A stretch of 64,000 nucleotides of DNA from Ruminococcus sp. (GTDB lineage: Bacteria; Bacillota; Clostridia; Oscillospirales; Acutalibacteraceae). The stretch spans positions 55,271 to 119,270 of the forward strand of contig JAFRDE010000018.1 in the NCBI GenBank assembly GCA_017403985.1, read 5' to 3'. How positions within the stretch are numbered: the first letter of the stretch is position 1; every line of letters begins with the position of its first letter. Under the pieces are notes generated by a model. That model saw only the letters and a list, made by a program, of their open reading frames with translations. It did not search any database and was not told where the DNA came from. Below are positions 1 to 64,000 of the stretch, one piece after another. Both the position numbers and the translations under genes were made by a program.

Positions 1-662
1 GAGCAGACAAAGTCGTCGCGGTAGAGCTGGACAAACGACTGCTGCCCGTCCTCGATGAAACGCTCGGCGAGTTCGATAACCTCAAGGTCGTCAACGCCGA
101 TGTGCTGGAGCTCGATCTGCACAAGCTGATCGCCGAAGAATTCGATGGGATGGAGGTCGCGGTCTGCGCCAACCTGCCGTATTACATCACCTCCCCCGTG
201 ATCATGAAGCTGCTCGAGGACAGGCTGCCGATCCGTTCGATCACCGTCATGGTGCAGAAGGAAGCCGCGGTACGGCTGTGCGCCGAGCCCGGTACGCGCG
301 ACAGCTCCGCGATCACCGTCGCGGTGCGGTATTACTGCGATCCCGAGATGCTGTTCAAGGTGTCGTCCGGCTCCTTTATGCCCGCGCCGAAGGTGGACTC
401 GGCAGTCATTCAATTGAAGCTCCGCGAGCCCGCCGTGCATCCGAAAAACGAAGAAACCTTTTTCATGGTGATCAAAGGCGCGTTCGCCCAACGGAGAAAG
501 ACCGTTTTAAATTCACTTTCTTCGTCGCTTTCCCTTGACAAGAACGCCGTTCGTGATATACTGAAAGCAGCGGCGGGAGTGGATGAGAACGCCCGCGCCG
601 AGAGATTGACTCTCGAAGATTTCGCAAACATATCCGACGCCGTCGATGATTGGAGCAACTGA
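1..662 (+). CDS. rsmA: 16S rRNA dimethyladenosine transferase, 3' part
   Basis: KsgA/RsmA-type SAM-dependent methyltransferase that dimethylates two adjacent adenines near the 3' end of 16S rRNA during 30S maturation. The reading frame is open from base 3, so the true start lies outside the window. Visible pieces are the SAM acidic loop region (VVAVELDKRL, then NADVLEL), the N6-methyltransferase motif IV NLPYYITSPV, and the C-terminal helical domain with FAQRRKTVLNSLS. The N-terminal substrate part and the glycine-rich SAM motif are missing. The stop codon overlaps the next start in a TGATG, so the two are translationally linked. Family assignment is very secure. Confidence 0.95.
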   Translation, partial: ADKVVAVELDKRLLPVLDETLGEFDNLKVVNADVLELDLHKLIAEEFDGMEVAVCANLPYYITSPVIMKLLEDRLPIRSITVMVQKEAAVRLCAEPGTRDSSAITVAVRYYCDPEMLFKVSSGSFMPAPKVDSAVIQLKLREPAVHPKNEETFFMVIKGAFAQRRKTVLNSLSSSLSLDKNAVRDILKAAAGVDENARAERLTLEDFANISDAVDDWSN

Positions 663-874
663 TGGAAAAGAAATATTTCACCATACTGGTTATTTTGATA
701 GGATTGTTAGCTGTCAGCATCCTGCTGATGGGCGTCTCCCTGCTGCTGTCCGAAAAGGTATTCGGTCAGGTGTCCAGCTACATCGCGATTGCCTGTGTTG
801 TTATTACGCTGGTAGGCGTCGTGCTTGTCATACGCAGCAACCGCAAGCACAAGGATGACGACGGCGACGAATAA
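662..874 (+). CDS. Small two-helix membrane protein
   Basis: A 70-residue protein of unknown function. Residues 5-30 (YFTILVILIGLLAVSILLMG) and 41-60 (IAIACVVITLVGVVLVI) form two hydrophobic segments. The C-terminus is basic then acidic (RSNRKHKDDDGDE), suggesting a membrane hairpin with a charged tail. I start it at the ATG at 662, which overlaps the rsmA stop and has GGAG seven bases upstream; a TTG at 650 in frame is a worse choice. It ends shortly before a strong terminator, so it is the last gene of the rsmA transcript. I do not recognise the family. Confidence 0.75.
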   Translation: MEKKYFTILVILIGLLAVSILLMGVSLLLSEKVFGQVSSYIAIACVVITLVGVVLVIRSNRKHKDDDGDE

Positions 875-886
875 AACGGATCTCAC

Positions 887-912
887 GCACCGCTGAAAGG
901 CGGTGCTTTTTT
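887..912 (+). terminator. Intrinsic terminator after rsmA transcript
   Basis: Perfect 7-bp stem GCACCGC/GCGGTGC with a 6-base loop (TGAAAG), followed directly by six T. Sits 13 bp after the small membrane protein stop. Confidence 0.9.
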
Positions 913-1015
913 GTAGCTGATAACGTGAGGATTTCCGACGATAAACTTTGTTAAATAATTAACAATATGTCTATAAACATCAAAAAACCGCTCTTTTCTT
1001 TGGTGCTTATGCAAA

Positions 1016-1044
1016 TTGAATCCGCCTTTGGCATATGCTATACT
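1016..1044 (+). promoter_or_regulatory. Sigma-A promoter of adhE
   Basis: TTGAAT (1016-1021), a 17-bp spacer, TATACT (1039-1044). Both hexamers are close to consensus with ideal spacing. The expected transcript start is near 1051, giving adhE a leader of about 98 nt that contains a repeat hairpin. Confidence 0.75.
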
Positions 1045-1055
1045 TAATGTAATGA

Positions 1056-1122
1056 TTGCCATGGCAACCCTCCGCCCTTCGGGCACCTCCCTTAAGGTAA
1101 CGGGAGGCTTGGTTATGGTAAT
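1056..1122 (+). repeat. Two-hairpin intergenic repeat (CACCTCCC type) in adhE leader
   Basis: Hairpin GCCC-TTC-GGGC runs directly into ACCTCCC...GGGAGG. Related copies lie at about 9603-9645 and, in the opposite orientation, at 55951-56000. The copies share GGCACCTCCC and GGGAGGCT, while the first stem changes sequence but stays paired. Here it lies between the promoter and the ribosome binding site of adhE. Confidence 0.7.
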
Positions 1123-1148
1123 GACAATCGAAAAAAGGAGGAATTCCT

Positions 1149-3773
1149 ATGGATAAAGAAAAGTATTTGGTAGACAGCGTGGAAGCGCTGGAACGAAAGA
1201 TCGCCGAAGTGCGCAAGGCGCAGGAAACATTCAGCACCTTTACGCAGGAGCAGGTAGATGCGATCTTCAAAGCGGCGGCTCTCGCCGCGAACAAGGCACG
1301 GTTATCGCTCGCAAAGGATGCCGTCGCCGAGACCGGCATGGGCGTTGTCGAGGACAAAGTCATCAAGAACAACTATGCCGCCGAGTATATCTACAACGCT
1401 TATAAGGACACCAAGACCTGCGGCGTCGTAGAGGAAGATGAGTCGGCGGGCATCGTGCACATCGCCGAGCCGATCGGCGTGGTCGCGGCGGTCATTCCGA
1501 CCACCAACCCGACCTCCACCGCGATCTTTAAGTGCCTGATCTCCTTAAAGACCCGCAACGGCATCATCATCTCCCCTCACCCGCGCGCGAAGAAAAGCAC
1601 CATCGACGCGGCGAAGATCGTCCTCGACGCTGCCGTGAAGGCGGGCGCTCCCGAGGACATCATCGCGTGGATCGACGTGCCCTCTCTCGATATGACCAAC
1701 ACCCTGATGAAAGAGGCTGACATCATCCTCGCCACCGGCGGCCCCGGCATGGTAAAGGCGGCGTACAGCTCCGGCAAGCCTGCATTAGGCGTCGGCGCCG
1801 GCAACACCCCCGCCATCATCGACGAGAGCGCAGATATCGTCCTCGCGGTCAACTCTATCATCCACTCTAAGACATTCGACAACGGTATGATCTGCGCCTC
1901 CGAGCAGAGCGTGCATGTACCGTCGTCCATCTATGACAAGGTCAAAAACGAGTTCAAATATCGCGGCTGCTATTTCCTCAAGCCCGACGAGCTGGACAAG
2001 GTTCGCAAGACCATCATCATCAACGGCTCCCTGAACGCGAAAATCGTCGGACAGAGCGCCTACAAGATCGCGAAGCTCTCCGGCGTGAATATTCCCGAGA
2101 ACAGCAAGGTGCTGATCGGCGAAGTGCAGAGCGTCGATCTGAGCGAGGAATTCGCGCACGAAAAGCTCTCCCCCGTGCTGGCGATGTACAAATATGACAC
2201 GATCGAAGAGGCGTTCAACAACGCCGAACAGCTGATCGCGGACGGCGGCTACGGTCACACCTCCTCCATCTACATCAACGAGCTGACCCGCAAGGATGTG
2301 CTCGACGAGTTCATAGAGCGCATGAAGACCTGCCGCATCGTGGTCAACACCCCCTCCTCGCACGGCGGCATCGGCGACATCTACAACTTCCGTCTGGCGC
2401 CCTCGCTGACCCTGGGCTGCGGCTCATGGGGCGGCAACTCGATTTACGAAAACGTCGGCGTGAAACACCTGCTGAACATCAAAACCGCGGCAAAGAGGAG
2501 GAACAACATGCTTTGGTTCAGAGCGCCTGAAAAGGTCTATATGAAACAGGGCTGTCTGAGCGTCGCTCTCGACGAACTCGGCAGCGTTATGAATAAGAAA
2601 AAAGCCTTCATCGTCACCGACAGCTTCCTGTACGCGAACGGCTACACCGCTCCGATCGAGAAAAAGCTCGATGAGATGGGAATCATGCACACCACCTTCA
2701 GCGAGGTCGCTCCCGACCCGACGCTGGGCTGCGCCAAGATGGGCGCGAAGATGATGGAGAGTTTCAAGCCTGACGTCATCATCGCGGTCGGCGGCGGTTC
2801 GCCGATGGATGCGGCGAAGATCATGTGGGTGCTGTACGAGCATCCCGAGGTCGACTTCGAAGATATGGCGATGCGCTTCATGGATATCCGCAAGCGCGTC
2901 TACACCTTCCCGCATATGGGCGACAAGGCGTATTTCATCGCCATCCCTACCTCCGCGGGCACCGGCAGCGAGGTAACGCCCTTCGCGGTCATCACCGATG
3001 AAGAGAGCGGCATCAAGTATCCGCTCGCGGACTATGAGCTGATGCCGGATATGGCGATCGTGGACGCGGACATGATGATGAACGCGCCCAAGGGTCTGAC
3101 CTCCGCCTCCGGCATCGACGCGGTATCTCACGCGCTCGAAGCGTACGCCTCTATCATGGCGACCGACTACACAGACGGTCTGGCAATCCAGGCATTAAAA
3201 GTCCTGTTCGAATATCTGCCCAAGGCGTATGAAAGCGCCGTCACCGGCGTTCCGAATAAAGAAGCCAGAGAGAAAATGGCAAACGCCGCTACCATGGCGG
3301 GCATGGCTTTCGCCAACGCTTTCCTCGGTGTGATGCACTCTATGGCGCATAAACTCGGCGCGTTCCACCACATCCCGCACGGCGTCGCGAACGCCCTGAT
3401 GATGAACGAGGTGCTGATGTTCAACAGCAAGGAAGCGCCCACCAAGATGGGCACCTTCTCGCAATACGATCATCCGCACACCCTCAGGAGATACGCACAG
3501 ATCGCCGAAGCGCTCGGTATCGGCGGCAAGGACGACAGCGAAAAGCTGCAGGGACTGCTCGACAGGATCACCGCCTTGAAGACGGAGATCGGCATCATGC
3601 CGACGATTCGCGACTATGTACCGGATGAAGAAGCCTTCCTCTCCACCCTCGACGAGATGTGCGAGCAGGCATTCGACGACCAGTGCACCGGCGCGAACCC
3701 GCGTTACCCGCTCATCGCGGAGATCAAGCAGATGTATCTCAACGCCTACTACGGCGAGCATAAAGACATTTAA
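1149..3773 (+). CDS. adhE: Bifunctional acetaldehyde-CoA/alcohol dehydrogenase
   Basis: Converts acetyl-CoA to acetaldehyde and then ethanol using two NADH, the main fermentative electron sink; AdhE usually forms filaments called spirosomes. At 874 residues it has normal AdhE length. The N-terminal aldehyde dehydrogenase domain (about 1-440) carries the catalytic cysteine in GMICASEQS. The C-terminal iron-dependent alcohol dehydrogenase domain (about 450-874) has the NAD-binding GGGSPMDAAK and the metal-ligand region FHHIPHGVANA. A strong AAAAGGAGG ribosome binding site and a clear sigma-A promoter precede it. The kinase gene follows after 11 bp, so the two are probably cotranscribed. Confidence 0.97.
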   Translation: MDKEKYLVDSVEALERKIAEVRKAQETFSTFTQEQVDAIFKAAALAANKARLSLAKDAVAETGMGVVEDKVIKNNYAAEYIYNAYKDTKTCGVVEEDESAGIVHIAEPIGVVAAVIPTTNPTSTAIFKCLISLKTRNGIIISPHPRAKKSTIDAAKIVLDAAVKAGAPEDIIAWIDVPSLDMTNTLMKEADIILATGGPGMVKAAYSSGKPALGVGAGNTPAIIDESADIVLAVNSIIHSKTFDNGMICASEQSVHVPSSIYDKVKNEFKYRGCYFLKPDELDKVRKTIIINGSLNAKIVGQSAYKIAKLSGVNIPENSKVLIGEVQSVDLSEEFAHEKLSPVLAMYKYDTIEEAFNNAEQLIADGGYGHTSSIYINELTRKDVLDEFIERMKTCRIVVNTPSSHGGIGDIYNFRLAPSLTLGCGSWGGNSIYENVGVKHLLNIKTAAKRRNNMLWFRAPEKVYMKQGCLSVALDELGSVMNKKKAFIVTDSFLYANGYTAPIEKKLDEMGIMHTTFSEVAPDPTLGCAKMGAKMMESFKPDVIIAVGGGSPMDAAKIMWVLYEHPEVDFEDMAMRFMDIRKRVYTFPHMGDKAYFIAIPTSAGTGSEVTPFAVITDEESGIKYPLADYELMPDMAIVDADMMMNAPKGLTSASGIDAVSHALEAYASIMATDYTDGLAIQALKVLFEYLPKAYESAVTGVPNKEAREKMANAATMAGMAFANAFLGVMHSMAHKLGAFHHIPHGVANALMMNEVLMFNSKEAPTKMGTFSQYDHPHTLRRYAQIAEALGIGGKDDSEKLQGLLDRITALKTEIGIMPTIRDYVPDEEAFLSTLDEMCEQAFDDQCTGANPRYPLIAEIKQMYLNAYYGEHKDI

Positions 3774-3784
3774 GGAGGTTCACC

Positions 3785-4540
3785 ATGAGCAACCTGAATT
3801 ATGAGATTTTAGCGCAGAGAAGCAACAAAGTCATATACAAAGACGGCGACACCACCCTCAAGGTATTTGACAACAATTTCAGCAAGGCGGAGATCCTCAA
3901 CGAAGCGCTGAATCAGGCGCGCATCGAGGAAACGGGTCTGAGAGTACCGAAGCTGCTCGAGGTCAGCGTTATCGACGGCAAGTGGGCGATCCGTCTCGAA
4001 TACGTCCCCGGCAAAACGCTGGCACAGCTGATGGAGGAAAATCCCGATAAGCTCGATGAATACCTCGACCTCTTTGTCGACATCCAGAAAGAGATCTTCA
4101 GCAAGGAGGCTCCCCTGCTGAACAAGATCAAGGACAAATTCAACCGCAAGATCAGCATGAGCCGCTTTGACGCGACCACCCGCTATGAGCTGCACACGCG
4201 CCTTGACAGTATGAAGGATCACAAGAAGATCTGCCACGGCGACTTTACCCCGTCCAACATCATCATCACCCCCGGCGGGGACTACTATATCCTCGACTGG
4301 TCACACGTCACTCAGGGCAACGCCGCAGCCGACGCCGCGCGCACCTATATGCTGTTCTGTCTTAAGGGCATGGATGAGATCGCTGAAAAGTACCTGAACC
4401 TCTTCTGCAAAAAGACCGACACCGCCAAGCAGTACGTCCAGCGCTGGATGCCCATCGTCGCCTGCACGCAGAGCGTCAAGGGCAAGGAGAGCGAACAGGA
4501 GTTCCTCGAGCGCTGGGTCAATGTGGTAGAATATGAATGA
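3785..4540 (+). CDS. APH/choline-kinase-like phosphotransferase
   Basis: A 251-residue small-molecule kinase of the aminoglycoside phosphotransferase/choline kinase fold. The catalytic loop HGDFTPSNII (about 155-164) holds the base Asp and the Asn, and YILDWSHVTQG supplies the metal-binding Asp. LRLEYVPGKTL-like residues in the N-lobe (RLEYVPGKTL) form the hinge region. The substrate is not predictable; the location right after adhE (11 bp, ribosome binding site AAGGAGG) suggests a metabolic role rather than drug resistance. Resistance is unlikely because the protein is a housekeeping-like variant without an associated mobile element. Confidence 0.8.
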   Translation: MSNLNYEILAQRSNKVIYKDGDTTLKVFDNNFSKAEILNEALNQARIEETGLRVPKLLEVSVIDGKWAIRLEYVPGKTLAQLMEENPDKLDEYLDLFVDIQKEIFSKEAPLLNKIKDKFNRKISMSRFDATTRYELHTRLDSMKDHKKICHGDFTPSNIIITPGGDYYILDWSHVTQGNAAADAARTYMLFCLKGMDEIAEKYLNLFCKKTDTAKQYVQRWMPIVACTQSVKGKESEQEFLERWVNVVEYE

Positions 4541-4686
4541 TTAGGAATGAGAAATGAGGAATTAGGAATTTCGGGAAACGCTGACGCGTTTTGATTTGTA
4601 TTTTCCTTTGGTTATCACATATAATCGGGTGCGGGTGGAGCCTTCCATCAATTCCTAACTCCTAATTCCTAACTCCTAACTCAATT
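4540..4686. repeat. Palindromic composite repeat H1: heptamer arms around a GC-rich core
   Basis: Left arm 4540-4570 is a run of 7-bp units (ATTAGGA, ATGAGAA, ATGAGGA, ATTAGGA). Right arm 4650-4686 is the inverted counterpart (AATTCCT, AACTCCT, AATTCCT, AACTCCT). Between them is the core TCGGGTGCGGGTG (about 4625-4637), also present in the repeats at 17336-17466 and 57812-57944. It fills the gap between the kinase and the thioesterase. Confidence 0.8.
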
Positions 4687-4720
4687 ATCTCTCACTTATG
4701 ATCGGAAAGGAACTTCAAAT

Positions 4721-5113
4721 ATGCCCCCTCTCTCCCCCGGTATCACCAACGAAAAGTCCGTCGCCGTCACGCTCGCTAACACCGCGCTCGCCATGGGCAG
4801 CGGTACCCTGCGGGTATTCGCTACACCGGCGATGATCGCGCTTTGCGAGGGCTGCTGTGCCGAATCGATCGAAGATCTGCTCGACGAGGGCATGACCTCG
4901 GTCGGCATAAAAGTCGATATCGAGCACATCGCCGCCTCGCCCTTAGGCGCGTCGATCCTGTGCAAAAGCAGGCTGATCACCGTCGACGGCAGGAGGCTCG
5001 ACTTTGAGGTCGAGGTCTACGATAACGCCGACCTGATCGGCAAAGGCAGACACACGCGCTTTATCGTGGACGCGGACAGGTTCGTCAATAAAACCTATTC
5101 AAAACTGCAATAA
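4721..5113 (+). CDS. Hot-dog fold thioesterase (FlK-like)
   Basis: A 130-residue single hot-dog domain of the predicted thioesterase group related to fluoroacetyl-CoA thioesterase FlK. The start region ITNEKSVAVTLANTALAMGSG, together with VFATPAMIALCEGCCAES and VGIKVDIEHIAASPLG, is typical of that group, which would hydrolyse short acyl-CoA thioesters in the cytoplasm. The actual acyl-CoA is unknown. Ribosome binding site AAAGGAAC precedes the ATG. It is flanked by a repeat upstream and a strong terminator downstream, so it is probably monocistronic. Confidence 0.8.
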   Translation: MPPLSPGITNEKSVAVTLANTALAMGSGTLRVFATPAMIALCEGCCAESIEDLLDEGMTSVGIKVDIEHIAASPLGASILCKSRLITVDGRRLDFEVEVYDNADLIGKGRHTRFIVDADRFVNKTYSKLQ

Positions 5114-5118
5114 ACACC

Positions 5119-5155
5119 AAGACCGCCTGCGGAATTTCTCCGCAGGCGGTCTTTT
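5119..5155 (+). terminator. Terminator after thioesterase
   Basis: A 14-bp perfect stem (AAGACCGCCTGCGG paired with CCGCAGGCGGTCTT), 7-base loop, then TTTT. It lies between two convergent genes and may serve both strands. Confidence 0.92.
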
Positions 5156-5166
5156 GATAAAAAGAA

Positions 5167-6261
5167 TCATTTATTTCCATTGTCCGAAGGAGCATCCTGC
5201 TGCGGCTTCCCGATCCATTGTGCGTAGGGAGGCTGAGCGGGCTGTACCGGTTGTGCATAGGGAGGCTGAGCGGGCTGCACCGGCTGAGCGAATGGCTGAT
5301 TACCCTGTGTCGGCTGATTCATGGACTGATTCATGGGTTGATTGGGATGAACCGGCTGAGCGTACTGAACGGGACGGGGCGGAGCATAAAAATACATCGC
5401 GTATTCCGGCATCGTACTGACGTACGGGATCGCCTGAGGATACTTTCTCAGCACCATATCCATGCTCAGATAACTGTTGCGCGTATCCTTCTTTGACAGC
5501 TTTGAAACGTTGCGGAAGCAAACGAAATACAACAGTCCAAGGAACAGGAAGAATAGGACGATATAGATCCAGCTGTCCATAAACGCACAGAAATCATAGA
5601 AGCCGTGAGCGATCACCGGAGCGAACAGGCTCAGCGCCAGCAGACCGCCGGAGGCGAAGTTGGATTCTCCGGGAGGGATGATCCCGTTTTGGCGCAGATG
5701 TTTTTCCAGCTGTCCCGCCTTATGCGTGAGAAACCATCGGCTGTAGAAATAGCCCATGATAACACCGAAGAAACAGTGGGCGGGAACGGCGGTGAGCATG
5801 CGCATGATCGCGTTGCCGATACCGTTCTGGAAAACATAGATAATGTTTTCGGCTGCGGCAAACCCCAGCGATACGAACACGGAATAAACGACGCCGTCGA
5901 ACAGGCAGTTAAAGTTCCTGTTTTTATGCGTCACAATGAACATAAAGAACCATTTGCAGCCCTCTTCCACCAGAGCGATACAGACAAAGGTATAGATCAG
6001 ATAGTAGAAGAATTTTGTTATTTCGGAATAGAAATAGGGATCTCCGCTCGAAAAAACGCCGAAGAACGCCGCGTTCAATAATGCTTTCATCAGCATTTCC
6101 AAAAGAAAAGCGGGAATAATCGAACCGACGCCGAGGAAAAACAGTCCGATCAACAGACCGATCGGCTCCTTTTCAACACGATCCATTTTGTAGATATAAA
6201 ACATCAATCCCGCCGCCGGCAACAGCGCCAGAACCGCCATCAATATACTGCTTGTGCTCAT
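5167..6261 (-). CDS. PrsW-like intramembrane metalloprotease
   Basis: A 364-residue polytopic membrane protein of the PrsW family, whose best known member performs site-1 cleavage of the anti-sigma factor RsiW. Diagnostic motifs are EEGCKWF (EExxK type), FAAAENIIY, the histidine motif HCFFGVIMGYFYS, and PVIAHGFYDF in a later helix. After the last membrane segment (about residue 270) comes a cytoplasmic Pro/Gln-rich tail with repeated QPVQPAQPPYAQ units. Start at 6261 is set by a GAGGA ribosome binding site; the frame stays open upstream without supporting signals. Two ECF sigma/membrane partner pairs occur in this window, but a link to this protease is only speculation. Confidence 0.85.
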   Translation of the reverse strand: MSTSSILMAVLALLPAAGLMFYIYKMDRVEKEPIGLLIGLFFLGVGSIIPAFLLEMLMKALLNAAFFGVFSSGDPYFYSEITKFFYYLIYTFVCIALVEEGCKWFFMFIVTHKNRNFNCLFDGVVYSVFVSLGFAAAENIIYVFQNGIGNAIMRMLTAVPAHCFFGVIMGYFYSRWFLTHKAGQLEKHLRQNGIIPPGESNFASGGLLALSLFAPVIAHGFYDFCAFMDSWIYIVLFFLFLGLLYFVCFRNVSKLSKKDTRNSYLSMDMVLRKYPQAIPYVSTMPEYAMYFYAPPRPVQYAQPVHPNQPMNQSMNQPTQGNQPFAQPVQPAQPPYAQPVQPAQPPYAQWIGKPQQDAPSDNGNK

Positions 6262-6291
6262 TTTGTTTTCCTCTTTTAAAATTGATGATAC

Positions 6292-6317
6292 AGCCCCGAA
6301 CATTTTTGTCCGGGGCT
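6292..6317 (-). terminator. Stem-loop between gatB and prsW-like gene
   Basis: Stem AGCCCCG/CGGGGCT with a 12-base loop in the 74-bp gap. On the minus strand no immediate T-run follows, so termination would be partial. Confidence 0.45.
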
Positions 6318-6335
6318 TTGCGATACATATCCTGT

Positions 6336-7748
6336 TTATCCGATCAATTCTTTGAGCTTTGCGATAACCGTAGGCGCGTCGGCGCGTCCGCGACTCTGCT
6401 TCATGACATTGCCGAGTACCGCCATCAGCGCCTTTTCCTTGCCGTTCTTGAAGTCGGCGACTGCGGCGGGCATCGCCTCGATCGCCTTCTTGCACATATC
6501 GACAAGCGTCGCGTCGTCAAGTCCCGCCATATCCGATTCGCTGACGAACTCGGTCACGGGCTTGCCGGTATCGAGCATCTTTTCCAGCGCCGTCTTGGCG
6601 AGGTTATTCTTGAGCTTGCCGCTCTCTAAGAGCTTGCACAGTTCGTTGAGCTGTTCGGGCGTGGTCTTGATATCCAGCGCTTCCTTGTCCGCTTCTGTTT
6701 CCAGTCTGCGGAAGATCTGACCGATGATGAAGTTCGACGCGGTCTTGGGGGATTTCAAACCCTTGGACGCTTTGTCGAAAAACTCGGAAATACTGCGGTA
6801 CTTCGTCAGCTGGGCGGCGTCCTTTTCGGGGATGCCGTACTCCTCGGTATAGCGCGCGTACTTCTGATCCGGTAGCTCGGGGAGGCGGGAGCGCAGTTCC
6901 TCTATCTTCTCTTTCGGGGTGCTGATCGTGACCAGATCGGGCTCGCGGAAATAGCGATAGTCGTGCGCGTCCTCTTTGCTTCTCATGGAAGAAGTCGTGC
7001 CGGTCGCGTCGTCATAGCGCAGGGTCTCCTGCACCACTTCGCCGCCGTTCTCGATCAGGTCGACCTGACGCTCAAATTCATATTCCATCGCCTTCGCGAT
7101 ATTGGTGATGGAGTTCATGTTCTTGATCTCGGTACGGGTGCCGAGCTTCTCGCTGCCCTCGGGACGGACGGAGATATTCACGTCGCAGCGCATGGAGCCC
7201 TCCTGCATGCGGCAGTCGGAGATACCGATATAGCGCATGGTCTGCTGGAGCTTTTCGACATACTCCTTGGCTTCGTCGATAGAGCGGAAATCGGGCTCGG
7301 TGACGATCTCGATCAGCGGCACGCCGCCGCGGTTGTAGTCGACATAGGTGTCACCGTGGTTGTGGATCAGCTTGCCCGCGTCCTCCTCGATATGGATGCG
7401 AAGGATTCTGATTTTTCTGCCGTTGGAAAGCTGAATGTAGCCGTGCTCGCACAGCGGCTTGTCATACTGGCTGATCTGATACGCCTTCGGCAGGTCGGGA
7501 TAGCAGTAGTTTTTTCTGTCCATCTTGGCGATCTCGGCGATCTCACAGTTGGTCGCGAGACCTGCCATGATCGCGTACTCCACCACGCGCTCATTAAGAT
7601 TCGGGAGCGTACCGGGCAAGCCGATACACACGGGACAGCAGTGGGTGTTGGGGTCGCCGCCGAATTTGGTGGTGCAGGAGCAGAAGATCTTGGTGTTCGT
7701 CTGTAATTCTACATGGGTCTCAAAGCCCGCTACTAATTCGTATTTCAC
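6336..7748 (-). CDS. gatB: Asp-tRNA(Asn)/Glu-tRNA(Gln) amidotransferase subunit B
   Basis: The tRNA-binding and kinase subunit of GatCAB, which activates the side chain of misacylated Asp-tRNA(Asn) or Glu-tRNA(Gln) and hands it to ammonia from GatA. Visible are ELVAGFETHVEL at the N-terminus, cysteine pairs of the zinc site (FCSC and HCCPVC), MDRKNYCYPDLPKAYQISQY, and the C-terminal YqeY-like domain. I choose a GTG at 7748 because it overlaps the gatA stop as GTGA and matches the usual GatB N-terminus; the in-frame ATG at 7763 would add five residues. Length 470 is normal. Confidence 0.95.
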   Translation of the reverse strand: MKYELVAGFETHVELQTNTKIFCSCTTKFGGDPNTHCCPVCIGLPGTLPNLNERVVEYAIMAGLATNCEIAEIAKMDRKNYCYPDLPKAYQISQYDKPLCEHGYIQLSNGRKIRILRIHIEEDAGKLIHNHGDTYVDYNRGGVPLIEIVTEPDFRSIDEAKEYVEKLQQTMRYIGISDCRMQEGSMRCDVNISVRPEGSEKLGTRTEIKNMNSITNIAKAMEYEFERQVDLIENGGEVVQETLRYDDATGTTSSMRSKEDAHDYRYFREPDLVTISTPKEKIEELRSRLPELPDQKYARYTEEYGIPEKDAAQLTKYRSISEFFDKASKGLKSPKTASNFIIGQIFRRLETEADKEALDIKTTPEQLNELCKLLESGKLKNNLAKTALEKMLDTGKPVTEFVSESDMAGLDDATLVDMCKKAIEAMPAAVADFKNGKEKALMAVLGNVMKQSRGRADAPTVIAKLKELIG

Positions 7749-9202
7749 AGCTTGACACCCCACTTCGTATCTATAAATTTATTCTCAGCCTGCTCGTATT
7801 GGTAGGCGAGGTTGAGGATGGTTTTTTCGTCGAACTTCTTGCCGATGAGCTGCATACCGATAGGCAGACCTTCGCTGTCAGCGCCGCAGGGGATGGACAC
7901 GCCGGGGAGTCCCGCCGTGTTGACCGGTACGGTGCAGATGTCGGAGAGGTACTGTTCGATCTGGTCGGTCTCTTCACCGAAGAGATAGCCGTTTTTGAAT
8001 GCCGTCACGGGAGCTGTGGGCGCTAAGATGGCGTCGCAGCTCAGGAAGGCGCGGTCGAACGCCTCGACGATCGCGCCGCGCAGGTTGACCGCCTTTTTAT
8101 AATACGCGTCGTAGTAGCCCGCCGAGAGCACATAGGTGCCCATCAGGATACGGCGCTGAACCTCTTTGCCGAAGCCCTCGGAGCGGGTGCGGCAGATCAT
8201 GTCGTGCGTGCCGATGTAATGCTCTGCCTTGAAGCCGTAGCGGATGCCGTCGTAGCGTCCGAGGTTGGAGGAAGCCTCCGCCATCGCGAGAATATAGTAG
8301 CAGGGCAGGGCGAATTTCAGTTCAGGGAAGTCGAAATACACGATCTCGGCGCCCATATCCTCATAGGCTTTCGCCGCGTCCAAAACCGCCTGCTTGACGT
8401 CCTCACGGACGCCGTCGAGGTACTGGTTCGCGATACCGATCTTCTTGCCTTTGATATCATCATACAGGGTCGGGAGCGTCGGCTCACTGCCCTGTGAGGT
8501 GGAATCTCTCTCGTCGTATTTCGCAATCGCGTCAAAGACGATCGCCGCGTCCTCCACATCGTGAGTGATCGGACCGATCTGGTCAAAGGAGGAAGCGTAG
8601 GCGATCAGGCCGTAACGCGATACCGCGCCGTAGGTGGGCTTGAGTCCGACGATACCGCAGAAGGATGCGGGCTGACGGATGGAGCCGCCGGTGTCGGAAC
8701 CCAGACCGTAGACGGCAAGATTGCCGCCGACAGCGGACGCGACGCCGCCCGAGGAACCGCCCGCGACGTGGTCGAGGCTGTGCGGATTCTTCGCGCCGCC
8801 GTAGTAGGAGGTCTCGCAGGAGGAGCCCATCGCGAACTCGTCCATATTGGTCTTGCCGAGCATCACGACGCCCTCTTTTTGGAGCAGCTCGTAAACGGTC
8901 GCGTCATAGATCGGCTTGTAGCCGGTCAGGATCTTGGACGCGCAGGTGGTCTCGATCCCCTTGGTGGAGATATTGTCCTTGAGAGTCATCGGAACACCCT
9001 CGAGCATGCCGATCTCCTCGCCTGCCGCGATCTTCGCGTCAACCTTTTCCGCCTGAGCAAGCGCGACCTCGGGGGTCACGGTGATATAGGCGTTTAATTC
9101 TTTATTGGAATTTTCAATCGTGTCAAGGAACTGTTTGGTCAGCTCGACGCAGGTGATCTCTTTGTTGACAAGCATCTCATGGATGCGTTTGATCTGTCCC
9201 AT
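7745..9202 (-). CDS. gatA: Asp-tRNA(Asn)/Glu-tRNA(Gln) amidotransferase subunit A
   Basis: The glutaminase subunit of GatCAB, an amidase-signature enzyme that releases ammonia from glutamine. The glycine-serine-rich signature GGSSGGVASAVGG and SDTGGSIRQPASFCG contains the catalytic serines, and the LKDN segment (near residue 80) has the catalytic lysine. 485 residues, the normal size. The ATG at 9202 starts one base after the gatC stop; the frame extends upstream but that part is gatC in another frame. It shares a 4-bp overlap with gatB, so the three subunits are translationally coupled. Confidence 0.96.
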   Translation of the reverse strand: MGQIKRIHEMLVNKEITCVELTKQFLDTIENSNKELNAYITVTPEVALAQAEKVDAKIAAGEEIGMLEGVPMTLKDNISTKGIETTCASKILTGYKPIYDATVYELLQKEGVVMLGKTNMDEFAMGSSCETSYYGGAKNPHSLDHVAGGSSGGVASAVGGNLAVYGLGSDTGGSIRQPASFCGIVGLKPTYGAVSRYGLIAYASSFDQIGPITHDVEDAAIVFDAIAKYDERDSTSQGSEPTLPTLYDDIKGKKIGIANQYLDGVREDVKQAVLDAAKAYEDMGAEIVYFDFPELKFALPCYYILAMAEASSNLGRYDGIRYGFKAEHYIGTHDMICRTRSEGFGKEVQRRILMGTYVLSAGYYDAYYKKAVNLRGAIVEAFDRAFLSCDAILAPTAPVTAFKNGYLFGEETDQIEQYLSDICTVPVNTAGLPGVSIPCGADSEGLPIGMQLIGKKFDEKTILNLAYQYEQAENKFIDTKWGVKL

Positions 9203-9203
9203 G

Positions 9204-9482
9204 TCATGCTCTCTTTCTGACGAGGAAGTGATCCTCCGCCTGTTCGGGGGCGTTTTTGAGGATCTCCCCGACGGGTAAGGATTCTTTGACCTCATCCGCG
9301 CGGAATGCGTTAGACAGGTTATTGATATTATCGAACTCGCCGCTCTTGACCTCGACGCTGTTGATCGTGTCGGCAAAGGCGACGATCTTCTGCATCTCTT
9401 CGGTCAGGCTGTCGAGATCCTTTTCATCGACAAACAGCTTGGAAAGCAGGGCGATGTTCTCGATATCTTCTCGTGTTACCAT
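9204..9482 (-). CDS. gatC: Asp-tRNA(Asn)/Glu-tRNA(Gln) amidotransferase subunit C
   Basis: A 92-residue stabilising subunit that wraps between GatA and GatB. It has the typical N-terminus VTREDIENIALLSKLFVD, the middle LTEEMQKIVAFADTINSV, and the C-terminal LRxD-like FRADEVKESLP. Start at 9482 is set by AAAGGAT upstream. First gene of gatCAB; the 230-bp gap to aspS upstream is mostly repeat sequence. Confidence 0.93.
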   Translation of the reverse strand: MVTREDIENIALLSKLFVDEKDLDSLTEEMQKIVAFADTINSVEVKSGEFDNINNLSNAFRADEVKESLPVGEILKNAPEQAEDHFLVRKRA

Positions 9483-9512
9483 AGTGTATATATCCTTTCT
9501 TCGGACTAAAAT

Positions 9513-9658
9513 GTCATTGCGAGGGAGCTTGCGACCGCGGCAATCCCACAAAGAGGGAATACACTTCTCCTCCAAACCGATTGCAACCGCCAAGGGGATT
9601 GCCACAGCCTGCCGCTTTGCGGCACCTCCCGTAGGGAGGCTATGGGCTTCGCAATGAC
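9513..9658. repeat. GTCATTGCGA inverted-repeat element E1 with nested two-hairpin repeat
   Basis: Begins GTCATTGCGA and ends with the inverted GCAATGAC. The interior holds GCAATCCCACAAAGAGG, also seen at 61410-61450, and a nested CACCTCCC/GGGAGG two-hairpin repeat at about 9603-9645. Related full-length elements are at 41707-41825 and 45684-45822. It fills most of the gap between aspS and gatC. Confidence 0.8.
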
Positions 9659-9712
9659 ACTGTTGCTATAGCGTCGAATTAATCAGCAGTTTCTCAAGGG
9701 GAAAGCTGATTA

Positions 9713-11458
9713 TCATCTCAACTTAATATGCACTTCTCTGAGCTGCTGCTCGCTCACTTCGCCGGGAGCGCCCATCATGATATCCTGCGCGTTGGAGTTC
9801 ATCGGGAAGGCGATGACCTCGCGGATATTCTCCTCCTCGGTCAGCAGCATCAGCATACGGTCGACGCCGGGCGCCATACCCGCGTGGGGCGGCGCGCCGT
9901 ACTGGAACGCCGTATACAGGGAGCGGAATTTCGCTTTCAGATCTTCCTCGCTGTAGCCCGCGATCTCGAACGCCTTTTTCATGATCTCGATATCGTGGTT
10001 ACGCACAGCGCCGGAGCTAAGCTCCACGCCGTTGCAGACGATGTCGTACTGATAGGCGAGGATATCGCAGGGATCCTTTTCGAGGAGCGCCTGCATACCG
10101 CCCTGCGGCATAGAGAACGGGTTGTGGGTAAAGATGATCTGACCGGTCTCTTCGTCCTGCTCGAACATCGGGAAATCGACGATAAAGCAGAAGTCGAAGC
10201 GGCTCTTGTCGATCAGGTCGAGGCGCGTCGCGACCTCGGTACGGATCTGACCGGCGAGCTTAGGCGCGTCGGCGGCGGTATCGGCGATGAAGTAGATCAC
10301 GTCGCCCGCCTTGGAGCCGTTGCGCTTGATCAGCTCTTCTCTGTCGCCGGGCTTCAGAAACTTGTCGATCGGGCCGTCGAACATCATGTCCTCGGTCACC
10401 TTGACGTAGCCCAGACCCTTCATGCCGATGGAGAGAGCGAACTCCTCCATCTTCTTGAACCAGCTCTTGGAGCAGGACGCCGCGCCGGGAACGTTCAGGG
10501 AGCGGACGCACTTCTTGAGGAAGGGCTTGAAGTCGGTCTCCTCAAACATATCGGAGATCTCGACGATCTCGAGCGGGTTGCGAAGGTCCGGCTTATCGGT
10601 GCCGTATTTCAGCATGGCTTCCGCAAACGAAATACGGCGGAAAGGCGGCTTGGATATTTCTTTATCAGAAAAATTCTTAAAGGTGGAGTAGAGTACTTCC
10701 TCAGCTACCGCGAAAACGTCCTCCTGCGTCGCGAACGCCATCTCGAAGTCGAGCTGATAGAACTCGCCGGGAGAACGGTCGGCACGCGCGTCCTCATCAC
10801 GGAAGCAGGGCGCGATCTGGAAGTATTTATCAAAGCCCGATACCATCAACAGCTGCTTGAAGATCTGCGGCGCCTGCGGCAGGGCGTAGAACTTGCCCTT
10901 ATGCTTGCGCGAGGGGATCAGATAGTCGCGCGCGCCCTCGGGAGAGGATACGCCGAGGATCGGGGTGGCGATCTCCATAAAGCCCATCTCGCTCATCTTA
11001 CTGCGCAGGAAGGAGATCACCTGTGAACGCAGGATGATCTTATCATGCACCTTCGGGTTGCGCAGATCGAGGAAGCGGTATCTCAGGCGAACGTCCTCGT
11101 TGGTCGAAGTGGAAGTCACAACCTCAAAGGGCAGATTATTCTTGCACTTGCCGAGGATGGTAAGCGTCTCGGCGGCGACCTCGACCATACCGGTGGCGAT
11201 CTTCTTGTTGATGGTCTCCTCGTCGCGCTTGACGACCTTACCGGATATCGTGACGGTACATTCGCGGTTAACGCCCTCTAAGAGCGCGTCGTCATGGACG
11301 ACGACCTGAGTCACGCCGTACTGGTCGCGGATATCGAGGAACATAACGCCGCCGTGGTCGCGAATATTCTCCACCCAGCCGGCAAGGCGAACCTCCTGTC
11401 CGATATGTTCCTCCCGTAAATCTCCGCATGTAACGGAGCGGTAAATGTTAGCTTTCAT
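9713..11458 (-). CDS. aspS: Aspartyl-tRNA synthetase, probably non-discriminating
   Basis: Class IIb synthetase charging tRNA(Asp), and probably tRNA(Asn) for later amidation by GatCAB. An OB-fold anticodon domain comes first (VRLAGWVENIRDHGGVMFLD). Motif 2 is FRDEDARADRSPGEFYQLD. The insertion domain is in the middle, and motif 3 is GMAPGVDRMLMLL. The flipping-loop region reads THNPFSMPQGG, a form found in lineages with Asp/Asn-charging enzymes. 581 residues, the normal bacterial length. GGAAAGGA precedes the ATG. Position upstream of gatCAB fits the indirect Asn-tRNA(Asn) route; dual specificity is inferred, not shown. Confidence 0.95.
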   Translation of the reverse strand: MKANIYRSVTCGDLREEHIGQEVRLAGWVENIRDHGGVMFLDIRDQYGVTQVVVHDDALLEGVNRECTVTISGKVVKRDEETINKKIATGMVEVAAETLTILGKCKNNLPFEVVTSTSTNEDVRLRYRFLDLRNPKVHDKIILRSQVISFLRSKMSEMGFMEIATPILGVSSPEGARDYLIPSRKHKGKFYALPQAPQIFKQLLMVSGFDKYFQIAPCFRDEDARADRSPGEFYQLDFEMAFATQEDVFAVAEEVLYSTFKNFSDKEISKPPFRRISFAEAMLKYGTDKPDLRNPLEIVEISDMFEETDFKPFLKKCVRSLNVPGAASCSKSWFKKMEEFALSIGMKGLGYVKVTEDMMFDGPIDKFLKPGDREELIKRNGSKAGDVIYFIADTAADAPKLAGQIRTEVATRLDLIDKSRFDFCFIVDFPMFEQDEETGQIIFTHNPFSMPQGGMQALLEKDPCDILAYQYDIVCNGVELSSGAVRNHDIEIMKKAFEIAGYSEEDLKAKFRSLYTAFQYGAPPHAGMAPGVDRMLMLLTEEENIREVIAFPMNSNAQDIMMGAPGEVSEQQLREVHIKLR

Positions 11459-11489
11459 CTTTCATATTCCTTTCCAATGCTATGCATAA

Positions 11490-11543
11490 GGCGGGCTTTG
11501 CCCACACCTGATTATGATCGGGAGGAGCAAGCCCCTCCCCTAC
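11490..11543. repeat. Short intergenic double stem repeat
   Basis: GCGGGCTTTGCCC followed by GGGAGGAGCAAGCCCCTCCCCTAC. The right part resembles the ends of the GTAGGGACGA-type inverted repeats at 18782 and 49297 (reverse strand GTAGGGGAGGGG). It lies upstream of aspS. Confidence 0.45.
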
Positions 11544-11603
11544 AAAGGATAAAAATTCCCTATTCTGTAGTATTATAGCACAGTCGATCGGTAAAATCAA
11601 CAT

Positions 11604-11636
11604 AAAAATAGCTCCCCCGACAAGCGGGAGAGCTAT
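11604..11636 (-). terminator. Terminator of the amylase operon
   Basis: Stem ATAGCTC/GAGCTAT extended by CCCG/CGGG across one mismatch. On the minus strand TTTTTATG follows immediately. It lies 24 bp past the amylase stop. Confidence 0.8.
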
Positions 11637-11659
11637 CTTATGGATGCTGAATAATAATA

Positions 11660-14062
11660 TTACTTCAGGTAAGTCTGACCGGAGGGTCCTACCGCGCCGG
11701 TGACGGTGGAGTTACCGCCGGACCATACGTATACGCGCATGTTGCCCTTACCGACAGAGCTGACGGAAAGGGTACCGTTGGTGACGGTCTTTCTGTCGCC
11801 GGATACGGCGTCGATATAGGTGCCGTTCGGGATGTTCTTGAAGGTCGCGCCGTCGGTGACGGTAACGCAGGCGACAGAGTCAACGCTCTTGCCGTCATAC
11901 TGACCGGTGTAACGTCTGATATACGACATACCGCCGCTGACATAGGAGCTGTTGGTGGTGTACTGACCCAGCTGCAGCGCGGGAACCGCACGGCGGATCG
12001 CGTTGAGCTTGGTGATATGCTTCGCGAGCGTGCTGTTCAGGGTCGTCGCCATGTTGCCGGTCGCATTGTTGTACTGGGAGAAGCCGGTGGTGTTGACCGT
12101 ACCGGTGATATGATCACCGAAGTACGCACGTCCGGAATTCTCCAGCGAGATGTTGGTGCCGTCGTCGATCTTATGACCGCTCTTGAACTCGATCTCACCA
12201 CCGTAATACAGGCACGGGATACCGCGGAAGGTGAACATCAGGTTGAGGTTCTCCGCCCATGTCTGTGTACCGCCGGTAAAGCGCTGGAACTGGTTGTTAT
12301 CCGGAGAATAGTCGTGAGATTCGACATAGGTGACGTTCCAAGTGGAGTCGTTGAAGTACTGATCCTCTTCGAGCGCCTTGCCGAAAGCGGAGTGCGCGTC
12401 GTCGAAGTTCCAGTGCATACAGAAGTCGATCGCGCCCATGCCGGAGCTCTTGGAGTAGTCGGGGTTATGGTAGTTCAGACCGCTGAGGAACGCGTTCTGC
12501 GAGGTCGGCATATTTGATACGGGAGCATAGGTCTCGCAATGATCGATAGAGGTCGCGATGTTAGCCTTGACGGAGTCGGGATCGGTAGCGTCCTTCATCT
12601 TGTTCAGCCATGTGGAGTTATCGTCCCATGTATAGAACGGTACGGACTCACTCTGCGCGTCACGGTACCAGATCTGGCTGTAGCGGCAGCAGATCTCGCC
12701 GAACATATAGAAGTTATTGTTGCCGGCGGATTTCGCCGCGGTGTTGATGCGGTCGTTGTACCACTTGTTCAGATCGATACGCGCCATATGGCGGACGGTA
12801 TCGACACGGAAGCCGTCAACGCCTATGTCAAGGTAATTGGAATAGGCGTCTACGATATAGTCCGCGACAGCCTTGTTCTCGGTGTTCAAATCGACGCAGT
12901 CGCCGGCGATCTGGCTGTACTTGTTGGTATAGTTATCCCAGTTGAAGCCGCCGTAGAAACCGTTGTGGTAATAGTTCTTGGAATTGCAGATCGGATCACG
13001 GGAAACGTTATCGGTGAAGCCCTGTGTCTGCTTCATGATCTGCAGACGCTTGTCATAGTTGTCGGGCAGCGCCCAGTACTCCTCCGCCGTGGAAACGCCG
13101 CAGTAATCGAGCAGCTTCTTGGTGGGGGTCATAGTGGACTTCATATCACCAAGCTTAGTACGATCGCTGTCATCCTTTTCGAACAGCGGCTCGAGGTTGG
13201 TCTCGCCGAAGTTGCCGGTATGGTTCCAGACAACGTCCTGGATGATCTTCATGCCCTTTTCATGAGCGGCGTCGATCAGATCCTCATAGGTGAAGTCGTC
13301 GCTCTCATAGCGCGCGTCTACCTTAGAGAAGTTCATCGCGTGGTAGCCGTGGTAGTCATAACCGGAGGCGTTCTCAACGACAGGAGTGATCCAGATCGCG
13401 GAGAAGCCCAGCGCCTTGATATAGTCGAGCTTCTCGGCAAGTCCCTTGAAGTCGCCGCGCCAAGCGGGGTCGGAATCGGGGTTGTTCGCCTTTTTGTCAT
13501 CCCAGCAGTGGACATTGTTGCCGGTATCGCCGTCGTAGAAGCGGGTGGTGATGACGAAATAGATCGTATCGCGGCGCATATCGACGCTTTGGTAGCTGTC
13601 GGGCTCATAGGGGTTCTTTTTGCGGAAACGACCGTCCTTATACCACCATTCGCCGGAGGTACGGGTCAGCTCGCCCGAGAGCTGTCCGGACTTGTTGTTC
13701 GTACCGTCGGTGATCAGCATATTGATCTTGGTGGTGCTGGAGAAGGTCTTGGTATACCAGTTGGAACCGTACTGGATAGAAGTATCCTTAGTCAGTCTTT
13801 CACCGGGATACGCCACTTCCTTGTTGGTGGGAAGCGCGTTCCAGTAATAGAGATACGGTACCCTGTCGGGGCTGTCGATATGGACGATGATGCTGTCAGC
13901 GGCAGTCTCGGCTGCGTCGACATTAGCGGCAAGCGCTTCGATATCTACGTCGGCGCCTTCATCGGCTAAGTCTTCATCCGCCGCCTGTGCGGAGATAACG
14001 GCAACGGAGATCATCATCGCGAGGCACAAAAGCAGTGCCAGAATACGAGTCATTTTCTTCAT
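11660..14062 (-). CDS. Secreted GH13 alpha-amylase with N-terminal starch-binding module
   Basis: An extracellular alpha-1,4-glucan hydrolase. Residues 1-27 are a signal peptide (cut near AQA-AD). About 55-150 looks like a CBM26-type starch-binding module. The GH13 barrel then shows region I DVVWNH (276-281), region II GVDGFRVDTVRH with the nucleophile Asp at about 421, region III Glu in FGEICC (about 456), and region IV VESHD (about 580-584). A C-terminal beta-domain ends the protein at residue 800. It has no dockerin or sortase motif, unlike the protein encoded 15 bp upstream in the same operon. Amylase is the best call; exact product specificity (for example maltohexaose-forming) is not predictable. 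Confidence 0.93.
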   Translation of the reverse strand: MKKMTRILALLLCLAMMISVAVISAQAADEDLADEGADVDIEALAANVDAAETAADSIIVHIDSPDRVPYLYYWNALPTNKEVAYPGERLTKDTSIQYGSNWYTKTFSSTTKINMLITDGTNNKSGQLSGELTRTSGEWWYKDGRFRKKNPYEPDSYQSVDMRRDTIYFVITTRFYDGDTGNNVHCWDDKKANNPDSDPAWRGDFKGLAEKLDYIKALGFSAIWITPVVENASGYDYHGYHAMNFSKVDARYESDDFTYEDLIDAAHEKGMKIIQDVVWNHTGNFGETNLEPLFEKDDSDRTKLGDMKSTMTPTKKLLDYCGVSTAEEYWALPDNYDKRLQIMKQTQGFTDNVSRDPICNSKNYYHNGFYGGFNWDNYTNKYSQIAGDCVDLNTENKAVADYIVDAYSNYLDIGVDGFRVDTVRHMARIDLNKWYNDRINTAAKSAGNNNFYMFGEICCRYSQIWYRDAQSESVPFYTWDDNSTWLNKMKDATDPDSVKANIATSIDHCETYAPVSNMPTSQNAFLSGLNYHNPDYSKSSGMGAIDFCMHWNFDDAHSAFGKALEEDQYFNDSTWNVTYVESHDYSPDNNQFQRFTGGTQTWAENLNLMFTFRGIPCLYYGGEIEFKSGHKIDDGTNISLENSGRAYFGDHITGTVNTTGFSQYNNATGNMATTLNSTLAKHITKLNAIRRAVPALQLGQYTTNSSYVSGGMSYIRRYTGQYDGKSVDSVACVTVTDGATFKNIPNGTYIDAVSGDRKTVTNGTLSVSSVGKGNMRVYVWSGGNSTVTGAVGPSGQTYLK

Positions 14063-14077
14063 GTTCTGTTACCTCCT

Positions 14078-15832
14078 TTAAGATTCTGCGGGGAATTTGC
14101 TAATGATTCCCGCGATAAAGCGCTGGATCAGCGTCGCGTCGATGATCGTTACTTCTTCGTCACCGTCAACGTCCGCGTTAAGAGCGTTCAGCGGCGAAGG
14201 CAGCGAGATCGACGCCTCATAGCGCTGGATATAAGTCACGTCAAGGATGCCGACGTCGCCGTCTTCATCCGCGTCGCCCAGAAGCGTCACGCCGATAGGC
14301 GGAGCATCGGTCGGAGCAGGCGGTGCATCGGTCGGCTGTACAGGCGGCTGCGTCTCGTACTCGGTCGGAGCGACAGAGCCGACGCTGTTCAGCACAAAGG
14401 TGCGCTGGGCATTCTTGTTATCGGAGCCCTGAACGTCGACGGTCGCTTGGTACAAACCGAGCTTGGTCGGCTTGAAGCTGTAGCTCGTATTACGGGTATA
14501 ATACGGGGTGTTCGCGTAATCGCCGTTCGGATCCAGGATCGTGTACTTGTAGAACAGCAGGTTCGTACCGATATGACCGCCGCCTGCCGCTACTTTAATC
14601 TGCGTGTTCGAGTTGTTCTGGATCTCGCCGCCGTTCGGGGTAACGGTCTTGATGTAGGGCGCGACCACCTCGCTGCCGTCCGCGATCACAAAGCTCTTGG
14701 AACGGCTGTTGAGGTTGCCCTTTGCATCCTTGAAATCATAGGTGATAGTGTAGGTACCGGCAGTCTGAGGCGTCCACATGATGCTGTTGCGGGTGCTGTA
14801 ATCGGACAGGACCGTAGTGGAGCTGCCGTTTGTCACAGAGAACTTGTAATAAACGGTGCCTTCACCCTCTGCCTCGGCGCTCAGTGTGATGCCGACGCCC
14901 TGATACTGCGGGGATTCCATGTCGGTCTTATACGAGGTCACCTGCAGGGGGCGGGTATCGTAGATCTCCCATGTATTCGTCTTGTTGTTATAGATGTAAT
15001 CGTTGCCCGGATAGGTCATGTCGCCGGTTTTTTGGGAATCGCTGCCGACGTTGAAGATGATCATGTTCAACGAGCTGTTTGTCACTTCATAGCGCCAGGT
15101 GTTTCCTTTGATTTTGGTCATCTTCACGCCCGGCCAAGCGGCATTCTTGATCGACTCGTTGCTTTTGTTCCACATATAGCAGTACACGCTGCCCCAGCCG
15201 GCTTCGTTCTCACAGTAGATATAGTTCTTGCCGGAGGTGCCGCCGCCCTGAGTCGGTTGCGGAGTGGTGGGGTTGGTGCCGCCGCCCTGAGTGGGCTGAG
15301 TGGTCGTGGGACCCTGAGTAGCCGGCGGGTTGGTGGGGCCCTGCGTCGGCTGCGAATCGGAACCCGCCTTGATGGCGTTCAGACCGGCAGAGGTAGAGGT
15401 AAAGTAGAATCTGACGGTATCGCCGGAAGGATTCCAGATGTGGAAGCAGTTAAAGCCATGATAGTTGCCCATCTGCAGATAATAGCTTCCGCTGCTTGCG
15501 GCAGACTGCACCGCAGGCGTTTTGACCGCGGAGTTCGCGGAGTTGGACACTGTCGATACGACGAAGCAATAGTCGTTGCTCGCGCCGGACAGGTCACAGT
15601 AGTAGTAGCCTTTCGAGCTATCATAAGTAAAGGTACCCGAAGGAGTCGAGCCGTTGAAGTTCGGGCTGTTGGTGGACTCACCCCACAGGTAATAGGTATC
15701 GGCGCCGGTGTCGGCAAGCTCTTCGGCTTCTTCCGCGCGAACGGTCAAAGCAAACGTCAGCATCGTGACAAGCAGCGCGAGACAAAGCAAAAGCGAAACC
15801 GCGCGCTTTGTCTGTTTACCCGTTGATCTCAT
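14078..15832 (-). CDS. Secreted non-catalytic starch-binding protein with dockerin
   Basis: 584 residues without a recognisable catalytic domain. Order: signal peptide (1-33); an N-terminal beta module of unknown type (about 45-155); a Pro/Thr/Gln/Gly linker (about 160-200); a CBM26-like module with IYCENEAGWGSVYCYMWN and AAWPGVKMTK (about 203-292); one or two Ig-like domains rich in Tyr (about 295-480); a Pro/Thr linker; and a type I-like dockerin (518-580). The dockerin carries two calcium loops, GDADEDGDV and ADVDGDEEV, each followed by an (L/I)D(V/A)T-IQR helix. It is first in the operon with the amylase, so it probably docks starch binding to a scaffold. A strong promoter and AAGGAGGG precede it. 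Confidence 0.88.
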   Translation of the reverse strand: MRSTGKQTKRAVSLLLCLALLVTMLTFALTVRAEEAEELADTGADTYYLWGESTNSPNFNGSTPSGTFTYDSSKGYYYCDLSGASNDYCFVVSTVSNSANSAVKTPAVQSAASSGSYYLQMGNYHGFNCFHIWNPSGDTVRFYFTSTSAGLNAIKAGSDSQPTQGPTNPPATQGPTTTQPTQGGGTNPTTPQPTQGGGTSGKNYIYCENEAGWGSVYCYMWNKSNESIKNAAWPGVKMTKIKGNTWRYEVTNSSLNMIIFNVGSDSQKTGDMTYPGNDYIYNNKTNTWEIYDTRPLQVTSYKTDMESPQYQGVGITLSAEAEGEGTVYYKFSVTNGSSTTVLSDYSTRNSIMWTPQTAGTYTITYDFKDAKGNLNSRSKSFVIADGSEVVAPYIKTVTPNGGEIQNNSNTQIKVAAGGGHIGTNLLFYKYTILDPNGDYANTPYYTRNTSYSFKPTKLGLYQATVDVQGSDNKNAQRTFVLNSVGSVAPTEYETQPPVQPTDAPPAPTDAPPIGVTLLGDADEDGDVGILDVTYIQRYEASISLPSPLNALNADVDGDEEVTIIDATLIQRFIAGIISKFPAES

Positions 15833-15872
15833 GATAGTTCCCTCCTTTTCATGTTAATCTAAGATAATCCTA

Positions 15873-15901
15873 GTTATAATTATTATACTAAATAAAGTCA
15901 A
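15873..15901 (-). promoter_or_regulatory. Sigma-A promoter of the starch operon
   Basis: Minus strand TTGACT (15901-15896), 17-bp spacer, TATAAC (15878-15873). About 35 bp further downstream is AAGGAGGG before the ATG at 15832. The surrounding 70 bp are very AT-rich. Confidence 0.75.
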
Positions 15902-16000
15902 TTTTAATTTTCCGAAAAGGAATAATGAGTCGCTTAATAATGCACAATTTTTTTGTTGATAAATGGGAGAACATACACCAATGTGCTGTAATAATGAGTC

Positions 16001-16047
16001 AAAAAAAATAACGCAGTGAATAAAGATTTCACTGCGCGATATTTTTT
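16001..16047 (-). terminator. Terminator of rarA
   Basis: 8-bp stem CGCAGTGA/TCACTGCG (16012-16019 and 16029-16036), 9-base loop. On the minus strand it is followed by TATTTTTTTT, and on the plus strand by GATATTTTTT, so it could act in both directions. Confidence 0.88.
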
Positions 16048-16049
16048 CA

Positions 16050-17318
16050 TCATTTTTGATTCCCTTTGATCTTATCCCAGTAGGCTTTATACGCCTGCTC
16101 GGTCTTGTTGTCGCCGAACGCATAATAGGTGTGTCCGGCGATATCGTCGGGCAGGTACTGCTGGGGGATCCAGTGGTTCGGATAGCTGTGCGGATAGAGG
16201 TAATGCTGGCCCTTCACATCGCGTTCCTCACCATCGGCATGGACGTTTTGCAGCTGCCGCGGCACGACCTGACCTTTTCCCGCTCTGACGTCCTCCTGCG
16301 CAGCTGTGATCGCGTTCACGCCGGAATTGGACTTCGGTGCAAGACAGACCATGATCACCGCGTCTGCAAGCGGGATCCGCGCCTCAGGGAAGCCGACCTG
16401 CATCGCGATATCCACGCAGGACTTGACGATCGGAACGATCTGGGGATACGCCAGTCCGACGTCCTCGCACGCGCAGACGACCAGTCGGCGGCAGGCGGAG
16501 ATCAGATCGCCCGCCTCTACCAGCCGCGCCAGATAGAACAGCGCCGCGTCGACGTCGGAGCCGCGCATACTTTTCTGATACGCGGAGATAACATCATAGT
16601 GAGAATCGCCGTCGCGATCATAGCGCGCGCCGGAGCGCTGGGTCAGGGATTTCGCCAGCTCCTCGTCAACGGTAATGACCTCTTCCCCCTCCCCTGCCAA
16701 TACGCAGAGCTCGACGGCGTTGAGCGACTTGCGCACGTCGCCGCCGCAGGCGGAACAGATATGCGTCTTCGCCTCGTCGGAAAAGACGATCTCCTTGCCC
16801 TTTTCCTCACTCAGTACGCGGATGGCGCGATCGATCGCTTTCAGGATCTCGTCGGGCTCCACGGGACGGAACTCGAACACCGTCGAGCGCGAGAGGATCG
16901 CGTTATAGATATAGAAATAGGGGTTCTCGGTGGTGGAGGCGATCAGGGTGATCGAGCCGTTCTCGATAAATTCGAGCAGGGTCTGCTGCTGCTTTTTGTT
17001 GAGATACTGGATCTCGTCGAGGTACAGCAGAACGCCGTTGAGTCCCTCAAAGGTATTCAGCGAGGATACGATCTCTTTGATATCGGCGGTCGAGGCGGTG
17101 GTGCCGTTGAGCTTTTTGAAGCTGCGGTTCGTGATGCGCGCGATATAGGTGGCAAGGGTCGTCTTGCCCACTCCCGAAGGACCGTAGAATATTAAATTGG
17201 GGATGCTGCCGCTCTCAATGATCTTTCTCAGCGGCCGCCCGGGAGCTAAGAGCTCCTTTTGACCGACGATATCGTCAAGGCTTTCGGGGCGCAGTCGATC
17301 TGCAAGGGGAGTGTTCAT
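16050..17318 (-). CDS. rarA: Replication-associated recombination protein A (RarA/MgsA)
   Basis: AAA+ ATPase of the clamp-loader group that acts at stalled replication forks. Walker A GPSGVGKTT, Walker B LLYLDEIQ, sensor 1 STTENPYF and the arginine-finger region ILSRSTVFEF are clear in residues 40-150. The C-terminal MgsA domain has RGSDVDAALFYLARL, PEARIPLADAV and the final LPDDIAGHTYY. 422 residues, the normal size. The weak TCCGGAGG-like site lies just before the ATG. Likely monocistronic between a terminator and a repeat. Confidence 0.95.
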   Translation of the reverse strand: MNTPLADRLRPESLDDIVGQKELLAPGRPLRKIIESGSIPNLIFYGPSGVGKTTLATYIARITNRSFKKLNGTTASTADIKEIVSSLNTFEGLNGVLLYLDEIQYLNKKQQQTLLEFIENGSITLIASTTENPYFYIYNAILSRSTVFEFRPVEPDEILKAIDRAIRVLSEEKGKEIVFSDEAKTHICSACGGDVRKSLNAVELCVLAGEGEEVITVDEELAKSLTQRSGARYDRDGDSHYDVISAYQKSMRGSDVDAALFYLARLVEAGDLISACRRLVVCACEDVGLAYPQIVPIVKSCVDIAMQVGFPEARIPLADAVIMVCLAPKSNSGVNAITAAQEDVRAGKGQVVPRQLQNVHADGEERDVKGQHYLYPHSYPNHWIPQQYLPDDIAGHTYYAFGDNKTEQAYKAYWDKIKGNQK

Positions 17319-17335
17319 GATTTCCTCCGGAAAAA

Positions 17336-17466
17336 CAGTGAATAATGAAAACTGAAAAATGAATAATGGCGGTCACTCGCTGCGCTCGAACAATAATATT
17401 CGGGTGCGGGTGTCCCGCCATATATTATTCATTTTTAAGTCTTAAGTTTTCAGTTTTCAGTAATTA
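17336..17466. repeat. Palindromic composite repeat H2
   Basis: Left arm of 7-bp units (AATAATG, AAAACTG, AAAAATG, AATAATG) and right inverted arm (TATTCAT, TTTTAAG, TCTTAAG, TTTTCAG, TTTTCAG). The middle GGCGGTCACTCGCT...TCGGGTGCGGGTGTCCCGCC (about 17369-17418) is nearly identical to that at 57848-57900. Lies between rarA and glyA. Confidence 0.85.
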
Positions 17467-17478
17467 TTTCTCGAAATA

Positions 17479-18732
17479 TTATTCGTACAGCGGGTACTTC
17501 TCGCACAGCGCCGCTACCTTGGCGTTCACGGCGTCTTTATTGCCCTCGAAGTCCTTGATCACGAGGCTGATGCACTCGGCGATCACGTCCATATCCTCTT
17601 CTTTGAGACCGCGGGTCGTCACGGCGGCGGTACCGATACGGATACCGGAGGTGACGAACGGAGAGAGCGGCTCACCGGGGATGGTGTTCTTATTGACGGT
17701 GATATGCACTTCGTCGAGGTTATGCTCCAGCTCCTTGCCGGTCACGCCGTCCTCGCGCAGATCCATCAGCATGACATGGTTGTCGGTGCCACCGGATACG
17801 AGCTTATGACCGCGCTTGACCAGTCCGTCGGCGAGCGCCTTGCAGTTCTTGACGATCTGCTCGGCATACGCCTTGAACTCGGGCTGCATCGCCTCTTTGA
17901 AGCATACCGCCTTCGCAGCAATGATGTGCATCAGAGGACCGCCCTGCATACCGGGGAAGCACGCCTTGTCGATCGCCTTGGCGTACTCCTCCTTGCAGAG
18001 GATCATGCCGCCGCGGGGTCCGCGGAGAGTCTTATGGGTGGTGGTGGTGACAAAGTGAGCATAGGGAACCGGGCTGGGATGAACGCCGCCCGCTACAAGA
18101 CCGGCAATATGAGCCATATCGACCATCAGATAAGCGCCGACAGCATCGGCGATCTCTCTGAACTTGGCAAAATCGATCTCTCTGGGATATGCGGAAGCGC
18201 CGCAGACGATCATCTTCGGCTTGCATTCCTGAGCCAGTTCCATGACTTTATCGTAATCGATGCGGTGGGTCTCGGGATCAACGCCGTAGCTGACGACGTT
18301 GAAGTACTTGCCGCTGATGTTGACGGGCGAGCCGTGGGTCAGGTGACCGCCCTCGGAAAGATTCATGCCCATGATGGTATCGCCGGGCTGAAGCATCGCG
18401 AAGTAGACGATCTGGTTCGCCTGAGAGCCGGAATGAGGCTGAACGTTGGCGTGCTCCGCACCGAACAGCTCGCATGCACGCTTGCGGGCGATATCCTCGG
18501 CGATATCCACGGCAAAGCAGCCGCCGTAGTAACGCTTATTGGGATAACCCTCGGCATATTTGTTGGTGAGCACGGAGCCCATCGCCGCCATGACAGCGGG
18601 AGAAACAATGTTCTCGCTCGCGATCAGCTCGAGATTCTGACGCTGACGGGTCAGCTCCTTGTCCATCGCTTCGCCGATCTCTTCATCATAATTCTTGACA
18701 AATCCGATCGAATCCATTAAGTCCTTGTACAT
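17479..18732 (-). CDS. glyA: Serine hydroxymethyltransferase
   Basis: PLP enzyme interconverting serine and glycine with transfer of one carbon to tetrahydrofolate. The PLP lysine is in [27 protein letters not shown], the substrate-binding YGGC, and [13 protein letters not shown] are typical. 417 residues, the usual length. Start at 18732 is set by GGAGGTAT nine bases upstream; upstream codons in the frame belong to the intergenic region. A long inverted repeat lies between glyA and dusB. Confidence 0.96.
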
Positions 18733-18781
18733 ATTATACCTCCAAAAATATCTCAAATAAAAATCTATATGTAATCTTTCC

Positions 18782-18888
18782 GTAGGGACGACCATCGGTC
18801 GTCCGCCGACAGAAACGCTTTTTTCCTATCTGAGGCTCATTCTGTCCGCAATGTCCGTCATTCTCGGACGAGCAATGCTCGTCCCTAC
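18782..18888. repeat. GTAGGGACGA inverted repeat D1
   Basis: Starts GTAGGGACGACC and ends GGACGAGCAATGCTCGTCCCTAC, so the outer 10-12 bases are inverted repeats about 107 bp apart. The right end itself is a hairpin (GACGAGCAATGCTCGTC). A sister copy is at 49297-49405. Confidence 0.75.
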
Positions 18889-18902
18889 AATGAGCCCTGC
18901 GA

Positions 18903-19862
18903 TCATCTGCCTTTAATCTCCCTGATCAGGTTCTGAAGATCATCCAATGTCGTCATCGAAAACGCCATGTTCCTCAGCTTGGCGGCGTTTTTAACGCCCT
19001 TGATGTAATACGCGGTGTGCTTGCGCGCCTCGCGCATACCGATGTTTTCGCCTTTATATTTCACCACGGCTTGGATATGCCGCAGGAGAATATCACATTT
19101 TTCGTCTAAGGTCGGCGGGCCGAGAATAATTCCTTTATCGAAATATTCATTAATCTCACGGAACACCCACGGATTACCGAGGGCGCCGCGTCCGACCATG
19201 ATATAATCGCAACCGGTGTATTCGTATAGATACTGCGCTGATTTCGCGTCACATACGTCGCCGTTACCGATGACCGGGATCGTCAAAGCCTGTTTGACGG
19301 CGCGGATGATATCGTAGTTCACCGGCGGAGCGTAGAACTGTTCTTTTGTCCTGCCGTGAACGGTCACCGCCTGAGCGCCGTTTTGCTCGGCGATAGCCGC
19401 TACCTCGACCGCGTTGATGTGGTCTTTATCGAAGCCGGAGCGTATCTTCACCGTCACGGGGATATCCACCGCGCGGCTGACAGCCTGTACGATCCTGCCG
19501 CACAGGTCGGGATCGCGCATCAGCGCCGCTCCCGAACCGCTGCCCGCGATCTTGGGGGCGGGACAGCCCATGTTGATATCGATGACCTCGGGGCGGTATT
19601 GCAGGGCAAACCGTGCCGCGTCAGCCATCGTATCCGGTTCTGTGCCGAAGATCTGTACCGCGCAGGGGCGTTCGGCTTCGGATATCTCCATCAGCTCGGC
19701 GCTTTTTTTGGAGTGGTAGGCGATACCCTTGGAGCTGACCATTTCGCTCACGCAGTAGCCCGCGCCGAAATCCATGCACAGCTCGCGCATCGCTCGGTCG
19801 GCGACGCCTGCCATCGGCGCCAAGGCGGCATAGCCGCTCAGCTTGATATTGCCGATCTGCAT
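18903..19862 (-). CDS. dusB: tRNA-dihydrouridine synthase
   Basis: FMN- and NADPH-dependent enzyme that reduces uridines in the tRNA D-loop. The TIM barrel begins with YAALAPMAGVADRAMREL. DINMGCPAPKIAGSGSGAALMRD carries the conserved catalytic Cys region, and VTVHGRTKEQFY and IPVIGNGDV are FMN-binding segments. 319 residues. Start at 19862 follows a GGAG and lies one base after the upstream gene's stop (TAGTATG), so the two are coupled. The DusB subgroup is the usual one in Firmicutes; the subgroup call is less certain than the family. Confidence 0.93.
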   Translation of the reverse strand: MQIGNIKLSGYAALAPMAGVADRAMRELCMDFGAGYCVSEMVSSKGIAYHSKKSAELMEISEAERPCAVQIFGTEPDTMADAARFALQYRPEVIDINMGCPAPKIAGSGSGAALMRDPDLCGRIVQAVSRAVDIPVTVKIRSGFDKDHINAVEVAAIAEQNGAQAVTVHGRTKEQFYAPPVNYDIIRAVKQALTIPVIGNGDVCDAKSAQYLYEYTGCDYIMVGRGALGNPWVFREINEYFDKGIILGPPTLDEKCDILLRHIQAVVKYKGENIGMREARKHTAYYIKGVKNAAKLRNMAFSMTTLDDLQNLIREIKGR

Positions 19863-19863
19863 A

Positions 19864-20358
19864 CTAAGCTCCGCGGCGGCGGGTACGCTTGCTGACCAGC
19901 ACGCCGACGACGACCGCAATGCCCAGTGCAACGCACAGCCACATCACGATACCGGAGAACAGAGACGCGTCGGATACCGCTACCGTGGGCATCGGTACCG
20001 CGGTCGCCTCGACCACCTGCTGTGACGATACCTCGGGCAGCTCGCCGAGATGCTCGGGCTCCACATAGGAGGAAACCGCGTCCTCGTCGTAGCTGTAGAT
20101 ATAATCGTACCACTCGTTTTCCTGAGGCTCGGGTACCTGAGGCTGCTCGGGTGTAACCTGCGGATCTTCCGGTTGTTCCTGAGGAGTCTCGGGCTGCTCG
20201 GGCTGATTCTGCGGTTCCTGCTGAGGCGTTTCGACCTGTTCCTCCTGAACCTGCTCCTGTGCAGGCTCGGCGAAAACGGTCACTGCACCCACAGAAAAAA
20301 GGATACAGAGAGCAACCAACAAAGATGTGATGTATAAAAAAAGTCGTTGTTGTTTCAT
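19864..20358 (-). CDS. Membrane protein with Pro/Gln/Glu-rich exposed region
   Basis: 164 residues, unknown function. Signal peptide at 1-30 (FLYITSLLVALCILFSVGAV then FAEPA). Residues 31-85 are low-complexity Gln/Glu/Pro, then come a Tyr/Asp/Glu patch (WYDYIYSYDEDAVSSYVEPE) and a Ser/Val/Pro stretch. A C-terminal transmembrane helix (about 137-157) ends in KRTRRRGA. The layout (signal, stalk, single anchor with basic tail) suggests an extracellular domain anchored to the membrane. Gene start 20358 follows GAGGTTATT. It is coupled to dusB by a one-base gap, but no shared function is evident. Confidence 0.75.
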   Translation of the reverse strand: MKQQRLFLYITSLLVALCILFSVGAVTVFAEPAQEQVQEEQVETPQQEPQNQPEQPETPQEQPEDPQVTPEQPQVPEPQENEWYDYIYSYDEDAVSSYVEPEHLGELPEVSSQQVVEATAVPMPTVAVSDASLFSGIVMWLCVALGIAVVVGVLVSKRTRRRGA

Positions 20359-20395
20359 AATAACCTCAATAGATGGCTGTCGGATTCTGTTTTGA

Positions 20396-20440
20396 ATCAC
20401 TTCAACTTGCCACCGGTCACTTGTCACTAACCACTATTCC
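20396..20440. repeat. Heptamer tandem array H4
   Basis: Degenerate 7-bp units; on the minus strand they read GTGGTTA, GTGACAA, GTGACCG, GTGGCAA, GTTGAAG. The same units (GTGACCG, GTGGCAA, GTGACAA) occur at 26879-26958 in the other orientation. Confidence 0.8.
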
Positions 20441-20462
20441 ATCGTGTCATATTATAGCAAAG

Positions 20463-20489
20463 CCCCGGGCTTTTTGCAAGACCGGGGCG
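20463..20489 (-). terminator. Stem-loop downstream of spoIIP
   Basis: Stem GCCCCGG/CCGGGGC with a 13-base loop. On the minus strand CTTTGCT follows, a weak T-tract. It lies 73 bp past the spoIIP stop. Confidence 0.5.
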
Positions 20490-20562
20490 ATGAATTCGAC
20501 ATTATAACTAATCCCTGACAGTATCGGATGACTTTTTCTTTTGACTATGAATAAGTATAATT

Positions 20563-21618
20563 CTATGGACGCAATAAATCTGCCAGCGCAGTTCCTAAGT
20601 ACTCGCCGCTTCGGACGGCTTCCTCCACGGTATTCACCTCGGTGCCTACCTCGATCAGCAGCGATCCGTTGTTGAAATTCATGTTGTAGGTATACTCGCC
20701 GAAGTTCAGCGGGCGGGTCATATCGGGGTAGAGATCCTCGCATTTCTTTTGCAGCTGCATCGCAAAGATCAGGTTCTCGTCCCAAAAGTCGAAGCCGCCG
20801 TCGCTGTCGCAGCCCGCCATAATCATGATCTGTGCCGCTTTTTCGCCGTCATGCTCAAAGGTCGGCTTATACTTGACGCCCTCGTCGGTCGTCATCGAGT
20901 CGCGGTGAAGGTCGATCGTCACCTTGATGGACGGGTACTTTTCCTTATACGCGCAGATGGTCTCCCACGAGCGGGCATAGGAGCCCTCATAGGAGGGATA
21001 ATCATGGAGCGTCGTATCGTGCACGGCGCCGATCCCGTGCGCTTTGAGCGTTTCGACGATCTTCTCCCCTACCGCCGAGACGCCCAGATCGCCGTCGGTC
21101 GAGCGAGGATAATAATCGCTGTAATATTCGCCGGTATCCTCGATCAGATACCGCTCGCAGGCATGGGTGTGATACACCAGCACCTGCACCTCGTGATTGT
21201 TGTCAAGGGTAAAGGGCAATTCTGCAGACAGCAGGGACTCCACGTCCAAATCGACGTCCGTCGTATTGCGGATCATGAAATTGTCATAAGTCATGTTGCC
21301 GTTGGTGATCTTGAGCGCTTTGACGGGTAAGGCGTCGCCCTCGTGCGTGTTATCCTGCGGCTTTTCCGCGGTTTCCGCGGGCGCGGTCGGGGTCTCGGCA
21401 AGCGGGCGCGCAGGTTCCTTTACAACCGCTTCGGTCGCTTCCGTCTGCTCCGCCCGATCGGCGCTGCCGTTGACAAAGCTCAGCTTTCCCGAAAGCAGCG
21501 CCGCCTCATCCGCGAGCGCCAAGCAGGAGGACGCGCGATAGACCGCCATACTCAGGCACACCGCCATCATCAGCGTCAGCACACCGACCGCCGCCGCTGT
21601 TTTCCAATGCTTCTTCAT
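20563..21618 (-). CDS. spoIIP: Stage II sporulation protein P
   Basis: Membrane-anchored autolysin of the DMP complex (SpoIID-M-P) that digests septal peptidoglycan during forespore engulfment. 351 residues: N-terminal anchor helix (about 9-30), a Glu/Thr/Pro-rich spacer, then the amidase domain. The zinc ligands are likely in VYHTHACERY, IDLHRDS, and the C-terminal EVGTEVNTVEEA, with LGVSAVGEKIVETL typical of the family. Start 21618 is chosen for AAAGGTGAGAG upstream. It follows gpr by 65 bp, the same gene order as in many spore formers. Confidence 0.94.
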   Translation of the reverse strand: MKKHWKTAAAVGVLTLMMAVCLSMAVYRASSCLALADEAALLSGKLSFVNGSADRAEQTEATEAVVKEPARPLAETPTAPAETAEKPQDNTHEGDALPVKALKITNGNMTYDNFMIRNTTDVDLDVESLLSAELPFTLDNNHEVQVLVYHTHACERYLIEDTGEYYSDYYPRSTDGDLGVSAVGEKIVETLKAHGIGAVHDTTLHDYPSYEGSYARSWETICAYKEKYPSIKVTIDLHRDSMTTDEGVKYKPTFEHDGEKAAQIMIMAGCDSDGGFDFWDENLIFAMQLQKKCEDLYPDMTRPLNFGEYTYNMNFNNGSLLIEVGTEVNTVEEAVRSGEYLGTALADLLRP

Positions 21619-21645
21619 TCTCTCACCTTTTGCACATATTGGTAA

Positions 21646-21674
21646 AGAATATGCAAACAAGTGAAAAGATATAA
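21646..21674 (-). promoter_or_regulatory. Possible sigma-E-type promoter of spoIIP
   Basis: Minus strand TTATATC (21674-21668), 14-bp spacer, CATATTCT (21653-21646). It matches 5 of 7 and 6 of 8 positions of the sigma-E consensus with the correct spacing, and would start the transcript about 20 nt before the spoIIP ATG. In Bacillus spoIIP is in the sigma-E regulon. Tentative. Confidence 0.4.
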
Positions 21675-21683
21675 CCGGAACTG

Positions 21684-22568
21684 TTAAAGCAGATTCAGCA
21701 GGTCTTCCGTATCTATTTCCGTCTGAAGCGCCATGTTGACGGCAAGAGAGATCAGATGAGCGGCGCGGTCGATCAGAAGATCGACCTCCTTCGGGGTGAC
21801 CACCATGCTCCTGCCCTGCGGCGAAACAGCGTCGCAAAGCGTCATCCCCTCTTTTTCGTCGCTGATATCCAGCAGATCGAACGCGAGGGTCAGCGCGTCC
21901 ACTACCGTCGGCACACCGATCGCGATCACGGGAACGCCCATCGTATCCGCGTCGATCCGCACTCTGCGGTTCCCCACGCCCGCTCCGGGCGCGATACCGG
22001 TGTCGGAGATCTGGACGGTACAGCCGAGGCGCTCCAGCCGACGCGACGCGAGCGCGTCCATCGCGATCACCGCCGAGGGACGGATGTTCCTGATGATCCC
22101 CCGCAGCAGCTCGCCGGTCTCGATGCCGGTCTGTCCGGTGACGCCGGTGTTCACTACCGCAACCGCCCGGAGCTGATTCAATCCCGTGGAGCGAGCGATC
22201 TCGCCGGGGATGTGGCGCGTCGCCAGCACCTTGGAAGCCGCCTTCGGTCCCAGCGCGTCGGGCGTGATCTCAATATTTCCCAAGCCCGCCACCAGCACCA
22301 GTCCGTTGACGGGCAGCAGTCGGCGTATCTCCTCGGACAGTGCTTTGACACGCCTGTCCGTGTCGCGGATATTATCCGTCAGCGGCGGCAACCCTACGGT
22401 GATATAGGTGCCGACCGGCTTCTTCAGCAGCTGACCGGCGCGCGGCGTCCGGATGTGCAGCCGCTCGATCGGCAAGCCTTCTATCTCCTCCTCGCAGTAA
22501 TCCACGCCTTTGACGTCTTCTCCCAAAAGCTCGCGTTCCTCGACCGCGAGATCGGTCCTGCGTTCCAT
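21684..22568 (-). CDS. gpr: GPR endopeptidase (spore protease)
   Basis: Aspartate-type protease that degrades small acid-soluble spore proteins at germination; made as a zymogen in the forespore. The N-terminal RRTDLAVEEREL resembles the propeptide cleavage region. ITVGLPPLTDN, VAGLGNIEITPDALGPK, VNTGVTGQTGIET and IAMDALASRRLERLG are diagnostic. 294 residues from the ATG at 22568. An in-frame ATG at 22610 is rejected because it lies upstream of the transcript start expected from the sigma-G-type promoter. Followed by spoIIP. Confidence 0.94.
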   Translation of the reverse strand: MERRTDLAVEERELLGEDVKGVDYCEEEIEGLPIERLHIRTPRAGQLLKKPVGTYITVGLPPLTDNIRDTDRRVKALSEEIRRLLPVNGLVLVAGLGNIEITPDALGPKAASKVLATRHIPGEIARSTGLNQLRAVAVVNTGVTGQTGIETGELLRGIIRNIRPSAVIAMDALASRRLERLGCTVQISDTGIAPGAGVGNRRVRIDADTMGVPVIAIGVPTVVDALTLAFDLLDISDEKEGMTLCDAVSPQGRSMVVTPKEVDLLIDRAAHLISLAVNMALQTEIDTEDLLNLL

Positions 22569-22595
22569 TTCCTTTCCCCTCTTCGCTTTTTCCGT

Positions 22596-22624
22596 TATTA
22601 TGTGCGCCAATAATGTTTACATTC
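22596..22624 (-). promoter_or_regulatory. Sigma-G-type (forespore) promoter of gpr
   Basis: Minus strand GAATG (22624-22620), 17-bp spacer, CATAATA (22602-22596). The -10 matches the sigma-G form CATwmTA completely and the -35 matches gMATr. The expected start near 22590 leaves a 22-nt leader with GAGGGG before the ATG. gpr is a known sigma-F/G target in Bacillus. Confidence 0.7.
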
Positions 22625-22703
22625 GGATAAAAATATGTTAACATATGAAAAAGTTGAATGTGATATGGTATTCTTAGATTGATATCATCATTGGGAGGTC
22701 AAT

Positions 22704-24344
22704 GTGATCAGAAAATGTTTAGCCGCGGCACTGTCCTGCGTGATAATGCTGTCCGTGTCGTTATCGCCGGGCGCCGCCGAGATAGAAGACGCCGCGACCG
22801 GCGCGAATACACAAGCCGCGATCGTCGCCGCGGATTATGCCGAGGTCGGCGGCACGCTGGAACCGGAAGAAACACTGCCTTCCGCCTACAGCTCTGCGGA
22901 CGAAGGCTTCACTACACCCGTGCGCTCACAAAAATACAATACCTGCTGGGTATACAGCTCCACCGCCTCGATGGAGTCCCTGATGCTCAAAATCCGTTAT
23001 CCCTCTCAGCATCTGTCCACCATGCACATGAACTACTGGGGCTGCACGCTGGAAAACGGCAACGGCTGGCAGAGAGCTTATACCGCCGCGGGTTATCCTT
23101 ATATCGCGCTGGGATATCTGACCTCCTTCGGCTGTATCCCGGATAACGTATTCGATGAGAACAAAACCACCGCTGATTATGCCGCGATGAAGGATACGAT
23201 CTATCCCTATCAAGCGGCGGATTCCGTCATCTACCTCAACGGCAGCGATCGCGACACCATCAAAACCGCCATACAAACATACGGCGGCGTGGTCGGCAAC
23301 TTCCATTACGATGCCGCGACGTTGAACATGGCAACCTCCGCATACTATTACGATACGCCGGGGCTGACCACCGCTCAGCTGAACGGACACGCCATCGAGA
23401 TCGTCGGCTGGGACGACAATTATGCAGTGAACAACTTTGTCGAAGGGCATCAACCGTCCGCTGCCGGCGCGTGGCTGTGCAAAAACAGCTGGGGAACCTC
23501 TTGGGGGCGCGACGGATATTTCCGGATCTCCTATGAGGATCTTTACCTGTTCGATACCCGTTTCGGTCCGAGCTACGCCATCATGAGCAGCACGCCGATG
23601 ACGGCGAACAGCATGATCCGCCAGAACGAAAACTTCGGCTCAACGTATGAGTTCAACTACATACAGAAGCTGCGTCCCAACATGAAGAAGATGACCTACG
23701 CCAATGTATTCGACTTCTCGGACGGTTACGATCATATTGACAAGGTGGTATTCGAATCCACCTCAGAGGGCTCCTCATACACCGTCTATTATATCCCCGT
23801 CGACAGCGACGGCGCTCCCGTGACCGATACGAGCCGATGGATGCTGCTCGCGCAGGGAGTCATCGATCATCAGGGATATATCAGCGCAAACACCTATGGC
23901 TTTACCCCTTCCGATCAAAAAGGCTCGATCGGCATACAGATCGAGAAAAACAACACGAACACCTCCGATATCACGATCGGCTCCGACGAATGGCTGACGG
24001 TGGGCAGCAGGTATCTGTTCAAGCCGGATTCCACCTACGGTCAAAGCTATCTGATCGGCTATAAGACAGAGGCGATGGACGTCATGGACTTCTACAAGAA
24101 CAGTCTGGAGGACGAGATCGGCGGCACCTTTGTCATCAAGGCGTACTGTTCCAACGATGACAAGGAAGGCGACGTCGACCGCGACGGCGATTTTACGATC
24201 TTGGACGTCACGCTCGCTCAGCGGTATTTAGCGAACCTCATGCCGCTTGACGACGAACAGCTGCGGTTCGCGGATTTCGACAACAACAGTCATTTTGACA
24301 GCATCGACGTCACACTCATGCAGCGCCGACTCGCACATCTTTAA
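22704..24344 (+). CDS. Secreted papain-like cysteine protease with dockerin
   Basis: 546 residues. Signal peptide 1-25; C1A-like peptidase domain about 60-290 with catalytic Cys81 in NTCWVYSS, His229 in GHAIEIVGWDD and Asn261 in CKNSWGTSWGRDGYF; a beta-rich region (about 310-470) of the lectin-like type that often follows this peptidase in clostridial proteins; and a C-terminal dockerin with loops GDVDRDGDF and ADFDNNSHF, each followed by a D(V)T-QR helix. Starts with GTG at 22704, seven bases after GGGAGG. The dockerin suggests attachment to a cell-surface scaffold, so the protease may process or trim scaffold-associated proteins; its target is unknown. Confidence 0.9.
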   Translation: MIRKCLAAALSCVIMLSVSLSPGAAEIEDAATGANTQAAIVAADYAEVGGTLEPEETLPSAYSSADEGFTTPVRSQKYNTCWVYSSTASMESLMLKIRYPSQHLSTMHMNYWGCTLENGNGWQRAYTAAGYPYIALGYLTSFGCIPDNVFDENKTTADYAAMKDTIYPYQAADSVIYLNGSDRDTIKTAIQTYGGVVGNFHYDAATLNMATSAYYYDTPGLTTAQLNGHAIEIVGWDDNYAVNNFVEGHQPSAAGAWLCKNSWGTSWGRDGYFRISYEDLYLFDTRFGPSYAIMSSTPMTANSMIRQNENFGSTYEFNYIQKLRPNMKKMTYANVFDFSDGYDHIDKVVFESTSEGSSYTVYYIPVDSDGAPVTDTSRWMLLAQGVIDHQGYISANTYGFTPSDQKGSIGIQIEKNNTNTSDITIGSDEWLTVGSRYLFKPDSTYGQSYLIGYKTEAMDVMDFYKNSLEDEIGGTFVIKAYCSNDDKEGDVDRDGDFTILDVTLAQRYLANLMPLDDEQLRFADFDNNSHFDSIDVTLMQRRLAHL

Positions 24345-24360
24345 TCATCAGAAAATCACG

Positions 24361-24400
24361 CATCCCGGAACAGCTCATCGAGCCGCTCCGGGATGTTTTT
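24361..24400 (+). terminator. Shared terminator of convergent genes
   Basis: 9-bp stem CATCCCGGA/TCCGGGATG, 17-base loop, then TTTTT on the plus strand and ATTTTC on the minus strand. Confidence 0.85.
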
Positions 24401-24406
24401 ATCATA

Positions 24407-25048
24407 TCAACGATTCGGATAGATGTACCCCTGAAAGATCCAGTTCGCCCGCCCTGCCGACGGATCGTCCGCGGGAACGGTATCCATGTAGAATTCTTCG
24501 CCGCTGTAGGCGGAGTTGGACAGCAGCACCGTGTCGTCCTCAACGTCCTCCACCACCGCGACGTGACCGGGTCCGCCGTCGGCATACGCCCAGCAGGCGA
24601 TCGCGCCCTGCTCGGGTTCGTCGCCGTAATCATAGATATGATTCTCGGCGTTGTAATCGTACCATGTACACGCGTCATACGGCGAGAGTTCGGGCTTCTC
24701 TCCGCTGATCTCGTACGCTCTCCCCCACGCGTAGCAGGTGCAGTTCGGCATCCCGTAATCGGACGCGTAAAAGATGTTGTCCGACGAATAATAGCACGGA
24801 TCGTTCTTATCCGGTGCGGAAAGCCGCGGCGTATATTCGTCATGTTCCTGCAAATGCTCCTCGACTTCCGCGAGCGTCGGCAAAGGCTGTGTCGGTTCGG
24901 TCGCCGGTACCTGAGTCGGTTCCGCGACACTCTCTGACGCGGGCGGTATCGGCGAAGGAGCAGGCTCCTCATACATTGCGGCGGAGATCGCCGTGATCGT
25001 GCATGCCAGCAGCAGAAACACCAATACAAACGATACGGCTCTGTACAT
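24407..25048 (-). CDS. Secreted CHAP-domain protein
   Basis: 213 residues. N-terminal signal/anchor (about 5-25), a Pro/Thr/Ser/Glu linker (about 28-60), then a CHAP amidase/peptidase domain with catalytic Cys in NCTCYAWGRAYE and His in GPGHVAVVEDV. CHAP enzymes cut peptide stems or cross-bridges of peptidoglycan. Start at 25048 has GGAAGTG upstream; in-frame upstream ATGs (25063, 25120) lack one. Function could be cell separation or wall turnover; no immunity or secretion partner is adjacent. Confidence 0.8.
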   Translation of the reverse strand: MYRAVSFVLVFLLLACTITAISAAMYEEPAPSPIPPASESVAEPTQVPATEPTQPLPTLAEVEEHLQEHDEYTPRLSAPDKNDPCYYSSDNIFYASDYGMPNCTCYAWGRAYEISGEKPELSPYDACTWYDYNAENHIYDYGDEPEQGAIACWAYADGGPGHVAVVEDVEDDTVLLSNSAYSGEEFYMDTVPADDPSAGRANWIFQGYIYPNR

Positions 25049-25102
25049 TTCATCACTTCCCATGCTTTTTACATGATATGAAAACGATAAAACGCATATG
25101 AC

Positions 25103-25257
25103 AAAAGCTCCTCCGGACAATGCTGTTAGTTAAGAAAATGTATCTCGCTGACGCTCGGTCAATTGATACAATTCCTCAGTCGCCAACGGGCGACAGCTCC
25201 TTTTCCCAAAAGGAGCCTTCTTAACTTAATGACATTGTCATTTTCGGAGGAGCTTTT
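25103..25257. repeat. 155-bp inverted-repeat element with nested two-hairpin repeat F4
   Basis: Outer inverted ends AAAAGCTCCTCCG (25103-25115) and CGGAGGAGCTTTT (25245-25257). Next to them inward are related TTAGTTAAG / CTTAACTTAA segments. Inside (25162-25218) is CCTCAGTCGCC-AACG-GGCGAC followed by AGCTCCTTTT-CCC-AAAAGGAGCC, the two-hairpin family also at 44376, 46943, 48052 and 56051. Confidence 0.75.
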
Positions 25258-25268
25258 AATATATGATC

Positions 25269-25973
25269 TTACATGACATAAAACAGGATCGCGAAAAATT
25301 GCAGCAGACTGCCGATGATCACGAACACATGGAAGACAGAATGGAAATAGCGCTTCTTCTTCCCGATGCCGTACAGCACCGCGCCGACGGTATACGCGAT
25401 ACCGCCCGCGAGCAAAAGCATAAAGCCGGGCAGGGTCATCGCCTCGATCGTCAGCTTCAGCACCGCGATCACACACCAGCCCATGCCGATATAGCAGACC
25501 ATCGAGACCTTTTCAAAGCGTTTGAGATCGATCGCGTTCAGCGTGACCGCGATCGCGGTCAGCGCCCATTCCACGCCGAAGATCGACCATGCCAGCGCCG
25601 GGTTCAGCGGACGGATCGCCGCCAGCAGGATCGGCGTATAGGTGCCTGCGATCAGAAAATAGATATCGCAGTGATCGATCACGCGCATCACGCGCTTAGC
25701 GTTGCCGACCGGCAGTCCGTGATATACGCTCGACACCGTGAACATGATCAGCAGGGTCGCACCGTAGATCGCGCCGGATACGACCGCCCACGGATTATGG
25801 TGCATCGCCGCCGTCACGATCAGAAGCGGGATCGCCGCGATCGCGAATGCCGCGCCGATGATATGGGTGATCATGTTGGTGATCTCCTCGCCGCGGGTAT
25901 AATCCGGCAGCTGGGTCTTAAACTTTCTTCTTTCGGCTTTCAGGTCGCCGGAAAGCGCTCTTGCGTCGTTCAT
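25269..25973 (-). CDS. Hemolysin III/PAQR-family membrane protein
   Basis: 234 residues with seven predicted membrane segments after a basic, cytoplasmic N-terminus. The family motifs are SSVYHGLP in an early loop, DHCDIYFLIAGTYTP in the middle and HSVFHVFVIIGS at the end; these His, Asp and Ser residues form the metal site of PAQR proteins. Bacterial members are linked to membrane energetics and lipid homeostasis rather than true haemolysis. The start overlaps the degV stop in ATGA, so the two genes are coupled. Confidence 0.9.
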   Translation of the reverse strand: MNDARALSGDLKAERRKFKTQLPDYTRGEEITNMITHIIGAAFAIAAIPLLIVTAAMHHNPWAVVSGAIYGATLLIMFTVSSVYHGLPVGNAKRVMRVIDHCDIYFLIAGTYTPILLAAIRPLNPALAWSIFGVEWALTAIAVTLNAIDLKRFEKVSMVCYIGMGWCVIAVLKLTIEAMTLPGFMLLLAGGIAYTVGAVLYGIGKKKRYFHSVFHVFVIIGSLLQFFAILFYVM

Positions 25974-26860
25974 TGAGAATCCTCTCTCTCGTCGCTGCTG
26001 GTAAAGAAGAGCGCGACGGTACCGGTGCCGGTATGGCAGCCGATGGTGGTACCGATATCAAAGATCGGGACCTCCTTGACGTTCTTAAAGCGCTTGAGCA
26101 CCTGATCGCGCACGGACTCGGCGTCCTCCATACAGTCGGACTGAGAGATATAGCATAAGCCGCTGTAGTTTTTACCGTCCTCGGCATGCTGTTCCATCTT
26201 GTCGACCAGCGCGGTCAGTACCTTTTTCTTGGTGCGGATCTTGGCGATAGGCTTGAGCTTGCCTTCGGGGCTGACGCACAGCAGCGGGCAGATCTCAAAG
26301 ATGCCGCCGAGAACGCCGCTGACCTTGGACACTCTGCCGCCTTTGATGTAATAGGTCAGGTCGGTGGAACAGAACCAGTGCTGTACCGACTTGCAGTTAT
26401 CCTGCGCCCACTGGTACAGGCTGTCGATATCCATTCCCTCGTCGCGCTTCTGCGACAGCATGGTGACAAAAACGCCTACGCCCGAAGAAGCGCACAGCGA
26501 ATCCACGATATGGATCTTGCGGTTGGGGAACTCCGCCAGCAGCATCTTCGCCGCGGCGTTCGCGCTCTGGACGGTGTTGGAGATACCGGAGGACAGGCAG
26601 ACATGCAGGATGTCAAAGCCGTCGAGCAGCATCTCGCGGAAATAATCGACATACTCGCCGACGGACACCTGTGAGGTGGATGTATCCGCGCCATCGCGGA
26701 TATAGCCGTAGAACTCCTTGGCGCTCATTGACGTATACAGGTCGTCGGTATAGGACTTACCGTTCACAACGAAATGGAAGCCGATACAGCGGACGTCGAT
26801 CTTCTCCATCATCTCTTTCGTCATGTCTACGGTAGTACAGGTACTGATGATATAGCTCAT
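25970..26860 (-). CDS. DegV family fatty-acid-binding protein
   Basis: 296 residues. DegV proteins bind a long-chain fatty acid and act as the FakB subunit of fatty acid kinase, presenting the fatty acid for phosphorylation. Visible are STSQVSVGEYVDYF, the HVCLSSGISNTVQSA segment that binds the carboxylate, and the DSLCASSGVG loop. The start at ATG 26860 follows AAGGAGTG; a GTG nine bases upstream is in frame but inside the spacing. It heads an operon with the hlyIII-like gene and is preceded by a heptamer array and a structured leader candidate. No FakA kinase gene is in the window. Confidence 0.9.
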   Translation of the reverse strand: MSYIISTCTTVDMTKEMMEKIDVRCIGFHFVVNGKSYTDDLYTSMSAKEFYGYIRDGADTSTSQVSVGEYVDYFREMLLDGFDILHVCLSSGISNTVQSANAAAKMLLAEFPNRKIHIVDSLCASSGVGVFVTMLSQKRDEGMDIDSLYQWAQDNCKSVQHWFCSTDLTYYIKGGRVSKVSGVLGGIFEICPLLCVSPEGKLKPIAKIRTKKKVLTALVDKMEQHAEDGKNYSGLCYISQSDCMEDAESVRDQVLKRFKNVKEVPIFDIGTTIGCHTGTGTVALFFTSSDEREDSQ

Positions 26861-26878
26861 TTCAAACACTCCTTTTTA

Positions 26879-26958
26879 GTGACCAGTGACCAGTGGCAAG
26901 TGACCGGTGGCAAGTAGCAAGTAACCGGTGACAAATGACCGGCGGCAAGTGACCGGTT
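26879..26958. repeat. Heptamer tandem array H5
   Basis: Eleven consecutive degenerate 7-bp units: GTGACCA twice, GTGGCAA, GTGACCG, GTGGCAA, GTAGCAA, GTAACCG, GTGACAA, ATGACCG, GCGGCAA, GTGACCG. Ends 18 bp upstream of the degV start. Confidence 0.9.
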
Positions 26959-26973
26959 ATGATAGGTCTCATA

Positions 26974-27032
26974 CCCCCGCCCGTGCAAAATGGATAAACT
27001 GTCCGGCGGGTGCTTTGGCGCTTGCACCGGGG
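26974..27032 (-). ncRNA. Candidate structured leader upstream of degV
   Basis: On the minus strand GGTGCAA (with CCCC before it) can pair with TTGCAC and the following GGGG. Alternatively CCCGCC (27010-27005) can pair with GGGCGGG (26982-26976). The two pairings exclude each other. A TTGACA promoter lies 70 bp upstream on the same strand, so the segment is probably transcribed into the degV leader. It does not match a riboswitch class I recognise. Confidence 0.35.
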
Positions 27033-27101
27033 ATGTTCATTACGATAAGTGCTTATTGGATTTTGATCGTTTTCAGCAACCGTAAAACACTCACGTTTTC
27101 A

Positions 27102-27130
27102 CATATATCATTTTATCACGCCGCTGTCAA
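27102..27130 (-). promoter_or_regulatory. Promoter of degV-hlyIII
   Basis: Minus strand TTGACA (27130-27125, perfect), 17-bp spacer, TATATG (27107-27102). It implies a leader of about 230 nt containing the stem-loop region and the heptamer array. The 26861-27238 gap holds nothing coding that I can support. Confidence 0.6.
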
Positions 27131-27190
27131 ATTGCAATCTATTCTCTCAGCTTTGCGGTCTACTGTTCCCCGCCGCCGTTCTACGCGCAA

Positions 27191-27228
27191 AAAGAAAGGA
27201 GTAGAGCGCCGAACGACGACTCTACTCT
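27191..27228 (-). terminator. Terminator of the HTH regulator gene
   Basis: 8-bp stem GAGTAGAG/CTCTACTC, 13-base loop, followed on the minus strand by CTTTCTTTTTG. Lies 11 bp past the stop. Confidence 0.85.
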
Positions 27229-27238
27229 CAGTAGAAGT

Positions 27239-27841
27239 TCAGTTATTTACTGCGTTTTCCGCCTTAGGTCTTTTCCTGATAGAGAACGCAAAGATGATGA
27301 TGATCTGTGCGGGAATACCCAGCAGGAACAGCTGCCACCAGTTATATTGGATCGCGGTCAGGTAGATCGAGCAGATGATGCCCCACACGAGTCCCGATAC
27401 GATGTACAGGTTCCACCGGCGATCGCCCCATACGGAGTTGAGCACCAGCAGCGTGATCAGCGACACCGGGATCGCGTAGATGAACACGAGCCAGTTAAAA
27501 ATACCGCACAGCCACAGCACCACGAACAAAAGCACCGCAAGCGCCCAGATACCCGCGAGCACTGTCAGCGTGATAAAGCGGCGGCTGTATCGGCGGGTCT
27601 TCTTCTGCGGCTGTACCTCTTCATCGGGATCATGCGGCGTGATGATATAGTCGACGGTCACACCCGCCATATCCGCGAGCTTTTTCAATACAAAAACATC
27701 CGGCACCGACTCGCCTCTCTCCCACTTCGAGATACTCTTGTCGGAATAGTTGAGCTTTTCGCCGAGCTGTGCCTGGGTCAGATCCATCGAGGTCCGCAGC
27801 TTGATGATATTTTCCGCTGTGACTTTCTTGAAATCATCCAT
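27239..27841 (-). CDS. XRE-family HTH regulator with membrane domain
   Basis: 200 residues. The N-terminal Cro/CI-type helix-turn-helix (about 8-65) reads LRTSMDLTQAQLGEKLNYSDKSISKWERG. A short charged linker (HDPDEEVQPQKKTRRYSRR) leads to four hydrophobic segments (about 92-190). Such fusions are thought to sense membrane or envelope state while bound to DNA. No operator could be identified. Transcribed alone, with its own terminator. Confidence 0.85.
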   Translation of the reverse strand: MDDFKKVTAENIIKLRTSMDLTQAQLGEKLNYSDKSISKWERGESVPDVFVLKKLADMAGVTVDYIITPHDPDEEVQPQKKTRRYSRRFITLTVLAGIWALAVLLFVVLWLCGIFNWLVFIYAIPVSLITLLVLNSVWGDRRWNLYIVSGLVWGIICSIYLTAIQYNWWQLFLLGIPAQIIIIFAFSIRKRPKAENAVNN

Positions 27842-27960
27842 TAATATCTATCTCCAAAATAAGTAAACATTCTTCAGATACGCTGATTAGTATAACACAG
27901 ACCGAAAAAGAAATCAAGCCCGCGGACACAACCACGGGCTTTAGTATTTGTTATTTTCTT

Positions 27961-28704
27961 TTAAAGAACTTTAGCAAGGAAGTTTTGGAGTCGGTCGCTC
28001 TGCGGGTTGTCGAAGATCTCTTCGGGCGTGCCCTCTTCGACGATCTTGCCGCTGTCCATGAAAACGACGCGGGAGCCGACCTCGCGGGCGAAGCCCATCT
28101 CATGGGTGACGACCACCATCGTCATACCGGCTTTCGCCAGATCCTTCATGACCTCGAGCACCTCGCCGACCATCTCGGGATCGAGCGCGGAGGTAGGCTC
28201 GTCAAAGAGCATGACGTCGGGCTTCATGCACAGCGCGCGTACGATAGCGATACGCTGCTTCTGTCCGCCGGAGAGCTGGGAGGGATAGGCGTCCGCTCTG
28301 TCAGACAGTCCGACGCGCTCGAGCAGCTCGCGCGCGGTGGCTTCCGCCTCCGCCTTTGACTGCTTCAGCAGCTTCTGCGGTCCGATGGTCATATTCTTCA
28401 GTACCGTCATATGCGGGAAGAGGTTGAAGTGCTGGAACACCATGCCCATCTTCTGGCGGTGCTTATTGATGTTGACATGAGGCGCGTTGATATCGACGCC
28501 CTCAAAGAGGATCTCGCCGGAGGTAGGCAGCTCGAGCAGGTTCAGCGAACGCAGGAAGGTCGACTTGCCCGATCCCGAGGGACCGACGATGACGATGACC
28601 TCGCCGCGGCGTATCTCCATGCTCACGCCGTCCAGCGCGTGGATGGTACCTTCGCGGAAATGCTTTTTCAGGTCGTTGACCTTGATGATAACATTATCGC
28701 TCAC
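27961..28704 (-). CDS. Polar amino acid ABC transporter, ATPase (system 1)
   Basis: 247 residues, GlnQ/HisP type. Walker [11 protein letters not shown]-loop [13 protein letters not shown], signature LSGGQKQR, Walker [15 protein letters not shown] and switch His in [10 protein letters not shown] are all intact. It would drive import of glutamine, arginine, cystine or a similar amino acid; the substrate is not decidable. It overlaps the permease stop by 11 bp, and is the third gene of a substrate-binding protein, permease, ATPase operon. A second such operon is immediately upstream. Confidence 0.95.
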
Positions 28705-29548
28705 TCTTACGCAGCCTCCTCTCTATAATGCCGACGATCCACGTCAGCAGCATAACGATCGCCAGATAGATCAGCGCTACGGCGATCAGGGGCATGAACG
28801 CCGAGAAGGTCGCGCCGCGGATGGCGTTACCGGCACGGGTCAGGTCCACAACGCCGACATAGCCCGCGACAGAGGTCTCCTTGAGCAGGACGATGACCTC
28901 GTTGAGCAGGGTGGGCAGGACGTTTTTCAGCACCTGCGGGATGATGATATAGATCATCGTCTTCACATAGTTGAAGCCGATAGAACGTCCGGCTTCGAAC
29001 TGTCCCTTGTCGATCGCCATGATGCCGCCGCGCAGGATCTCAGCCACATACGCGCCGGAGTTGATACCGAACGCGAGCGTCGCGATCAGGATATCGTTGG
29101 TGGACGAAGCGAAGATGATGAAGTAGATGATCAAGAGCTGTACGACAACGGGCGTTCCGCGGATGATCGTCAGATATATCTTGCAGATCCCGTTGAAGAA
29201 CCCCAGTATATAGTAACCGACGCTCTTGTTGTGCTTCATATTCTCTTTGTTGTTGTCGTAGGTGGAACGGACGGCAGCGACGATGACGCCGATCGCGATA
29301 CCCAGCAGCGCCGCAAAGAACGTGATGCGCAGGGTGTTCCACAGACCGCCGAGCAGCGACTTCCAGCGATCCTTATCAATAAAGTTCAGCTTGAACTGCG
29401 CCACGATATCGTCGATCCACGAGCCGCCTTCCGAAGCGGTCGTTTCCGCGGCTCCCGCCGCCATGCACAAGCAGGCGAAGGTACCGAACAGCAGAACCGC
29501 GCAGACGATAAACGCGATGATTCTTTTCTTTTTCATAAACAAACCCAT
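28694..29548 (-). CDS. Polar amino acid ABC transporter, permease (system 1)
   Basis: 284 residues, HisM/GlnP-type inner-membrane permease. The domain starts at [15 protein letters not shown]; the EAA loop that contacts the ATPase is [20 protein letters not shown]. Unusually, about 60 residues precede it: a hydrophobic, signal-like segment (about 8-33) and a short extracellular stretch. This makes it longer than the paralogue at 31363-32052 (229 residues). The start is either 29548 or the ATG at 29536 (MKKKRI); neither has a strong ribosome binding site. Confidence 0.92.
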
Positions 29549-29570
29549 TCTAATCCAAATATGCAGAAAC

Positions 29571-29591
29571 AGGGCGGAAAAGCTCCGCCCT
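29571..29591 (-). promoter_or_regulatory. Hairpin between binding-protein and permease genes (system 1)
   Basis: 8-bp stem AGGGCGGA/TCCGCCCT with a 5-base loop in the 66-bp gap; on the minus strand GTTTCTGC follows. Probably an incomplete terminator or 3' end protector that keeps binding protein above permease levels. Confidence 0.6.
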
Positions 29592-29614
29592 GAGTCGGTT
29601 GATCATTCAAATAA

Positions 29615-30400
29615 TTATTCAGCGGTGATGTACTTGTCGACGATTCCCTTAACGGTACCGTCCTCGATGAGTACCTTCAGAGCGCCGTTGACCTTATCTT
29701 TGAGCTCGGTGTTATCCTTAGCGAAGCAGATCGCGTAATCCTCTACGACATACTCGGTGTCGAGGATCTTCAGACCTTCGTTAGCCGCTACATAAGACTT
29801 CGCGGGCTCGTTGTCGATGACAACAGCGTCGACCTTACCGGCTACAAGAGCGGCAACAGCGTCGTTACCGGTCTGGAACTGGGTCACGCGCTCAGCGGCA
29901 GCATCGCCGAGATCGTCGGAGATGTAGATGTCGCCGGTGGTGGAGAGCTGTACGCCAACCTTGTAGGTAGCGCCCTCAGCGAGGATGTCGTCTACGGAAG
30001 CGATGGGGCTGTTCTCGGGAACGATAACGCTCTGGATACCGGTAGCATAGCTGTCGGAGAAGTCGACGGACTCTTTTCTCTCATCGGTAACGGTCATACC
30101 CGCCATACCCATGTCATACTTGCCGGTCTGTACGCCGGTGATGATGGAATCGAACTCGATGTCGACGATCTTGAGCTCCATACCGAGCTTATCGGCGATC
30201 GCCTGAGCAACCTCCGCGTCAATACCGACAATCTTTTCACCCTCGTAGTACTCATAGGGCGGGAAGTAAGCGTTGGTAGCCATGGTCAGAGTGGTCTTCG
30301 CGCTGTCAGCGGTAGCGTCGGTAGTCTGAGTACCGCCGCAGGCAGCCAGCACAGCGCCGACCATCAGCAGAGCCAGCATCAAAGCAATAATCTTTTTCAT
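29615..30400 (-). CDS. Polar amino acid ABC transporter, binding lipoprotein (system 1)
   Basis: 261 residues. Lipoprotein signal with lipobox VLAACG (Cys at about 21), then a type II periplasmic-binding fold: TMATNAYFPPYEYYEGEKIVGID, DMGMAGMTVTDERKESVDFS, and VVIDNEPAKSYV. The sequence FPPYEY and GMTVTDER are typical of polar amino acid binders. I start it at ATG 30400 because AGAGGT lies eight bases upstream; ATGs at 30406 and 30418 are badly placed. The signal peptide DNA is almost identical to that of the second system. Confidence 0.94.
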   Translation of the reverse strand: MKKIIALMLALLMVGAVLAACGGTQTTDATADSAKTTLTMATNAYFPPYEYYEGEKIVGIDAEVAQAIADKLGMELKIVDIEFDSIITGVQTGKYDMGMAGMTVTDERKESVDFSDSYATGIQSVIVPENSPIASVDDILAEGATYKVGVQLSTTGDIYISDDLGDAAAERVTQFQTGNDAVAALVAGKVDAVVIDNEPAKSYVAANEGLKILDTEYVVEDYAICFAKDNTELKDKVNGALKVLIEDGTVKGIVDKYITAE

Positions 30401-30453
30401 TTTCATTACCTCTTTCATTGATTTTTATAGATTTTTTAAATCGCTCGCCTACT

Positions 30454-30482
30454 ACTATACAACAAATGCTCAAAATAGGCAA
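30454..30482 (-). promoter_or_regulatory. Promoter of ABC system 1
   Basis: Minus strand TTGCCT (30482-30477), 17-bp spacer, TATAGT (30459-30454), followed by a 50-nt leader. Confidence 0.6.
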
Positions 30483-30606
30483 GTAAAATTGCATATTTAT
30501 TCTAAATTCATAGGATTAAACAATTGACATATTTTATCAAGCGCCGTTTATGGACATTTTTATCGTATCATCAAACGCGTTATGCAAATATGCATGATTA
30601 TATGCA

Positions 30607-31350
30607 TCAGAACGACGTCAGGAACGCCTGCAGGCGCTCGCTCTTCGGATGCTCGAGGATCTCGGGCGTACCGTGCTCCGCGATCACTCCGCCGTCCATG
30701 AAGATGATCTTGTCGGACACGTCGTGAGCGAACGTCATCTCATGGGTGACGATGATCATCGTCATCTTTTTATCGGCGAGCGAACGGATGACCTTGAGTA
30801 CCTCGCCGGTCAGCTCGGGATCGAGCGCGGAGGTCGGCTCGTCAAAGCACAGGATATTCGGCTTCATCGCCAACGCGCGGGCGATCGCCACACGCTGCTG
30901 CTGACCGCCGGAGAGCTCGCAGGGGTAGCTGTTGATCTTATCCTGCAGCCCGACGCTTCCGATCAGCCCGCGGGCATATTTTTCGATATCTTCCCTGGTG
31001 CCTTTTTTCAGCAGACGCGGCGCGAGGGTCACGTTATCCAGCACGCTGTACTGCGGGAACAGGTTGAAATTCTGGAACACCAGACCGAAGTGCAGGCGCT
31101 TTTGCCGCAGCTCCGCCTCGGAGGGATGCTTGTTGACAGATGCGTCAAAGATCGTCTCACCGTTGACGATGATCTGACCCTCGTCGGCAAACTCGAGCGA
31201 GTTCAGACAGCGCAGCAGGGTCGTCTTACCCGAACCGGAGGAACCGATGATCGACAGCACCTCGCCCTTTTCAAGGGTAAAGTCGATACCTCGGAGTACA
31301 TGGTTTCTGCCGAAGCTTTTACAGATATTTTTAACTTCCAATACCGTCAT
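30607..31350 (-). CDS. Polar amino acid ABC transporter, ATPase (system 2)
   Basis: 247 residues. Walker [11 protein letters not shown]-loop [14 protein letters not shown], signature LSGGQQQR, Walker [15 protein letters not shown], switch His in [12 protein letters not shown]. Same family as the system 1 ATPase (27961-28704), but clearly diverged. It follows its permease by 12 bp and closes the second operon. Substrate class as for the permease: a polar amino acid. Confidence 0.95.
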
Positions 31351-31362
31351 AATGCCGCCTCC

Positions 31363-32052
31363 TTACGCCTTGAAATAGCTCAGCTTCTTCTCGACCCAGC
31401 CGAACAGCAGGGTGAGGATGCCGGAGAACGCAAGATAGTATACGCCGGTAAAGAACAGCGGCCAGATGGCGCCGGAGATACCTTCGCTGCCCTTCATGAA
31501 CGCCTGTCCCGCCCAGATGATCTCCTGCAGTGCGATGATGCGCGCCAGAGAGGTATCCTTGACGAGGGTGATGATCTCGTTGGACATCGGGGGAACGATG
31601 CGCTTGATCATCTGCAGCAGGGTGATCTTGAAGAAGATCTGGCTTTTGGACAGACCGAGCACCATGCCCGCCTCCTGCTGACCGTGCGGTACGCCTTGGA
31701 TACCGCCGCGGTAGATCTCGGAGAAATAGCAGGCGTAATTGATGATGAACGCGATCGACGACGCGATAAAGCGTCCGCTCTCGCCGCCGCCCCAAAGCTG
31801 CTGCCCGAATACCAGACCGGGGAAATAGAAGATGATCAGCAGCTGGAGCATCAGCGGCGTACCGCGGATGATCCATACAAGGAACTTCACCACCGCCGAA
31901 AGCGGCTTGAACTTGCTCATGGAGCCGAAGGAGATGATCAGACCCAGCGGCAAAGCGCCGAGCAGGGTAACGCCGAACAGCTTGAGCGTTTGCAGAAAGC
32001 CGAGATTCAGCGCCTTAAATACAATAGGAAACTGTTCAAAAAAACTGTCCAT
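31363..32052 (-). CDS. Polar amino acid ABC transporter, permease (system 2)
   Basis: 229 residues. LGFLQTLKLFGVTLLGALPLG opens the permease domain (written here in overlapping pieces: LGFLQTLKLFG, TLLGALPLGLI); the EAA loop is EAGMVLGLSKSQIFFKITL. Start ATG 32052 has GAGAGGT upstream; the in-frame ATG at 32070 does not. It lacks the N-terminal extension of the system 1 permease. The gap to its binding-protein gene holds two hairpins. Confidence 0.93.
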   Translation of the reverse strand: MDSFFEQFPIVFKALNLGFLQTLKLFGVTLLGALPLGLIISFGSMSKFKPLSAVVKFLVWIIRGTPLMLQLLIIFYFPGLVFGQQLWGGGESGRFIASSIAFIINYACYFSEIYRGGIQGVPHGQQEAGMVLGLSKSQIFFKITLLQMIKRIVPPMSNEIITLVKDTSLARIIALQEIIWAGQAFMKGSEGISGAIWPLFFTGVYYLAFSGILTLLFGWVEKKLSYFKA

Positions 32053-32083
32053 AAAAACCTCTCGAATCATACTATAGCAGGGC

Positions 32084-32122
32084 TATGTCATAAACACAAA
32101 GCGCCTTTGTACTTATGACATA
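32084..32122 (-). promoter_or_regulatory. Long hairpin before permease 2
   Basis: Inverted repeat TATGTCATAA/TTATGACATA (10 bp), with an inner ACAAAG/CTTTGT pairing around GCG. It lies between the terminator at 32147 and the permease start. It could be an RNA stabiliser or an operator. Confidence 0.55.
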
Positions 32123-32146
32123 ATCCGAAAATCTCTGTAATCCGCC

Positions 32147-32180
32147 AAAAGACAGAGAGCTTAAGAGCTCTCTGTCTTTT
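32147..32180 (-). terminator. Terminator between binding-protein and permease genes (system 2)
   Basis: Perfect 14-bp stem AAAAGACAGAGAGC/GCTCTCTGTCTTTT, 6-base loop, lying 22 bp past the binding-protein stop. The stem itself ends in TTTT, giving partial termination before the permease. Confidence 0.8.
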
Positions 32181-32201
32181 GAAGAAAAATCTGTAAATGG
32201 A

Positions 32202-33038
32202 TTATTTGATAAGGGCAGCCTCAACCTTATAGGTCTTAGCGGTCTCTTCCATCGAGCCGTCAGCCTTAGCGGCAGCGAAGAAATCGTTGCACTTCGCGGT
32301 CAGGTCGGAACCCTTGCGGAAGCCTACGCCGTACTCCTCAGCGTTCAGAGAAGCGGTATAGGTGAGCTGCTCGTAACCGGTGCCCTCGCCTACCATAGCG
32401 GCAGCCATCAGAGAGTCGATGATCGCAGCGTCGCAGGTGCCGGAAGCGACTTCCATCAGCGCGGTAGCCTGATCCTTGACCTCGGTGAACTTGAAGCCGT
32501 AAGCCTCAGCCTGTTCCTGACCGGCGGAACCGCTCTCAACAGCAAAGCTCAGTTCCTTGCACGCGTCAGCGTCGGCATACTGATCGGCAACGTCCTTGTT
32601 GACAACAACAACCTGAGCGTTGTTCAGATAAGCGTCGGAGCAGGACATAGCGGAAGTAACTTCCTCAGTCAGGGTCATACCGTTCCATACGCAGTCGATG
32701 TTGCCGCCGTCGAGCTCCATGATCTTGTTATCCCAGTCGATCTCAACGAACTCGACCTCTACGCCGAGGCTCTTCGCAAAGGCGGTAGCCATATCAGCGT
32801 CAAAGCCGATCCATTTGCCGTCTTCTTTGTAATCCATCGGCGCAAAATCGGTGATACCGACAACCAGCTTACCGGCAGCCTTAACAGCGTCGACGTCAGC
32901 TACGGTTGCCGCGGAATCTGCGGTAGCAGTATTGTCATTGTTCGCAGCGGTGGTCTCGGTGGTGTCGGCATTGCCGCAGGCAGCCAGAACAGCGCCTACC
33001 ATCAGCAGAGCCAGCATCAAAGCAATAATCTTTTTCAT
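32202..33038 (-). CDS. Polar amino acid ABC transporter, binding lipoprotein (system 2)
   Basis: 278 residues. Signal with lipobox VLAACG, an Asn/Thr/Ala-rich tether (about 23-45), then the binding fold: GKLVVGITDFAPMDYKEDG, WNGMTLTEEVTSAMSCSDAY and CDAAIIDSLMAAAM. Sequence of the mature part is quite unlike system 1, whereas the first 60 bases of the genes differ at only about one position. Two ATGs are adjacent; the second (33038) has the better distance from GGAGG. Own promoter upstream. Confidence 0.93.
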   Translation of the reverse strand: MKKIIALMLALLMVGAVLAACGNADTTETTAANNDNTATADSAATVADVDAVKAAGKLVVGITDFAPMDYKEDGKWIGFDADMATAFAKSLGVEVEFVEIDWDNKIMELDGGNIDCVWNGMTLTEEVTSAMSCSDAYLNNAQVVVVNKDVADQYADADACKELSFAVESGSAGQEQAEAYGFKFTEVKDQATALMEVASGTCDAAIIDSLMAAAMVGEGTGYEQLTYTASLNAEEYGVGFRKGSDLTAKCNDFFAAAKADGSMEETAKTYKVEAALIK

Positions 33039-33095
33039 CATTATCCTCCAATAAAATATAGTTACCGTCCGGTTTCAGACAGTACAACGTTATTT

Positions 33096-33124
33096 ATTTT
33101 ATCGTATTAGTGCGTTAAAATCAA
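33096..33124 (-). promoter_or_regulatory. Promoter of ABC system 2
   Basis: Minus strand TTGATT (33124-33119), 17-bp spacer, TAAAAT (33101-33096). Confidence 0.6.
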
Positions 33125-33241
33125 TATCTATATTGCACAAAGAAAGCCCGGTACTTTTGTAGGGAATGTGATAATTCTCCGCGTTTTTACGACCGCAAAG
33201 GTATCACAGCGACAAATCGGCAGACCTCACAATGACCGGAC

Positions 33242-33273
33242 AAAAGAAAAAGCGGCAGCCGAAAGGCTGCCGC
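33242..33273 (-). terminator. Terminator of the surface protein gene
   Basis: Perfect 9-bp stem GCGGCAGCC/GGCTGCCGC, four-base loop, then TTTTTCTTTTG on the minus strand. 16 bp past the stop. Confidence 0.93.
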
Positions 33274-33289
33274 CGGATACACTCAGTGA

Positions 33290-33781
33290 TTATTCTTTGA
33301 TCTTCTTAACCGCAAACGCACCTGCGCCGAGCGCCAGGATCGCTAAGCCGAGGATGATCAGCATCGGATCGCCGGTCTTCGGCGAAGTCTGGCTGTCATT
33401 GGGCTTCTCGGTAGGCTTCTGATCGGGGGTCGCGCCGGCAAACTGTGCAACAGCTTTGATATCGGATTTGGGCTTGATAACAATAACGGAATCGGTCAAA
33501 GAACCGGATACGATATCATAATCACCGTCAATGATCCACTTCTCAAAAGAGCCGTCGCCCTTCTTTACCGCAGTAAGGGTAACATTGCCGTCCTCGTCGG
33601 GATCGCTGATCTTGACCTTATCTTTATCGCCGGAGGCAGTACCTAAGGAGCCGTCCGCGGGCTTGTAACTGACGCCGATATCATAAAAGTCCTTACCGAC
33701 AGGGCTGCTCTTCGCAGCAACGGTAGCCGCCAGCGCAAAAATCATGACAAGAGCCAATACGACAGAAATCATTCTTTTCAT
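33290..33781 (-). CDS. Small wall-anchored surface protein with PxTG motif
   Basis: 163 residues, unknown function. Signal peptide 1-23 (ISVVLALVMIFALAATVAA), a beta-rich middle (about 25-125) with KVKISDPDEDGNVTLTAVKK, a short Pro/Thr/Asn/Gln linker, then SPKTGD followed by a hydrophobic helix and KKIKE. That C-terminal layout is a sortase sorting signal with Ser in place of the first Leu, a variant common in Clostridia. Start at 33781 follows GGAGATG. It has a perfect TTGACA promoter and its own terminator, so is likely abundant. The frame open upstream to 33910 is not coding. Confidence 0.8.
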   Translation of the reverse strand: MKRMISVVLALVMIFALAATVAAKSSPVGKDFYDIGVSYKPADGSLGTASGDKDKVKISDPDEDGNVTLTAVKKGDGSFEKWIIDGDYDIVSGSLTDSVIVIKPKSDIKAVAQFAGATPDQKPTEKPNDSQTSPKTGDPMLIILGLAILALGAGAFAVKKIKE

Positions 33782-33823
33782 AGTTATCATCTCCAAAACA
33801 TAGACTAACTCAATGATAGGTAT

Positions 33824-33853
33824 ATCATACCATTGATCCGACGTATTTGTCAA
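33824..33853 (-). promoter_or_regulatory. Promoter of the surface protein gene
   Basis: Minus strand TTGACA (33853-33848, perfect), 18-bp spacer, TATGAT (33829-33824). Confidence 0.75.
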
Positions 33854-33928
33854 TAGAAACAAAAAAATAATTACACCATTTTTTACATAATCGTAACTCT
33901 TCTTTGTCAATTATCGACAAAAGACAAG

Positions 33929-33961
33929 GCGGTATATCGTACAAAGTGCACGACATACCGC
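33929..33961 (-). terminator. Stem-loop after endolysin gene
   Basis: GCGGTAT and TCGT pair with ACGA and ATACCGC around one mismatch, 9-base loop. TTTT follows on the plus strand and CTTGTCTTTTG on the minus strand. Placed 8 bp past the endolysin stop. Confidence 0.65.
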
Positions 33962-33969
33962 TTTTATCG

Positions 33970-34905
33970 TTAATCAGATAACGTTATCTGGAGCCAATCG
34001 ATCTTTCTGCCGAATTTTCCGGCGTATCCGTCCTGACCGGACGCGGTCTCATCGTCATACTGCCAGTCAAAATAATAGTTGCCGATGGGAGCGACACGAT
34101 ATTTTGCTTTGAGCCAGCCGTACTTTTTCGCGACCGAAGCGGGGGTATCGTAATAGATCTCAACCGCGTCGATCGGCTCATGATCGCCCGCGTAACCGTT
34201 TTCAGCGTCCGAAATATCACAGCCGGTCACATACGGCAGCCATCCGCCGCCCTTGACATGCACACGGTATCTGACGGAGCCCTCGGACACCTTCACGGCG
34301 ACGTCGGTGATCGCCTCGCCGGTGACGCCGGCATAATCCTTCAGGTCCGTAACGTACGGCAGCCATCTGCCGCCGGAACGCACGCGGTAGCATACCTCGG
34401 GATAGCCCGACGGCTCCGGAGAACCGCCGTATGCGGGTCTGCCGGCGCAGGATACCACGGAGAGTGAGCGCACACGACGCATGACTTCTCCATTGGAGGA
34501 GGAGCCGGTGTTGCCCTCGATGGTCGTGATCGTATTGTCGCCGTTGACGCTTTCGATGATGCCGACATGGTCGCTGACGTAGGTGCCGGGCACCAGCGTG
34601 GAGCGTTCGTTTGTCCAGTGGAAAAACACCACGTCGCCGCGCCTGAAGCCCGACATCACCAGCCTGCCGCGATCCTGAAACGCCTTCGCGGCATAGCCGC
34701 AGTTAGCGGTCTTGGTATACAGCAGAGAGGATGCATCCGCCTGATTGAACACCCACTGGACAAAGGTCTCGCACCAGTCGTATCCGCTGCCGGACACCAC
34801 GGTGCCGTAGAACCATGTGTTATATTTGCACTTCTTGATATTGGTCGCCTTCGTACCGATCTGGGAACGGGCGATACTGATAATCTTATCCGCGCTTACT
34901 GCCAT
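33970..34905 (-). CDS. Phage-type endolysin: CHAP domain plus W-rich wall-binding repeats
   Basis: 311 residues, no signal peptide, as expected of a holin-dependent lysin. CHAP domain about 1-160 with catalytic Cys in YDWCETFVQWVF and His in SDHVGIIESV. The C-terminal half contains three related repeats resembling clostridial hydrophobic-W modules: GGRWLPYVTDLKDYAGVTGE, GGGWLPYVTG...NGYAGDHEPIDAVEI and DWQYDDETASGQDGYAG. These should bind cell wall polymers. It starts right after the holin stop (TGA then ATG) with GGAAGG upstream. Part of a three-gene tail protein, holin, lysin cassette. Confidence 0.88.
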   Translation of the reverse strand: MAVSADKIISIARSQIGTKATNIKKCKYNTWFYGTVVSGSGYDWCETFVQWVFNQADASSLLYTKTANCGYAAKAFQDRGRLVMSGFRRGDVVFFHWTNERSTLVPGTYVSDHVGIIESVNGDNTITTIEGNTGSSSNGEVMRRVRSLSVVSCAGRPAYGGSPEPSGYPEVCYRVRSGGRWLPYVTDLKDYAGVTGEAITDVAVKVSEGSVRYRVHVKGGGWLPYVTGCDISDAENGYAGDHEPIDAVEIYYDTPASVAKKYGWLKAKYRVAPIGNYYFDWQYDDETASGQDGYAGKFGRKIDWLQITLSD

Positions 34906-35115
34906 TCAATCGCCTTCCTTCACTTCCGGCAGACCGCCGACGCTCATCAGCAGCGACAGCACGGCGGCAAGAGCGGACGCGGACAGCACCTCGATCCAGC
35001 TCACCTGTGAGAACAGCGCCGCGGCGCCGATGGCAGCGGCGGCAGTCTGCGCAAAGGTTCTCAGCGCTCTCATAAGAGCCGCTTTGAACCATCGTTTCCA
35101 TTGTTCTTTCTGCAT
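34906..35115 (-). CDS. Phage-type holin
   Basis: 69 residues. One to two hydrophobic segments (about 15-38 and 40-60: TFAQTAAAAIGAAALFSQVS, WIEVLSASALAAVLSLLMSV) between a basic amphipathic N-terminus (MQKEQWKRWFKAALMRALR) and the acidic C-terminus GLPEVKEGD. The pattern WFKAALxRAxRTFAQT and LSASALAAVLSLL is typical of small dsDNA-phage holins that form pores for lysin release. AAAGGAGG lies upstream. It directly precedes the endolysin. Confidence 0.85.
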   Translation of the reverse strand: MQKEQWKRWFKAALMRALRTFAQTAAAAIGAAALFSQVSWIEVLSASALAAVLSLLMSVGGLPEVKEGD

Positions 35116-35138
35116 TCAGTCTTCAGCCTCCTTTACAT

Positions 35139-36209
35139 TTATATAGCCGCAAGGAGGCTTTCTACGTCGCCGATCATCGTATTGATCTCGGCTTTGGTAT
35201 AAACGTCGTTTGCTTTTGCGACAGCGATACTGTCGCCGTTGAACTTCACATACAGGACGCCGCCGCTGAAAAAGAAGTTTCCGTCATCAACGTCGCCGAT
35301 ATCCTGAGCGCTCACTTCCGCGACAAGATCCATCTTGTCATACAGATCCGTATACGCGGCGAGATGCACCCAGCGGTCGTTTGCGGTGCAGTACAGCACC
35401 TCTCCCGACACGCCGATACCCATCTGACCCATAACACCGCTGCTGTTGGGCGTGACATTCGTCCTGTACGAATAGGGACGCAGCGCCGTCATCAAATCGC
35501 CTGCGTCGATATCCGACGTCAGCGGGATCTGCGCGATCCGGCGCGTATTCGGCACCTTATCGAACGTCTTCATATCCGCATAGCCTGTGGAGAAGGTATT
35601 GCAGTCCGTTGCTTTCGCGTCGACGTACCCCTTGATGACCCTGTTGCTGACGGCGTTATCGCTGCTGTCGCTCATGGCGCTGTCAGGGGCGATACCGCTG
35701 ACATGATACGGTGTGCGGACATATTCGCCGCGTTCCACATCGTAGATACACCAGTAGCCGTCGCTGTCGACGTAGGGAGAGGTAGCGGTCACCGTCTGCA
35801 GCGCCTGTTGTATACTATTCATCATCTGCGAAGGTGTGACATACTCCATCTCGACGCCGCCGTCGTCGAGCTCCACCGCCGAACCGATGAGGAAAAAGTC
35901 CTTGGCGGTATGTCGGGTGACGTCGTCGCTGCCGATGATCTTTACCTGCGCCTGTACGATACCCGGCGCGTACAGATGCTCCTGAGCGATATTCCACGTC
36001 AGCACCGTATTGCCGCCTTCTGCTGCGGCGGAAAGCGGAACCGAGCGCACGGTATCGTCGTCAAAGCGAAGGCAAAGGGTATAGGAGCTGCTCGTGTCGA
36101 CAGTATTCATCAGCACAAGCCGCTTTGATTCGATCGCGTTGTCGCCTGCGAATCCGACAAAACGATCGCTGTCCGGGATGATCAATTTCCCGTTTTGGAT
36201 AGTAATCAT
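35139..36209 (-). CDS. Phage-like tail fibre/baseplate protein
   Basis: 356 residues. An N-terminal beta domain (about 1-110: ITIQNGKLIIPDSDRFVGFAG) resembles baseplate upper-protein or receptor-binding protein N-termini. A middle segment SDSSDNAVSNRVIKGYVD is the repeat-like linker found in phage tail fibres. The C-terminal part (about 230-356) is beta-rich without recognised enzyme motifs. Start at ATG 36209 has GGAGGTGA upstream; the GTG at 36224 overlaps that site. It heads the cassette with holin and lysin, and no capsid, portal or terminase genes are near. Could be a phage remnant or a recruited lysis module. Confidence 0.7.
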   Translation of the reverse strand: MITIQNGKLIIPDSDRFVGFAGDNAIESKRLVLMNTVDTSSSYTLCLRFDDDTVRSVPLSAAAEGGNTVLTWNIAQEHLYAPGIVQAQVKIIGSDDVTRHTAKDFFLIGSAVELDDGGVEMEYVTPSQMMNSIQQALQTVTATSPYVDSDGYWCIYDVERGEYVRTPYHVSGIAPDSAMSDSSDNAVSNRVIKGYVDAKATDCNTFSTGYADMKTFDKVPNTRRIAQIPLTSDIDAGDLMTALRPYSYRTNVTPNSSGVMGQMGIGVSGEVLYCTANDRWVHLAAYTDLYDKMDLVAEVSAQDIGDVDDGNFFFSGGVLYVKFNGDSIAVAKANDVYTKAEINTMIGDVESLLAAI

Positions 36210-36237
36210 ATGATTCACCTCCACCTATGCCGAGATA

Positions 36238-36268
36238 ACAAAAAAAGTTGCATAAAACTATGCAACTT
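36238..36268 (-). terminator. Intrinsic terminator upstream of the tail-protein gene
   Basis: Perfect 10-bp stem AAGTTGCATA/TATGCAACTT with a 4-base loop, followed on the minus strand by TTTTTTTGTT. It lies only about 15 bp before the ribosome binding site of the tail-protein gene, with no minus-strand gene upstream, so it acts in that gene's leader or is left over from a lost gene. Confidence 0.88.
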
Positions 36269-36306
36269 CATGAAAAACCTTTCAATTATTCTTTTTACGT
36301 CATATG

Positions 36307-36335
36307 TTGTGAGTTAAGACAAGTCGTGCTATGAT
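36307..36335 (+). promoter_or_regulatory. Promoter of ECF sigma module 1
   Basis: TTGTGA (36307-36312), 17-bp spacer, TATGAT (36330-36335) with an upstream TGC extended -10. On the opposite strand TTGAAA (36362-36357), 17-bp spacer, CATAAT (36339-36334) would drive the tail-protein gene, so the two -10 boxes overlap by two bases. Confidence 0.55.
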
Positions 36336-36414
36336 TATGATTATGATAAAGGTTTTTTTCAATATATGCACCCAAAGCATCACACCCGTTCGTTATATGG
36401 GTGATAGCTATTCT

Positions 36415-36433
36415 GCTGATATGCCATATCAGC
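36415..36433 (+). promoter_or_regulatory. Hairpin directly before the ECF sigma ribosome binding site
   Basis: 8-bp stem GCTGATAT/ATATCAGC around GCC, ending six bases before AAGGAG. A second inverted repeat ATCACACCC/GGGTGAT lies at 36379-36405. Both are in the predicted leader of the sigma gene. Confidence 0.6.
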
Positions 36434-36451
36434 ATCACAAGGAGCATGGAA

Positions 36452-36925
36452 GTGGGTCGACAAATCGGTACCGAAAAGGCTGAAGCCGTCTTCCGCCAGT
36501 ATGCGGACATGATCTACCGCATCGCTCTGCACAATCTCAAAAATCCCGCCGACGCGGACGATATCCTGCAGGAGGTCTGCCTCGTCCTCATCACCAAAAA
36601 GATCCCCGAGGACGAGGAACACCTGAAAAGATGGCTGATCCGCGTCACGATCAACAATTGCAGGGATCTGAGCCGCTCATACCGGCGGCGCAGATGGGAG
36701 AGCATCGATGATTACGGGCATCTTGAGGCTGAAAAGCCGCCTGAGATCATATCGGAATTGCAGAGCTTGCCGGAAAACTACAGAAATATCATTTATCTCT
36801 ACTATTACGAGAAGTATACCGTCAGCGAAATCGCCGAAATTCTGCGAATGAATGTCAACACCGTCAAATCGGGACTGCGGCGCGCGAGAGATCAGCTCAA
36901 AAAATTGCTGACAGAAGCAGAATAA
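36452..36925 (+). CDS. ECF-type sigma factor (module 1)
   Basis: 157 residues with only sigma regions 2 and 4. Region 2: YADMIYRIALHNLKNPADADDILQEV; this is given in pieces (MIYRIALHNLKNPADADD, ILQEVCLVL). Region 4: LPENYRNIIYLYYYEKYTVS and EIAEILRMNVNTVKSGLRRA, a helix-turn-helix for the -35 box. I start at GTG 36452 because AAGGAG lies seven bases before it; the ATG at 36446 is only one base from AAGGAG. Followed after 15 bp by a membrane protein and then a dockerin protein, the same order as module 2 at 52211-49786. Confidence 0.88.
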   Translation: MGRQIGTEKAEAVFRQYADMIYRIALHNLKNPADADDILQEVCLVLITKKIPEDEEHLKRWLIRVTINNCRDLSRSYRRRRWESIDDYGHLEAEKPPEIISELQSLPENYRNIIYLYYYEKYTVSEIAEILRMNVNTVKSGLRRARDQLKKLLTEAE

Positions 36926-36940
36926 CAAAAGGAGTCCGCT

Positions 36941-37714
36941 ATGAAAACAAATATCTACACATTAGCGATCGGTCAAATACACGTATCCGAAAGCGCGATC
37001 GAAGCGGCTTTGGCGGCGGCGAAGCTGCGCGCTTCCAAAACGGCTTCATCACAGGCGAAGGTTCGCTATGCCGCCATCGCCGCGAGCGTTGTGCTGGCAG
37101 GGGCGGCAAGCGCCGCGTACTTCGGCAATATCATCAAATTCGAGCCGCCCGTCAGCCCCTCCCCTATCGTACCGACCGTCGCCGCGACACAGGCTGAACA
37201 GCCGACGGAAGCAAAGGCGGTACACGAAACCGTCGCCGCGACAGAAAAGCATATAAAAGCGACCGAAAAAGCACAACCAACAGAAAGTACAGAAGCACCG
37301 ATCAGCTATTCTGAAACAAGCAACACAACTGAGACCTCCGTCCCCGACAAGCAAACGCCCGCACCCACCAACGCTCCCGTCGCGCCTACCGCCGCTCCTA
37401 CGCAGTCCGCTGCCGATCAGCCCGCGACAGAGGCGGATCCTCTGCCCGAGATTGATTCCTCTCAGCTTTGCGCTGACGGCAAGCTGTTCATTGCGCTTGC
37501 TCCAACGGGGCTCTCTCAGATCGACGATCCCGAGGCGTTCTCTGACGATCATCTGTACTACATCGAAACCAAATTCGGCAGATATTACAAGATACAGCCG
37601 CCTAAGCTGGACCCGCCCATTCCGTTGTGGATCGATCAACCGAAATCGGATCAAATGGTCTATCTGTACAACTCCGACGGCGAGATCATCGGTCAGGCGC
37701 CGATATGGTGGTAA
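36941..37714 (+). CDS. Putative membrane anti-sigma/sensor partner (module 1)
   Basis: 257 residues, no family recognised. About 40 cytoplasmic residues (QIHVSESAIEAALAAAKLR), one transmembrane helix (about 43-62), a Thr/Pro/Ala/Glu-rich stalk (about 70-165), and an extracellular domain (about 166-257) ending in YLYNSDGEIIGQAPIWW. Position and topology after an ECF sigma gene suggest it holds the sigma factor and senses an outside signal. It lacks the zinc HxxxCxxC anti-sigma motif. The motif Y-N-S-D-G-E-I-I-G-Q-A-P matches Y-D-S-S-G-R-L-V-G-D-S-P in the module 2 partner. Confidence 0.65.
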   Translation: MKTNIYTLAIGQIHVSESAIEAALAAAKLRASKTASSQAKVRYAAIAASVVLAGAASAAYFGNIIKFEPPVSPSPIVPTVAATQAEQPTEAKAVHETVAATEKHIKATEKAQPTESTEAPISYSETSNTTETSVPDKQTPAPTNAPVAPTAAPTQSAADQPATEADPLPEIDSSQLCADGKLFIALAPTGLSQIDDPEAFSDDHLYYIETKFGRYYKIQPPKLDPPIPLWIDQPKSDQMVYLYNSDGEIIGQAPIWW

Positions 37715-37796
37715 AGATCGAAAAATCTGTATAAAACAATTGCAAATATAAAGGAATGCTTTTATAATGAAAACAAACAGAAAAGAGGAGAATGAA

Positions 37797-40553
37797 ATGA
37801 AAAGAGCACTATCGATCCTTTCCCTCATCATGGCGTTTTGTATCCTGCTGTCCTGTACGGTCACAAGCGCGTCAGCCGCGGAGGAACCTCAGCCGCCTTT
37901 TTATGTCCGTTATCAGTACGAAATGAGAGCGGCAGGTCTGCCGAAAACGATACAGGCACAGTTTGACTATGACCAAAACTTTTGCGAGGTCGCCTCCGAT
38001 TATTATACAGAAAACTATCCTTCGTATGTCGGTACGGGATTTATTTTTCCCCCTGCCACCGAGGAATATGGAAATCTGTACGATGTGAGCTATACGGTGA
38101 ACGATACGATCATTTCCTATACCTACACGCTCAAAAGCGGCAAAACGCTTGATGATTATATCGACGCAATTAACGCGATCCGCGAGAAAAACGGAGTTGC
38201 GCCTGTTGTTTCCCGCGAGGAAGTAACAAACACCTTCTTTCCTGTCTTTGATATCGTAATGAAGATCACCGACAACAGCTATGCCGCCTATCTTGCCAAG
38301 ATCACCGATCACAAGATCATCCAAGTCATCGACACAGACGGCAAAGAGCTGCGTGAAAACGGCAGACAGGACGGCGAAATATACGTTCACTGTTATAATA
38401 TCGGACTGCCCGACCCTGACGCTCCCGCTACTCCCGATGAAGCACAGAAGGACTACAAATACAGAGAGAAGCTGCTCAGCCAATACAGGCTATACGAAGA
38501 GCAGCTCACGGAATACGACGAGATCTATGAGCATAACGATGAAAACGGTGAGACCGACTGGGTGCTGATACAGGCAAATGCCGCTTCTGCGCATCCCGAT
38601 ATGGTAGGATGGACAAGTCCCGCGTACTTTGAATTCGGCAACCGCGTTCTGGATATCGAGGATCGATACGAGCCGTTCGCGTTCGGAATGGGCGTATACA
38701 GCGCAAAGCACGATAGCTTTTTCGACGTATCCGCACCTGAGCTGTATGAATTGGAAGACTTGGAAGACGTCTGGACAGAGCTTGGCGCGGGCAGGCTGAT
38801 GGGCGACATGGACGACAACAACATTCTTGAATGTATTGACGCCGCCTTGCTCCAGCGATGTCAGGCAGGCTTGATTGACTTTCCGATCGAGGATCGAAAC
38901 ATCCCCTCCGATATGGTGGAAAATGCGATCGGTTATTACTCCGACTTCAATCAGGACGGCGAGAGGAACCTACTCGACGTGACCGCGATCCAGCGGTATC
39001 TGGCGAATCTGCAATACCGTCCCGCAGGCTGGACGCCTTATCCAAACCATACCTATCCTACCGAACCAAAGCCCACAGAACAACAGCCTACTGTACCTGA
39101 ACCTACTCAACCTACGCCGACCCAGCCGGAGACAATACCGCCGACAGAGATCACTCCCACCGAGCCGGCTCCGACTCAGCCGACGCCGACCGAACCCGAC
39201 AAGCTTGCAACGCCGCAGATCACCGGCTTCAAAAGCACCGCCGAGGGCGTGGAGATCCATATCGGCGCTGTAGAAGGCGCGGAAAAATACCGCGTCTATT
39301 ATCGGAACAAAAACGGCAACTGGGTCAATATGGGTGAAACATCGACCGACATCTTTGTCGATACCGACGTCAAGACAGGTTCCTCCTATCGATACACCGT
39401 ACGCTGTATCAAGGCTGACCTGAGCGATTTCACCTCCGACTTCAACACTGACGGATGGAGTTATACCTATTATCCGACGCCGAAGATCACCAAATGCGAG
39501 GCAGTCAAGGACGGCGTAGAGATCACATGGGCGCCTGTCAAGGGTGCGGAGAAGTATCGCGTCTACTACAAGGGCAGCAAGGGCTGGACGAAGATGGCGG
39601 ACGTCAGCAGTACAAGCTATGTCGATACCGACGTCAGCGTCAAAAACCGGTACACTTACACCGTCCGGTGTGTCAGCAGCGACGGCACGCGTTTTATGAG
39701 CGACTATGACGCGAACGGAATCAGGTTCTATCTGGCAGATATACCCGTTATAGACCATTTCAACACTCGCATGGACGGTATTGATATTGAAGTAGATGCC
39801 ATTAAATCGATCGCTCGTATCTACCGCAAAACTTCTAATGGTTGGAAGCGTATCGCCGAGCTCGACACGCAGGATAACTGCGTCTTTCGCGATACCGACG
39901 TTGAGCCTGGCAAGACCTATACCTACACAGTGCGCAAAGTGGATGAAGACGGTACTTTTGTGAGTTGGTACAATACCTCCGGCTGGTCATATACATATAA
40001 AAAAGCTGACTGTCTGCCCGAATTGGAATACTTCGTATACAACGGTGACAATACCGCATTTGTTCATTTTAATAGCGATAACAAATTCGGAATCAAACAA
40101 TTCTATATCCACGTGATCATTGACGGCGACTATAAGGGTACCTTCCAAGTCCCCGATACGCCGGCTCTGCTCCAAGCGGACTTCTTTCAGCCGAATCAGG
40201 AGTATCTGCTCTATCTCGCCGGCATAGACAGCAGCGGCAATGAGATCACGCAGGAAGGAGAGCAGTGGATATCAACTCCCGCCCGGCCGACAAATCTGAA
40301 AACGGAAAAGCTCGATAACAGGAGATATTCCCTGACATGGTCGACCGCTAACTACAGTTCGTATTTGTACGAGGTCAATATCATATCCCAAGACGGAGAG
40401 TACGCGATCGATTCAGATGTTTTAAATGAAAAAGAATATACTTTTGATCTCAGCGAATATCCCGAAGATACCGAATGGATGATTTATGTTTACGACATCA
40501 ATGATGACGGAGTATCCCTATCATGCGAAAATATCAAGTTTAAAGAAACATAA
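37797..40553 (+). CDS. Large secreted protein with internal dockerin and Fn3-like repeats
   Basis: 918 residues. Signal peptide 1-27 (LSILSLIMAFCILLS, then TSASAAEE). An N-terminal domain of unknown type (about 28-330) is followed by a dockerin-like region (about 333-405) with weakened first loop GDMDDNNIL and a good second loop SDFNQDGER, each followed by D-QR helices. Then come a Thr/Pro/Glu linker (about 420-465), and three to four fibronectin-type repeats with Y+VYY(R/K) and WSYTY(Y/K) signatures (to residue 918). An internal dockerin is unusual. Start at 37797 follows AGAGGAG; an ATG at 37767 is less well placed. Probably a target or ligand of the upstream sigma/sensor pair. Confidence 0.8.
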   Translation: MKRALSILSLIMAFCILLSCTVTSASAAEEPQPPFYVRYQYEMRAAGLPKTIQAQFDYDQNFCEVASDYYTENYPSYVGTGFIFPPATEEYGNLYDVSYTVNDTIISYTYTLKSGKTLDDYIDAINAIREKNGVAPVVSREEVTNTFFPVFDIVMKITDNSYAAYLAKITDHKIIQVIDTDGKELRENGRQDGEIYVHCYNIGLPDPDAPATPDEAQKDYKYREKLLSQYRLYEEQLTEYDEIYEHNDENGETDWVLIQANAASAHPDMVGWTSPAYFEFGNRVLDIEDRYEPFAFGMGVYSAKHDSFFDVSAPELYELEDLEDVWTELGAGRLMGDMDDNNILECIDAALLQRCQAGLIDFPIEDRNIPSDMVENAIGYYSDFNQDGERNLLDVTAIQRYLANLQYRPAGWTPYPNHTYPTEPKPTEQQPTVPEPTQPTPTQPETIPPTEITPTEPAPTQPTPTEPDKLATPQITGFKSTAEGVEIHIGAVEGAEKYRVYYRNKNGNWVNMGETSTDIFVDTDVKTGSSYRYTVRCIKADLSDFTSDFNTDGWSYTYYPTPKITKCEAVKDGVEITWAPVKGAEKYRVYYKGSKGWTKMADVSSTSYVDTDVSVKNRYTYTVRCVSSDGTRFMSDYDANGIRFYLADIPVIDHFNTRMDGIDIEVDAIKSIARIYRKTSNGWKRIAELDTQDNCVFRDTDVEPGKTYTYTVRKVDEDGTFVSWYNTSGWSYTYKKADCLPELEYFVYNGDNTAFVHFNSDNKFGIKQFYIHVIIDGDYKGTFQVPDTPALLQADFFQPNQEYLLYLAGIDSSGNEITQEGEQWISTPARPTNLKTEKLDNRRYSLTWSTANYSSYLYEVNIISQDGEYAIDSDVLNEKEYTFDLSEYPEDTEWMIYVYDINDDGVSLSCENIKFKET

Positions 40554-40568
40554 AATCAATAAAAGACC

Positions 40569-40604
40569 GATCCCGCACAGGACGCCTCTGTTCCGTGCGG
40601 GATC
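40569..40604. terminator. Bidirectional terminator between module 1 and aroF
   Basis: Stem GATCCCGCAC/GTGCGGGATC with a 16-base loop. TCTTTCT follows on the plus strand and GGTCTTTTATT on the minus strand, serving both convergent transcripts. Confidence 0.88.
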
Positions 40605-40625
40605 TCTTTCTGCTTAATTATTATA

Positions 40626-41660
40626 TTATACCATATCGGCGAGGTCGAGGATCAGCCTCTCGGTCTTATCCCAGCCGAGGCAGGGGTCGGTGATCGACTT
40701 GCCGTAGCAGCCGCCGTCGACCGCCTGATTGCCGTCCTCGATGTAGCTCTCGATCATGAAACCCTTGACCATGCGCTCAAGCTCCTTATTATAGCGGCGC
40801 GCCGCCATGACCTCTTTGACGATGCGCGGCTGTTCAAAGGGATTCTTGCCGGAATTGGAGTGGTTCGTGTCGATGATGCAGGCGGGGTTCTTGAATCTGC
40901 CCGAAGCGTACAGACGCAGCAGGTGCGTCATGTCCTCATAATGATAGTTCGGCAGGCTCTCGCCGTGCTTGTTCATATAGCCGCGCAGGATCGCGTGGGC
41001 GTAGGGGTTGCCGTGGGACTGAACCTCCCAGCCGCGGTAGATGAAGGTATGGCCCTTCTGCGCTGCGGTGATGGAGTTCATCATAACGGACAGGTCGCCG
41101 CCGGTGGGGTTCTTCATGCCGACGGGGATATCCAGACCCGAGGAGACGAGGCGGTGCTGCTGGTTCTCGACCGAGCGTGCGCCGACTGCGACATAACAGA
41201 GGATGTCGTCCAGATAGCGGTGGTTCTCGGGGTAGAGCATCTCGTCCGCGCAGGAGAAGCCGGTCTCGCGCAGGGCACGGATGTGCATGGAGCGGATCGC
41301 GACGATGCCCTTGAACATATCGGGCTTTTTCTCGGGATCGGGCTGATGGAGCATGCCCTTATAGCCCGAGCCGGTGGTGCGGGGCTTGTTGGTATAGATG
41401 CGCGGGATGATGAAGATCTTGTCTTCCACCTTGTCCTGCACCTTACGCAGACGGCTGATATAGTCAATCACGCTGTCCTCTCTGTCGGCGGAGCAGGGAC
41501 CGATGATCAGCACGATGCGGTCGTCCTTGCCGGCAAATATATCCTGCACCTGACGCTCGCGGTCGGCGACGATCTCGCGGAGAGCATCGTCGAGGGGATA
41601 CATCTTCTTGACCTCCATCGGGATCGTCAGCTTGCGTTCAAATTCCATATTCATGTTCAT
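40626..41660 (-). CDS. aroF: 3-deoxy-7-phosphoheptulonate (DAHP) synthase, class I
   Basis: First enzyme of the shikimate pathway: condenses phosphoenolpyruvate and erythrose 4-phosphate. 344 residues, AroFGH type. Motifs IGPCSAD, KPRTTGSGYKG, VGARSVENQQHR, MKNPTGGD and DTNHSNSGKNPFEQP carry substrate and metal ligands. Start at 41660 follows GGAAGGTG; the open frame upstream is not supported. It is the last gene of an eight-gene operon, after tyrA, separated by a repeat element. The paralogue is not distinguishable (feedback by Phe, Tyr or Trp), so the symbol is approximate. Confidence 0.94.
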   Translation of the reverse strand: MNMNMEFERKLTIPMEVKKMYPLDDALREIVADRERQVQDIFAGKDDRIVLIIGPCSADREDSVIDYISRLRKVQDKVEDKIFIIPRIYTNKPRTTGSGYKGMLHQPDPEKKPDMFKGIVAIRSMHIRALRETGFSCADEMLYPENHRYLDDILCYVAVGARSVENQQHRLVSSGLDIPVGMKNPTGGDLSVMMNSITAAQKGHTFIYRGWEVQSHGNPYAHAILRGYMNKHGESLPNYHYEDMTHLLRLYASGRFKNPACIIDTNHSNSGKNPFEQPRIVKEVMAARRYNKELERMVKGFMIESYIEDGNQAVDGGCYGKSITDPCLGWDKTERLILDLADMV

Positions 41661-41706
41661 AATAATACACCTTCCGTTTTTTATAAAACGCATTTATCGT
41701 TTTCGT

Positions 41707-41825
41707 GTCATTCCGAGGAGGGCAAAGCCCAACGTGGGAATCCCCTTGTCTTTAATACCGTTTTGTGAGAAAAAAGCATTGCTCCTCTTTGTGGGATTGC
41801 CACGCCCTAAAGGGCTCGCAATGAC
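41707..41825. repeat. GTCATT-ended inverted-repeat element E2
   Basis: GTCATTCCGAGGAGGGC on the left and CTCGCAATGAC on the right. In the middle CCAACGTGGGAATCCCC, and later CTTTGTGGGATTGCCACG. Very similar to E3 at 45684-45822. Lies between tyrA and aroF. Confidence 0.8.
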
Positions 41826-41835
41826 AGATGTTCTT

Positions 41836-42690
41836 TTATTTATTAAAATACGCTCTTCTCTTGGTACTCAGCCGCATTTTCTCCCTAAGCTCCTCTACCC
41901 TGCCGTCGCGGATCATGTCGCGGATGGCTTCAAACTCGCCGAGAAAAATGTTCATGTATTTCAAGAGCGGCTCGCGGTTGAGCATAAACAGCTCGCTCCA
42001 CATCAGGTCGTTGATGTTCGCGATACGGGTCAGGTCGCGGAAGCTGTCGCCGGTGTAATCCACCAGATGCTCGTTGTCAGAGCAGGTCATCAGCGACACC
42101 GCGATACAGTGGGTCAGCTGGGACAGATAGCCGATCATCTCGTCGTGCTCCTCGGGAGATAATACCGAGATGCGCGAGAAGCCCAATATCCTGCCCAAGC
42201 CCCCGATCCAACGAATCGCTTCGGCTGTATTTTTCTCTGTGGGAACAATAATGAAGTTCGCGCCGCGGAAGATCGCGTCGTCGGCGTTCTCCACGCCGTA
42301 GACCTCGCGGCCCGCCATCGGGTGGGAGGCGATAAACTCGACGTCTCCGCGCAGCATATCCTGGATATCGTAGACGATACAGCTCTTGACGCCGGTGACG
42401 TCCGTGATCATCGCGCCCTCTTTGAAATAGCTCTGATACTGCGCGATCCATTCTTTGAACACCTGCGGATACAAGCCGAAGATCACCGCGTCCGCGGAAC
42501 CGACGACCTCCCTGTCCACCTCGACGGAGCCGTCGTCGATGATATGGTTTTCCAAAGCATAGTCGATCGCCGCCTGACGCTTGTCGATCGCGGTCACATG
42601 GTAGCCGAGGCGTTTGAGCGCCTTGGCGTAGCTGCCGCCGATCAAGCCTAAGCCGACGATCAATATTCTCGATTTACTGATCCATTCCAT
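41836..42690 (-). CDS. tyrA: Prephenate dehydrogenase
   Basis: Oxidative decarboxylation of prephenate to 4-hydroxyphenylpyruvate, the tyrosine branch. 284 residues. Rossmann motif ILIVGLGLIGGSYAKAL at residues 9-25; TDVTGVKS and SHPMAGREVYGVENA with the catalytic His region; YLSQLTHCIAVSL in the C-terminal helical dimer domain. No ACT domain. Its ATG lies 17 bp inside the end of aroA; AGGAGTGG serves as the ribosome binding site, so translation is coupled. Confidence 0.93.
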   Translation of the reverse strand: MEWISKSRILIVGLGLIGGSYAKALKRLGYHVTAIDKRQAAIDYALENHIIDDGSVEVDREVVGSADAVIFGLYPQVFKEWIAQYQSYFKEGAMITDVTGVKSCIVYDIQDMLRGDVEFIASHPMAGREVYGVENADDAIFRGANFIIVPTEKNTAEAIRWIGGLGRILGFSRISVLSPEEHDEMIGYLSQLTHCIAVSLMTCSDNEHLVDYTGDSFRDLTRIANINDLMWSELFMLNREPLLKYMNIFLGEFEAIRDMIRDGRVEELREKMRLSTKRRAYFNK

Positions 42691-43921
42691 AAGTTAAATC
42701 CACTCCTAAGTCTTGCAAACGTTCAAAAAAGTCCGGGAAGCTTTTGTTCACCGCTTCCGCTCCCTCGATCACACCGCCGGTCGCTGTCAGCAGTACCGAT
42801 AAAGCCATCACAATACGATGGTCGTTGTGACCGCTGAGCGGTTCTGTCGGCGCGCACAGCTCGCCGGGATGAACGATCACGTCGTTTTCTTCAACGTCTA
42901 CGGTGATACCGAACTTTTTCAGCTCGCTCTTCATCGCATTCGCCCGGTCGCTCTCCTTGATCTTCAGACGGTGGGTACCGGTAAAGCGTCCGCCGCCGGT
43001 CAGCGCCGCGACCGCAAACAGGATCGGTCCCAGATCGGGACAATCCGAAATATCGATCGCGTCAAAGTTCACGATATTCAGCGCTTCATTTATTTTCTTA
43101 AAAAGAATTTTATAAACCTTGTCGCCCTGCGCGGAATCCTCGTTCAAACCCTTAACCATGACATTTGATCCCGCGTAATTGAGCGCTTCAAAGAACGCGG
43201 CGTTGGAATAATCGCCCTCGACGGTCACGTCGGCGGGAGTATACTGTCCGCCGGATATATCGATCACCAATCGATTCTCTTCGGAGTCGTTCAGCGTCCT
43301 GATAAAGACTCCGAACGTCTTCAGCGCCGCAATCGTCATATCGATGTAAGGGCGGCTCTCTACAGGCTCGCGGATCCTCAAATAACTCTTTTTATTCAGC
43401 AACGGAAGCGCGAACATCATCCCCGAAAAGAACTGTGAGCTGATATCGCCGGGACACACAAAATCAGCGCTGTACATCGGCCCCTGAACGGTCACATGAT
43501 TCGAGAATTTTTCAAACCTCAGCTTTTGCAGGCGGGCGAGCGCCTCATAAAAGTCGAGCGGACGCATCATCAGCCGAGCCGAACCGGTCAGCACGCGCTC
43601 TTCCTGTGAGAGCAGACAGATCGGGATGAAAAACCGCAGCGTGCTGCCGCATTCATTACAGGGCAGTACCGCCGTCATGCCGAGGGGCTTCATCACGTCG
43701 ACACCCTTCACATACGCCGTATCGCCGTCAAGCGTGATCTGAGCGCCCAGCGAGCGCAGACAGGCGATCGTCGCCTTGACGTCCTCGGAATACGCGAGGC
43801 TGCGGACGATGCTTTCGCCCTGTGCCAAGCCGGCGCATATCAACAGGCGATGCGCCATGCTTTTACTCGGCGGCGCGGTTACAAGGCCGCGCGCTCTTGA
43901 CGGACGTATCTCAACTCTCAT
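42674..43921 (-). CDS. aroA: 3-phosphoshikimate 1-carboxyvinyltransferase (EPSP synthase)
   Basis: Transfers the enolpyruvyl group from PEP to shikimate 3-phosphate. 415 residues. PPSKSMAHR near the N-terminus binds phosphate; NECGSTLRFFIP is the NAGTxxR-equivalent loop; KIKESDR and NDHRIVMALS are C-terminal PEP-binding motifs. The first motif deviates from the usual LGNAGTAxRP, which matters for glyphosate sensitivity class. It overlaps aroQ by 11 bp and tyrA by 17 bp. Confidence 0.95.
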   Translation of the reverse strand: MRVEIRPSRARGLVTAPPSKSMAHRLLICAGLAQGESIVRSLAYSEDVKATIACLRSLGAQITLDGDTAYVKGVDVMKPLGMTAVLPCNECGSTLRFFIPICLLSQEERVLTGSARLMMRPLDFYEALARLQKLRFEKFSNHVTVQGPMYSADFVCPGDISSQFFSGMMFALPLLNKKSYLRIREPVESRPYIDMTIAALKTFGVFIRTLNDSEENRLVIDISGGQYTPADVTVEGDYSNAAFFEALNYAGSNVMVKGLNEDSAQGDKVYKILFKKINEALNIVNFDAIDISDCPDLGPILFAVAALTGGGRFTGTHRLKIKESDRANAMKSELKKFGITVDVEENDVIVHPGELCAPTEPLSGHNDHRIVMALSVLLTATGGVIEGAEAVNKSFPDFFERLQDLGVDLTYGMDQ

Positions 43922-44345
43922 GGCGTTCCCTCAGCAAATCCATCGCCTCAAGATAGCCGTTCACGCCGTGACCGGTGATCGTCGCGAAGCAAGCGAGGCG
44001 CACATAGCTGATCTGACGGAACTCCTCGCGCTTGTCCACCTCGGAGATATGAACCTCCACCGCGGGGATCGCCACCGCTTTCAGCGCGTCCAAAATCGCC
44101 ACGCTGGTGTGGGTATAAGCGCCGGGGTTGATGACGATACCGTCCATGTTTCCGTACGCTTTTTGTATGATATCGACCAGATCGCCCTCGTGGTTGCTCT
44201 GGTACAGCTCGACGTCCGCTCCGATCTTCTGCGCATGATCCCTGATCATATCGCAGAGGTCGGCATAGGTCGTTCTGCCGTAGATATCCGGTTCGCGGAT
44301 ACCGAGCATATTCAGGTTAGGTCCGTTGATGACTAATATTTTCAT
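43911..44345 (-). CDS. aroQ: 3-dehydroquinate dehydratase, type II
   Basis: Dehydrates 3-dehydroquinate to 3-dehydroshikimate. 144 residues, the normal type II size. INGPNLNMLGIREPDIYG holds the active-site lid region with catalytic Tyr; YQSNHEGDLVD, INPGAYTHTSVAI and VEVHISEVDKREEFR are family blocks. Start 44345 follows GGGAGAAACC. Overlaps aroA by 11 bp. Dodecameric in other bacteria. Confidence 0.96.
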   Translation of the reverse strand: MKILVINGPNLNMLGIREPDIYGRTTYADLCDMIRDHAQKIGADVELYQSNHEGDLVDIIQKAYGNMDGIVINPGAYTHTSVAILDALKAVAIPAVEVHISEVDKREEFRQISYVRLACFATITGHGVNGYLEAMDLLRERHES

Positions 44346-44375
44346 TGGTTTCTCCCTTCGGTCGATCAATTCTGC

Positions 44376-44423
44376 AATCCCTCATCCGCTCCCGCAGGAG
44401 CTCCCTTTACCAAAGGGAGCCTG
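44376..44423. repeat. Two-hairpin repeat F1
   Basis: CCCTCAT then GCTCC-CGCA-GGAGC, immediately CTCCCTTT-ACC-AAAGGGAG-CCTG. Its right end comes within 2 bp of the aroE-aroK stop. Confidence 0.7.
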
Positions 44424-44424
44424 T

Positions 44425-45657
44425 CTACTCTCCGTTAATGATGGAATCCGCTACGTCCGCGGGCTCGCAGTCGCCGTCGATGATATAGTCGGCAGTGTTC
44501 AGATAGGTATCGATGCGCTTTTTGTACAGGCGCATGATCTTCTCCTTTTTATCCGCGAGCGGTCTGTCGCCGGTCGGGATCAGATATTCGGGCGAGCGGT
44601 CGATGAAAAAGATCGCGCCGTTGTGCCGCAGCGCCCTGACGTTTTCGGGGCGCATCACCGCGCCGCCGCCGAGGGAGATCACCTTACCGCTGAGAGCGGA
44701 GACCTCTTTGATGACTTCGGTCTCCAGATCACGGAAGTACTTCTCCCCTTTTTCTTTGAAGATGGTCGGGATATGTCCCTCGCGCTCGACGATCAGTTTA
44801 TCCGTATCGATCAACTCGCGTTCGAGCTGTTCGGAAACGATCTTTCCAACTGTGCTTTTGCCGGAAGCGGGCATGCCGCTCAGTACAATATTTCTTTTAT
44901 CGAAATATATTTCATCATATATTTTGTTAGTCAGTTGAATAACGTCCAGCTCTGTATCCAGGAACTTTTCCGCCGCCAATAACGCCTGCGCGACCAGCAT
45001 ATACAGCCCGCCTTCGGTATCGATACCGCGCTCTTTCGCAGACAGCACCAGTTCAGTGTTGAGCGGGTTATAAATGACGTCGATCACGCCGCTGAGCTTC
45101 GGGAATCTGTCCAACTCGATCGGACAATCAAAAATGTTCGGATACATCCCGCAGGGAGTCGCGTTAATGATGACGTCCGCGTCGCTGTGATCGGCGTACG
45201 CCTGATCATAGGTGATCGCTCCCTCGCACGCGTGTCGGCTGACACGCAAAATCTCCTTCGCGCCCATGCGCTCGCTCACGGCGCGCGCGGTCAGCGAGGT
45301 ACCGCCGAAACCGAGGATCAGCACCTTTTTGTACTTCATCACCACGCCCGCACGCTCGATCAGCGCCTTCATCCCGCCGAAATCGGTGTTGTACCCATAC
45401 AGCACGCCGCCGCGGTTGACGACGGTATTCACCGCGCCGATCGCCTGAGCGTCGGGGTCGATCTCATCCAGCAGCGGGATCACGTCCTGCTTATAGGGAA
45501 TGGTCACATTGATCGCTTTAAAATTCTTTTGCAGAATAAAGTCTTGCAATTCTTCTTTTTTTAGTTCTTTTAAGGAATATTGGTAATATCCTACTTTTTC
45601 ATGTATCTCTTTGGAAAAGCTGTGCGGAAGCTTCTCCCCGATCAAACCGTAGTCCAT
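44425..45657 (-). CDS. aroE-aroK: Shikimate dehydrogenase-shikimate kinase fusion
   Basis: 410-residue fusion of two consecutive pathway steps. AroE part (1 to about 255): YGLIGEKLPHSFSKEIH, the catalytic Lys in NVTIPYKQDV, GAVNTVV, GFGGTSLTARA (NADP loop) and the C-terminal LYMLVAQALLAAEKF. AroK part (about 262-410): Walker A GMPASGKSTVG, shikimate-binding DTDKLIVEREG, the RDLETEVI helix and GGGAV, then the lid Arg in GDRPLAD. The junction is short (QLTNKIYDEIYFDKRN), so domains are close. Ribosome binding site AGGAAAC. All motifs of both activities are intact. Confidence 0.95.
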   Translation of the reverse strand: MDYGLIGEKLPHSFSKEIHEKVGYYQYSLKELKKEELQDFILQKNFKAINVTIPYKQDVIPLLDEIDPDAQAIGAVNTVVNRGGVLYGYNTDFGGMKALIERAGVVMKYKKVLILGFGGTSLTARAVSERMGAKEILRVSRHACEGAITYDQAYADHSDADVIINATPCGMYPNIFDCPIELDRFPKLSGVIDVIYNPLNTELVLSAKERGIDTEGGLYMLVAQALLAAEKFLDTELDVIQLTNKIYDEIYFDKRNIVLSGMPASGKSTVGKIVSEQLERELIDTDKLIVEREGHIPTIFKEKGEKYFRDLETEVIKEVSALSGKVISLGGGAVMRPENVRALRHNGAIFFIDRSPEYLIPTGDRPLADKKEKIMRLYKKRIDTYLNTADYIIDGDCEPADVADSIINGE

Positions 45658-45683
45658 ATAATAAGTTTCCTATCATAATAATT

Positions 45684-45822
45684 GTCATTCCGAGGAGGGC
45701 ATACAAATTACCTTATTCACTGCCCGACGTGGGAATCCCCCTGTCATAGATGACGTTTAGTATAACACAAAAGCATTGCGATGCTTTGTGGGATTGCCAC
45801 GGGCTAAAGCCCCCGCAATGAC
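45684..45822. repeat. GTCATT-ended inverted-repeat element E3
   Basis: Left end GTCATTCCGAGGAGGGC, right end GCAATGAC. It shares ACGTGGGAATCCCC and TTTGTGGGATTGCCACG with E2. The right end is two bases from the aroC stop. Confidence 0.8.
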
Positions 45823-45823
45823 A

Positions 45824-46915
45824 TCATTTTTTCAGCCAGTCCGTCCCGTATCTTTGCGCCAGCAAATCGGCTATCGCCAACGCGGTCACGCTGTCGATCA
45901 CCACTCGCGCGCGGTGGATGATCGCGGGATCGTGACGACCCTTTAATTCTAATACGGAATTTTCTTGCTTCATAAAATCGACCGTATCCTGCGCCTTGAA
46001 GATCGAAGGCGTCGGCTTGACGGCACTGCGGAACACGATGGGCATACCGTTGGTGATACCTCCGTTGACTCCGCCGTTATGATTGGTTTTTGTTTTTATT
46101 TCTTTATCGGAAATATGGAAATTGTCATTGTAATCGGAGCCTTTGCCGTTCACCATCTCGAAAGCGTCGCCGAACTGCACGCCTTTGACAGCGGGAACAG
46201 AGAACAGCGCGTGACTCAGCACGCCCTCGACGGTATCGAACCACGGCTCGCCTACGCCCGCGGGCATTCCGAGCACCGCCGTTTCAAGAACGCCGCCGAC
46301 GCTGTCGCCCTCGCCGGCTGCCGCTTCGATAGCCGCCTTCATTTCCTCTCCCCTGTCGCTGTCGAGCACGGCAAAGTCGAGGTCGTTCAGCTTCGCGATA
46401 TCCGCGCGCAGATCGCTGAAATCAACGTCTTTCACGCCGGCACAGCTTTGGATATGTGTGCCGATATCAATTCCCTTTTCGCGTAAAGCAGATATCAATA
46501 TTGCGCCCGCCGCGGCCAAAGCCGCCGTCACGCGTCCCGAGAAATGACCGCCGCCGCGATAATCCTCAAAGCCGTGATATTTAGCATAGGCGGTATAGTC
46601 CGCGTGGCCCGGACGCGCCAGCGAGCGGGTCGCGGAATAATCCTTGCTGTGCTGGGCAGTGTTGGGGATCAGAACGGTCAAAGGCGTTCCGGTGGTCTTA
46701 CCCTCAAACACGCCGCTGACGATTTGAAATTCATCCGCCTCATGACGCGCCGTGCTGATCTTGCCGACAGGGCGGCGCTTATCAAGCTGAGCGCGGATAA
46801 ACTCTTCATTGATGGTGATTCCCGGCGCCAAACCGTCGAGCACCGCGCCGATATACGCGCCGTGGCTCTCGCCGAACAGCGTTAATGCAATTGAATTGCC
46901 GAATGTATTTTTCAT
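45824..46915 (-). CDS. aroC: Chorismate synthase
   Basis: Converts EPSP to chorismate with reduced FMN. 363 residues. [14 protein letters not shown] with the catalytic His, [29 protein letters not shown], and [27 protein letters not shown] at the C-terminus are family signatures. Start ATG 46915 follows AGGAAGA. The stop sits two bases from the repeat element E3, and the upstream gap contains F2. Confidence 0.97.
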
Positions 46916-46942
46916 AACGGTCTTCCTGACTAATTATTATAT

Positions 46943-47029
46943 GGTTACTCGCGTGAATACTCACGCTCAAACATCTATATAATTCCTCAGTCAGCTTACG
47001 CTGACAGCTCCTTTTCCCAAAAGGAGCCT
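46943..47029. repeat. Two-hairpin repeat F2, long form
   Basis: Begins GGTTACTCGCGTGAA, then TCACGCTCAAACATC, AATTCCTCA, hairpin GTCAGC-TTAC-GCTGAC, hairpin AGCTCCTTTT-CCC-AAAAGGAGCC. The last base pair overlaps the aroB stop codon (47028-47030). The long form recurs at 48052-48138. Confidence 0.85.
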
Positions 47030-48032
47030 ATTTGATGATCATCTGTATCAAAGGGTATAATTCTTCAAAAGAAAATTCTTTCATTTCAAACTGCCCGGGC
47101 TCCGGAACGGTTACCACCGTTACCCTGCCGCCGACGGACTTTTTATCATGCGTCATCGCTTCAAATATCTTTTCGGGAGCCGCATGGACGACGGTCGGGA
47201 GCCGCAGATTCTCTAAAATCCCGATCAGGCGCGGACGAAGCTCATCGCTGACCATCGGGATCATGCCGACCGCGACACATTCGCCGTGATACAGACCGCC
47301 GCAGCTCTCGATCCCGTGACCGATCGTATGACCGAAGTTGAGGATCTTTCTGAGCCCCTGCTCCTTTTCATCCTGCTCCACGACATTCTTCTTGATCATT
47401 AACGAACGCGTGATGATCTCGTCCATACTTGCTGTTATATTTCCTTTTTCGAATAATTCGAAAAGTTCTTTATCGGAGGTCAACCCCATTTTCAGCGCCT
47501 CGGCAAGCCCTTCGGCAATCAGCCGCTCATCGAGCGTATCGAGCAGATCGAGATCGACCAGCACCTTTTTCGGCTGATAGAACGCGCCGACGATATTCTT
47601 GACGCCGTCGAGATTCACCGCCGTCTTGCCGCCGATGGAGCTGTCCACCTGACTGAGCACGGTGGTGGGGATATTATAAAAATCGATCCCGCGCATGTAT
47701 GCCGACGCGGCAAAGCCCGCCAGATCGCCGACCACGCCGCCGCCGACCGCGACAACCGCGTCCTTTCGCGAGAAACCGCGTTTCAGCATTTCGGAAAGGA
47801 TCGTGCTGAACCGGGGGATACTCTTGCTGTCCTCTCCCTGCGGGACGGTCATCACAAAGCCGTCCTTTGCCTGTACCGCGACCGTTTGCGCGTATGCTTC
47901 CGGCACACCGTCGTCGGTCAGCACCAACACCTTGCGGTCGAGGTCCAGGTACTCCCCTGCCTTTTGCAAAGCGCCGCGCTCGATGACGATATCGTAGCTG
48001 TCCGCGCCTAAATCCATATGTAATATGTTCAT
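47028..48032 (-). CDS. aroB: 3-dehydroquinate synthase
   Basis: Cyclises DAHP to 3-dehydroquinate using NAD and a divalent metal. 334 residues. VPQGEDSKSIPRFS, GGGVVGDLAGFAASAYMRG, PTTVLSQVDSSIGGKTAVN, the metal ligand Glu in EGLAEALKMG, and His in LNFGHTIGHGIE are clear. Start at ATG 48032 follows AAGGATG; the in-frame ATG at 48041 lies inside that site. The stop codon overlaps repeat F2. Confidence 0.96.
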   Translation of the reverse strand: MNILHMDLGADSYDIVIERGALQKAGEYLDLDRKVLVLTDDGVPEAYAQTVAVQAKDGFVMTVPQGEDSKSIPRFSTILSEMLKRGFSRKDAVVAVGGGVVGDLAGFAASAYMRGIDFYNIPTTVLSQVDSSIGGKTAVNLDGVKNIVGAFYQPKKVLVDLDLLDTLDERLIAEGLAEALKMGLTSDKELFELFEKGNITASMDEIITRSLMIKKNVVEQDEKEQGLRKILNFGHTIGHGIESCGGLYHGECVAVGMIPMVSDELRPRLIGILENLRLPTVVHAAPEKIFEAMTHDKKSVGGRVTVVTVPEPGQFEMKEFSFEELYPLIQMIIK

Positions 48033-48051
48033 CTGAATCATCCTTAGAAAA

Positions 48052-48138
48052 GGTTACTCGCGTGAAAGATCACGCTCAAACATCGATACAATTCCTCAGT
48101 CTGCTTTGCAGACAGCTCCCTTTCCCAAAGGGAGCCTG
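48052..48138. repeat. Two-hairpin repeat F3, long form
   Basis: GGTTACTCGCGTGAA, TCACGCTCAAACATCGATACAA, CCTCA, hairpin GTCTGC-TTT-GCAGAC, hairpin AGCTCCCTTT-CCC-AAAGGGAGCC. Compared with F2, both stems carry compensated changes. Confidence 0.85.
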
Positions 48139-48160
48139 TATCGCTTGCTGCAATTGTGTA

Positions 48161-49264
48161 TTAATCGTCCTTCAAAATCACTTCATCGGAATAATGTCCA
48201 ACCACCTTCAGCATATCGCAGTGGAGCGATAAATGCCGCAGCATATCCGCGCCGTTCTGACCCGTCTCGTCGCCCTCGGCTTCGATATAGAAGTAATACT
48301 CCCACGCGAGGTCCTTCATCGGGCGCGAACGCAGCGCGCGCATGTTGAAGCCGTAGGAGCTGAGCACGTTCAGCGCCTGTGCCAGAGCGCCCGCCTCGTT
48401 CTTGACGGTGAACATCAGCATGAAGCGGCTGTCGCCCGCCGTGTTCACCTGCTTGTTCTCCACGCGGGAGAATACCGCGAAGCGGGTGGAATTCAGCGCG
48501 CTTTCGTTGATATCGTGGTCGAGCTTCTCCAAGCCGTATAATCTTGCGGTCTCCGCCGAAGCGATTGCCGCGACGCTTTTGTCGCCGCCGTCCACGACAG
48601 CCTTCGCCGCCTTGGCGGTGTTGGCGTATTCGACGGTCTGATAGCCGTGCTCGCGGATATACTCGGCGCACTGCGCCAGCGCCTGCGGATGGCTGACAAC
48701 CGTTTTGATATCCTTCAAAGCCGCTCCGGGAACGCCCAAAAGATGATGGCTGATCCGCAGGGTGTAGATACCGTTGACGTACAGCGAACCTTGAAACATC
48801 ATGTCCATCACCTGACCGACCTCGCCGGCGTAGCTGTTCTCGATCGGTAACACACAGCAGTCGCAGTCGCCGCGCTCCACCGCCTCATACGCCTCGCGGA
48901 AGTCGCGGTAAGCGCACAGATTGCCGTATGGAAAGATCTTCTTCGCGGCGATGTTGGCGTACGCGCCCGCGATGCCACTGTAAGCGATCTTCACGCCGCT
49001 GATGATATGCTCCTGATACTGCTTTGACACCGCCATCTCATCCTGCAAAAACTTCACATAGTAGGAGCGGATATCGTGATCCTTGATATAGGCGGCGTTC
49101 TTCTCGATCACCGCCTGCTCGCGCTTCGCGTCGTATATCTGCAGACCGCGTTCCTTTTTATATTCGGCGATCACCCGCGCCGCCAGCATCCGGCGCTCAA
49201 ACAGCCCCGCCATTTCCTTGTCTATCTCATTGATCTGAGTACGCGCGTCCTGCAATTGATCCAT
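48161..49264 (-). CDS. pheA: Chorismate mutase-prephenate dehydratase (P-protein)
   Basis: Makes prephenate and then phenylpyruvate, the phenylalanine branch. 367 residues. AroQ-type chorismate mutase at about 1-90 (RTQINEIDKEMAGLFERR, RVIAEYKK); prephenate dehydratase about 100-275 (IAYSGIAGAYANIAA, CVLPIENSYAGEVGQV, and NSTRFAVFSR with the catalytic Thr); ACT domain about 285-367 (KNEAGALAQALNVLSSYGFN, RSRPM) for Phe feedback. Start 49264 follows GGAAGGTG. First large gene of the operon, preceded by a Phe/Tyr-rich leader peptide, terminator, heptamer array and repeat D2. Confidence 0.95.
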   Translation of the reverse strand: MDQLQDARTQINEIDKEMAGLFERRMLAARVIAEYKKERGLQIYDAKREQAVIEKNAAYIKDHDIRSYYVKFLQDEMAVSKQYQEHIISGVKIAYSGIAGAYANIAAKKIFPYGNLCAYRDFREAYEAVERGDCDCCVLPIENSYAGEVGQVMDMMFQGSLYVNGIYTLRISHHLLGVPGAALKDIKTVVSHPQALAQCAEYIREHGYQTVEYANTAKAAKAVVDGGDKSVAAIASAETARLYGLEKLDHDINESALNSTRFAVFSRVENKQVNTAGDSRFMLMFTVKNEAGALAQALNVLSSYGFNMRALRSRPMKDLAWEYYFYIEAEGDETGQNGADMLRHLSLHCDMLKVVGHYSDEVILKDD

Positions 49265-49296
49265 AAAAACACCTTCCAAATACAAAAACGTTTATT

Positions 49297-49405
49297 GTAG
49301 GGATGACCATTGATCATCCGAGAATGACGGATGTATAATCTGTCGAAAACATCAGATTAGGAATAAATCGTTTCAACCAAGCGGACGAGCAATGCTCGTC
49401 CCTAC
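49297..49405. repeat. GTAGGGACGA inverted repeat D2
   Basis: Left end GTAGGGATGACC, right end GGACGAGCAATGCTCGTCCCTAC; the right 20 bp equal those of D1 at 18782-18888. Lies between the attenuator terminator and pheA, inside the expected operon transcript. Confidence 0.75.
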
Positions 49406-49437
49406 GAAAAAACGGGTGAGGGCGCAGCCCTCCCGCA

Positions 49438-49468
49438 ACCATTCACCGTTAACCGTTCACCATTCACC
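49438..49468. repeat. Heptamer tandem array H6
   Basis: 7-bp units ACCATTC, ACCGTTA, ACCGTTC, ACCATTC. Preceded by GGGTGAGGGC-GCA-GCCCTCCCGC, reminiscent of the GGGTGCGGG core of H1-H3. Abuts the attenuator terminator. Confidence 0.75.
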
Positions 49469-49501
49469 AAAAAAGCGGCTCTGCCCGAAAACAGAACCGC
49501 T
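49469..49501 (-). terminator. Attenuator terminator of the aromatic operon
   Basis: On the minus strand AGCGGTTCTG, 8-base loop TTTTCGGG, CAGAGCCGCT (10-bp stem with one mismatch), then TTTTTT. It lies 32 bases after the leader peptide stop and about 200 bp before pheA. Confidence 0.85.
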
Positions 49502-49583
49502 AATCATCCTACAGCACCTGTTACATTCGAGCATTAATCCTTTGCACGGCAATAAAAGCCCGCATAAAAGCGCGCGAATGTAA
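49482..49583 (-). promoter_or_regulatory. Candidate Phe/Tyr attenuator with alternative pairings
   Basis: Three minus-strand segments. Region 1, TTACATTCG (49583-49575), lies in leader codons 16-19. Region 2, TGCTCGAATGTAA (49533-49521), starts right after the leader stop. Region 3, TTCGGGCA (49489-49482), is the terminator loop plus two stem bases. Region 2 pairs perfectly with region 1 over 9 bp, or with region 3 over 8 bp (one G-U). These pairings are exclusive because both use CGAA. Stalling on region 1 would free region 2 to capture the terminator loop. The weak point is that region 3 covers only two bases of the terminator stem. Confidence 0.6.
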
Positions 49584-49629
49584 AGTAAAAGCAGTTATTC
49601 ATTTTTTCACGAACCGTATTTTTCATCAT
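49534..49629 (-). CDS. Phe/Tyr-rich leader peptide
   Basis: 31 codons, ATG ATG AAA start with AAAGGAG six bases upstream and a TAA stop. The central 15 residues are CFYFTFARFYAGFYC: five Phe and three Tyr in 13 codons. The rest is basic/polar (MMKNTVREKMNN before, RAKD after). It is the first cistron after a good promoter, is followed by a terminator hairpin, and precedes pheA and seven more aromatic biosynthesis genes. That arrangement matches leader peptides such as E. coli pheL. A function in transcription attenuation by charged tRNA(Phe) and tRNA(Tyr) levels is inferred. Confidence 0.8.
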   Translation of the reverse strand: MMKNTVREKMNNCFYFTFARFYAGFYCRAKD

Positions 49630-49657
49630 GAACAGCTCCTTTCACCGTGATGTGTCA

Positions 49658-49686
49658 ATGATAACACGTTAAAGCGCAAAAGTCAA
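49658..49686 (-). promoter_or_regulatory. Promoter of the aromatic amino acid operon
   Basis: Minus strand TTGACT (49686-49681), 17-bp spacer, TATCAT (49663-49658). Transcript start near 49651, giving a 22-nt leader to the leader-peptide ATG with AAAGGAG in place. Confidence 0.8.
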
Positions 49687-49720
49687 CAGATATTCCTGAC
49701 TTTTTTGATGATAAGGAAAT

Positions 49721-49748
49721 AGGCGCCGCAGCCAAAGCCGCAGCGCCT
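49721..49748 (-). terminator. Terminator-like hairpin after module 2
   Basis: 12-bp stem that is fully paired only as minus-strand RNA (AGGCGCTGCGGC with GCTGCGGCGCCT, two G-U pairs), 4-base loop. ATTTCCTT follows, a weak T-tract. It lies 38 bp past the dockerin gene stop and just upstream of the aromatic operon promoter. Confidence 0.7.
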
Positions 49749-49785
49749 TTCCGGGGATAAAAATGGGTGGGAAATAATGAGTTGT

Positions 49786-50811
49786 TTATGCGATAGTATA
49801 CATTCCGGCTTCGCTTCGCTGGATCAGCGTCGCGTCAATAACGGTAACGTCGCTGTCGCCGTCCACATCGCCGAGGGGCTTATAAAAATCATACGCACTG
49901 ATGATACTCGCGTTATAGCGCTGGATCACGGTCGCGTCGATGATATCACATTCGCCGTTACCGTCCGCATCGCCCTTGATATTGCGGGTGATGATCCTGC
50001 AGTGGTTCCACGGATCGCCGCCCATATAATCTGTCTCCACCAGCTCAGCGAGCATTTCGTCCGTCAGAACGCCCGCCTTATACGCCTTTGTAAGGGTATA
50101 GAGCTTGTCATCGACAAAGATGCTCGGCTCATAAGACGAGGTGGAATAGAAGAGATAATCGCCGAGCTTTTCCTCCGCGATGACCGTCAGGTAAACGCCG
50201 TATCCCTCCACGTTGAAGTCAACGATATAGGCGGGCGTGCAGTTGAAGCGATAGGAGTTGTGGATCGTGATCTTATCCGCATAAAAATATTCGCGGCTTT
50301 GATACTGCTCGTTCGCGGCTTCCTCGATATCTTCGGCAGTCAGCGCAGCGCCCTTCTCCCACAGCTCCTTAGTATGATTTCTCGGCTCGGTCGGCTCCGG
50401 TTCGCCGATCGGCGGCGGACAGGGCTGCGCTTTGATACATCCCTCGTACCAGCCGTCCCCTGCGCCGTCATAATCGGGCGCGACCTCGATGTTGTAATAC
50501 TCGTTGCTCTCGGTGACGACATAGTTATTATCCACGCCTGCGGGATACCATGTGCTTGCCTTTGAGCCGTCCTCGGAATAGACGATCTTCAACTCATCCC
50601 CCGCCTTCAGCGCAGTCTGATACAGCACATAATGGTTGTCGAAATTCGCCGACTCCATCAGATAGCTTTTGCTGATCGTCCAACCGTTCATCGTCCCCAC
50701 TACATAGTAGCCGGGGACCGGCTTTTCTGCGGCGCTTGCCGAAACGGTTGAAAGGGCAAAACAACTCAGCAAAACGATTGCTGAAAATAATAATGATAAT
50801 ACCTTTTTCAT
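49786..50811 (-). CDS. Secreted dockerin protein (module 2)
   Basis: 341 residues. Signal peptide 1-28; an Ig/CBM-like domain (about 30-130) beginning YYVVGTMNGWTISKSYLM, reminiscent of starch-associated beta modules but not assignable; a short Pro/Glu linker (PIGEPEPTEP); an unknown alpha/beta domain (about 150-265); and a C-terminal dockerin with loops GDADGNGEC and GDVDGDSDV each followed by I(I)DAT-IQR helices (about 275-338). Start at 50811 follows GGAGGAATC. Last gene of the sigma/sensor/dockerin module; 36 bp past the sensor gene stop. Confidence 0.82.
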   Translation of the reverse strand: MKKVLSLLFSAIVLLSCFALSTVSASAAEKPVPGYYVVGTMNGWTISKSYLMESANFDNHYVLYQTALKAGDELKIVYSEDGSKASTWYPAGVDNNYVVTESNEYYNIEVAPDYDGAGDGWYEGCIKAQPCPPPIGEPEPTEPRNHTKELWEKGAALTAEDIEEAANEQYQSREYFYADKITIHNSYRFNCTPAYIVDFNVEGYGVYLTVIAEEKLGDYLFYSTSSYEPSIFVDDKLYTLTKAYKAGVLTDEMLAELVETDYMGGDPWNHCRIITRNIKGDADGNGECDIIDATVIQRYNASIISAYDFYKPLGDVDGDSDVTVIDATLIQRSEAGMYTIA

Positions 50812-50847
50812 GTTGATTCCTCCTTCAATCATAAAATGTTTCTCTGA

Positions 50848-51714
50848 TCAAAACACAAATTTCACGTCACGGTACAGCTCGTTGCCGTGTATATCATAGA
50901 AAACATAGACATAGCTGTCCTCTGTGATATACATTCCCTTCTCAACAGGGTTATAGTAGGCAAGTACACTGCCGTCGCTGTTTCTGGAAAGGATCTTCGC
51001 TTCCCGCTGCGGGTGGAACAAAGGGCTATCGCCGACTAATCTGCCGCTGCTGTCATACAGCCTGCAAAATATCGACGTTTCCTCCGCGACATAGTTACCG
51101 CTGCCGCCTGCCGTACCGAGAGAAAACGTGCCGTAAATTTCACAGTCGCCGGGCGGCCTGTAGGGTTCGGTAGGCGGTTGTATCGGGGACGGTGGATCGG
51201 TCGGCTTCGGCACTTCGGTCGGAAAAGGCGCAGACGGTGCAATGATCGTCGGCTGAGACGCCGCGGTCGGGTCATCCGGGCGGCTCATGGGATGCTGTGC
51301 GAATACTGTCGCGCTCGGGGCGGTTTCATTTACGGCAGACTCGGTCGCCTGCCGACCCGCCGCTCCTGCCGTCGGTTGCCGTCCGTCTGCCGACAGTGCT
51401 GTCGGATCGCTTAGAATCGGCGCGGTATACGATGATTCTCCGACTGTCTCTGCCGCGGCGGTCGGCGGCTGAGTCGCGTTTTGGCTGTGCGGTGCAACCG
51501 TCAGCTCGCCCGCGCCTCGGTGCAGGAGAAATACCAGCAAACCGATCGCGCTCACCAGCACGATGCTCGCTGCCGCCGCAAACCGATAAACGGGAAAAGC
51601 AGTACGCCGCTTCAGGACGGTCGTGGGAATAGCGGCGGGGATGGATGCGGCTTTCTCGATCCACGCTTCGGGCGCTTTGAATCTCTTCATGCTGTCAAAG
51701 TTGACCTTGTTCAT
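50848..51714 (-). CDS. Putative membrane anti-sigma/sensor partner (module 2)
   Basis: 288 residues, no family recognised. Short cytoplasmic N-terminus (FDSMKRFKAPEAWIEKAASI), one transmembrane helix (about 44-64), a long Thr/Pro/Ala/Ser stalk (about 65-190), and an extracellular beta-rich domain (about 190-288) with CRLYDSSGRLVGDSPLFHP and a C-terminal VYVFYDIHGNELYRDVKF. It overlaps the sigma gene by ATGA, so equimolar synthesis is likely. Same topology as the module 1 partner with the shared Y(N/D)SxGx(I/L)(I/V)Gx(A/S)P motif. No zinc anti-sigma motif. Confidence 0.65.
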   Translation of the reverse strand: MNKVNFDSMKRFKAPEAWIEKAASIPAAIPTTVLKRRTAFPVYRFAAAASIVLVSAIGLLVFLLHRGAGELTVAPHSQNATQPPTAAAETVGESSYTAPILSDPTALSADGRQPTAGAAGRQATESAVNETAPSATVFAQHPMSRPDDPTAASQPTIIAPSAPFPTEVPKPTDPPSPIQPPTEPYRPPGDCEIYGTFSLGTAGGSGNYVAEETSIFCRLYDSSGRLVGDSPLFHPQREAKILSRNSDGSVLAYYNPVEKGMYITEDSYVYVFYDIHGNELYRDVKFVF

Positions 51715-52211
51715 TCTCCGTCACCTCCGTAGATCTTCCTGAGCTTTTCTCTGCCGCGGCGCAGCAGCGTTTTCGCGGTATTGGGATTTTTGCCGAGAAT
51801 ATGCGCGATCTCATCTACCTTATACTGCTCGCAATAATGCAGATACAGCACCTCGCGGTACTTCGGCTCCAGCCGTATCAGCGCCCACGATATGTCGCGC
51901 TCGTTATCATGCCACACCGACGGCTCGCCTTCCCGCGCCTCACGGGACATACTGTCAAGAGAGAGAAAGCGGCGGTTTTTGGCGATATAATTGCGGCATT
52001 CGTTGATGGCGACGCGGATCAGCCACGCTTTCAGATGGGTTTCAGATTGGAAGTCGGGAGACTTTTGAAAGAGCTTGATAAAGGTATTCTGAAAGCAGTC
52101 CTCGGCGTCTGCCCAGTTCTGCAGCCGCATCACGCATACGCCGGCGACCGTGTCGGCGTATTTTTGCAGTACCGCGTCGTAGCTCAACCCGGCAAAGGTC
52201 TTGTCAGCCAT
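51711..52211 (-). CDS. ECF-type sigma factor (module 2)
   Basis: 166 residues, sigma regions 2 and 4 only. Region 2: YADTVAGVCVMRLQNWADAE and DCFQNTFIKLFQK; region 4: LEPKYREVLYLHYCEQYKVD and EIAHILGKNPNTAKTLLRRG. Between them HLKAWLIRVAINECRNYI. Start ATG 52211 lies 8 bases after GGGAG; the in-frame ATG at 52232 is inside the ribosome binding site. Upstream is a terminator of the DUF308 gene; a TTTTGAAACC sequence near 52255-52264 resembles ECF -35 boxes (TGAAAC), but no matching -10 is clear. Confidence 0.88.
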   Translation of the reverse strand: MADKTFAGLSYDAVLQKYADTVAGVCVMRLQNWADAEDCFQNTFIKLFQKSPDFQSETHLKAWLIRVAINECRNYIAKNRRFLSLDSMSREAREGEPSVWHDNERDISWALIRLEPKYREVLYLHYCEQYKVDEIAHILGKNPNTAKTLLRRGREKLRKIYGGDGE

Positions 52212-52282
52212 CGCTTTATCTCCCTCCTTCATTAGTAATACAATTCAGAAGCCGTTTTGGTTTCAAAAAATCATAAAAAACA

Positions 52283-52314
52283 GAAAAACCTCCGAACGCC
52301 GACGCATTCGGAGG
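52283..52314 (-). terminator. Terminator of the DUF308 gene
   Basis: 8-bp stem CCTCCGAA/TTCGGAGG, 10-base loop, then TTTTTCTGTTTTTT on the minus strand. Confidence 0.92.
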
Positions 52315-52338
52315 TCATTTCCGGTTCACAATCGAATA

Positions 52339-52860
52339 TTATTTTGTGTTTTCGATGTCCTTGCCGATACAGCCGGCAATGATCATATCGATACCTTCCA
52401 CGATGAAATAGCAGCTGGCCAGAATACCGAGGAAGCCGGCGAAGACGATCGGATGGATAAACGAATAGATGCCCGCGCCGATAACAAGTATCGACACGAT
52501 CAGCGCAAAAGCGAACATTCCGCCGCCGATGTTCTTTTTGGCACGGCAGGCGTTAACGATGCCGAAGATACCGCGGATGATCAGCCAGCACGCCACGACG
52601 TACAGCAGGATCGTTTCTGTCACAAACGCCAGGTTGGGAGAGAATACGATGAAGGCGCCGGCGAGCAGAGCGAGGATCGCGATGATCAAGTCCATCACAC
52701 GACGATACACGATGCTCTGGATCAGGAAAACGATACCGGTCGCAAACAGAAGGATCATGAAAAAGTACATGAGACTGAATGTGGTCGCGACGGGAGTCAC
52801 CAGGCAAACGATACCTGCGATCACCATCAGAATACCAAAGATGATCATAAATACTGACAT
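52339..52860 (-). CDS. HdeD/DUF308-family membrane protein
   Basis: 173 residues with six hydrophobic segments in three hairpins (for example FMIIFGILMVIAGIVCLVTP, FFMILLFATGIVFLIQSIVY, FALIVSILVIGAGIYSFIHP), the repeated two-helix pattern of DUF308. The function is unknown; E. coli HdeD is an acid-stress membrane protein. The C-terminus is cytoplasmic (GKDIENTK). Start at 52860 follows AAGGAG; an upstream in-frame ATG at 52887 has no such site. Monocistronic. Confidence 0.82.
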   Translation of the reverse strand: MSVFMIIFGILMVIAGIVCLVTPVATTFSLMYFFMILLFATGIVFLIQSIVYRRVMDLIIAILALLAGAFIVFSPNLAFVTETILLYVVACWLIIRGIFGIVNACRAKKNIGGGMFAFALIVSILVIGAGIYSFIHPIVFAGFLGILASCYFIVEGIDMIIAGCIGKDIENTK

Positions 52861-52955
52861 AGAAAAACTCCTTTCAAATTCTGTCAAATTTATTATAATA
52901 TCCGCTCATTATCCTGTCAACAAAAAAAGAATAACAAACACGGTAACAAACATGA

Positions 52956-52987
52956 CAAAAAGCGCCGCGACCGAAGCCGCAGCGCTT
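52956..52987 (-). terminator. Terminator of ppdK
   Basis: 12-bp stem fully paired in the minus-strand RNA (AAGCGCTGCGGC with GTCGCGGCGCTT, including G-U), UUCG loop, then TTTTTG. It lies 38 bp past the ppdK stop. Confidence 0.9.
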
Positions 52988-53025
52988 ATGTTGTTTATTC
53001 AGAAAACTATTGATCAAGTCAACTC

Positions 53026-55653
53026 TTACTTGTTGCTGATAGCAGCCTGAGCAGCAGCCAGACGAGCGATCGGAACACGGAAGGGTGAGCAGGATACATA
53101 GTCGAGACCGATCTTGTGGCAGAACTCAACGGAAGTGGGATCGCCGCCGTGCTCGCCGCAGATACCGATATGGAGAGCGGGATTGACGGGCTTGCCCAGC
53201 TTGATAGCCATATCCATCAGCTTGCCTACGCCGGTCTGGTCGAGCTTCGCGAACGGATCGTTCTCAAAGATCTTGGCGTCATAGTAAGCGTCGAGGAACT
53301 TGCCCGCGTCGTCACGGCTGAAGCCGAAGGTCATCTGAGTCAGGTCGTTGGTGCCGAAACAGAAGAAGTCGGCTTCACCGGCGATCTCGTCAGCTGTCAG
53401 AGCAGCTCTCGGGATCTCGATCATGGTACCTACCTCGTACTTGAGATCAGCGCCTGCAGCGGCGATCTCAGCGTCGGCGGTCTCTACGACGAACTTCTTG
53501 ACGTACTTGAGCTCCTTGATATCGCCAACCAGCGGGATCATGATCTCGGGAACGATGTTCCAGTCGGGATGAGCCTTCTGAACGTTGATCGCAGCGCGGA
53601 TGACAGCCTTAGTCTGCATCTTCGCGATCTCGGGATAAGTGACAGCCAGACGGCAGCCGCGGTGACCCATCATCGGGTTGAACTCATGCAGAGAATCGAT
53701 CAGAGCCTTGATCTCTTCAACGCTCTTGCCCTGAGCCTCAGCCAGAGCGGCGATGTCAGCTTCCTCAGTGGGAACGAACTCATGCAGAGGCGGATCCAGG
53801 AAGCGGATGGTTACGGGGTTACCCTCAAGAGCCTCATACAGCTTCTCGAAGTCGCCCTGCTGATAAGGCAGGATCTTTTCCAGAGCAGCCTCGCGCTCTT
53901 CAACGGTATCGGAGCAGATCATCTCGCGGAACGCGGCGATTCTGTCGCCCTCAAAGAACATGTGCTCGGTACGGCACAGACCGATACCCTCGGCGCCCAG
54001 CTCACGAGCCTTCTTCGCGTCGGCGGGAGTGTCGGCGTTGGTGCGGACCTTCAGGGTTCTGTACTTGTCAGCCCAAGCCATAACTCTGCCGAACTCGCCC
54101 GCGATTGTAGCGTCAACGGTCGGGATGATACCGTCATAGATGTTGCCGGTAGTACCGTCGATAGAGATATAGTCACCCTCATGGAAGGTCTTGCCTGCCA
54201 GAGTGAACTGCTTGTTAGCCTCGTCCATAGTGATATCGGAGCAGCCGGATACACAGCAGGTACCCATGCCGCGCGCGACAACCGCTGCGTGAGAGGTCAT
54301 ACCGCCGCGAACGGTCAGGATGCCCTGAGCAGCCTTCATGCCTTCGATATCCTCGGGAGAGGTCTCGAGACGAACGAGAACGACCTTTTCGCCTGCGCCG
54401 CCCTGAGCCTTAGCATCCTCAGCGGTGAAGACGACCTTACCGCAAGCTGCGCCGGGAGATGCGCCCAGACCCTTGCCCATGGGGGTAGCGGCCTTGAGAG
54501 CGGCAGCGTCGAACTGCGGATGGAGAAGAGTATCGAGGTTTCTGGGGTCGATCATCAGAACGGCCTCCTGCTCGGTTCTCATACCCTCGTCAACGAGGTC
54601 GCAAGCAATCTTCAGAGCCGCCTGAGCGGTACGCTTGCCGTTTCTTGTCTGAAGCATATAGAGCTTGCCGTGCTCGACGGTGAACTCCATATCCTGCATG
54701 TCTCTGTAATGATCCTCGAGGGTCTTGCAAACTTCAACAAACTGAGCGAATGCCTCGGGGAACTTCTGCTCCATCTCGGAGATGTGCATGGGGGTACGAA
54801 CGCCGGCTACGACGTCCTCGCCCTGCGCGTTGGTCAGGAACTCACCGAACAGACCCTTTTCGCCGGTAGCGGGATCGCGGGTGAACGCAACACCGGTACC
54901 GCAGTCGTCGCCCATGTTGCCGAACGCCATGGACTGGACGTTAACGGCAGTACCCCAACTGTAGGGGATATCGTTGTCGCGGCGATATACGTTCGCGCGG
55001 GGGTTGTCCCAGGAACGGAATACGGCCTTGACAGCGCCCATGAGCTGCTCCTTGGGATCGGTCGGGAAATCCTCGCCGATCTTGGACTTATACTCGGCCT
55101 TGAACTTCTCAGCCAGCTCCTTGAGGTCGTCGGCAGTCAGCTCGACATCCTGCTTGACGCCGCGGTCAGCCTTCATCTCGTCGATGAGCTCTTCGAAATA
55201 CTTCTTACCGACCTCCATAACGACGTCGGAATACATCTGGATAAATCTTCTGTAGCAGTCGTAAGCCCAGCGAGCATTGCCGCTCTGCTCAGCGATCGCC
55301 TCAACAACGTCCTCGTTCAGACCGAGGTTCAGGATGGTGTCCATCATACCGGGCATGGAAGCGCGGGCGCCGGAACGAACGGAAACGAGAAGCGGGTTCG
55401 TTTTGTCACCGAACTTCTTGCCGGTGATCTCTTCCATCTTACCGATATACTCGTTGATCTGTGCCTGGATCTCATCGTTGATCTGGCGGCCGTCCTCATA
55501 GTACTGAGTACAAGCCTCTGTGGTGATTGTGAAGCCCTGAGGAACCGGCAGACCGATGTTGGTCATCTCGGCGAGGTTCGCGCCCTTACCGCCGAGAAGT
55601 TCTCTCATGTCAGCGTTACCTTCACTAAAAAGGTAAACCCATTTTTTGCTCAT
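53026..55653 (-). CDS. ppdK: Pyruvate, phosphate dikinase
   Basis: Interconverts pyruvate + ATP + phosphate and PEP + AMP + PPi; in anaerobes it can yield ATP in PPi-dependent glycolysis. 875 residues, typical. N-terminal ATP-grasp (LLGGKGANLAEMTNIGLPVP, LVSVRSGARASMPGMMDTI), central swivelling domain with the phospho-accepting His in GGMTSHAAVVARGMG, and C-terminal PEP/pyruvate barrel (GICGEHGGDPTSVEF with the catalytic Cys). The strong codon bias leaves a long antisense open frame that is not a gene. An extended -10 promoter lies about 80 bp upstream; AGGAGGAG precedes the ATG. PEP from this reaction also feeds the nearby aromatic pathway. Confidence 0.97.
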   Translation of the reverse strand: MSKKWVYLFSEGNADMRELLGGKGANLAEMTNIGLPVPQGFTITTEACTQYYEDGRQINDEIQAQINEYIGKMEEITGKKFGDKTNPLLVSVRSGARASMPGMMDTILNLGLNEDVVEAIAEQSGNARWAYDCYRRFIQMYSDVVMEVGKKYFEELIDEMKADRGVKQDVELTADDLKELAEKFKAEYKSKIGEDFPTDPKEQLMGAVKAVFRSWDNPRANVYRRDNDIPYSWGTAVNVQSMAFGNMGDDCGTGVAFTRDPATGEKGLFGEFLTNAQGEDVVAGVRTPMHISEMEQKFPEAFAQFVEVCKTLEDHYRDMQDMEFTVEHGKLYMLQTRNGKRTAQAALKIACDLVDEGMRTEQEAVLMIDPRNLDTLLHPQFDAAALKAATPMGKGLGASPGAACGKVVFTAEDAKAQGGAGEKVVLVRLETSPEDIEGMKAAQGILTVRGGMTSHAAVVARGMGTCCVSGCSDITMDEANKQFTLAGKTFHEGDYISIDGTTGNIYDGIIPTVDATIAGEFGRVMAWADKYRTLKVRTNADTPADAKKARELGAEGIGLCRTEHMFFEGDRIAAFREMICSDTVEEREAALEKILPYQQGDFEKLYEALEGNPVTIRFLDPPLHEFVPTEEADIAALAEAQGKSVEEIKALIDSLHEFNPMMGHRGCRLAVTYPEIAKMQTKAVIRAAINVQKAHPDWNIVPEIMIPLVGDIKELKYVKKFVVETADAEIAAAGADLKYEVGTMIEIPRAALTADEIAGEADFFCFGTNDLTQMTFGFSRDDAGKFLDAYYDAKIFENDPFAKLDQTGVGKLMDMAIKLGKPVNPALHIGICGEHGGDPTSVEFCHKIGLDYVSCSPFRVPIARLAAAQAAISNK

Positions 55654-55728
55654 TGGAATCTCCTCCTAAAAGTTTGTTATAGTACATACCGCGGCGCATA
55701 AAGCACCACAGCATACATATACAAATGT

Positions 55729-55737
55729 ATTATAGCA
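55729..55737 (-). promoter_or_regulatory. Extended -10 promoter of ppdK
   Basis: Minus strand TGC-TATAAT (55737-55729), a perfect -10 with TGn extension. No good -35 at 17 bp. The downstream leader of about 70 nt is expected. Confidence 0.55.
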
Positions 55738-55860
55738 AAAGTTGGAATAAAATACTATACCTAAGAGAAAAAAGATGGAAAAAAGGGGCACAAAAGTCAT
55801 TCGTATATTTTGTGGATATTGTTGAAAATGATAAAATTGTCATCTTTTTGTAATTTGTTC

Positions 55861-55888
55861 TTGCAAAATCCCAAATATATGCGATAAT
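55861..55888 (+). promoter_or_regulatory. Candidate promoter of prs
   Basis: TTGCAA (55861-55866), 16-bp spacer, GATAAT (55883-55888). The resulting leader of about 270 nt would contain the composite repeat at 55937-56099. Confidence 0.45.
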
Positions 55889-55936
55889 AGTAGTATCTAC
55901 GAGAGCGCCCATGCGCGCCGGCTCCAATGCGAAATT

Positions 55937-56099
55937 GTCATTGCGAAGCCCAAAGCCTCCCTTTCCTAAGGGAGGTGCCCCGACAGGGGCAGAGGGGTGC
56001 CACGCTTGTTCTTCATCCCTTTTAAGAAACACTCATCTATTACATCACGTATCAACCCTCAGTCGCTTCGCGACAGCTCCCTTAGGAAAGGGAGCCTGA
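55937..56099. repeat. Mosaic of three repeat types upstream of prs
   Basis: Left part GTCATTGCGAAGCCC is an E-type end. Next 55951-56000 is an inverted G-type two-hairpin repeat (GCCTCCC-TTTCCTAA-GGGAGGTGCCCC-GACA-GGGGC). Then 56051-56099 is an F-type copy with hairpins GTCGC-TTC-GCGAC and AGCTCCCTT-AGG-AAAGGGAGCC. The 55654-56166 gap (513 bp) holds promoters and this mosaic, and no gene I can support. Confidence 0.75.
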
Positions 56100-56166
56100 T
56101 AGGCATCCAAACCGCAAGGTTAATATAAATTATTAAGCAAAAATTCATTTATTAGGGGGACACATA

Positions 56167-57132
56167 ATGAATTCACACGGTAAGGACATCAAGATTTTCA
56201 CACTCAACTCCAACAAGGCTGTCGCTCACGGCATCGCGGACTGCTTAGGCGTTCCGCTCGGCAAGAGCGACTGCGCAACCTTCTCGGACGGCGAGATCGC
56301 GGTATCTCTGCATGAGTCCGTCCGCGGCTCCGACTGCTTTATCGTACAGTCGACCTGTTCGCCCGTCAACGACAACCTCATGGAGCTTCTGATAATGATC
56401 GACGCGATGAAAAGAGCTTCCGCGTCATCCATCACCGCAGTTGTTCCGTATTTCGGCTATGCCCGTCAGGATCGTAAAGCCAAGGCCCGCGATCCGATCT
56501 CGTCCAAGCTGGTCGCCGACCTGATCACCACCGCTGGCGCGGACCGTCTCTTGACGATGGACCTTCACGCGGCGCAGATCCAGGGCTTCTTCAACATCCC
56601 TGTCGACCACCTTGTCGGCGCACCGATGCTCGCCAAGCACATGAAGAAGAAGGTCGAAGGTCACGAGGACGAGTTCGTCGTCGTATCTCCCGACCTCGGC
56701 TCCGTAACCAGAGCGCGTAACTTTGCGGCGAAGATCGGCTGCCCCATCGCCATCATCGATAAGCGCAGACAGCGCGCAAACGTCTCCGAAGTCATGAACA
56801 TCATCGGCGAGGTCAGAGGCAAAAAGTGCATCCTCGTCGACGACATGATCGACACCGCCGGTACTCTGTGCAACGCGGCGAACGCTATCGTGGAAAAGGG
56901 CGGCGCTACCGAGGTATACGCCTGCGCGTCTCACGCCGTTCTCTCCGGTCCCGCGATCGAGCGCATCCGCGACAGCGCAATCAAGGAATGTATCCTGCTC
57001 GATACCGTCCCGATCCCCGAAGAGAAGATGCTCGACAAGTTCACCATTCTCTCCACTGCTCCGCTGTTCGCCGAGGCGATCGAGAGGATCTACGAGGACA
57101 AGCCTGTTTCTCCGATGAACCTGTTAGGATAA
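56167..57132 (+). CDS. prs: Ribose-phosphate pyrophosphokinase (PRPP synthetase)
   Basis: Makes PRPP from ribose 5-phosphate and ATP for purine, pyrimidine, His, Trp and NAD synthesis. 321 residues. [37 protein letters not shown] (ATP loop), [15 protein letters not shown] (catalytic His), [15 protein letters not shown], and the PRPP loop [14 protein letters not shown] are all present. AGGGGG lies nine bases before the ATG. A terminator follows. Flanked upstream by a repeat mosaic. Confidence 0.97.
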
Positions 57133-57152
57133 TCAATAACAAATCAAAAAGA

Positions 57153-57189
57153 GTGAAGAGTTGCGGATATCACCCGGCTCTTCACTTTT
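57153..57189 (+). terminator. Terminator of prs
   Basis: 8-bp stem GTGAAGAG/CTCTTCAC, with TTTTC after it on the plus strand and A-rich sequence before it. It lies 20 bp past the prs stop and ends 26 bp before pth. Confidence 0.78.
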
Positions 57190-57214
57190 CATCTATGTCA
57201 TTGAAGTATTAATC

Positions 57215-57814
57215 ATGTTTTTCAAAAAGAAAGAATACACGAATAACAACATCGAATTCATCATCGTCGGACTCGGCAATCCCGGCAAGCAGTATGAAGG
57301 CACCCGCCACAACGCGGGCTTCATCGCGATCAACTATATTGCCGAGGAGCTCGGCATAAAGATCAACAAAGTCAAATTCAAATCCACCGTCGGCGAAGCG
57401 GCGATCAGCGGCAGGCGCTGCCTGCTGATGAAGCCGTCCACCTATATGAACCTCAGCGGTCAGGCGGTAACGCAGGCGATGAGCTTCTACAAGCTCCCGC
57501 CGCAGAACGTTATCATCCTCTCCGACGACATCTCGCTCGACGTCGGCGTGATCCGCGTCCGCCGCAAAGGTTCTGACGGCGGCCAGAAGGGGCTGCAGAA
57601 CATCATCTACCTCAGCGGCTCCGACGAATTTCCGCGCGTCAAGATCGGTATCGGCAAAAAGCCGCATCCCGACTATGAGCTCAAGGACTGGGTGCTCAGC
57701 CGCTTTACCGACAAAGATAAAAAGCTCATCGCCGAACGTCTGCCTGATATCAAGGGCGCGGTGGAATGTATCGTCGACGGCGATATCGACAAGGCGATGA
57801 ACCTATACAACTGA
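57215..57814 (+). CDS. pth: Peptidyl-tRNA hydrolase
   Basis: Releases tRNA from peptidyl-tRNA that drops off ribosomes. 199 residues. IVGLGNPGKQYEGTRHNAGF includes the catalytic His; LLMKPSTYMNLSGQAV, SDDISLDVGVIRVRRKGSDG and GGQKGLQNII are family blocks. Start chosen at ATG 57215; only GAAG is seen upstream, so initiation may be weak. The frame extends upstream through the prs terminator without a supporting start. Followed by the palindromic repeat H3 and mfd. Confidence 0.95.
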   Translation: MFFKKKEYTNNNIEFIIVGLGNPGKQYEGTRHNAGFIAINYIAEELGIKINKVKFKSTVGEAAISGRRCLLMKPSTYMNLSGQAVTQAMSFYKLPPQNVIILSDDISLDVGVIRVRRKGSDGGQKGLQNIIYLSGSDEFPRVKIGIGKKPHPDYELKDWVLSRFTDKDKKLIAERLPDIKGAVECIVDGDIDKAMNLYN

Positions 57815-57944
57815 AAACTGAAGACTGAAAACTTAAAAATGAATAACGGCGGTCACTCGCTTTGCTCAAACAAATAAAAATCGGGTGCGGGTGTCCCGCC
57901 CTTCATTCTTCAATTTTCAGTTTTCAATATTCATTATTCACTCC
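57812..57944. repeat. Palindromic composite repeat H3
   Basis: Left arm of 7-bp units AAAACTG, AAGACTG, AAAACTT, AAAAATG, AATAACG; right arm TTCATTC, TTCAATT, TTCAGTT, TTCAATA, TTCATTA, TTCACTC. The central GGCGGTCACTCGCTTTGCTC...TCGGGTGCGGGTGTCCCGCC nearly equals that of H2. Its arms overlap the pth stop and end four bases before the mfd start. Confidence 0.88.
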
Positions 57945-57948
57945 GAAA

Positions 57949-60900
57949 ATGAAATTCTTAGACCAAGTCATCCGGCGCACCAAGCAATTCAAGGCGCTGG
58001 ACGACGCCATCCGATCGGGCTCCCGCGCCGCCGCCATCGGCGTATCGGGCGTCCACAAAGCGAATATCGTCACGTCGCTCTGCCGGGAACGCTCCGTCAG
58101 AGCCTTTTGTGTTGCCCAGAATGAGCAGGAAGCGCAGGTGCTGTGCAACGATATCGGCGCCATGGGGCTCAGAGCGCTGGTTTATCCGAAAAAAGATTTT
58201 ATCTACATCCCGTCGCAGATCAAGTCGCACGAATACGAGCATCAGCGCCTGAACGTCCTCAGCCGGATGCTTTCGGGCGACTATGACGTCGTCATCGCCA
58301 CCCTCGACGCGGCGGCACAATATACTATCCCCAAGGAAATCCTGTGTTCCGTTACCCGCACACTGGAACCGGATGTTGAGATCGACCTGACTGAATTCGA
58401 GCAAACGCTGATTCTGCTCGGCTACGAGCGCTGCGACAACGTCGAAGGCAGCGGTCAGTTCTCCATCCGCGGCGGCATCATCGACCTGTTTATGCCCGAC
58501 AGCGACGCGCCCGTGCGCATCGAGCTGTGGGGCGATCAGATCGACACCATCAACTATTTCGACGTGGAGACCCAGCGCCGCACCGACTACTGTGAAGCGA
58601 TCGATCTCACCCCCTCGGGCGAGCTTTTGATAGGCGATAAAAACGAGCTTGTCGATAAAATCGACAAAAAAGCTGCGCGTCTGAAAAACGTAAAAGCCAA
58701 GGAACGCCTGCAAAAGGAAGCGGATATGCTCCGCTCGGGGATCGGCTTCGCGACCTACGACAAATTCATTTCGCTGGTCTACGACAAGCCCGCGACCCTG
58801 TTCGACTACTTCGACGACAACGAGATCGTCTTTATCTCCGAATACAAAAACGTTAAGGAACGCGACCGTTCCATCGAATTTCACGAGAAAGAAGAGCTCA
58901 AGGCGCTGTTTGAGGACGGTGTGCTCTGCCGCGGATTCGAGACCTACGCGCTCGATTTCACACAAAGCATGGATCTCCTGCTCGAACGACCGACCGTTTT
59001 CCTCGACACCTTCTCCCACTCCTCCTATAACACGCCGCTGTCCGCCGCAGTCACCTTCAACGCGCGCCAGACCTCTCCGTGGTCCGGTCAAAGCACGGCG
59101 CTGATCGAGGACTTAGAAGATATCGGCTACGGCAGTATGGCTGTCGTCATCCTCGCCGGAACCGCCAAGGGCGCGGAAAACCTCTGTTCTCTGCTCAACG
59201 AAAAAGGCGTCAACGCGCTGTACGTCGAAAAGCTCGACAAAGCGGAACGCGGCTTCGTCTACGTCATGCCCGGCATGCTCAGCGCGGGCATCGAATATCC
59301 CGAACAAAATTTTATCCTGTATTCCCTGACCGCCGTCAGCGCCGCCTACAAAAAGAAACGTCGCCGCACGCCCAAGGACGGCAAGGCGGTCTATAACCTC
59401 AGCGAGCTCTCCCCCGGCGAATATGTGGTACATTCCATCCACGGCATCGGCATCTATCGCGGCGTACGCAAAATGGACGTACAGGGCTTTCTCAAAGACT
59501 ATATCATGATCGAGTACGCCAAGGGCGACAACCTCTATGTCCCCGTCACCCAGCTCGATTTAGTGGCAAAATACATCGGACCGAAAGAAAACTCCCACGT
59601 CAAGCTCAACCGCCTCGGCTCCAAGGAATGGGTCAACTCCAAGCGCCGCGTCAAGGCGGCGGCGAAGGAGATGGCAAAGGAGCTGATCGAGCTCTATTCA
59701 AAGCGCATGCAGGCAAAAGGTCACGCCTTCTCGGGCGACAACGAATGGCAGCATGACTTTGAAGCGGGCTTCCCGTACGAGGAGACCGAGGATCAGCTGC
59801 GCTGCTGTGACGAGATCAAGCACGATATGGAGCGCGCCGTCCCGATGGACCGCCTGCTGTGCGGCGACGTCGGCTTCGGCAAGACCGAGGTCGCGCTCAG
59901 GGCCGCATTCAAATGTGTCTCCGACAGCATGCAGTGCGCCCTCCTCTGCCCCACCACCATCCTCGCGTGGCAGCATTACCAGACAGTACTGAGCCGCTTT
60001 GACGGCTACCCCATCCGCATCGAACTGCTGTCCCGTTTTCGCTCCCCCGCCCAGCAAAAAGAGATCCTCGATAAGCTGAAGCACGGCGAGATCGACATGA
60101 TCATCGGTACCCACCGTCTGGTGCAAAAGGACGTCGAATTCCGCAACTTAGGTCTCGCGATCATCGACGAGGAACAGCGCTTCGGCGTCGCGCAGAAAGA
60201 GCATTTCAAGGAACTGCGGAAGAACATCGACATCCTCACACTCTCCGCGACCCCCATCCCCCGCACGTTGAACATGGCGATGAGCGGCATCCGCGATATG
60301 TCCGTCATCGAAGAAGCGCCCCTCGACCGCCATCCCGTCCAGACCTACGTGCTTGAGCACGATCCCGCAATCATCCACGAGGCGATCCGACGCGAGCTCA
60401 GACGCGGCGGGCAGGTATTCTACCTGTTCAACAATGTCGAGGGCATCGAGGCAAAAGCCATCCGCATCAGCGAAGCGATCCCCGAGGCAAACGTCGCCGT
60501 CGGTCACGGCAAGATGAGCGAGCAGGAGCTTTCCGACGTTTGGCGCAGGATGCTGAATCAGGAGATCAACGTCCTCGTCTGCACCACCATCATCGAAACG
60601 GGCGTCGACCTGCCGAACGCCAACACCCTGATCATCGAGAACGCCGACCGCTTCGGGCTCTCTCAGCTTCACCAGATCCGCGGGCGTGTAGGGCGTTCTT
60701 CCCGCCGCGCCTACGCCTACTTCACCTACAACGGCGCGAAAGTGCTGTCCGATATCTCACAAAAGCGCCTGACCGCGATCCGCGAGTTCACCGAGTTCGG
60801 CTCGGGCTTCAAAATCGCCATGCGCGACCTCGAGCTGCGCGGTGCCGGCAATATCCTCGGCGCGGAACAGCACGGGCACATGGAGGACGTCGGCTACGAT

Positions 60901-61389
60901 ATGTACATCAAGCTCCTCGGCGAAGCCGTCCGCGAGGAAAAGGGCGAGCAGCCCGAGGACGTCGAGGAACGCGACTGCCTGATCGATATCCAGGTACAGG
61001 CGCACATCCCCGAAAACTACATTGAAAGTCTGTCAAACCGCCTCGACGCTTACCGCAGGATCGCCGATATCCGATCCCCCGAGGACGCGCGCGACGTGAT
61101 CGACGAGCTCGTCGACCGCTACGGCGACGTTCCCGACTCCGTCATGGGGCTGATCGATATCGCGCTGGTGCGCAACCGCGCCGCCGCGATGGGTATCTAC
61201 GAGATCCGACAGAACGACACCAATCTCATGCTGTACCTCAGCGACATCCGCCGCAGGGAGGTGCCGGAGCTGATCGCGCAGCTTCCCGGCAGAGCGATGC
61301 TCTCCGCCGGCGGCAAGCCGTATATCGCCGTGCGCCTGCAAAAGGGCGAGACCCCGTCGAAGCTGCTGAAAAAGCTGTTCGGCGCGTAA
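57949..61389 (+). CDS. mfd: Transcription-repair coupling factor
   Basis: SF2 translocase that removes RNA polymerase stalled at lesions and recruits UvrA. 1146 residues. UvrB-homology region (about 1-350), RNA polymerase-interacting region (LSPGEYVVHSIHGIGIYRG), helicase motor with Walker A CGDVGFGKTEVA, IIDEEQRFGVAQKEHF and LSATPIPRTLNMAMSGIRD, and TRG/C-terminal domain. Start set at ATG 57949 (KFLDQVIRRTKQF); no purine-rich ribosome binding site is visible because the heptamer array runs up to it. The longer open frame upstream is repeat sequence. The pth-mfd-foldase order is common in Firmicutes. Confidence 0.95.
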   Translation: MKFLDQVIRRTKQFKALDDAIRSGSRAAAIGVSGVHKANIVTSLCRERSVRAFCVAQNEQEAQVLCNDIGAMGLRALVYPKKDFIYIPSQIKSHEYEHQRLNVLSRMLSGDYDVVIATLDAAAQYTIPKEILCSVTRTLEPDVEIDLTEFEQTLILLGYERCDNVEGSGQFSIRGGIIDLFMPDSDAPVRIELWGDQIDTINYFDVETQRRTDYCEAIDLTPSGELLIGDKNELVDKIDKKAARLKNVKAKERLQKEADMLRSGIGFATYDKFISLVYDKPATLFDYFDDNEIVFISEYKNVKERDRSIEFHEKEELKALFEDGVLCRGFETYALDFTQSMDLLLERPTVFLDTFSHSSYNTPLSAAVTFNARQTSPWSGQSTALIEDLEDIGYGSMAVVILAGTAKGAENLCSLLNEKGVNALYVEKLDKAERGFVYVMPGMLSAGIEYPEQNFILYSLTAVSAAYKKKRRRTPKDGKAVYNLSELSPGEYVVHSIHGIGIYRGVRKMDVQGFLKDYIMIEYAKGDNLYVPVTQLDLVAKYIGPKENSHVKLNRLGSKEWVNSKRRVKAAAKEMAKELIELYSKRMQAKGHAFSGDNEWQHDFEAGFPYEETEDQLRCCDEIKHDMERAVPMDRLLCGDVGFGKTEVALRAAFKCVSDSMQCALLCPTTILAWQHYQTVLSRFDGYPIRIELLSRFRSPAQQKEILDKLKHGEIDMIIGTHRLVQKDVEFRNLGLAIIDEEQRFGVAQKEHFKELRKNIDILTLSATPIPRTLNMAMSGIRDMSVIEEAPLDRHPVQTYVLEHDPAIIHEAIRRELRRGGQVFYLFNNVEGIEAKAIRISEAIPEANVAVGHGKMSEQELSDVWRRMLNQEINVLVCTTIIETGVDLPNANTLIIENADRFGLSQLHQIRGRVGRSSRRAYAYFTYNGAKVLSDISQKRLTAIREFTEFGSGFKIAMRDLELRGAGNILGAEQHGHMEDVGYDMYIKLLGEAVREEKGEQPEDVEERDCLIDIQVQAHIPENYIESLSNRLDAYRRIADIRSPEDARDVIDELVDRYGDVPDSVMGLIDIALVRNRAAAMGIYEIRQNDTNLMLYLSDIRRREVPELIAQLPGRAMLSAGGKPYIAVRLQKGETPSKLLKKLFGA

Positions 61390-61409
61390 AAACTCCCTTT
61401 CCTCTAACT

Positions 61410-61510
61410 GTCATTGCGAGGGCAAAGCCCGTGGCAATCCCACAAAGAGGAGCAGCTGTCTTCCATGGCTCCCTTTAAGAGCGGGCTAACAATGCTCGCC
61501 CCTGCGGATG
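61410..61510. repeat. Truncated E- and D-type repeat fragments
   Basis: GTCATTGCGAGGGCAAAGCCCGTGGCAATCCCACAAAGAGG (in pieces: GTCATTGCGAGGGC, GGCAATCCCACAAAGAGG) is an E-type left half without its right end. Then GAGCGGGCTAACAATGCTCGCCCCT resembles the D-type right end. The rest of the 61390-61816 gap holds a terminator, an AT-rich promoter-like region (near 61710-61760), and no gene. Confidence 0.6.
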
Positions 61511-61601
61511 AATTGATTTGCTTCGCATTTGGACGGCATCACAGCAAACGCTTCGGTACGTCGCAAGCGCCGTACCCTACATTCCATCTTCTACACCAAA
61601 G

Positions 61602-61634
61602 GCCCTGCGATATCTTGTCGCAGGGCTCAATTTT
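61602..61634 (+). terminator. Terminator downstream of mfd
   Basis: 9-bp stem GCCCTGCGA/TCGCAGGGC, 7-base loop, then TCAATTTTG. 213 bp past the mfd stop, after the repeats. Confidence 0.82.
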
Positions 61635-61816
61635 GTATAAAATCATTTTTCCTTATCAGAATTAAATTTATAACAAACTGTTAAAAATCGATTTTTTGCT
61701 CCAATCATATAGACAAATTTTGAAAAATGTTGTATATTGTATAAGTTAAATAATATTATGATGCGATATTATGCAGTTGTTTCCGCATCCATAATAAACA
61801 AAGGACGGTAATTAAA

Positions 61817-62953
61817 ATGAAGAATTTTTCGAAGATCCTCTGCGTCGTACTGGCGCTGGTTATCGCGCTTTCGGCGGCGTCCTGCTCGCTTTCCAAGCAG
61901 TACGCGTATCAGCAGGACGACATCGAGCTCCCCATCGGCGTATACATCTACTATCTGTACAACGCTTACAACAGCGCTCAGAGCCTCGCTCAGAAGAGCG
62001 ATCTCTATGACGCCGATACCGGTAAGTATGACGGCAAAAAGTCTTTCCTGAAGATGGAGATCACTGATGACGACGGCGAAACTGCCGTAGCAGAGGATTG
62101 GATCATCAATAAGGCGGAAGAAGATACCAAGAACGCTGTCGCGATCAACACCAAGTTCAACGAACTCGGCTGCACCCTCGACCAGACAGAGATCGACAGC
62201 ACCAAGAGCTACTACAAGAGCTACTGGGATCAGAGCTACGCAGAAATGCTCGAGCCCTACGGCGTCAGCTTCGATTCCTTCTTCCTGGCGGGCTACACCT
62301 ATCCCGTTATGGAGAACGAAGCGTTCAAGGCAGAGTACGGAACCGGCGGTCCCTCCGAGGTATCCGACGAGGAGCTGACCGATTACTTCAAGGATAACTA
62401 CACCTCTTATAAGTATTTCGCCGTAAACCTCTATACCTCCGCCGCTTCCGACAGCGAAGACAGCAGCGTGGAAACTACTTCCGACAACACGCCTCTCTCC
62501 GAAGAAGAGATCGCAAAGATCCAGAAGGATCTCAGCGATTACGCTTCCACCTTGTCCGAGGGCGGCTCCTATGCCGACGTTGTCGCGGAGTATATGGAAA
62601 AATACGACGTGGAAGAAGATCCCACTACCGAAAATGTTGAGGTCATCGACGAAGATACTACCGACGAGCTCCTCAAGACCATCAAGGATATGAAGGACGG
62701 TCAGGCGATGACGCTGGAGATCGGCGAGGACGAGAACTCCAAGCAGCTCTACCTCATCTATCGCGAGCCGATCGAGAATCAGGTCGAAGCCTACACTGAT
62801 CCCGAGCAGCACAAGGACGACGTCCTCTCCGCGATGAAGCACGAAGATTTTGATGATATGCTGAAAAAGCTTGTTGAGGAGCGCAGTATCACTCTCTCCT
62901 CCGCGTGCAGCAGCTACAAGCCCTCTATGTTTGAGGAAACCAAGAAAAAATAA
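61817..62953 (+). CDS. Lipoprotein, PrsA/SurA-like without parvulin signature
   Basis: 378 residues. Lipoprotein signal with lipobox SAASC (Cys at about 23). The helical part (about 30-180: YQQDDIELPIGVYIYYLYNA, EDWIINKAEEDTKNAVAIN) resembles the chaperone N-lobe of PrsA/SurA foldases, and 180-360 would be the position of the parvulin domain, but the usual catalytic motifs are not recognisable. Acidic overall, ending in SMFEETKKK. In Firmicutes a foldase gene often follows mfd, which supports the call. Probably helps extracellular protein folding; a catalytic role is not supported. Confidence 0.7.
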   Translation: MKNFSKILCVVLALVIALSAASCSLSKQYAYQQDDIELPIGVYIYYLYNAYNSAQSLAQKSDLYDADTGKYDGKKSFLKMEITDDDGETAVAEDWIINKAEEDTKNAVAINTKFNELGCTLDQTEIDSTKSYYKSYWDQSYAEMLEPYGVSFDSFFLAGYTYPVMENEAFKAEYGTGGPSEVSDEELTDYFKDNYTSYKYFAVNLYTSAASDSEDSSVETTSDNTPLSEEEIAKIQKDLSDYASTLSEGGSYADVVAEYMEKYDVEEDPTTENVEVIDEDTTDELLKTIKDMKDGQAMTLEIGEDENSKQLYLIYREPIENQVEAYTDPEQHKDDVLSAMKHEDFDDMLKKLVEERSITLSSACSSYKPSMFEETKKK

Positions 62954-62967
62954 ACGGAGTTGATTGA

Positions 62968-63819
62968 ATGAAAAAATCACTTAGATTTATTGCTCTTATC
63001 TTAGCGGTCGTCTTTATGATATCCGGCACTGTCATGCTGGCATGCAGCGCCGTAGGCGAAGACGCTGTCGGCGGCGATACACCGGCGCCGCAGGAACCCG
63101 TCAATAATGATCCGGCTCCTGCGGAAGAACCTGTCAACAACGATCCGGCGCCTGCTGTTGAAGAGCCTGACAACAACTCGGGCGGCAATGTAATCAGCGA
63201 TGACAATTCCGGCTACGATAACAGCTATGACAACGACAACGGCAGCGGCAGCGGCGACAATAATTATTACGTTGAAGACTCTGACCCGCTGTACTACGGC
63301 GACGCCTCCAACCTCAGCTACAATGTTTCTGACAGCAACGAAGCGGTCGGTTCCGTTTCTTCCAATACGCCCCTATATAACGCCTCGGGCATGAGCGCCG
63401 AAGACGCCGCTCCGAACGAATGGAGCGACATCGTGCTGGACGAAAAGACCGTCAAGACCGGCGTAGCGGATTTCTCCGCGATCAAATCCAACACGGAAGT
63501 TCAGGATAACGGCGACTGGATCCTGTATCTCGGCTATGCGCTGCTGGCGCTTGCCGCGTTAGGCATCCTCTACTTCATCATAGCGACCGTCGCTCACCGC
63601 AGTGCGGCGAAAAAGGAAGCGGCTCGTATGGAACGCAGACGCGCCTCCTCACCCGCCCGCTCCGAAGCGGCTCGCATGGAGGCAAGAGAGCGCCGCGAAG
63701 CAGGCGCACAAAGAACCTCCCGTTTTGCGGATGAGAATCCCGGCTACTCACGCCGCGCCTCATCCAGAGCGGATACAGACGAGGTATACGTCCCCCGCCG
63801 CGCAGCGAAAAAGCATTGA
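62968..63819 (+). CDS. Membrane protein with Asn/Asp/Ser-rich ectodomain
   Basis: 283 residues, function unknown. Signal peptide or first helix (8-27, ending near ACSAV), then two direct repeats EEPVNNDPAP/QEPVNNDPAP, a Ser/Asn/Asp/Gly/Tyr-rich region (about 65-160), a transmembrane helix (about 187-210: WILYLGYALLALAALGILYF), and a strongly basic, Arg-rich cytoplasmic tail of about 70 residues (EAARMERRRASSPARSEAAR). The signal-stalk-helix-basic tail plan resembles the protein at 19864-20358, but the tail is much longer. It starts 14 bp after the lipoprotein stop, so is cotranscribed. Confidence 0.75.
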   Translation: MKKSLRFIALILAVVFMISGTVMLACSAVGEDAVGGDTPAPQEPVNNDPAPAEEPVNNDPAPAVEEPDNNSGGNVISDDNSGYDNSYDNDNGSGSGDNNYYVEDSDPLYYGDASNLSYNVSDSNEAVGSVSSNTPLYNASGMSAEDAAPNEWSDIVLDEKTVKTGVADFSAIKSNTEVQDNGDWILYLGYALLALAALGILYFIIATVAHRSAAKKEAARMERRRASSPARSEAARMEARERREAGAQRTSRFADENPGYSRRASSRADTDEVYVPRRAAKKH

Positions 63820-63861
63820 TAAGATTATCCGATTAACACAAGAAGCCCTTTTGAGCAAACG

Positions 63862-63886
63862 TGAACAGGTCCAGTAAAAACGGACA
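63862..63886 (+). mobile_element. Left terminal inverted repeat of an IS3-type element
   Basis: TGAACAGGTCCAG followed by TAAAAACGGACA has the TG start and GGACA end typical of IS150/IS3-group inverted repeats. It is followed by a hairpin and a transposase start. Inserted 42 bp after the stop of the preceding membrane protein gene. The other end is beyond the window, so no target duplication can be checked. Confidence 0.6.
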
Positions 63887-63899
63887 ATAGAAAAAAGAG

Positions 63900-63943
63900 C
63901 CCCCTTATGGTAGAATGGAAACAGCTACCATAAGGGGGTTTTT
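63900..63943 (+). terminator. Hairpin before the transposase gene
   Basis: Perfect 13-bp stem CCCCCTTATGGTA/TACCATAAGGGGG, 13-base loop, then TTTTTA and directly the transposase ATG. It would stop or sequester read-through transcripts entering the element. Confidence 0.85.
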
Positions 63944-63945
63944 AT

Positions 63946-64000
63946 ATGGCAAGAAACTACAGACATATACAACAATACGAGAAAGAGATTCTTGAACTAA
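63946..64000 (+). CDS. IS3-type transposase OrfA, N-terminal fragment cut by window end
   Basis: 18 codons visible: MARNYRHIQQYEKEILEL, after which the window ends. This start is that of helix-turn-helix OrfA proteins of IS3-group elements in Clostridia. No ribosome binding site is apparent because the terminator hairpin and T-tract lie right in front of the ATG, which would keep expression low. Confidence 0.65.
   Translation, partial: MARNYRHIQQYEKEILEL

Follow-up and report, generated by a model that had tools for sequence, protein, structure and literature searches.

Ahead of an eight-gene aromatic amino acid operon in this Ruminococcus genome, a leader was recognized that is very likely a real attenuator, with a mechanism of the classical pheL/trpL kind. 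All positions refer to the window, the whole stretch of 64,000 nucleotides that was analyzed. On the strength of its sequence, the element can be read with high confidence as a ribosome-mediated transcription attenuator, and it is likely that Tyr is sensed as well as Phe. The lineage, the breadth of occurrence, the dual-residue control of a whole pathway and the apex-invading antiterminator seem to be new. The features of the leader and the operon are the following.

49658-49686, minus strand: sigma-70-type promoter, TTGACT-17-TATCAT (consensus scan)
49636-49642, minus strand: Shine-Dalgarno (SD) sequence, AAAGGAG (direct reading)
49534-49629, minus strand: leader peptide ORF, 31 codons (ORF list)
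49575-49583, minus strand: region 1, UUACAUUCG, within leader codons 16-19 (helix list)
49518-49533, minus strand: region 2, UGCUCGAAUGUAACAG, its first base right after the stop codon (helix list, swap tests)
49482-49494, minus strand: region 3, CUGUUUUCGGGCA, terminator apex and loop (helix list, swap tests)
49474-49501, minus strand: intrinsic terminator hairpin, 12 pairs including G-U, UUCG loop (scan)
48161-49264, minus strand: pheA, fused chorismate mutase - prephenate dehydratase, SD GGAAGG (PF01817 and PF00800)
47028-48041, minus strand: aroB, 3-dehydroquinate synthase (Pfam)
45824-46915, minus strand: aroC, chorismate synthase (Pfam)
44425-45657, minus strand: aroE-aroK fusion, shikimate dehydrogenase - shikimate kinase (PF08501 and PF01202)
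43911-44369, minus strand: aroQ, type II dehydroquinase, start at 44369 or 44336 (Pfam)
42674-43921, minus strand: aroA, EPSP synthase (Pfam)
41836-42690, minus strand: tyrA, prephenate dehydrogenase (PF02153 and PF20463)
40626-41693, minus strand: aroF, DAHP synthase, start at 41693 or 41660 (PF00793; TIGR00034 above its cut-off)

The -35 box TTGACT (49686-49681) and the -10 box TATCAT (49663-49658) are separated by 17 nt on the minus strand. The leader ORF (49629-49534) starts with an ATG at 49629 or 49626 and translates to MMKNTVREKMNNCFYFTFARFYAGFYCRAKD. Its core, FYFTFARFYAGFY, contains 5 Phe and 3 Tyr, that is, 8 of 13 residues; given 7.6% Phe plus Tyr in the operon proteins, a single place would reach at least 8 of 13 with a binomial probability of 1e-6, uncorrected for the choice of place. 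The terminator hairpin is followed by a U-run to about 49468, and its sequence is the sole copy in the window in a search with up to 3 mismatches. The leader RNA folds with -58.8 kcal/mol (z -3.0), and none of 200 shuffles was as good. All eight operon genes lie on the minus strand, as the leader does, and their identities were confirmed by Pfam, with the ACT domain of pheA scoring slightly below the Pfam cut-off. A preliminary description of this DNA had proposed the promoter, the SD, the 31-codon ORF with its stop, the terminator, and pheA with seven more aromatic genes, as well as the 8 of 13 Phe/Tyr residues; all of these are confirmed on the minus strand and by the ORF translation. The operon, described there as about 9.6 kb, actually measures 8.85 kb when counted from the terminator through its final gene (49474-40626).

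The gap between the terminator and pheA is about 200 nt and contains a repeat element, GTAGGGACGAGCATTGCTCGTCCGC (49381-49405, minus strand). Near copies of it are located at 18782-18806 (plus strand) and 18864-18888 (minus strand), where shuffles expect none, and it looks like a small interspersed repeat inserted into the operon leader. The genes on both flanks of the operon (49786-50832 and 37767-40553) encode secreted-looking proteins with dockerin-like repeats, as judged by eye from the translations.

Two rival pairings share region 2 and are mutually exclusive. In the first, region 1 UUACAUUCG (49583-49575) pairs with CGAAUGUAA (49529-49521) at 9 of 9 positions. In the second, UGCUCGAA (49533-49526) pairs with UUCGGGCA (49489-49482) of region 3 at 8 of 8 positions, including one G-U. 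The preliminary description had reported both, as 9 bp with leader codons 16-19 or 8 bp with the terminator loop, and the helix list bears this out; that description had missed an extension of the antiterminator, in which AACAG (49522-49518) pairs with CUGUU (49494-49490). Region 2, as UGCUCGAA-UGU-AACAG, thus pairs with CUGUU-UUCGGGCA of the terminator. Since this partner is the apex and loop of the terminator, the antiterminator would enter the terminator by way of the apex. When the gap-free helices of the window leader were listed blind, the terminator, the 1:2 pairing and the 2:3 pairing occupied ranks 1 to 3.

An ORF rich in end-product codons, an intrinsic terminator, exclusive pairings, and downstream genes that make Phe and Tyr are all found here, as expected of an attenuator. 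In the proposed mechanism, transcription would start near 49651, and a ribosome would follow RNA polymerase along the leader. When charged Phe- and Tyr-tRNA are ample, the ribosome would reach the stop codon and cover region 2, allowing the terminator to form and transcription to stop before pheA. With one or the other tRNA uncharged, the ribosome would stall on the Phe/Tyr codons and cover region 1, the stall on codons 14-22 being the position that does so; region 2 would then pair with region 3, the terminator would be broken, and the eight-gene operon would be read. On an untranslated leader, region 1 would take region 2, and the terminator would remain. The footprint and the stall geometry would be those of classical attenuation. 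Were the ribosome to stall as late as the final Phe-Tyr pair (codons 25-26), part of region 1 would stay free, and therefore not all Tyr codons need act. Both kinds of codon would be present in the leader because the operon makes both amino acids, and in relatives with an operon that makes only Phe, the leader has Phe codons only.

Comparison among relatives supports both pairings. The blind helix list also places the terminator, 1:2 and 2:3 as the top three in L006; in L003 and L004 the terminator and 2:3 are present and 1:2 is absent from the gap-free list, with a bulge or mismatch there, and L046 and L086 give different helices. In the distant L147, a 12-pair 1:2 helix is formed by region 1 UGCUUUCGUUCG and region 2 CGAACGAAAGCA, and 2:3 is weak. 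The third base of the Thr codon in region 1 varies among relatives (ACA/ACC/ACG), and its partner in region 2 follows as U/G/C, as in L001 (UUACA/UGUAA), L179 (UUACC/GGUAA) and L188 (UUACG/CGUAA). In most relatives region 2 matches these changes; as they leave the peptide unaltered, RNA pairing is the likelier reason for the match. Misfits are L185, with ACC opposite C, and L172, with ACU and a shifted partner. Some near relatives (L185) have imperfections in the 1:2 pairing, and in L046, L184 and L239 it is weak or lies at another place.

Because MAFFT misaligned region 2 near one-base insertions, swap tests were used instead of column counts. The duplex energy of each leader's own region partners was compared with that of partners from other leaders over 20,000 permutations, in 23 of 29 leaders after removal of six near duplicates. 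The energies were -15.0 (own) versus -12.5 (swapped) kcal/mol for 1:2, and -16.2 versus -13.8 kcal/mol for 2:3, and for neither pairing was any of the 20,000 permutations as good. With 12 hand-picked diverged leaders, 29 (1:2) and 7 (2:3) of 20,000 were as good, and with a wider region 1 the numbers were 34 and 0. Six controls (1:3, two upstream and three reversed) gave 2,617 to 15,244 of 20,000. The own partner is the single best in just 7 of 23 leaders for 1:2 and 5 of 23 for 2:3, which is expected if relatives share segments; the swap test reduces the effect of relatedness and does not remove it. Its automatic segments missed the pairings of Treponema leaders and scored weaker pairs there.

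The leader peptide and the terminator are found in all 18 near-relative loci with a pheA at least 75% identical and upstream sequence present. Each of the 18 matches the covariance model at E < 1e-20 and carries ARFYAGFY, or a variant of it, as its core; 4 of them had been used in the model. L177 and L182 are two further near relatives, without upstream sequence, and stand outside this count. The label Ruminococcus is attached to 10 of the 18 loci, and sources named in titles include goat, roe deer and reindeer; the closest PheA (96%) is from goat ileum (L186). A promoter of near-identical TTGACTTTTGCGCTTTAACGTGTTATCAT type is located at the same position in L003, L006, L178, L180, L183 and L184 by eye, and SD-like sites are also found 5' of the related leaders from the scans, in which an SD was a requirement. 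In L002 and L004, about 55 extra nt with an inverted repeat lie between the -10 box and the SD, relative to the window.

In the first draw of 59 genomes, PheA is 77-90% identical in five besides the window's own; four of these share the leader, and the contig of the fifth stops before the leader position. The covariance model gave E below 1e-25 solely in G000, G012, G017, G023 and G035, and no other congener among the 59 fell under 1e-4, including G026, with a PheA 56% identical. A second match in the window's own genome (G000:C13:37434, E 3.7e-4) was judged by eye to be a terminator behind a gene of no relation, and therefore matches near 1e-4 are not taken as evidence. In a wider search, a match was obtained in 25 of 197 genomes, with values below 1e-7 only in the own genome and G052, G371, G429 and G441; two weaker matches (L240, L246) were inspected by eye and no leader was seen. 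The core peptide has no exact match in viral contigs. The genome draws overlap, since L174, L175, L176 and L225 are contigs of L003, L002, L004 and L006. The peptide, the pairings and the terminator recur in relatives, in line with the sequence checks that the preliminary description had set.

This conservation bears on the possibility that the chief role of the leader is in translation coupling or in the access of Rho, the terminator having little effect. Loose spacing is indicated by the extra sequence between promoter and leader in L002 and L004 and between terminator and pheA in the window. The terminator with its U-run and the antiterminator partner are nevertheless among the most conserved parts across relatives, and this account is regarded as extremely improbable.

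Systematic screening was extended to the pheA genes of the family and of the order, presumably Oscillospirales judging from the named relatives. The scan called ORFs 7-45 codons long that follow an SD and have 5 or more Phe/Tyr within 12 residues; a stricter cut asked for 6 in 12. Outside the 139 upstream regions scanned are L012-L030 (distant PheA), L167-L168 (duplicates), the partial places G286, G315, G550 and G587, and places that gave no locus. Such ORFs precede 25 of the 139 pheA genes, whereas 20 rounds of dinucleotide shuffling gave 1.25 on average and never more than 4; the 25 include near duplicates (L001-L004; L031/L071; L035/L036), L001 being the window itself. At the stricter cut, 19 of 139 regions remain and the reverse strand gives 0, compared with 1 at the looser cut. 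Phe/Tyr ranks first among residue pairs at the stricter cut (19 versus 11 for Arg/Ser), while Arg/Ser ties with it at the looser cut (25 of 139 each). The other 114 upstream regions contain no such ORF at the looser cut, among them L009 and L011, where pheA lies directly behind another coding sequence by eye.

A chance ORF before an ordinary terminator, for example that of the upstream gene, would be the simplest alternative, and the leader does lie between a same-strand gene (49786-50832) and pheA. That gene has its own terminator-like hairpin at 49748-49721, and therefore the leader probably opens a transcription unit. The conservation of peptide, pairings and terminator and the rarity of such ORFs in shuffles (mean 1.25 versus 25 of 139) contradict a chance origin, leaving it a probability close to nil.

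Eight of the 25 leaders are of the window's type, called type A. A second architecture is that of MFFSAYQYFYYFKKDCSSL; here a GGACUGC of the leader finds its partner in a GCAGUCC past the stop codon, and YFYYF followed by KKDC or similar is seen in L010, L044, L093, L129, L130, L139, L149 and L112. For 15 of the 17 non-A leaders (two near duplicates removed), the swap test between ORF and downstream sequence gave 0 of 20,000, with 3,829 for the reversed control. The downstream partner overlaps the 5' arm of the terminator by eye, and the wiring of the second architecture may differ from that of type A. In a scan of 150 loci with ORFs of up to 75 codons, in which some genomes are counted twice, aroB is the next gene in 133 loci, and a candidate leader precedes 56 of these. 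All 56 candidates ahead of pheA-aroB contain both Phe and Tyr; L048 (long ORF), L075 (end of the upstream gene) and L214 (far away) are likely false positives. The next gene is aroF in 7 of the 150 loci, where the SD-requiring scan found L086 and L262, from one genome.

The relation of leader codons to operon products was analyzed by mapping the window's eight proteins onto 19 fetched leader-bearing operons; the downstream sequences of L002, L003, L035, L071 and L130 are not part of this mapping. Fifteen operons contain tyrA, one is a pheA-aroF operon, one is L257, and two are cut short (L006, L269). With the window included, both Phe and Tyr codons are present in the leaders of 16 of 16 tyrA-containing operons. 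The leaders of three pheA-aroF loci, two of them from Treponema, are Phe-only, and these represent at most two independent cases. In G586 (L086/L262), pheA-aroF stands without the other genes over the following 8 kb, behind a leader with 7 Phe and 0 Tyr. The Treponema leaders L218 and L221 (MIFGITFFTFAFFSFFAFFFFGRNC...) likewise carry Phe only, and behind them pheA-aroF is accompanied by none other of the eight genes over 2.3 kb (L284, to the contig end) and 9.3 kb (L285). L257 has no tyrA match and possesses aroB, aroEK, aroQ and aroA, and its leader (L031) has both residues. The operons were chosen for having a leader, and a Phe-only leader would pass the same filter. As far as these sequences go, the codon mix of the leader is one that follows the gene content of the operon.

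This pattern favors combined control by Phe and Tyr, as the preliminary description had proposed. The competing variant, nested in the same attenuation mechanism, is that only Phe is sensed and the Tyr codons are passengers. It draws on the AroR leader of Corynebacterium glutamicum, which has Phe-Tyr-Phe and, according to a review, shows no effect of Tyr (PMC11802643), and on the Phe-only leaders within the group itself (L086; Treponema L218, L221). It is at odds with the Tyr codons in 16 of 16 tyrA operons and their absence from the three pheA-aroF loci, and with leaders that are richer in Tyr than in Phe (F1 Y5, F2 Y6, F2 Y5 and F3 Y6). Sensing of Phe alone is therefore rated as rather unlikely; the codon pattern speaks for the proposed combined control, and the report on AroR speaks against it.

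A different sensor could be the nascent peptide itself, which would detect free Phe or Tyr in the ribosome tunnel instead of tRNA charging; TnaC-like arrest is the model for this. In type A, a core R-[FYLW]-[FY]-[AG] recurs beyond what codon identity would demand. Most leaders of other architecture and the Treponema leaders lack that core, and residues other than Phe/Tyr vary. The core may also reflect a small codon hairpin, whose covariation is not significant, and tunnel sensing is considered very improbable beside the reading of tRNA charging. As for that hairpin, R[FY][FY]AG-type core codons could form one with the Phe/Tyr codons in its loop in L001, L046, L147, L184, L216 and L236; as a covarying element it was rejected, the swap test for the RFYAG codons giving 2,187 of 20,000.

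For Firmicutes, the usual account of amino acid control centers on T-boxes. The T-box riboswitch (RF00230) reads tRNA charging and controls termination; it differs from the window leader in reading the tRNA directly, without a peptide. In the Bacillus cereus group, tyrosine biosynthesis is reported to be under T-box control (PMC2494555). RF00230 has no match in the window at the gathering score, and a T-box consensus pattern was found before 0 of 139 pheA genes; a T-box was accordingly rejected as the identity of the leader. No Rfam covariance model matches the window at the gathering score, and the only sub-threshold match, FourU (49383-49425, plus strand, E 0.14), falls on the repeat, outside the leader; a known Rfam leader was likewise rejected. 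The window's genome has eight T-box matches, three of them over the cut-off, and a T-box-like element, with a match below the cut-off, precedes pheS. The contrast with T-boxes drawn in the preliminary description thus holds within this genome, and it seems that the lineage has T-boxes but relies on a peptide leader for the control of Phe/Tyr biosynthesis. In L065 and L066, two sub-cut-off T-box-like elements lie close together on contig C62, each before a short helix-turn-helix-like ORF by eye.

The pheL leader of Escherichia coli carries Phe codons, is not known to carry Tyr codons, and stands before pheA only, whereas in the window Phe and Tyr codons precede eight genes. The two are alike in having a Phe-codon leader, a terminator with an antiterminator, and a gene for a fused chorismate mutase - prephenate dehydratase. 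According to the review, E. coli pheL and trpL are leader-peptide attenuators, and ribosome stalling on AroR (Neshat 2014, cited therein), with Phe-Tyr-Phe before an aroF operon, raises transcription, the leader responding to Phe and not to Tyr (PMC11802643). AroR belongs to another phylum and is reported as Tyr-insensitive and as having a shorter Phe/Tyr run than the window leader. The uORFC-13-1 motif of Acholeplasma aroF is a candidate Phe-containing upstream ORF beside a terminator (PMC8632094); it differs in preceding aroF only, in its genus, and in having at least 1 Phe codon, with no Tyr codons described in the section on the motif. Candidate his leader-peptide attenuators were recognized by comparative genomics in three Firmicute lineages (PMC9413887); these concern histidine, with three to five His codons in a row, and other lineages. 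The leader was called unusual in the preliminary description, and so it is; it is not unique, given AroR and the his leaders, and it is recurrent in the order (25 of 139). Among the papers listed by a literature search, with most subscription journals outside its coverage, none was recognized as an account of Phe/Tyr leader peptides in these Clostridia or in Treponema.

The same element was found in two other settings. In L236-L239, from four genomes of one genus in another family, a type A leader with the common core VR[FY]FAG and a terminator precede an ORF similar to ABC transporter substrate-binding proteins. The ORF of L237 is PF04392 in Pfam, and its best NCBIfam model is TrpX, below its cut-off. 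This suggests peptide attenuation of aromatic amino acid uptake. In Treponema, the covariance model found leader loci at L218:1869-1986 and L221:1850-1967, with a homologous terminator, and it gave no match in 3 of 5 Treponema loci. By eye, the L218 pairings are UUUUACAUU/AAUGUAAAA for 1:2 and GUCCGAAAAG/CUUUUCGGGU for 2:3. L218 has no SD, and its start codon is immediately behind the -10 box, so that its leader peptide may have a leaderless start. L221 has a weak SD at an upstream start only. A transfer of the element together with pheA from Clostridia into Treponema is a fair reading of these loci.

The chances are about even that the leaders constitute a class of dual-residue attenuators that is so far undescribed, widespread and in part mobile, presumably with gut-type Clostridia of the Oscillospirales as hosts. 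Such a class would read Phe and Tyr charging jointly, gate the whole shikimate-Phe-Tyr operon, and have its codon mix retuned to the operon products; in one family it would have come to stand before a gene for a TrpX-like ABC transporter, and it would have entered Treponema together with pheA.

With a T-box-like element before pheS and peptide attenuators before pheA, a single cell seems to contain two kinds of tRNA-charging sensors. The leaders amount to an experiment of nature, in which the rule that leader codons equal operon products is testable over dozens of leaders. If Tyr sensing is true, one short peptide would integrate two amino acid signals for a branched pathway.
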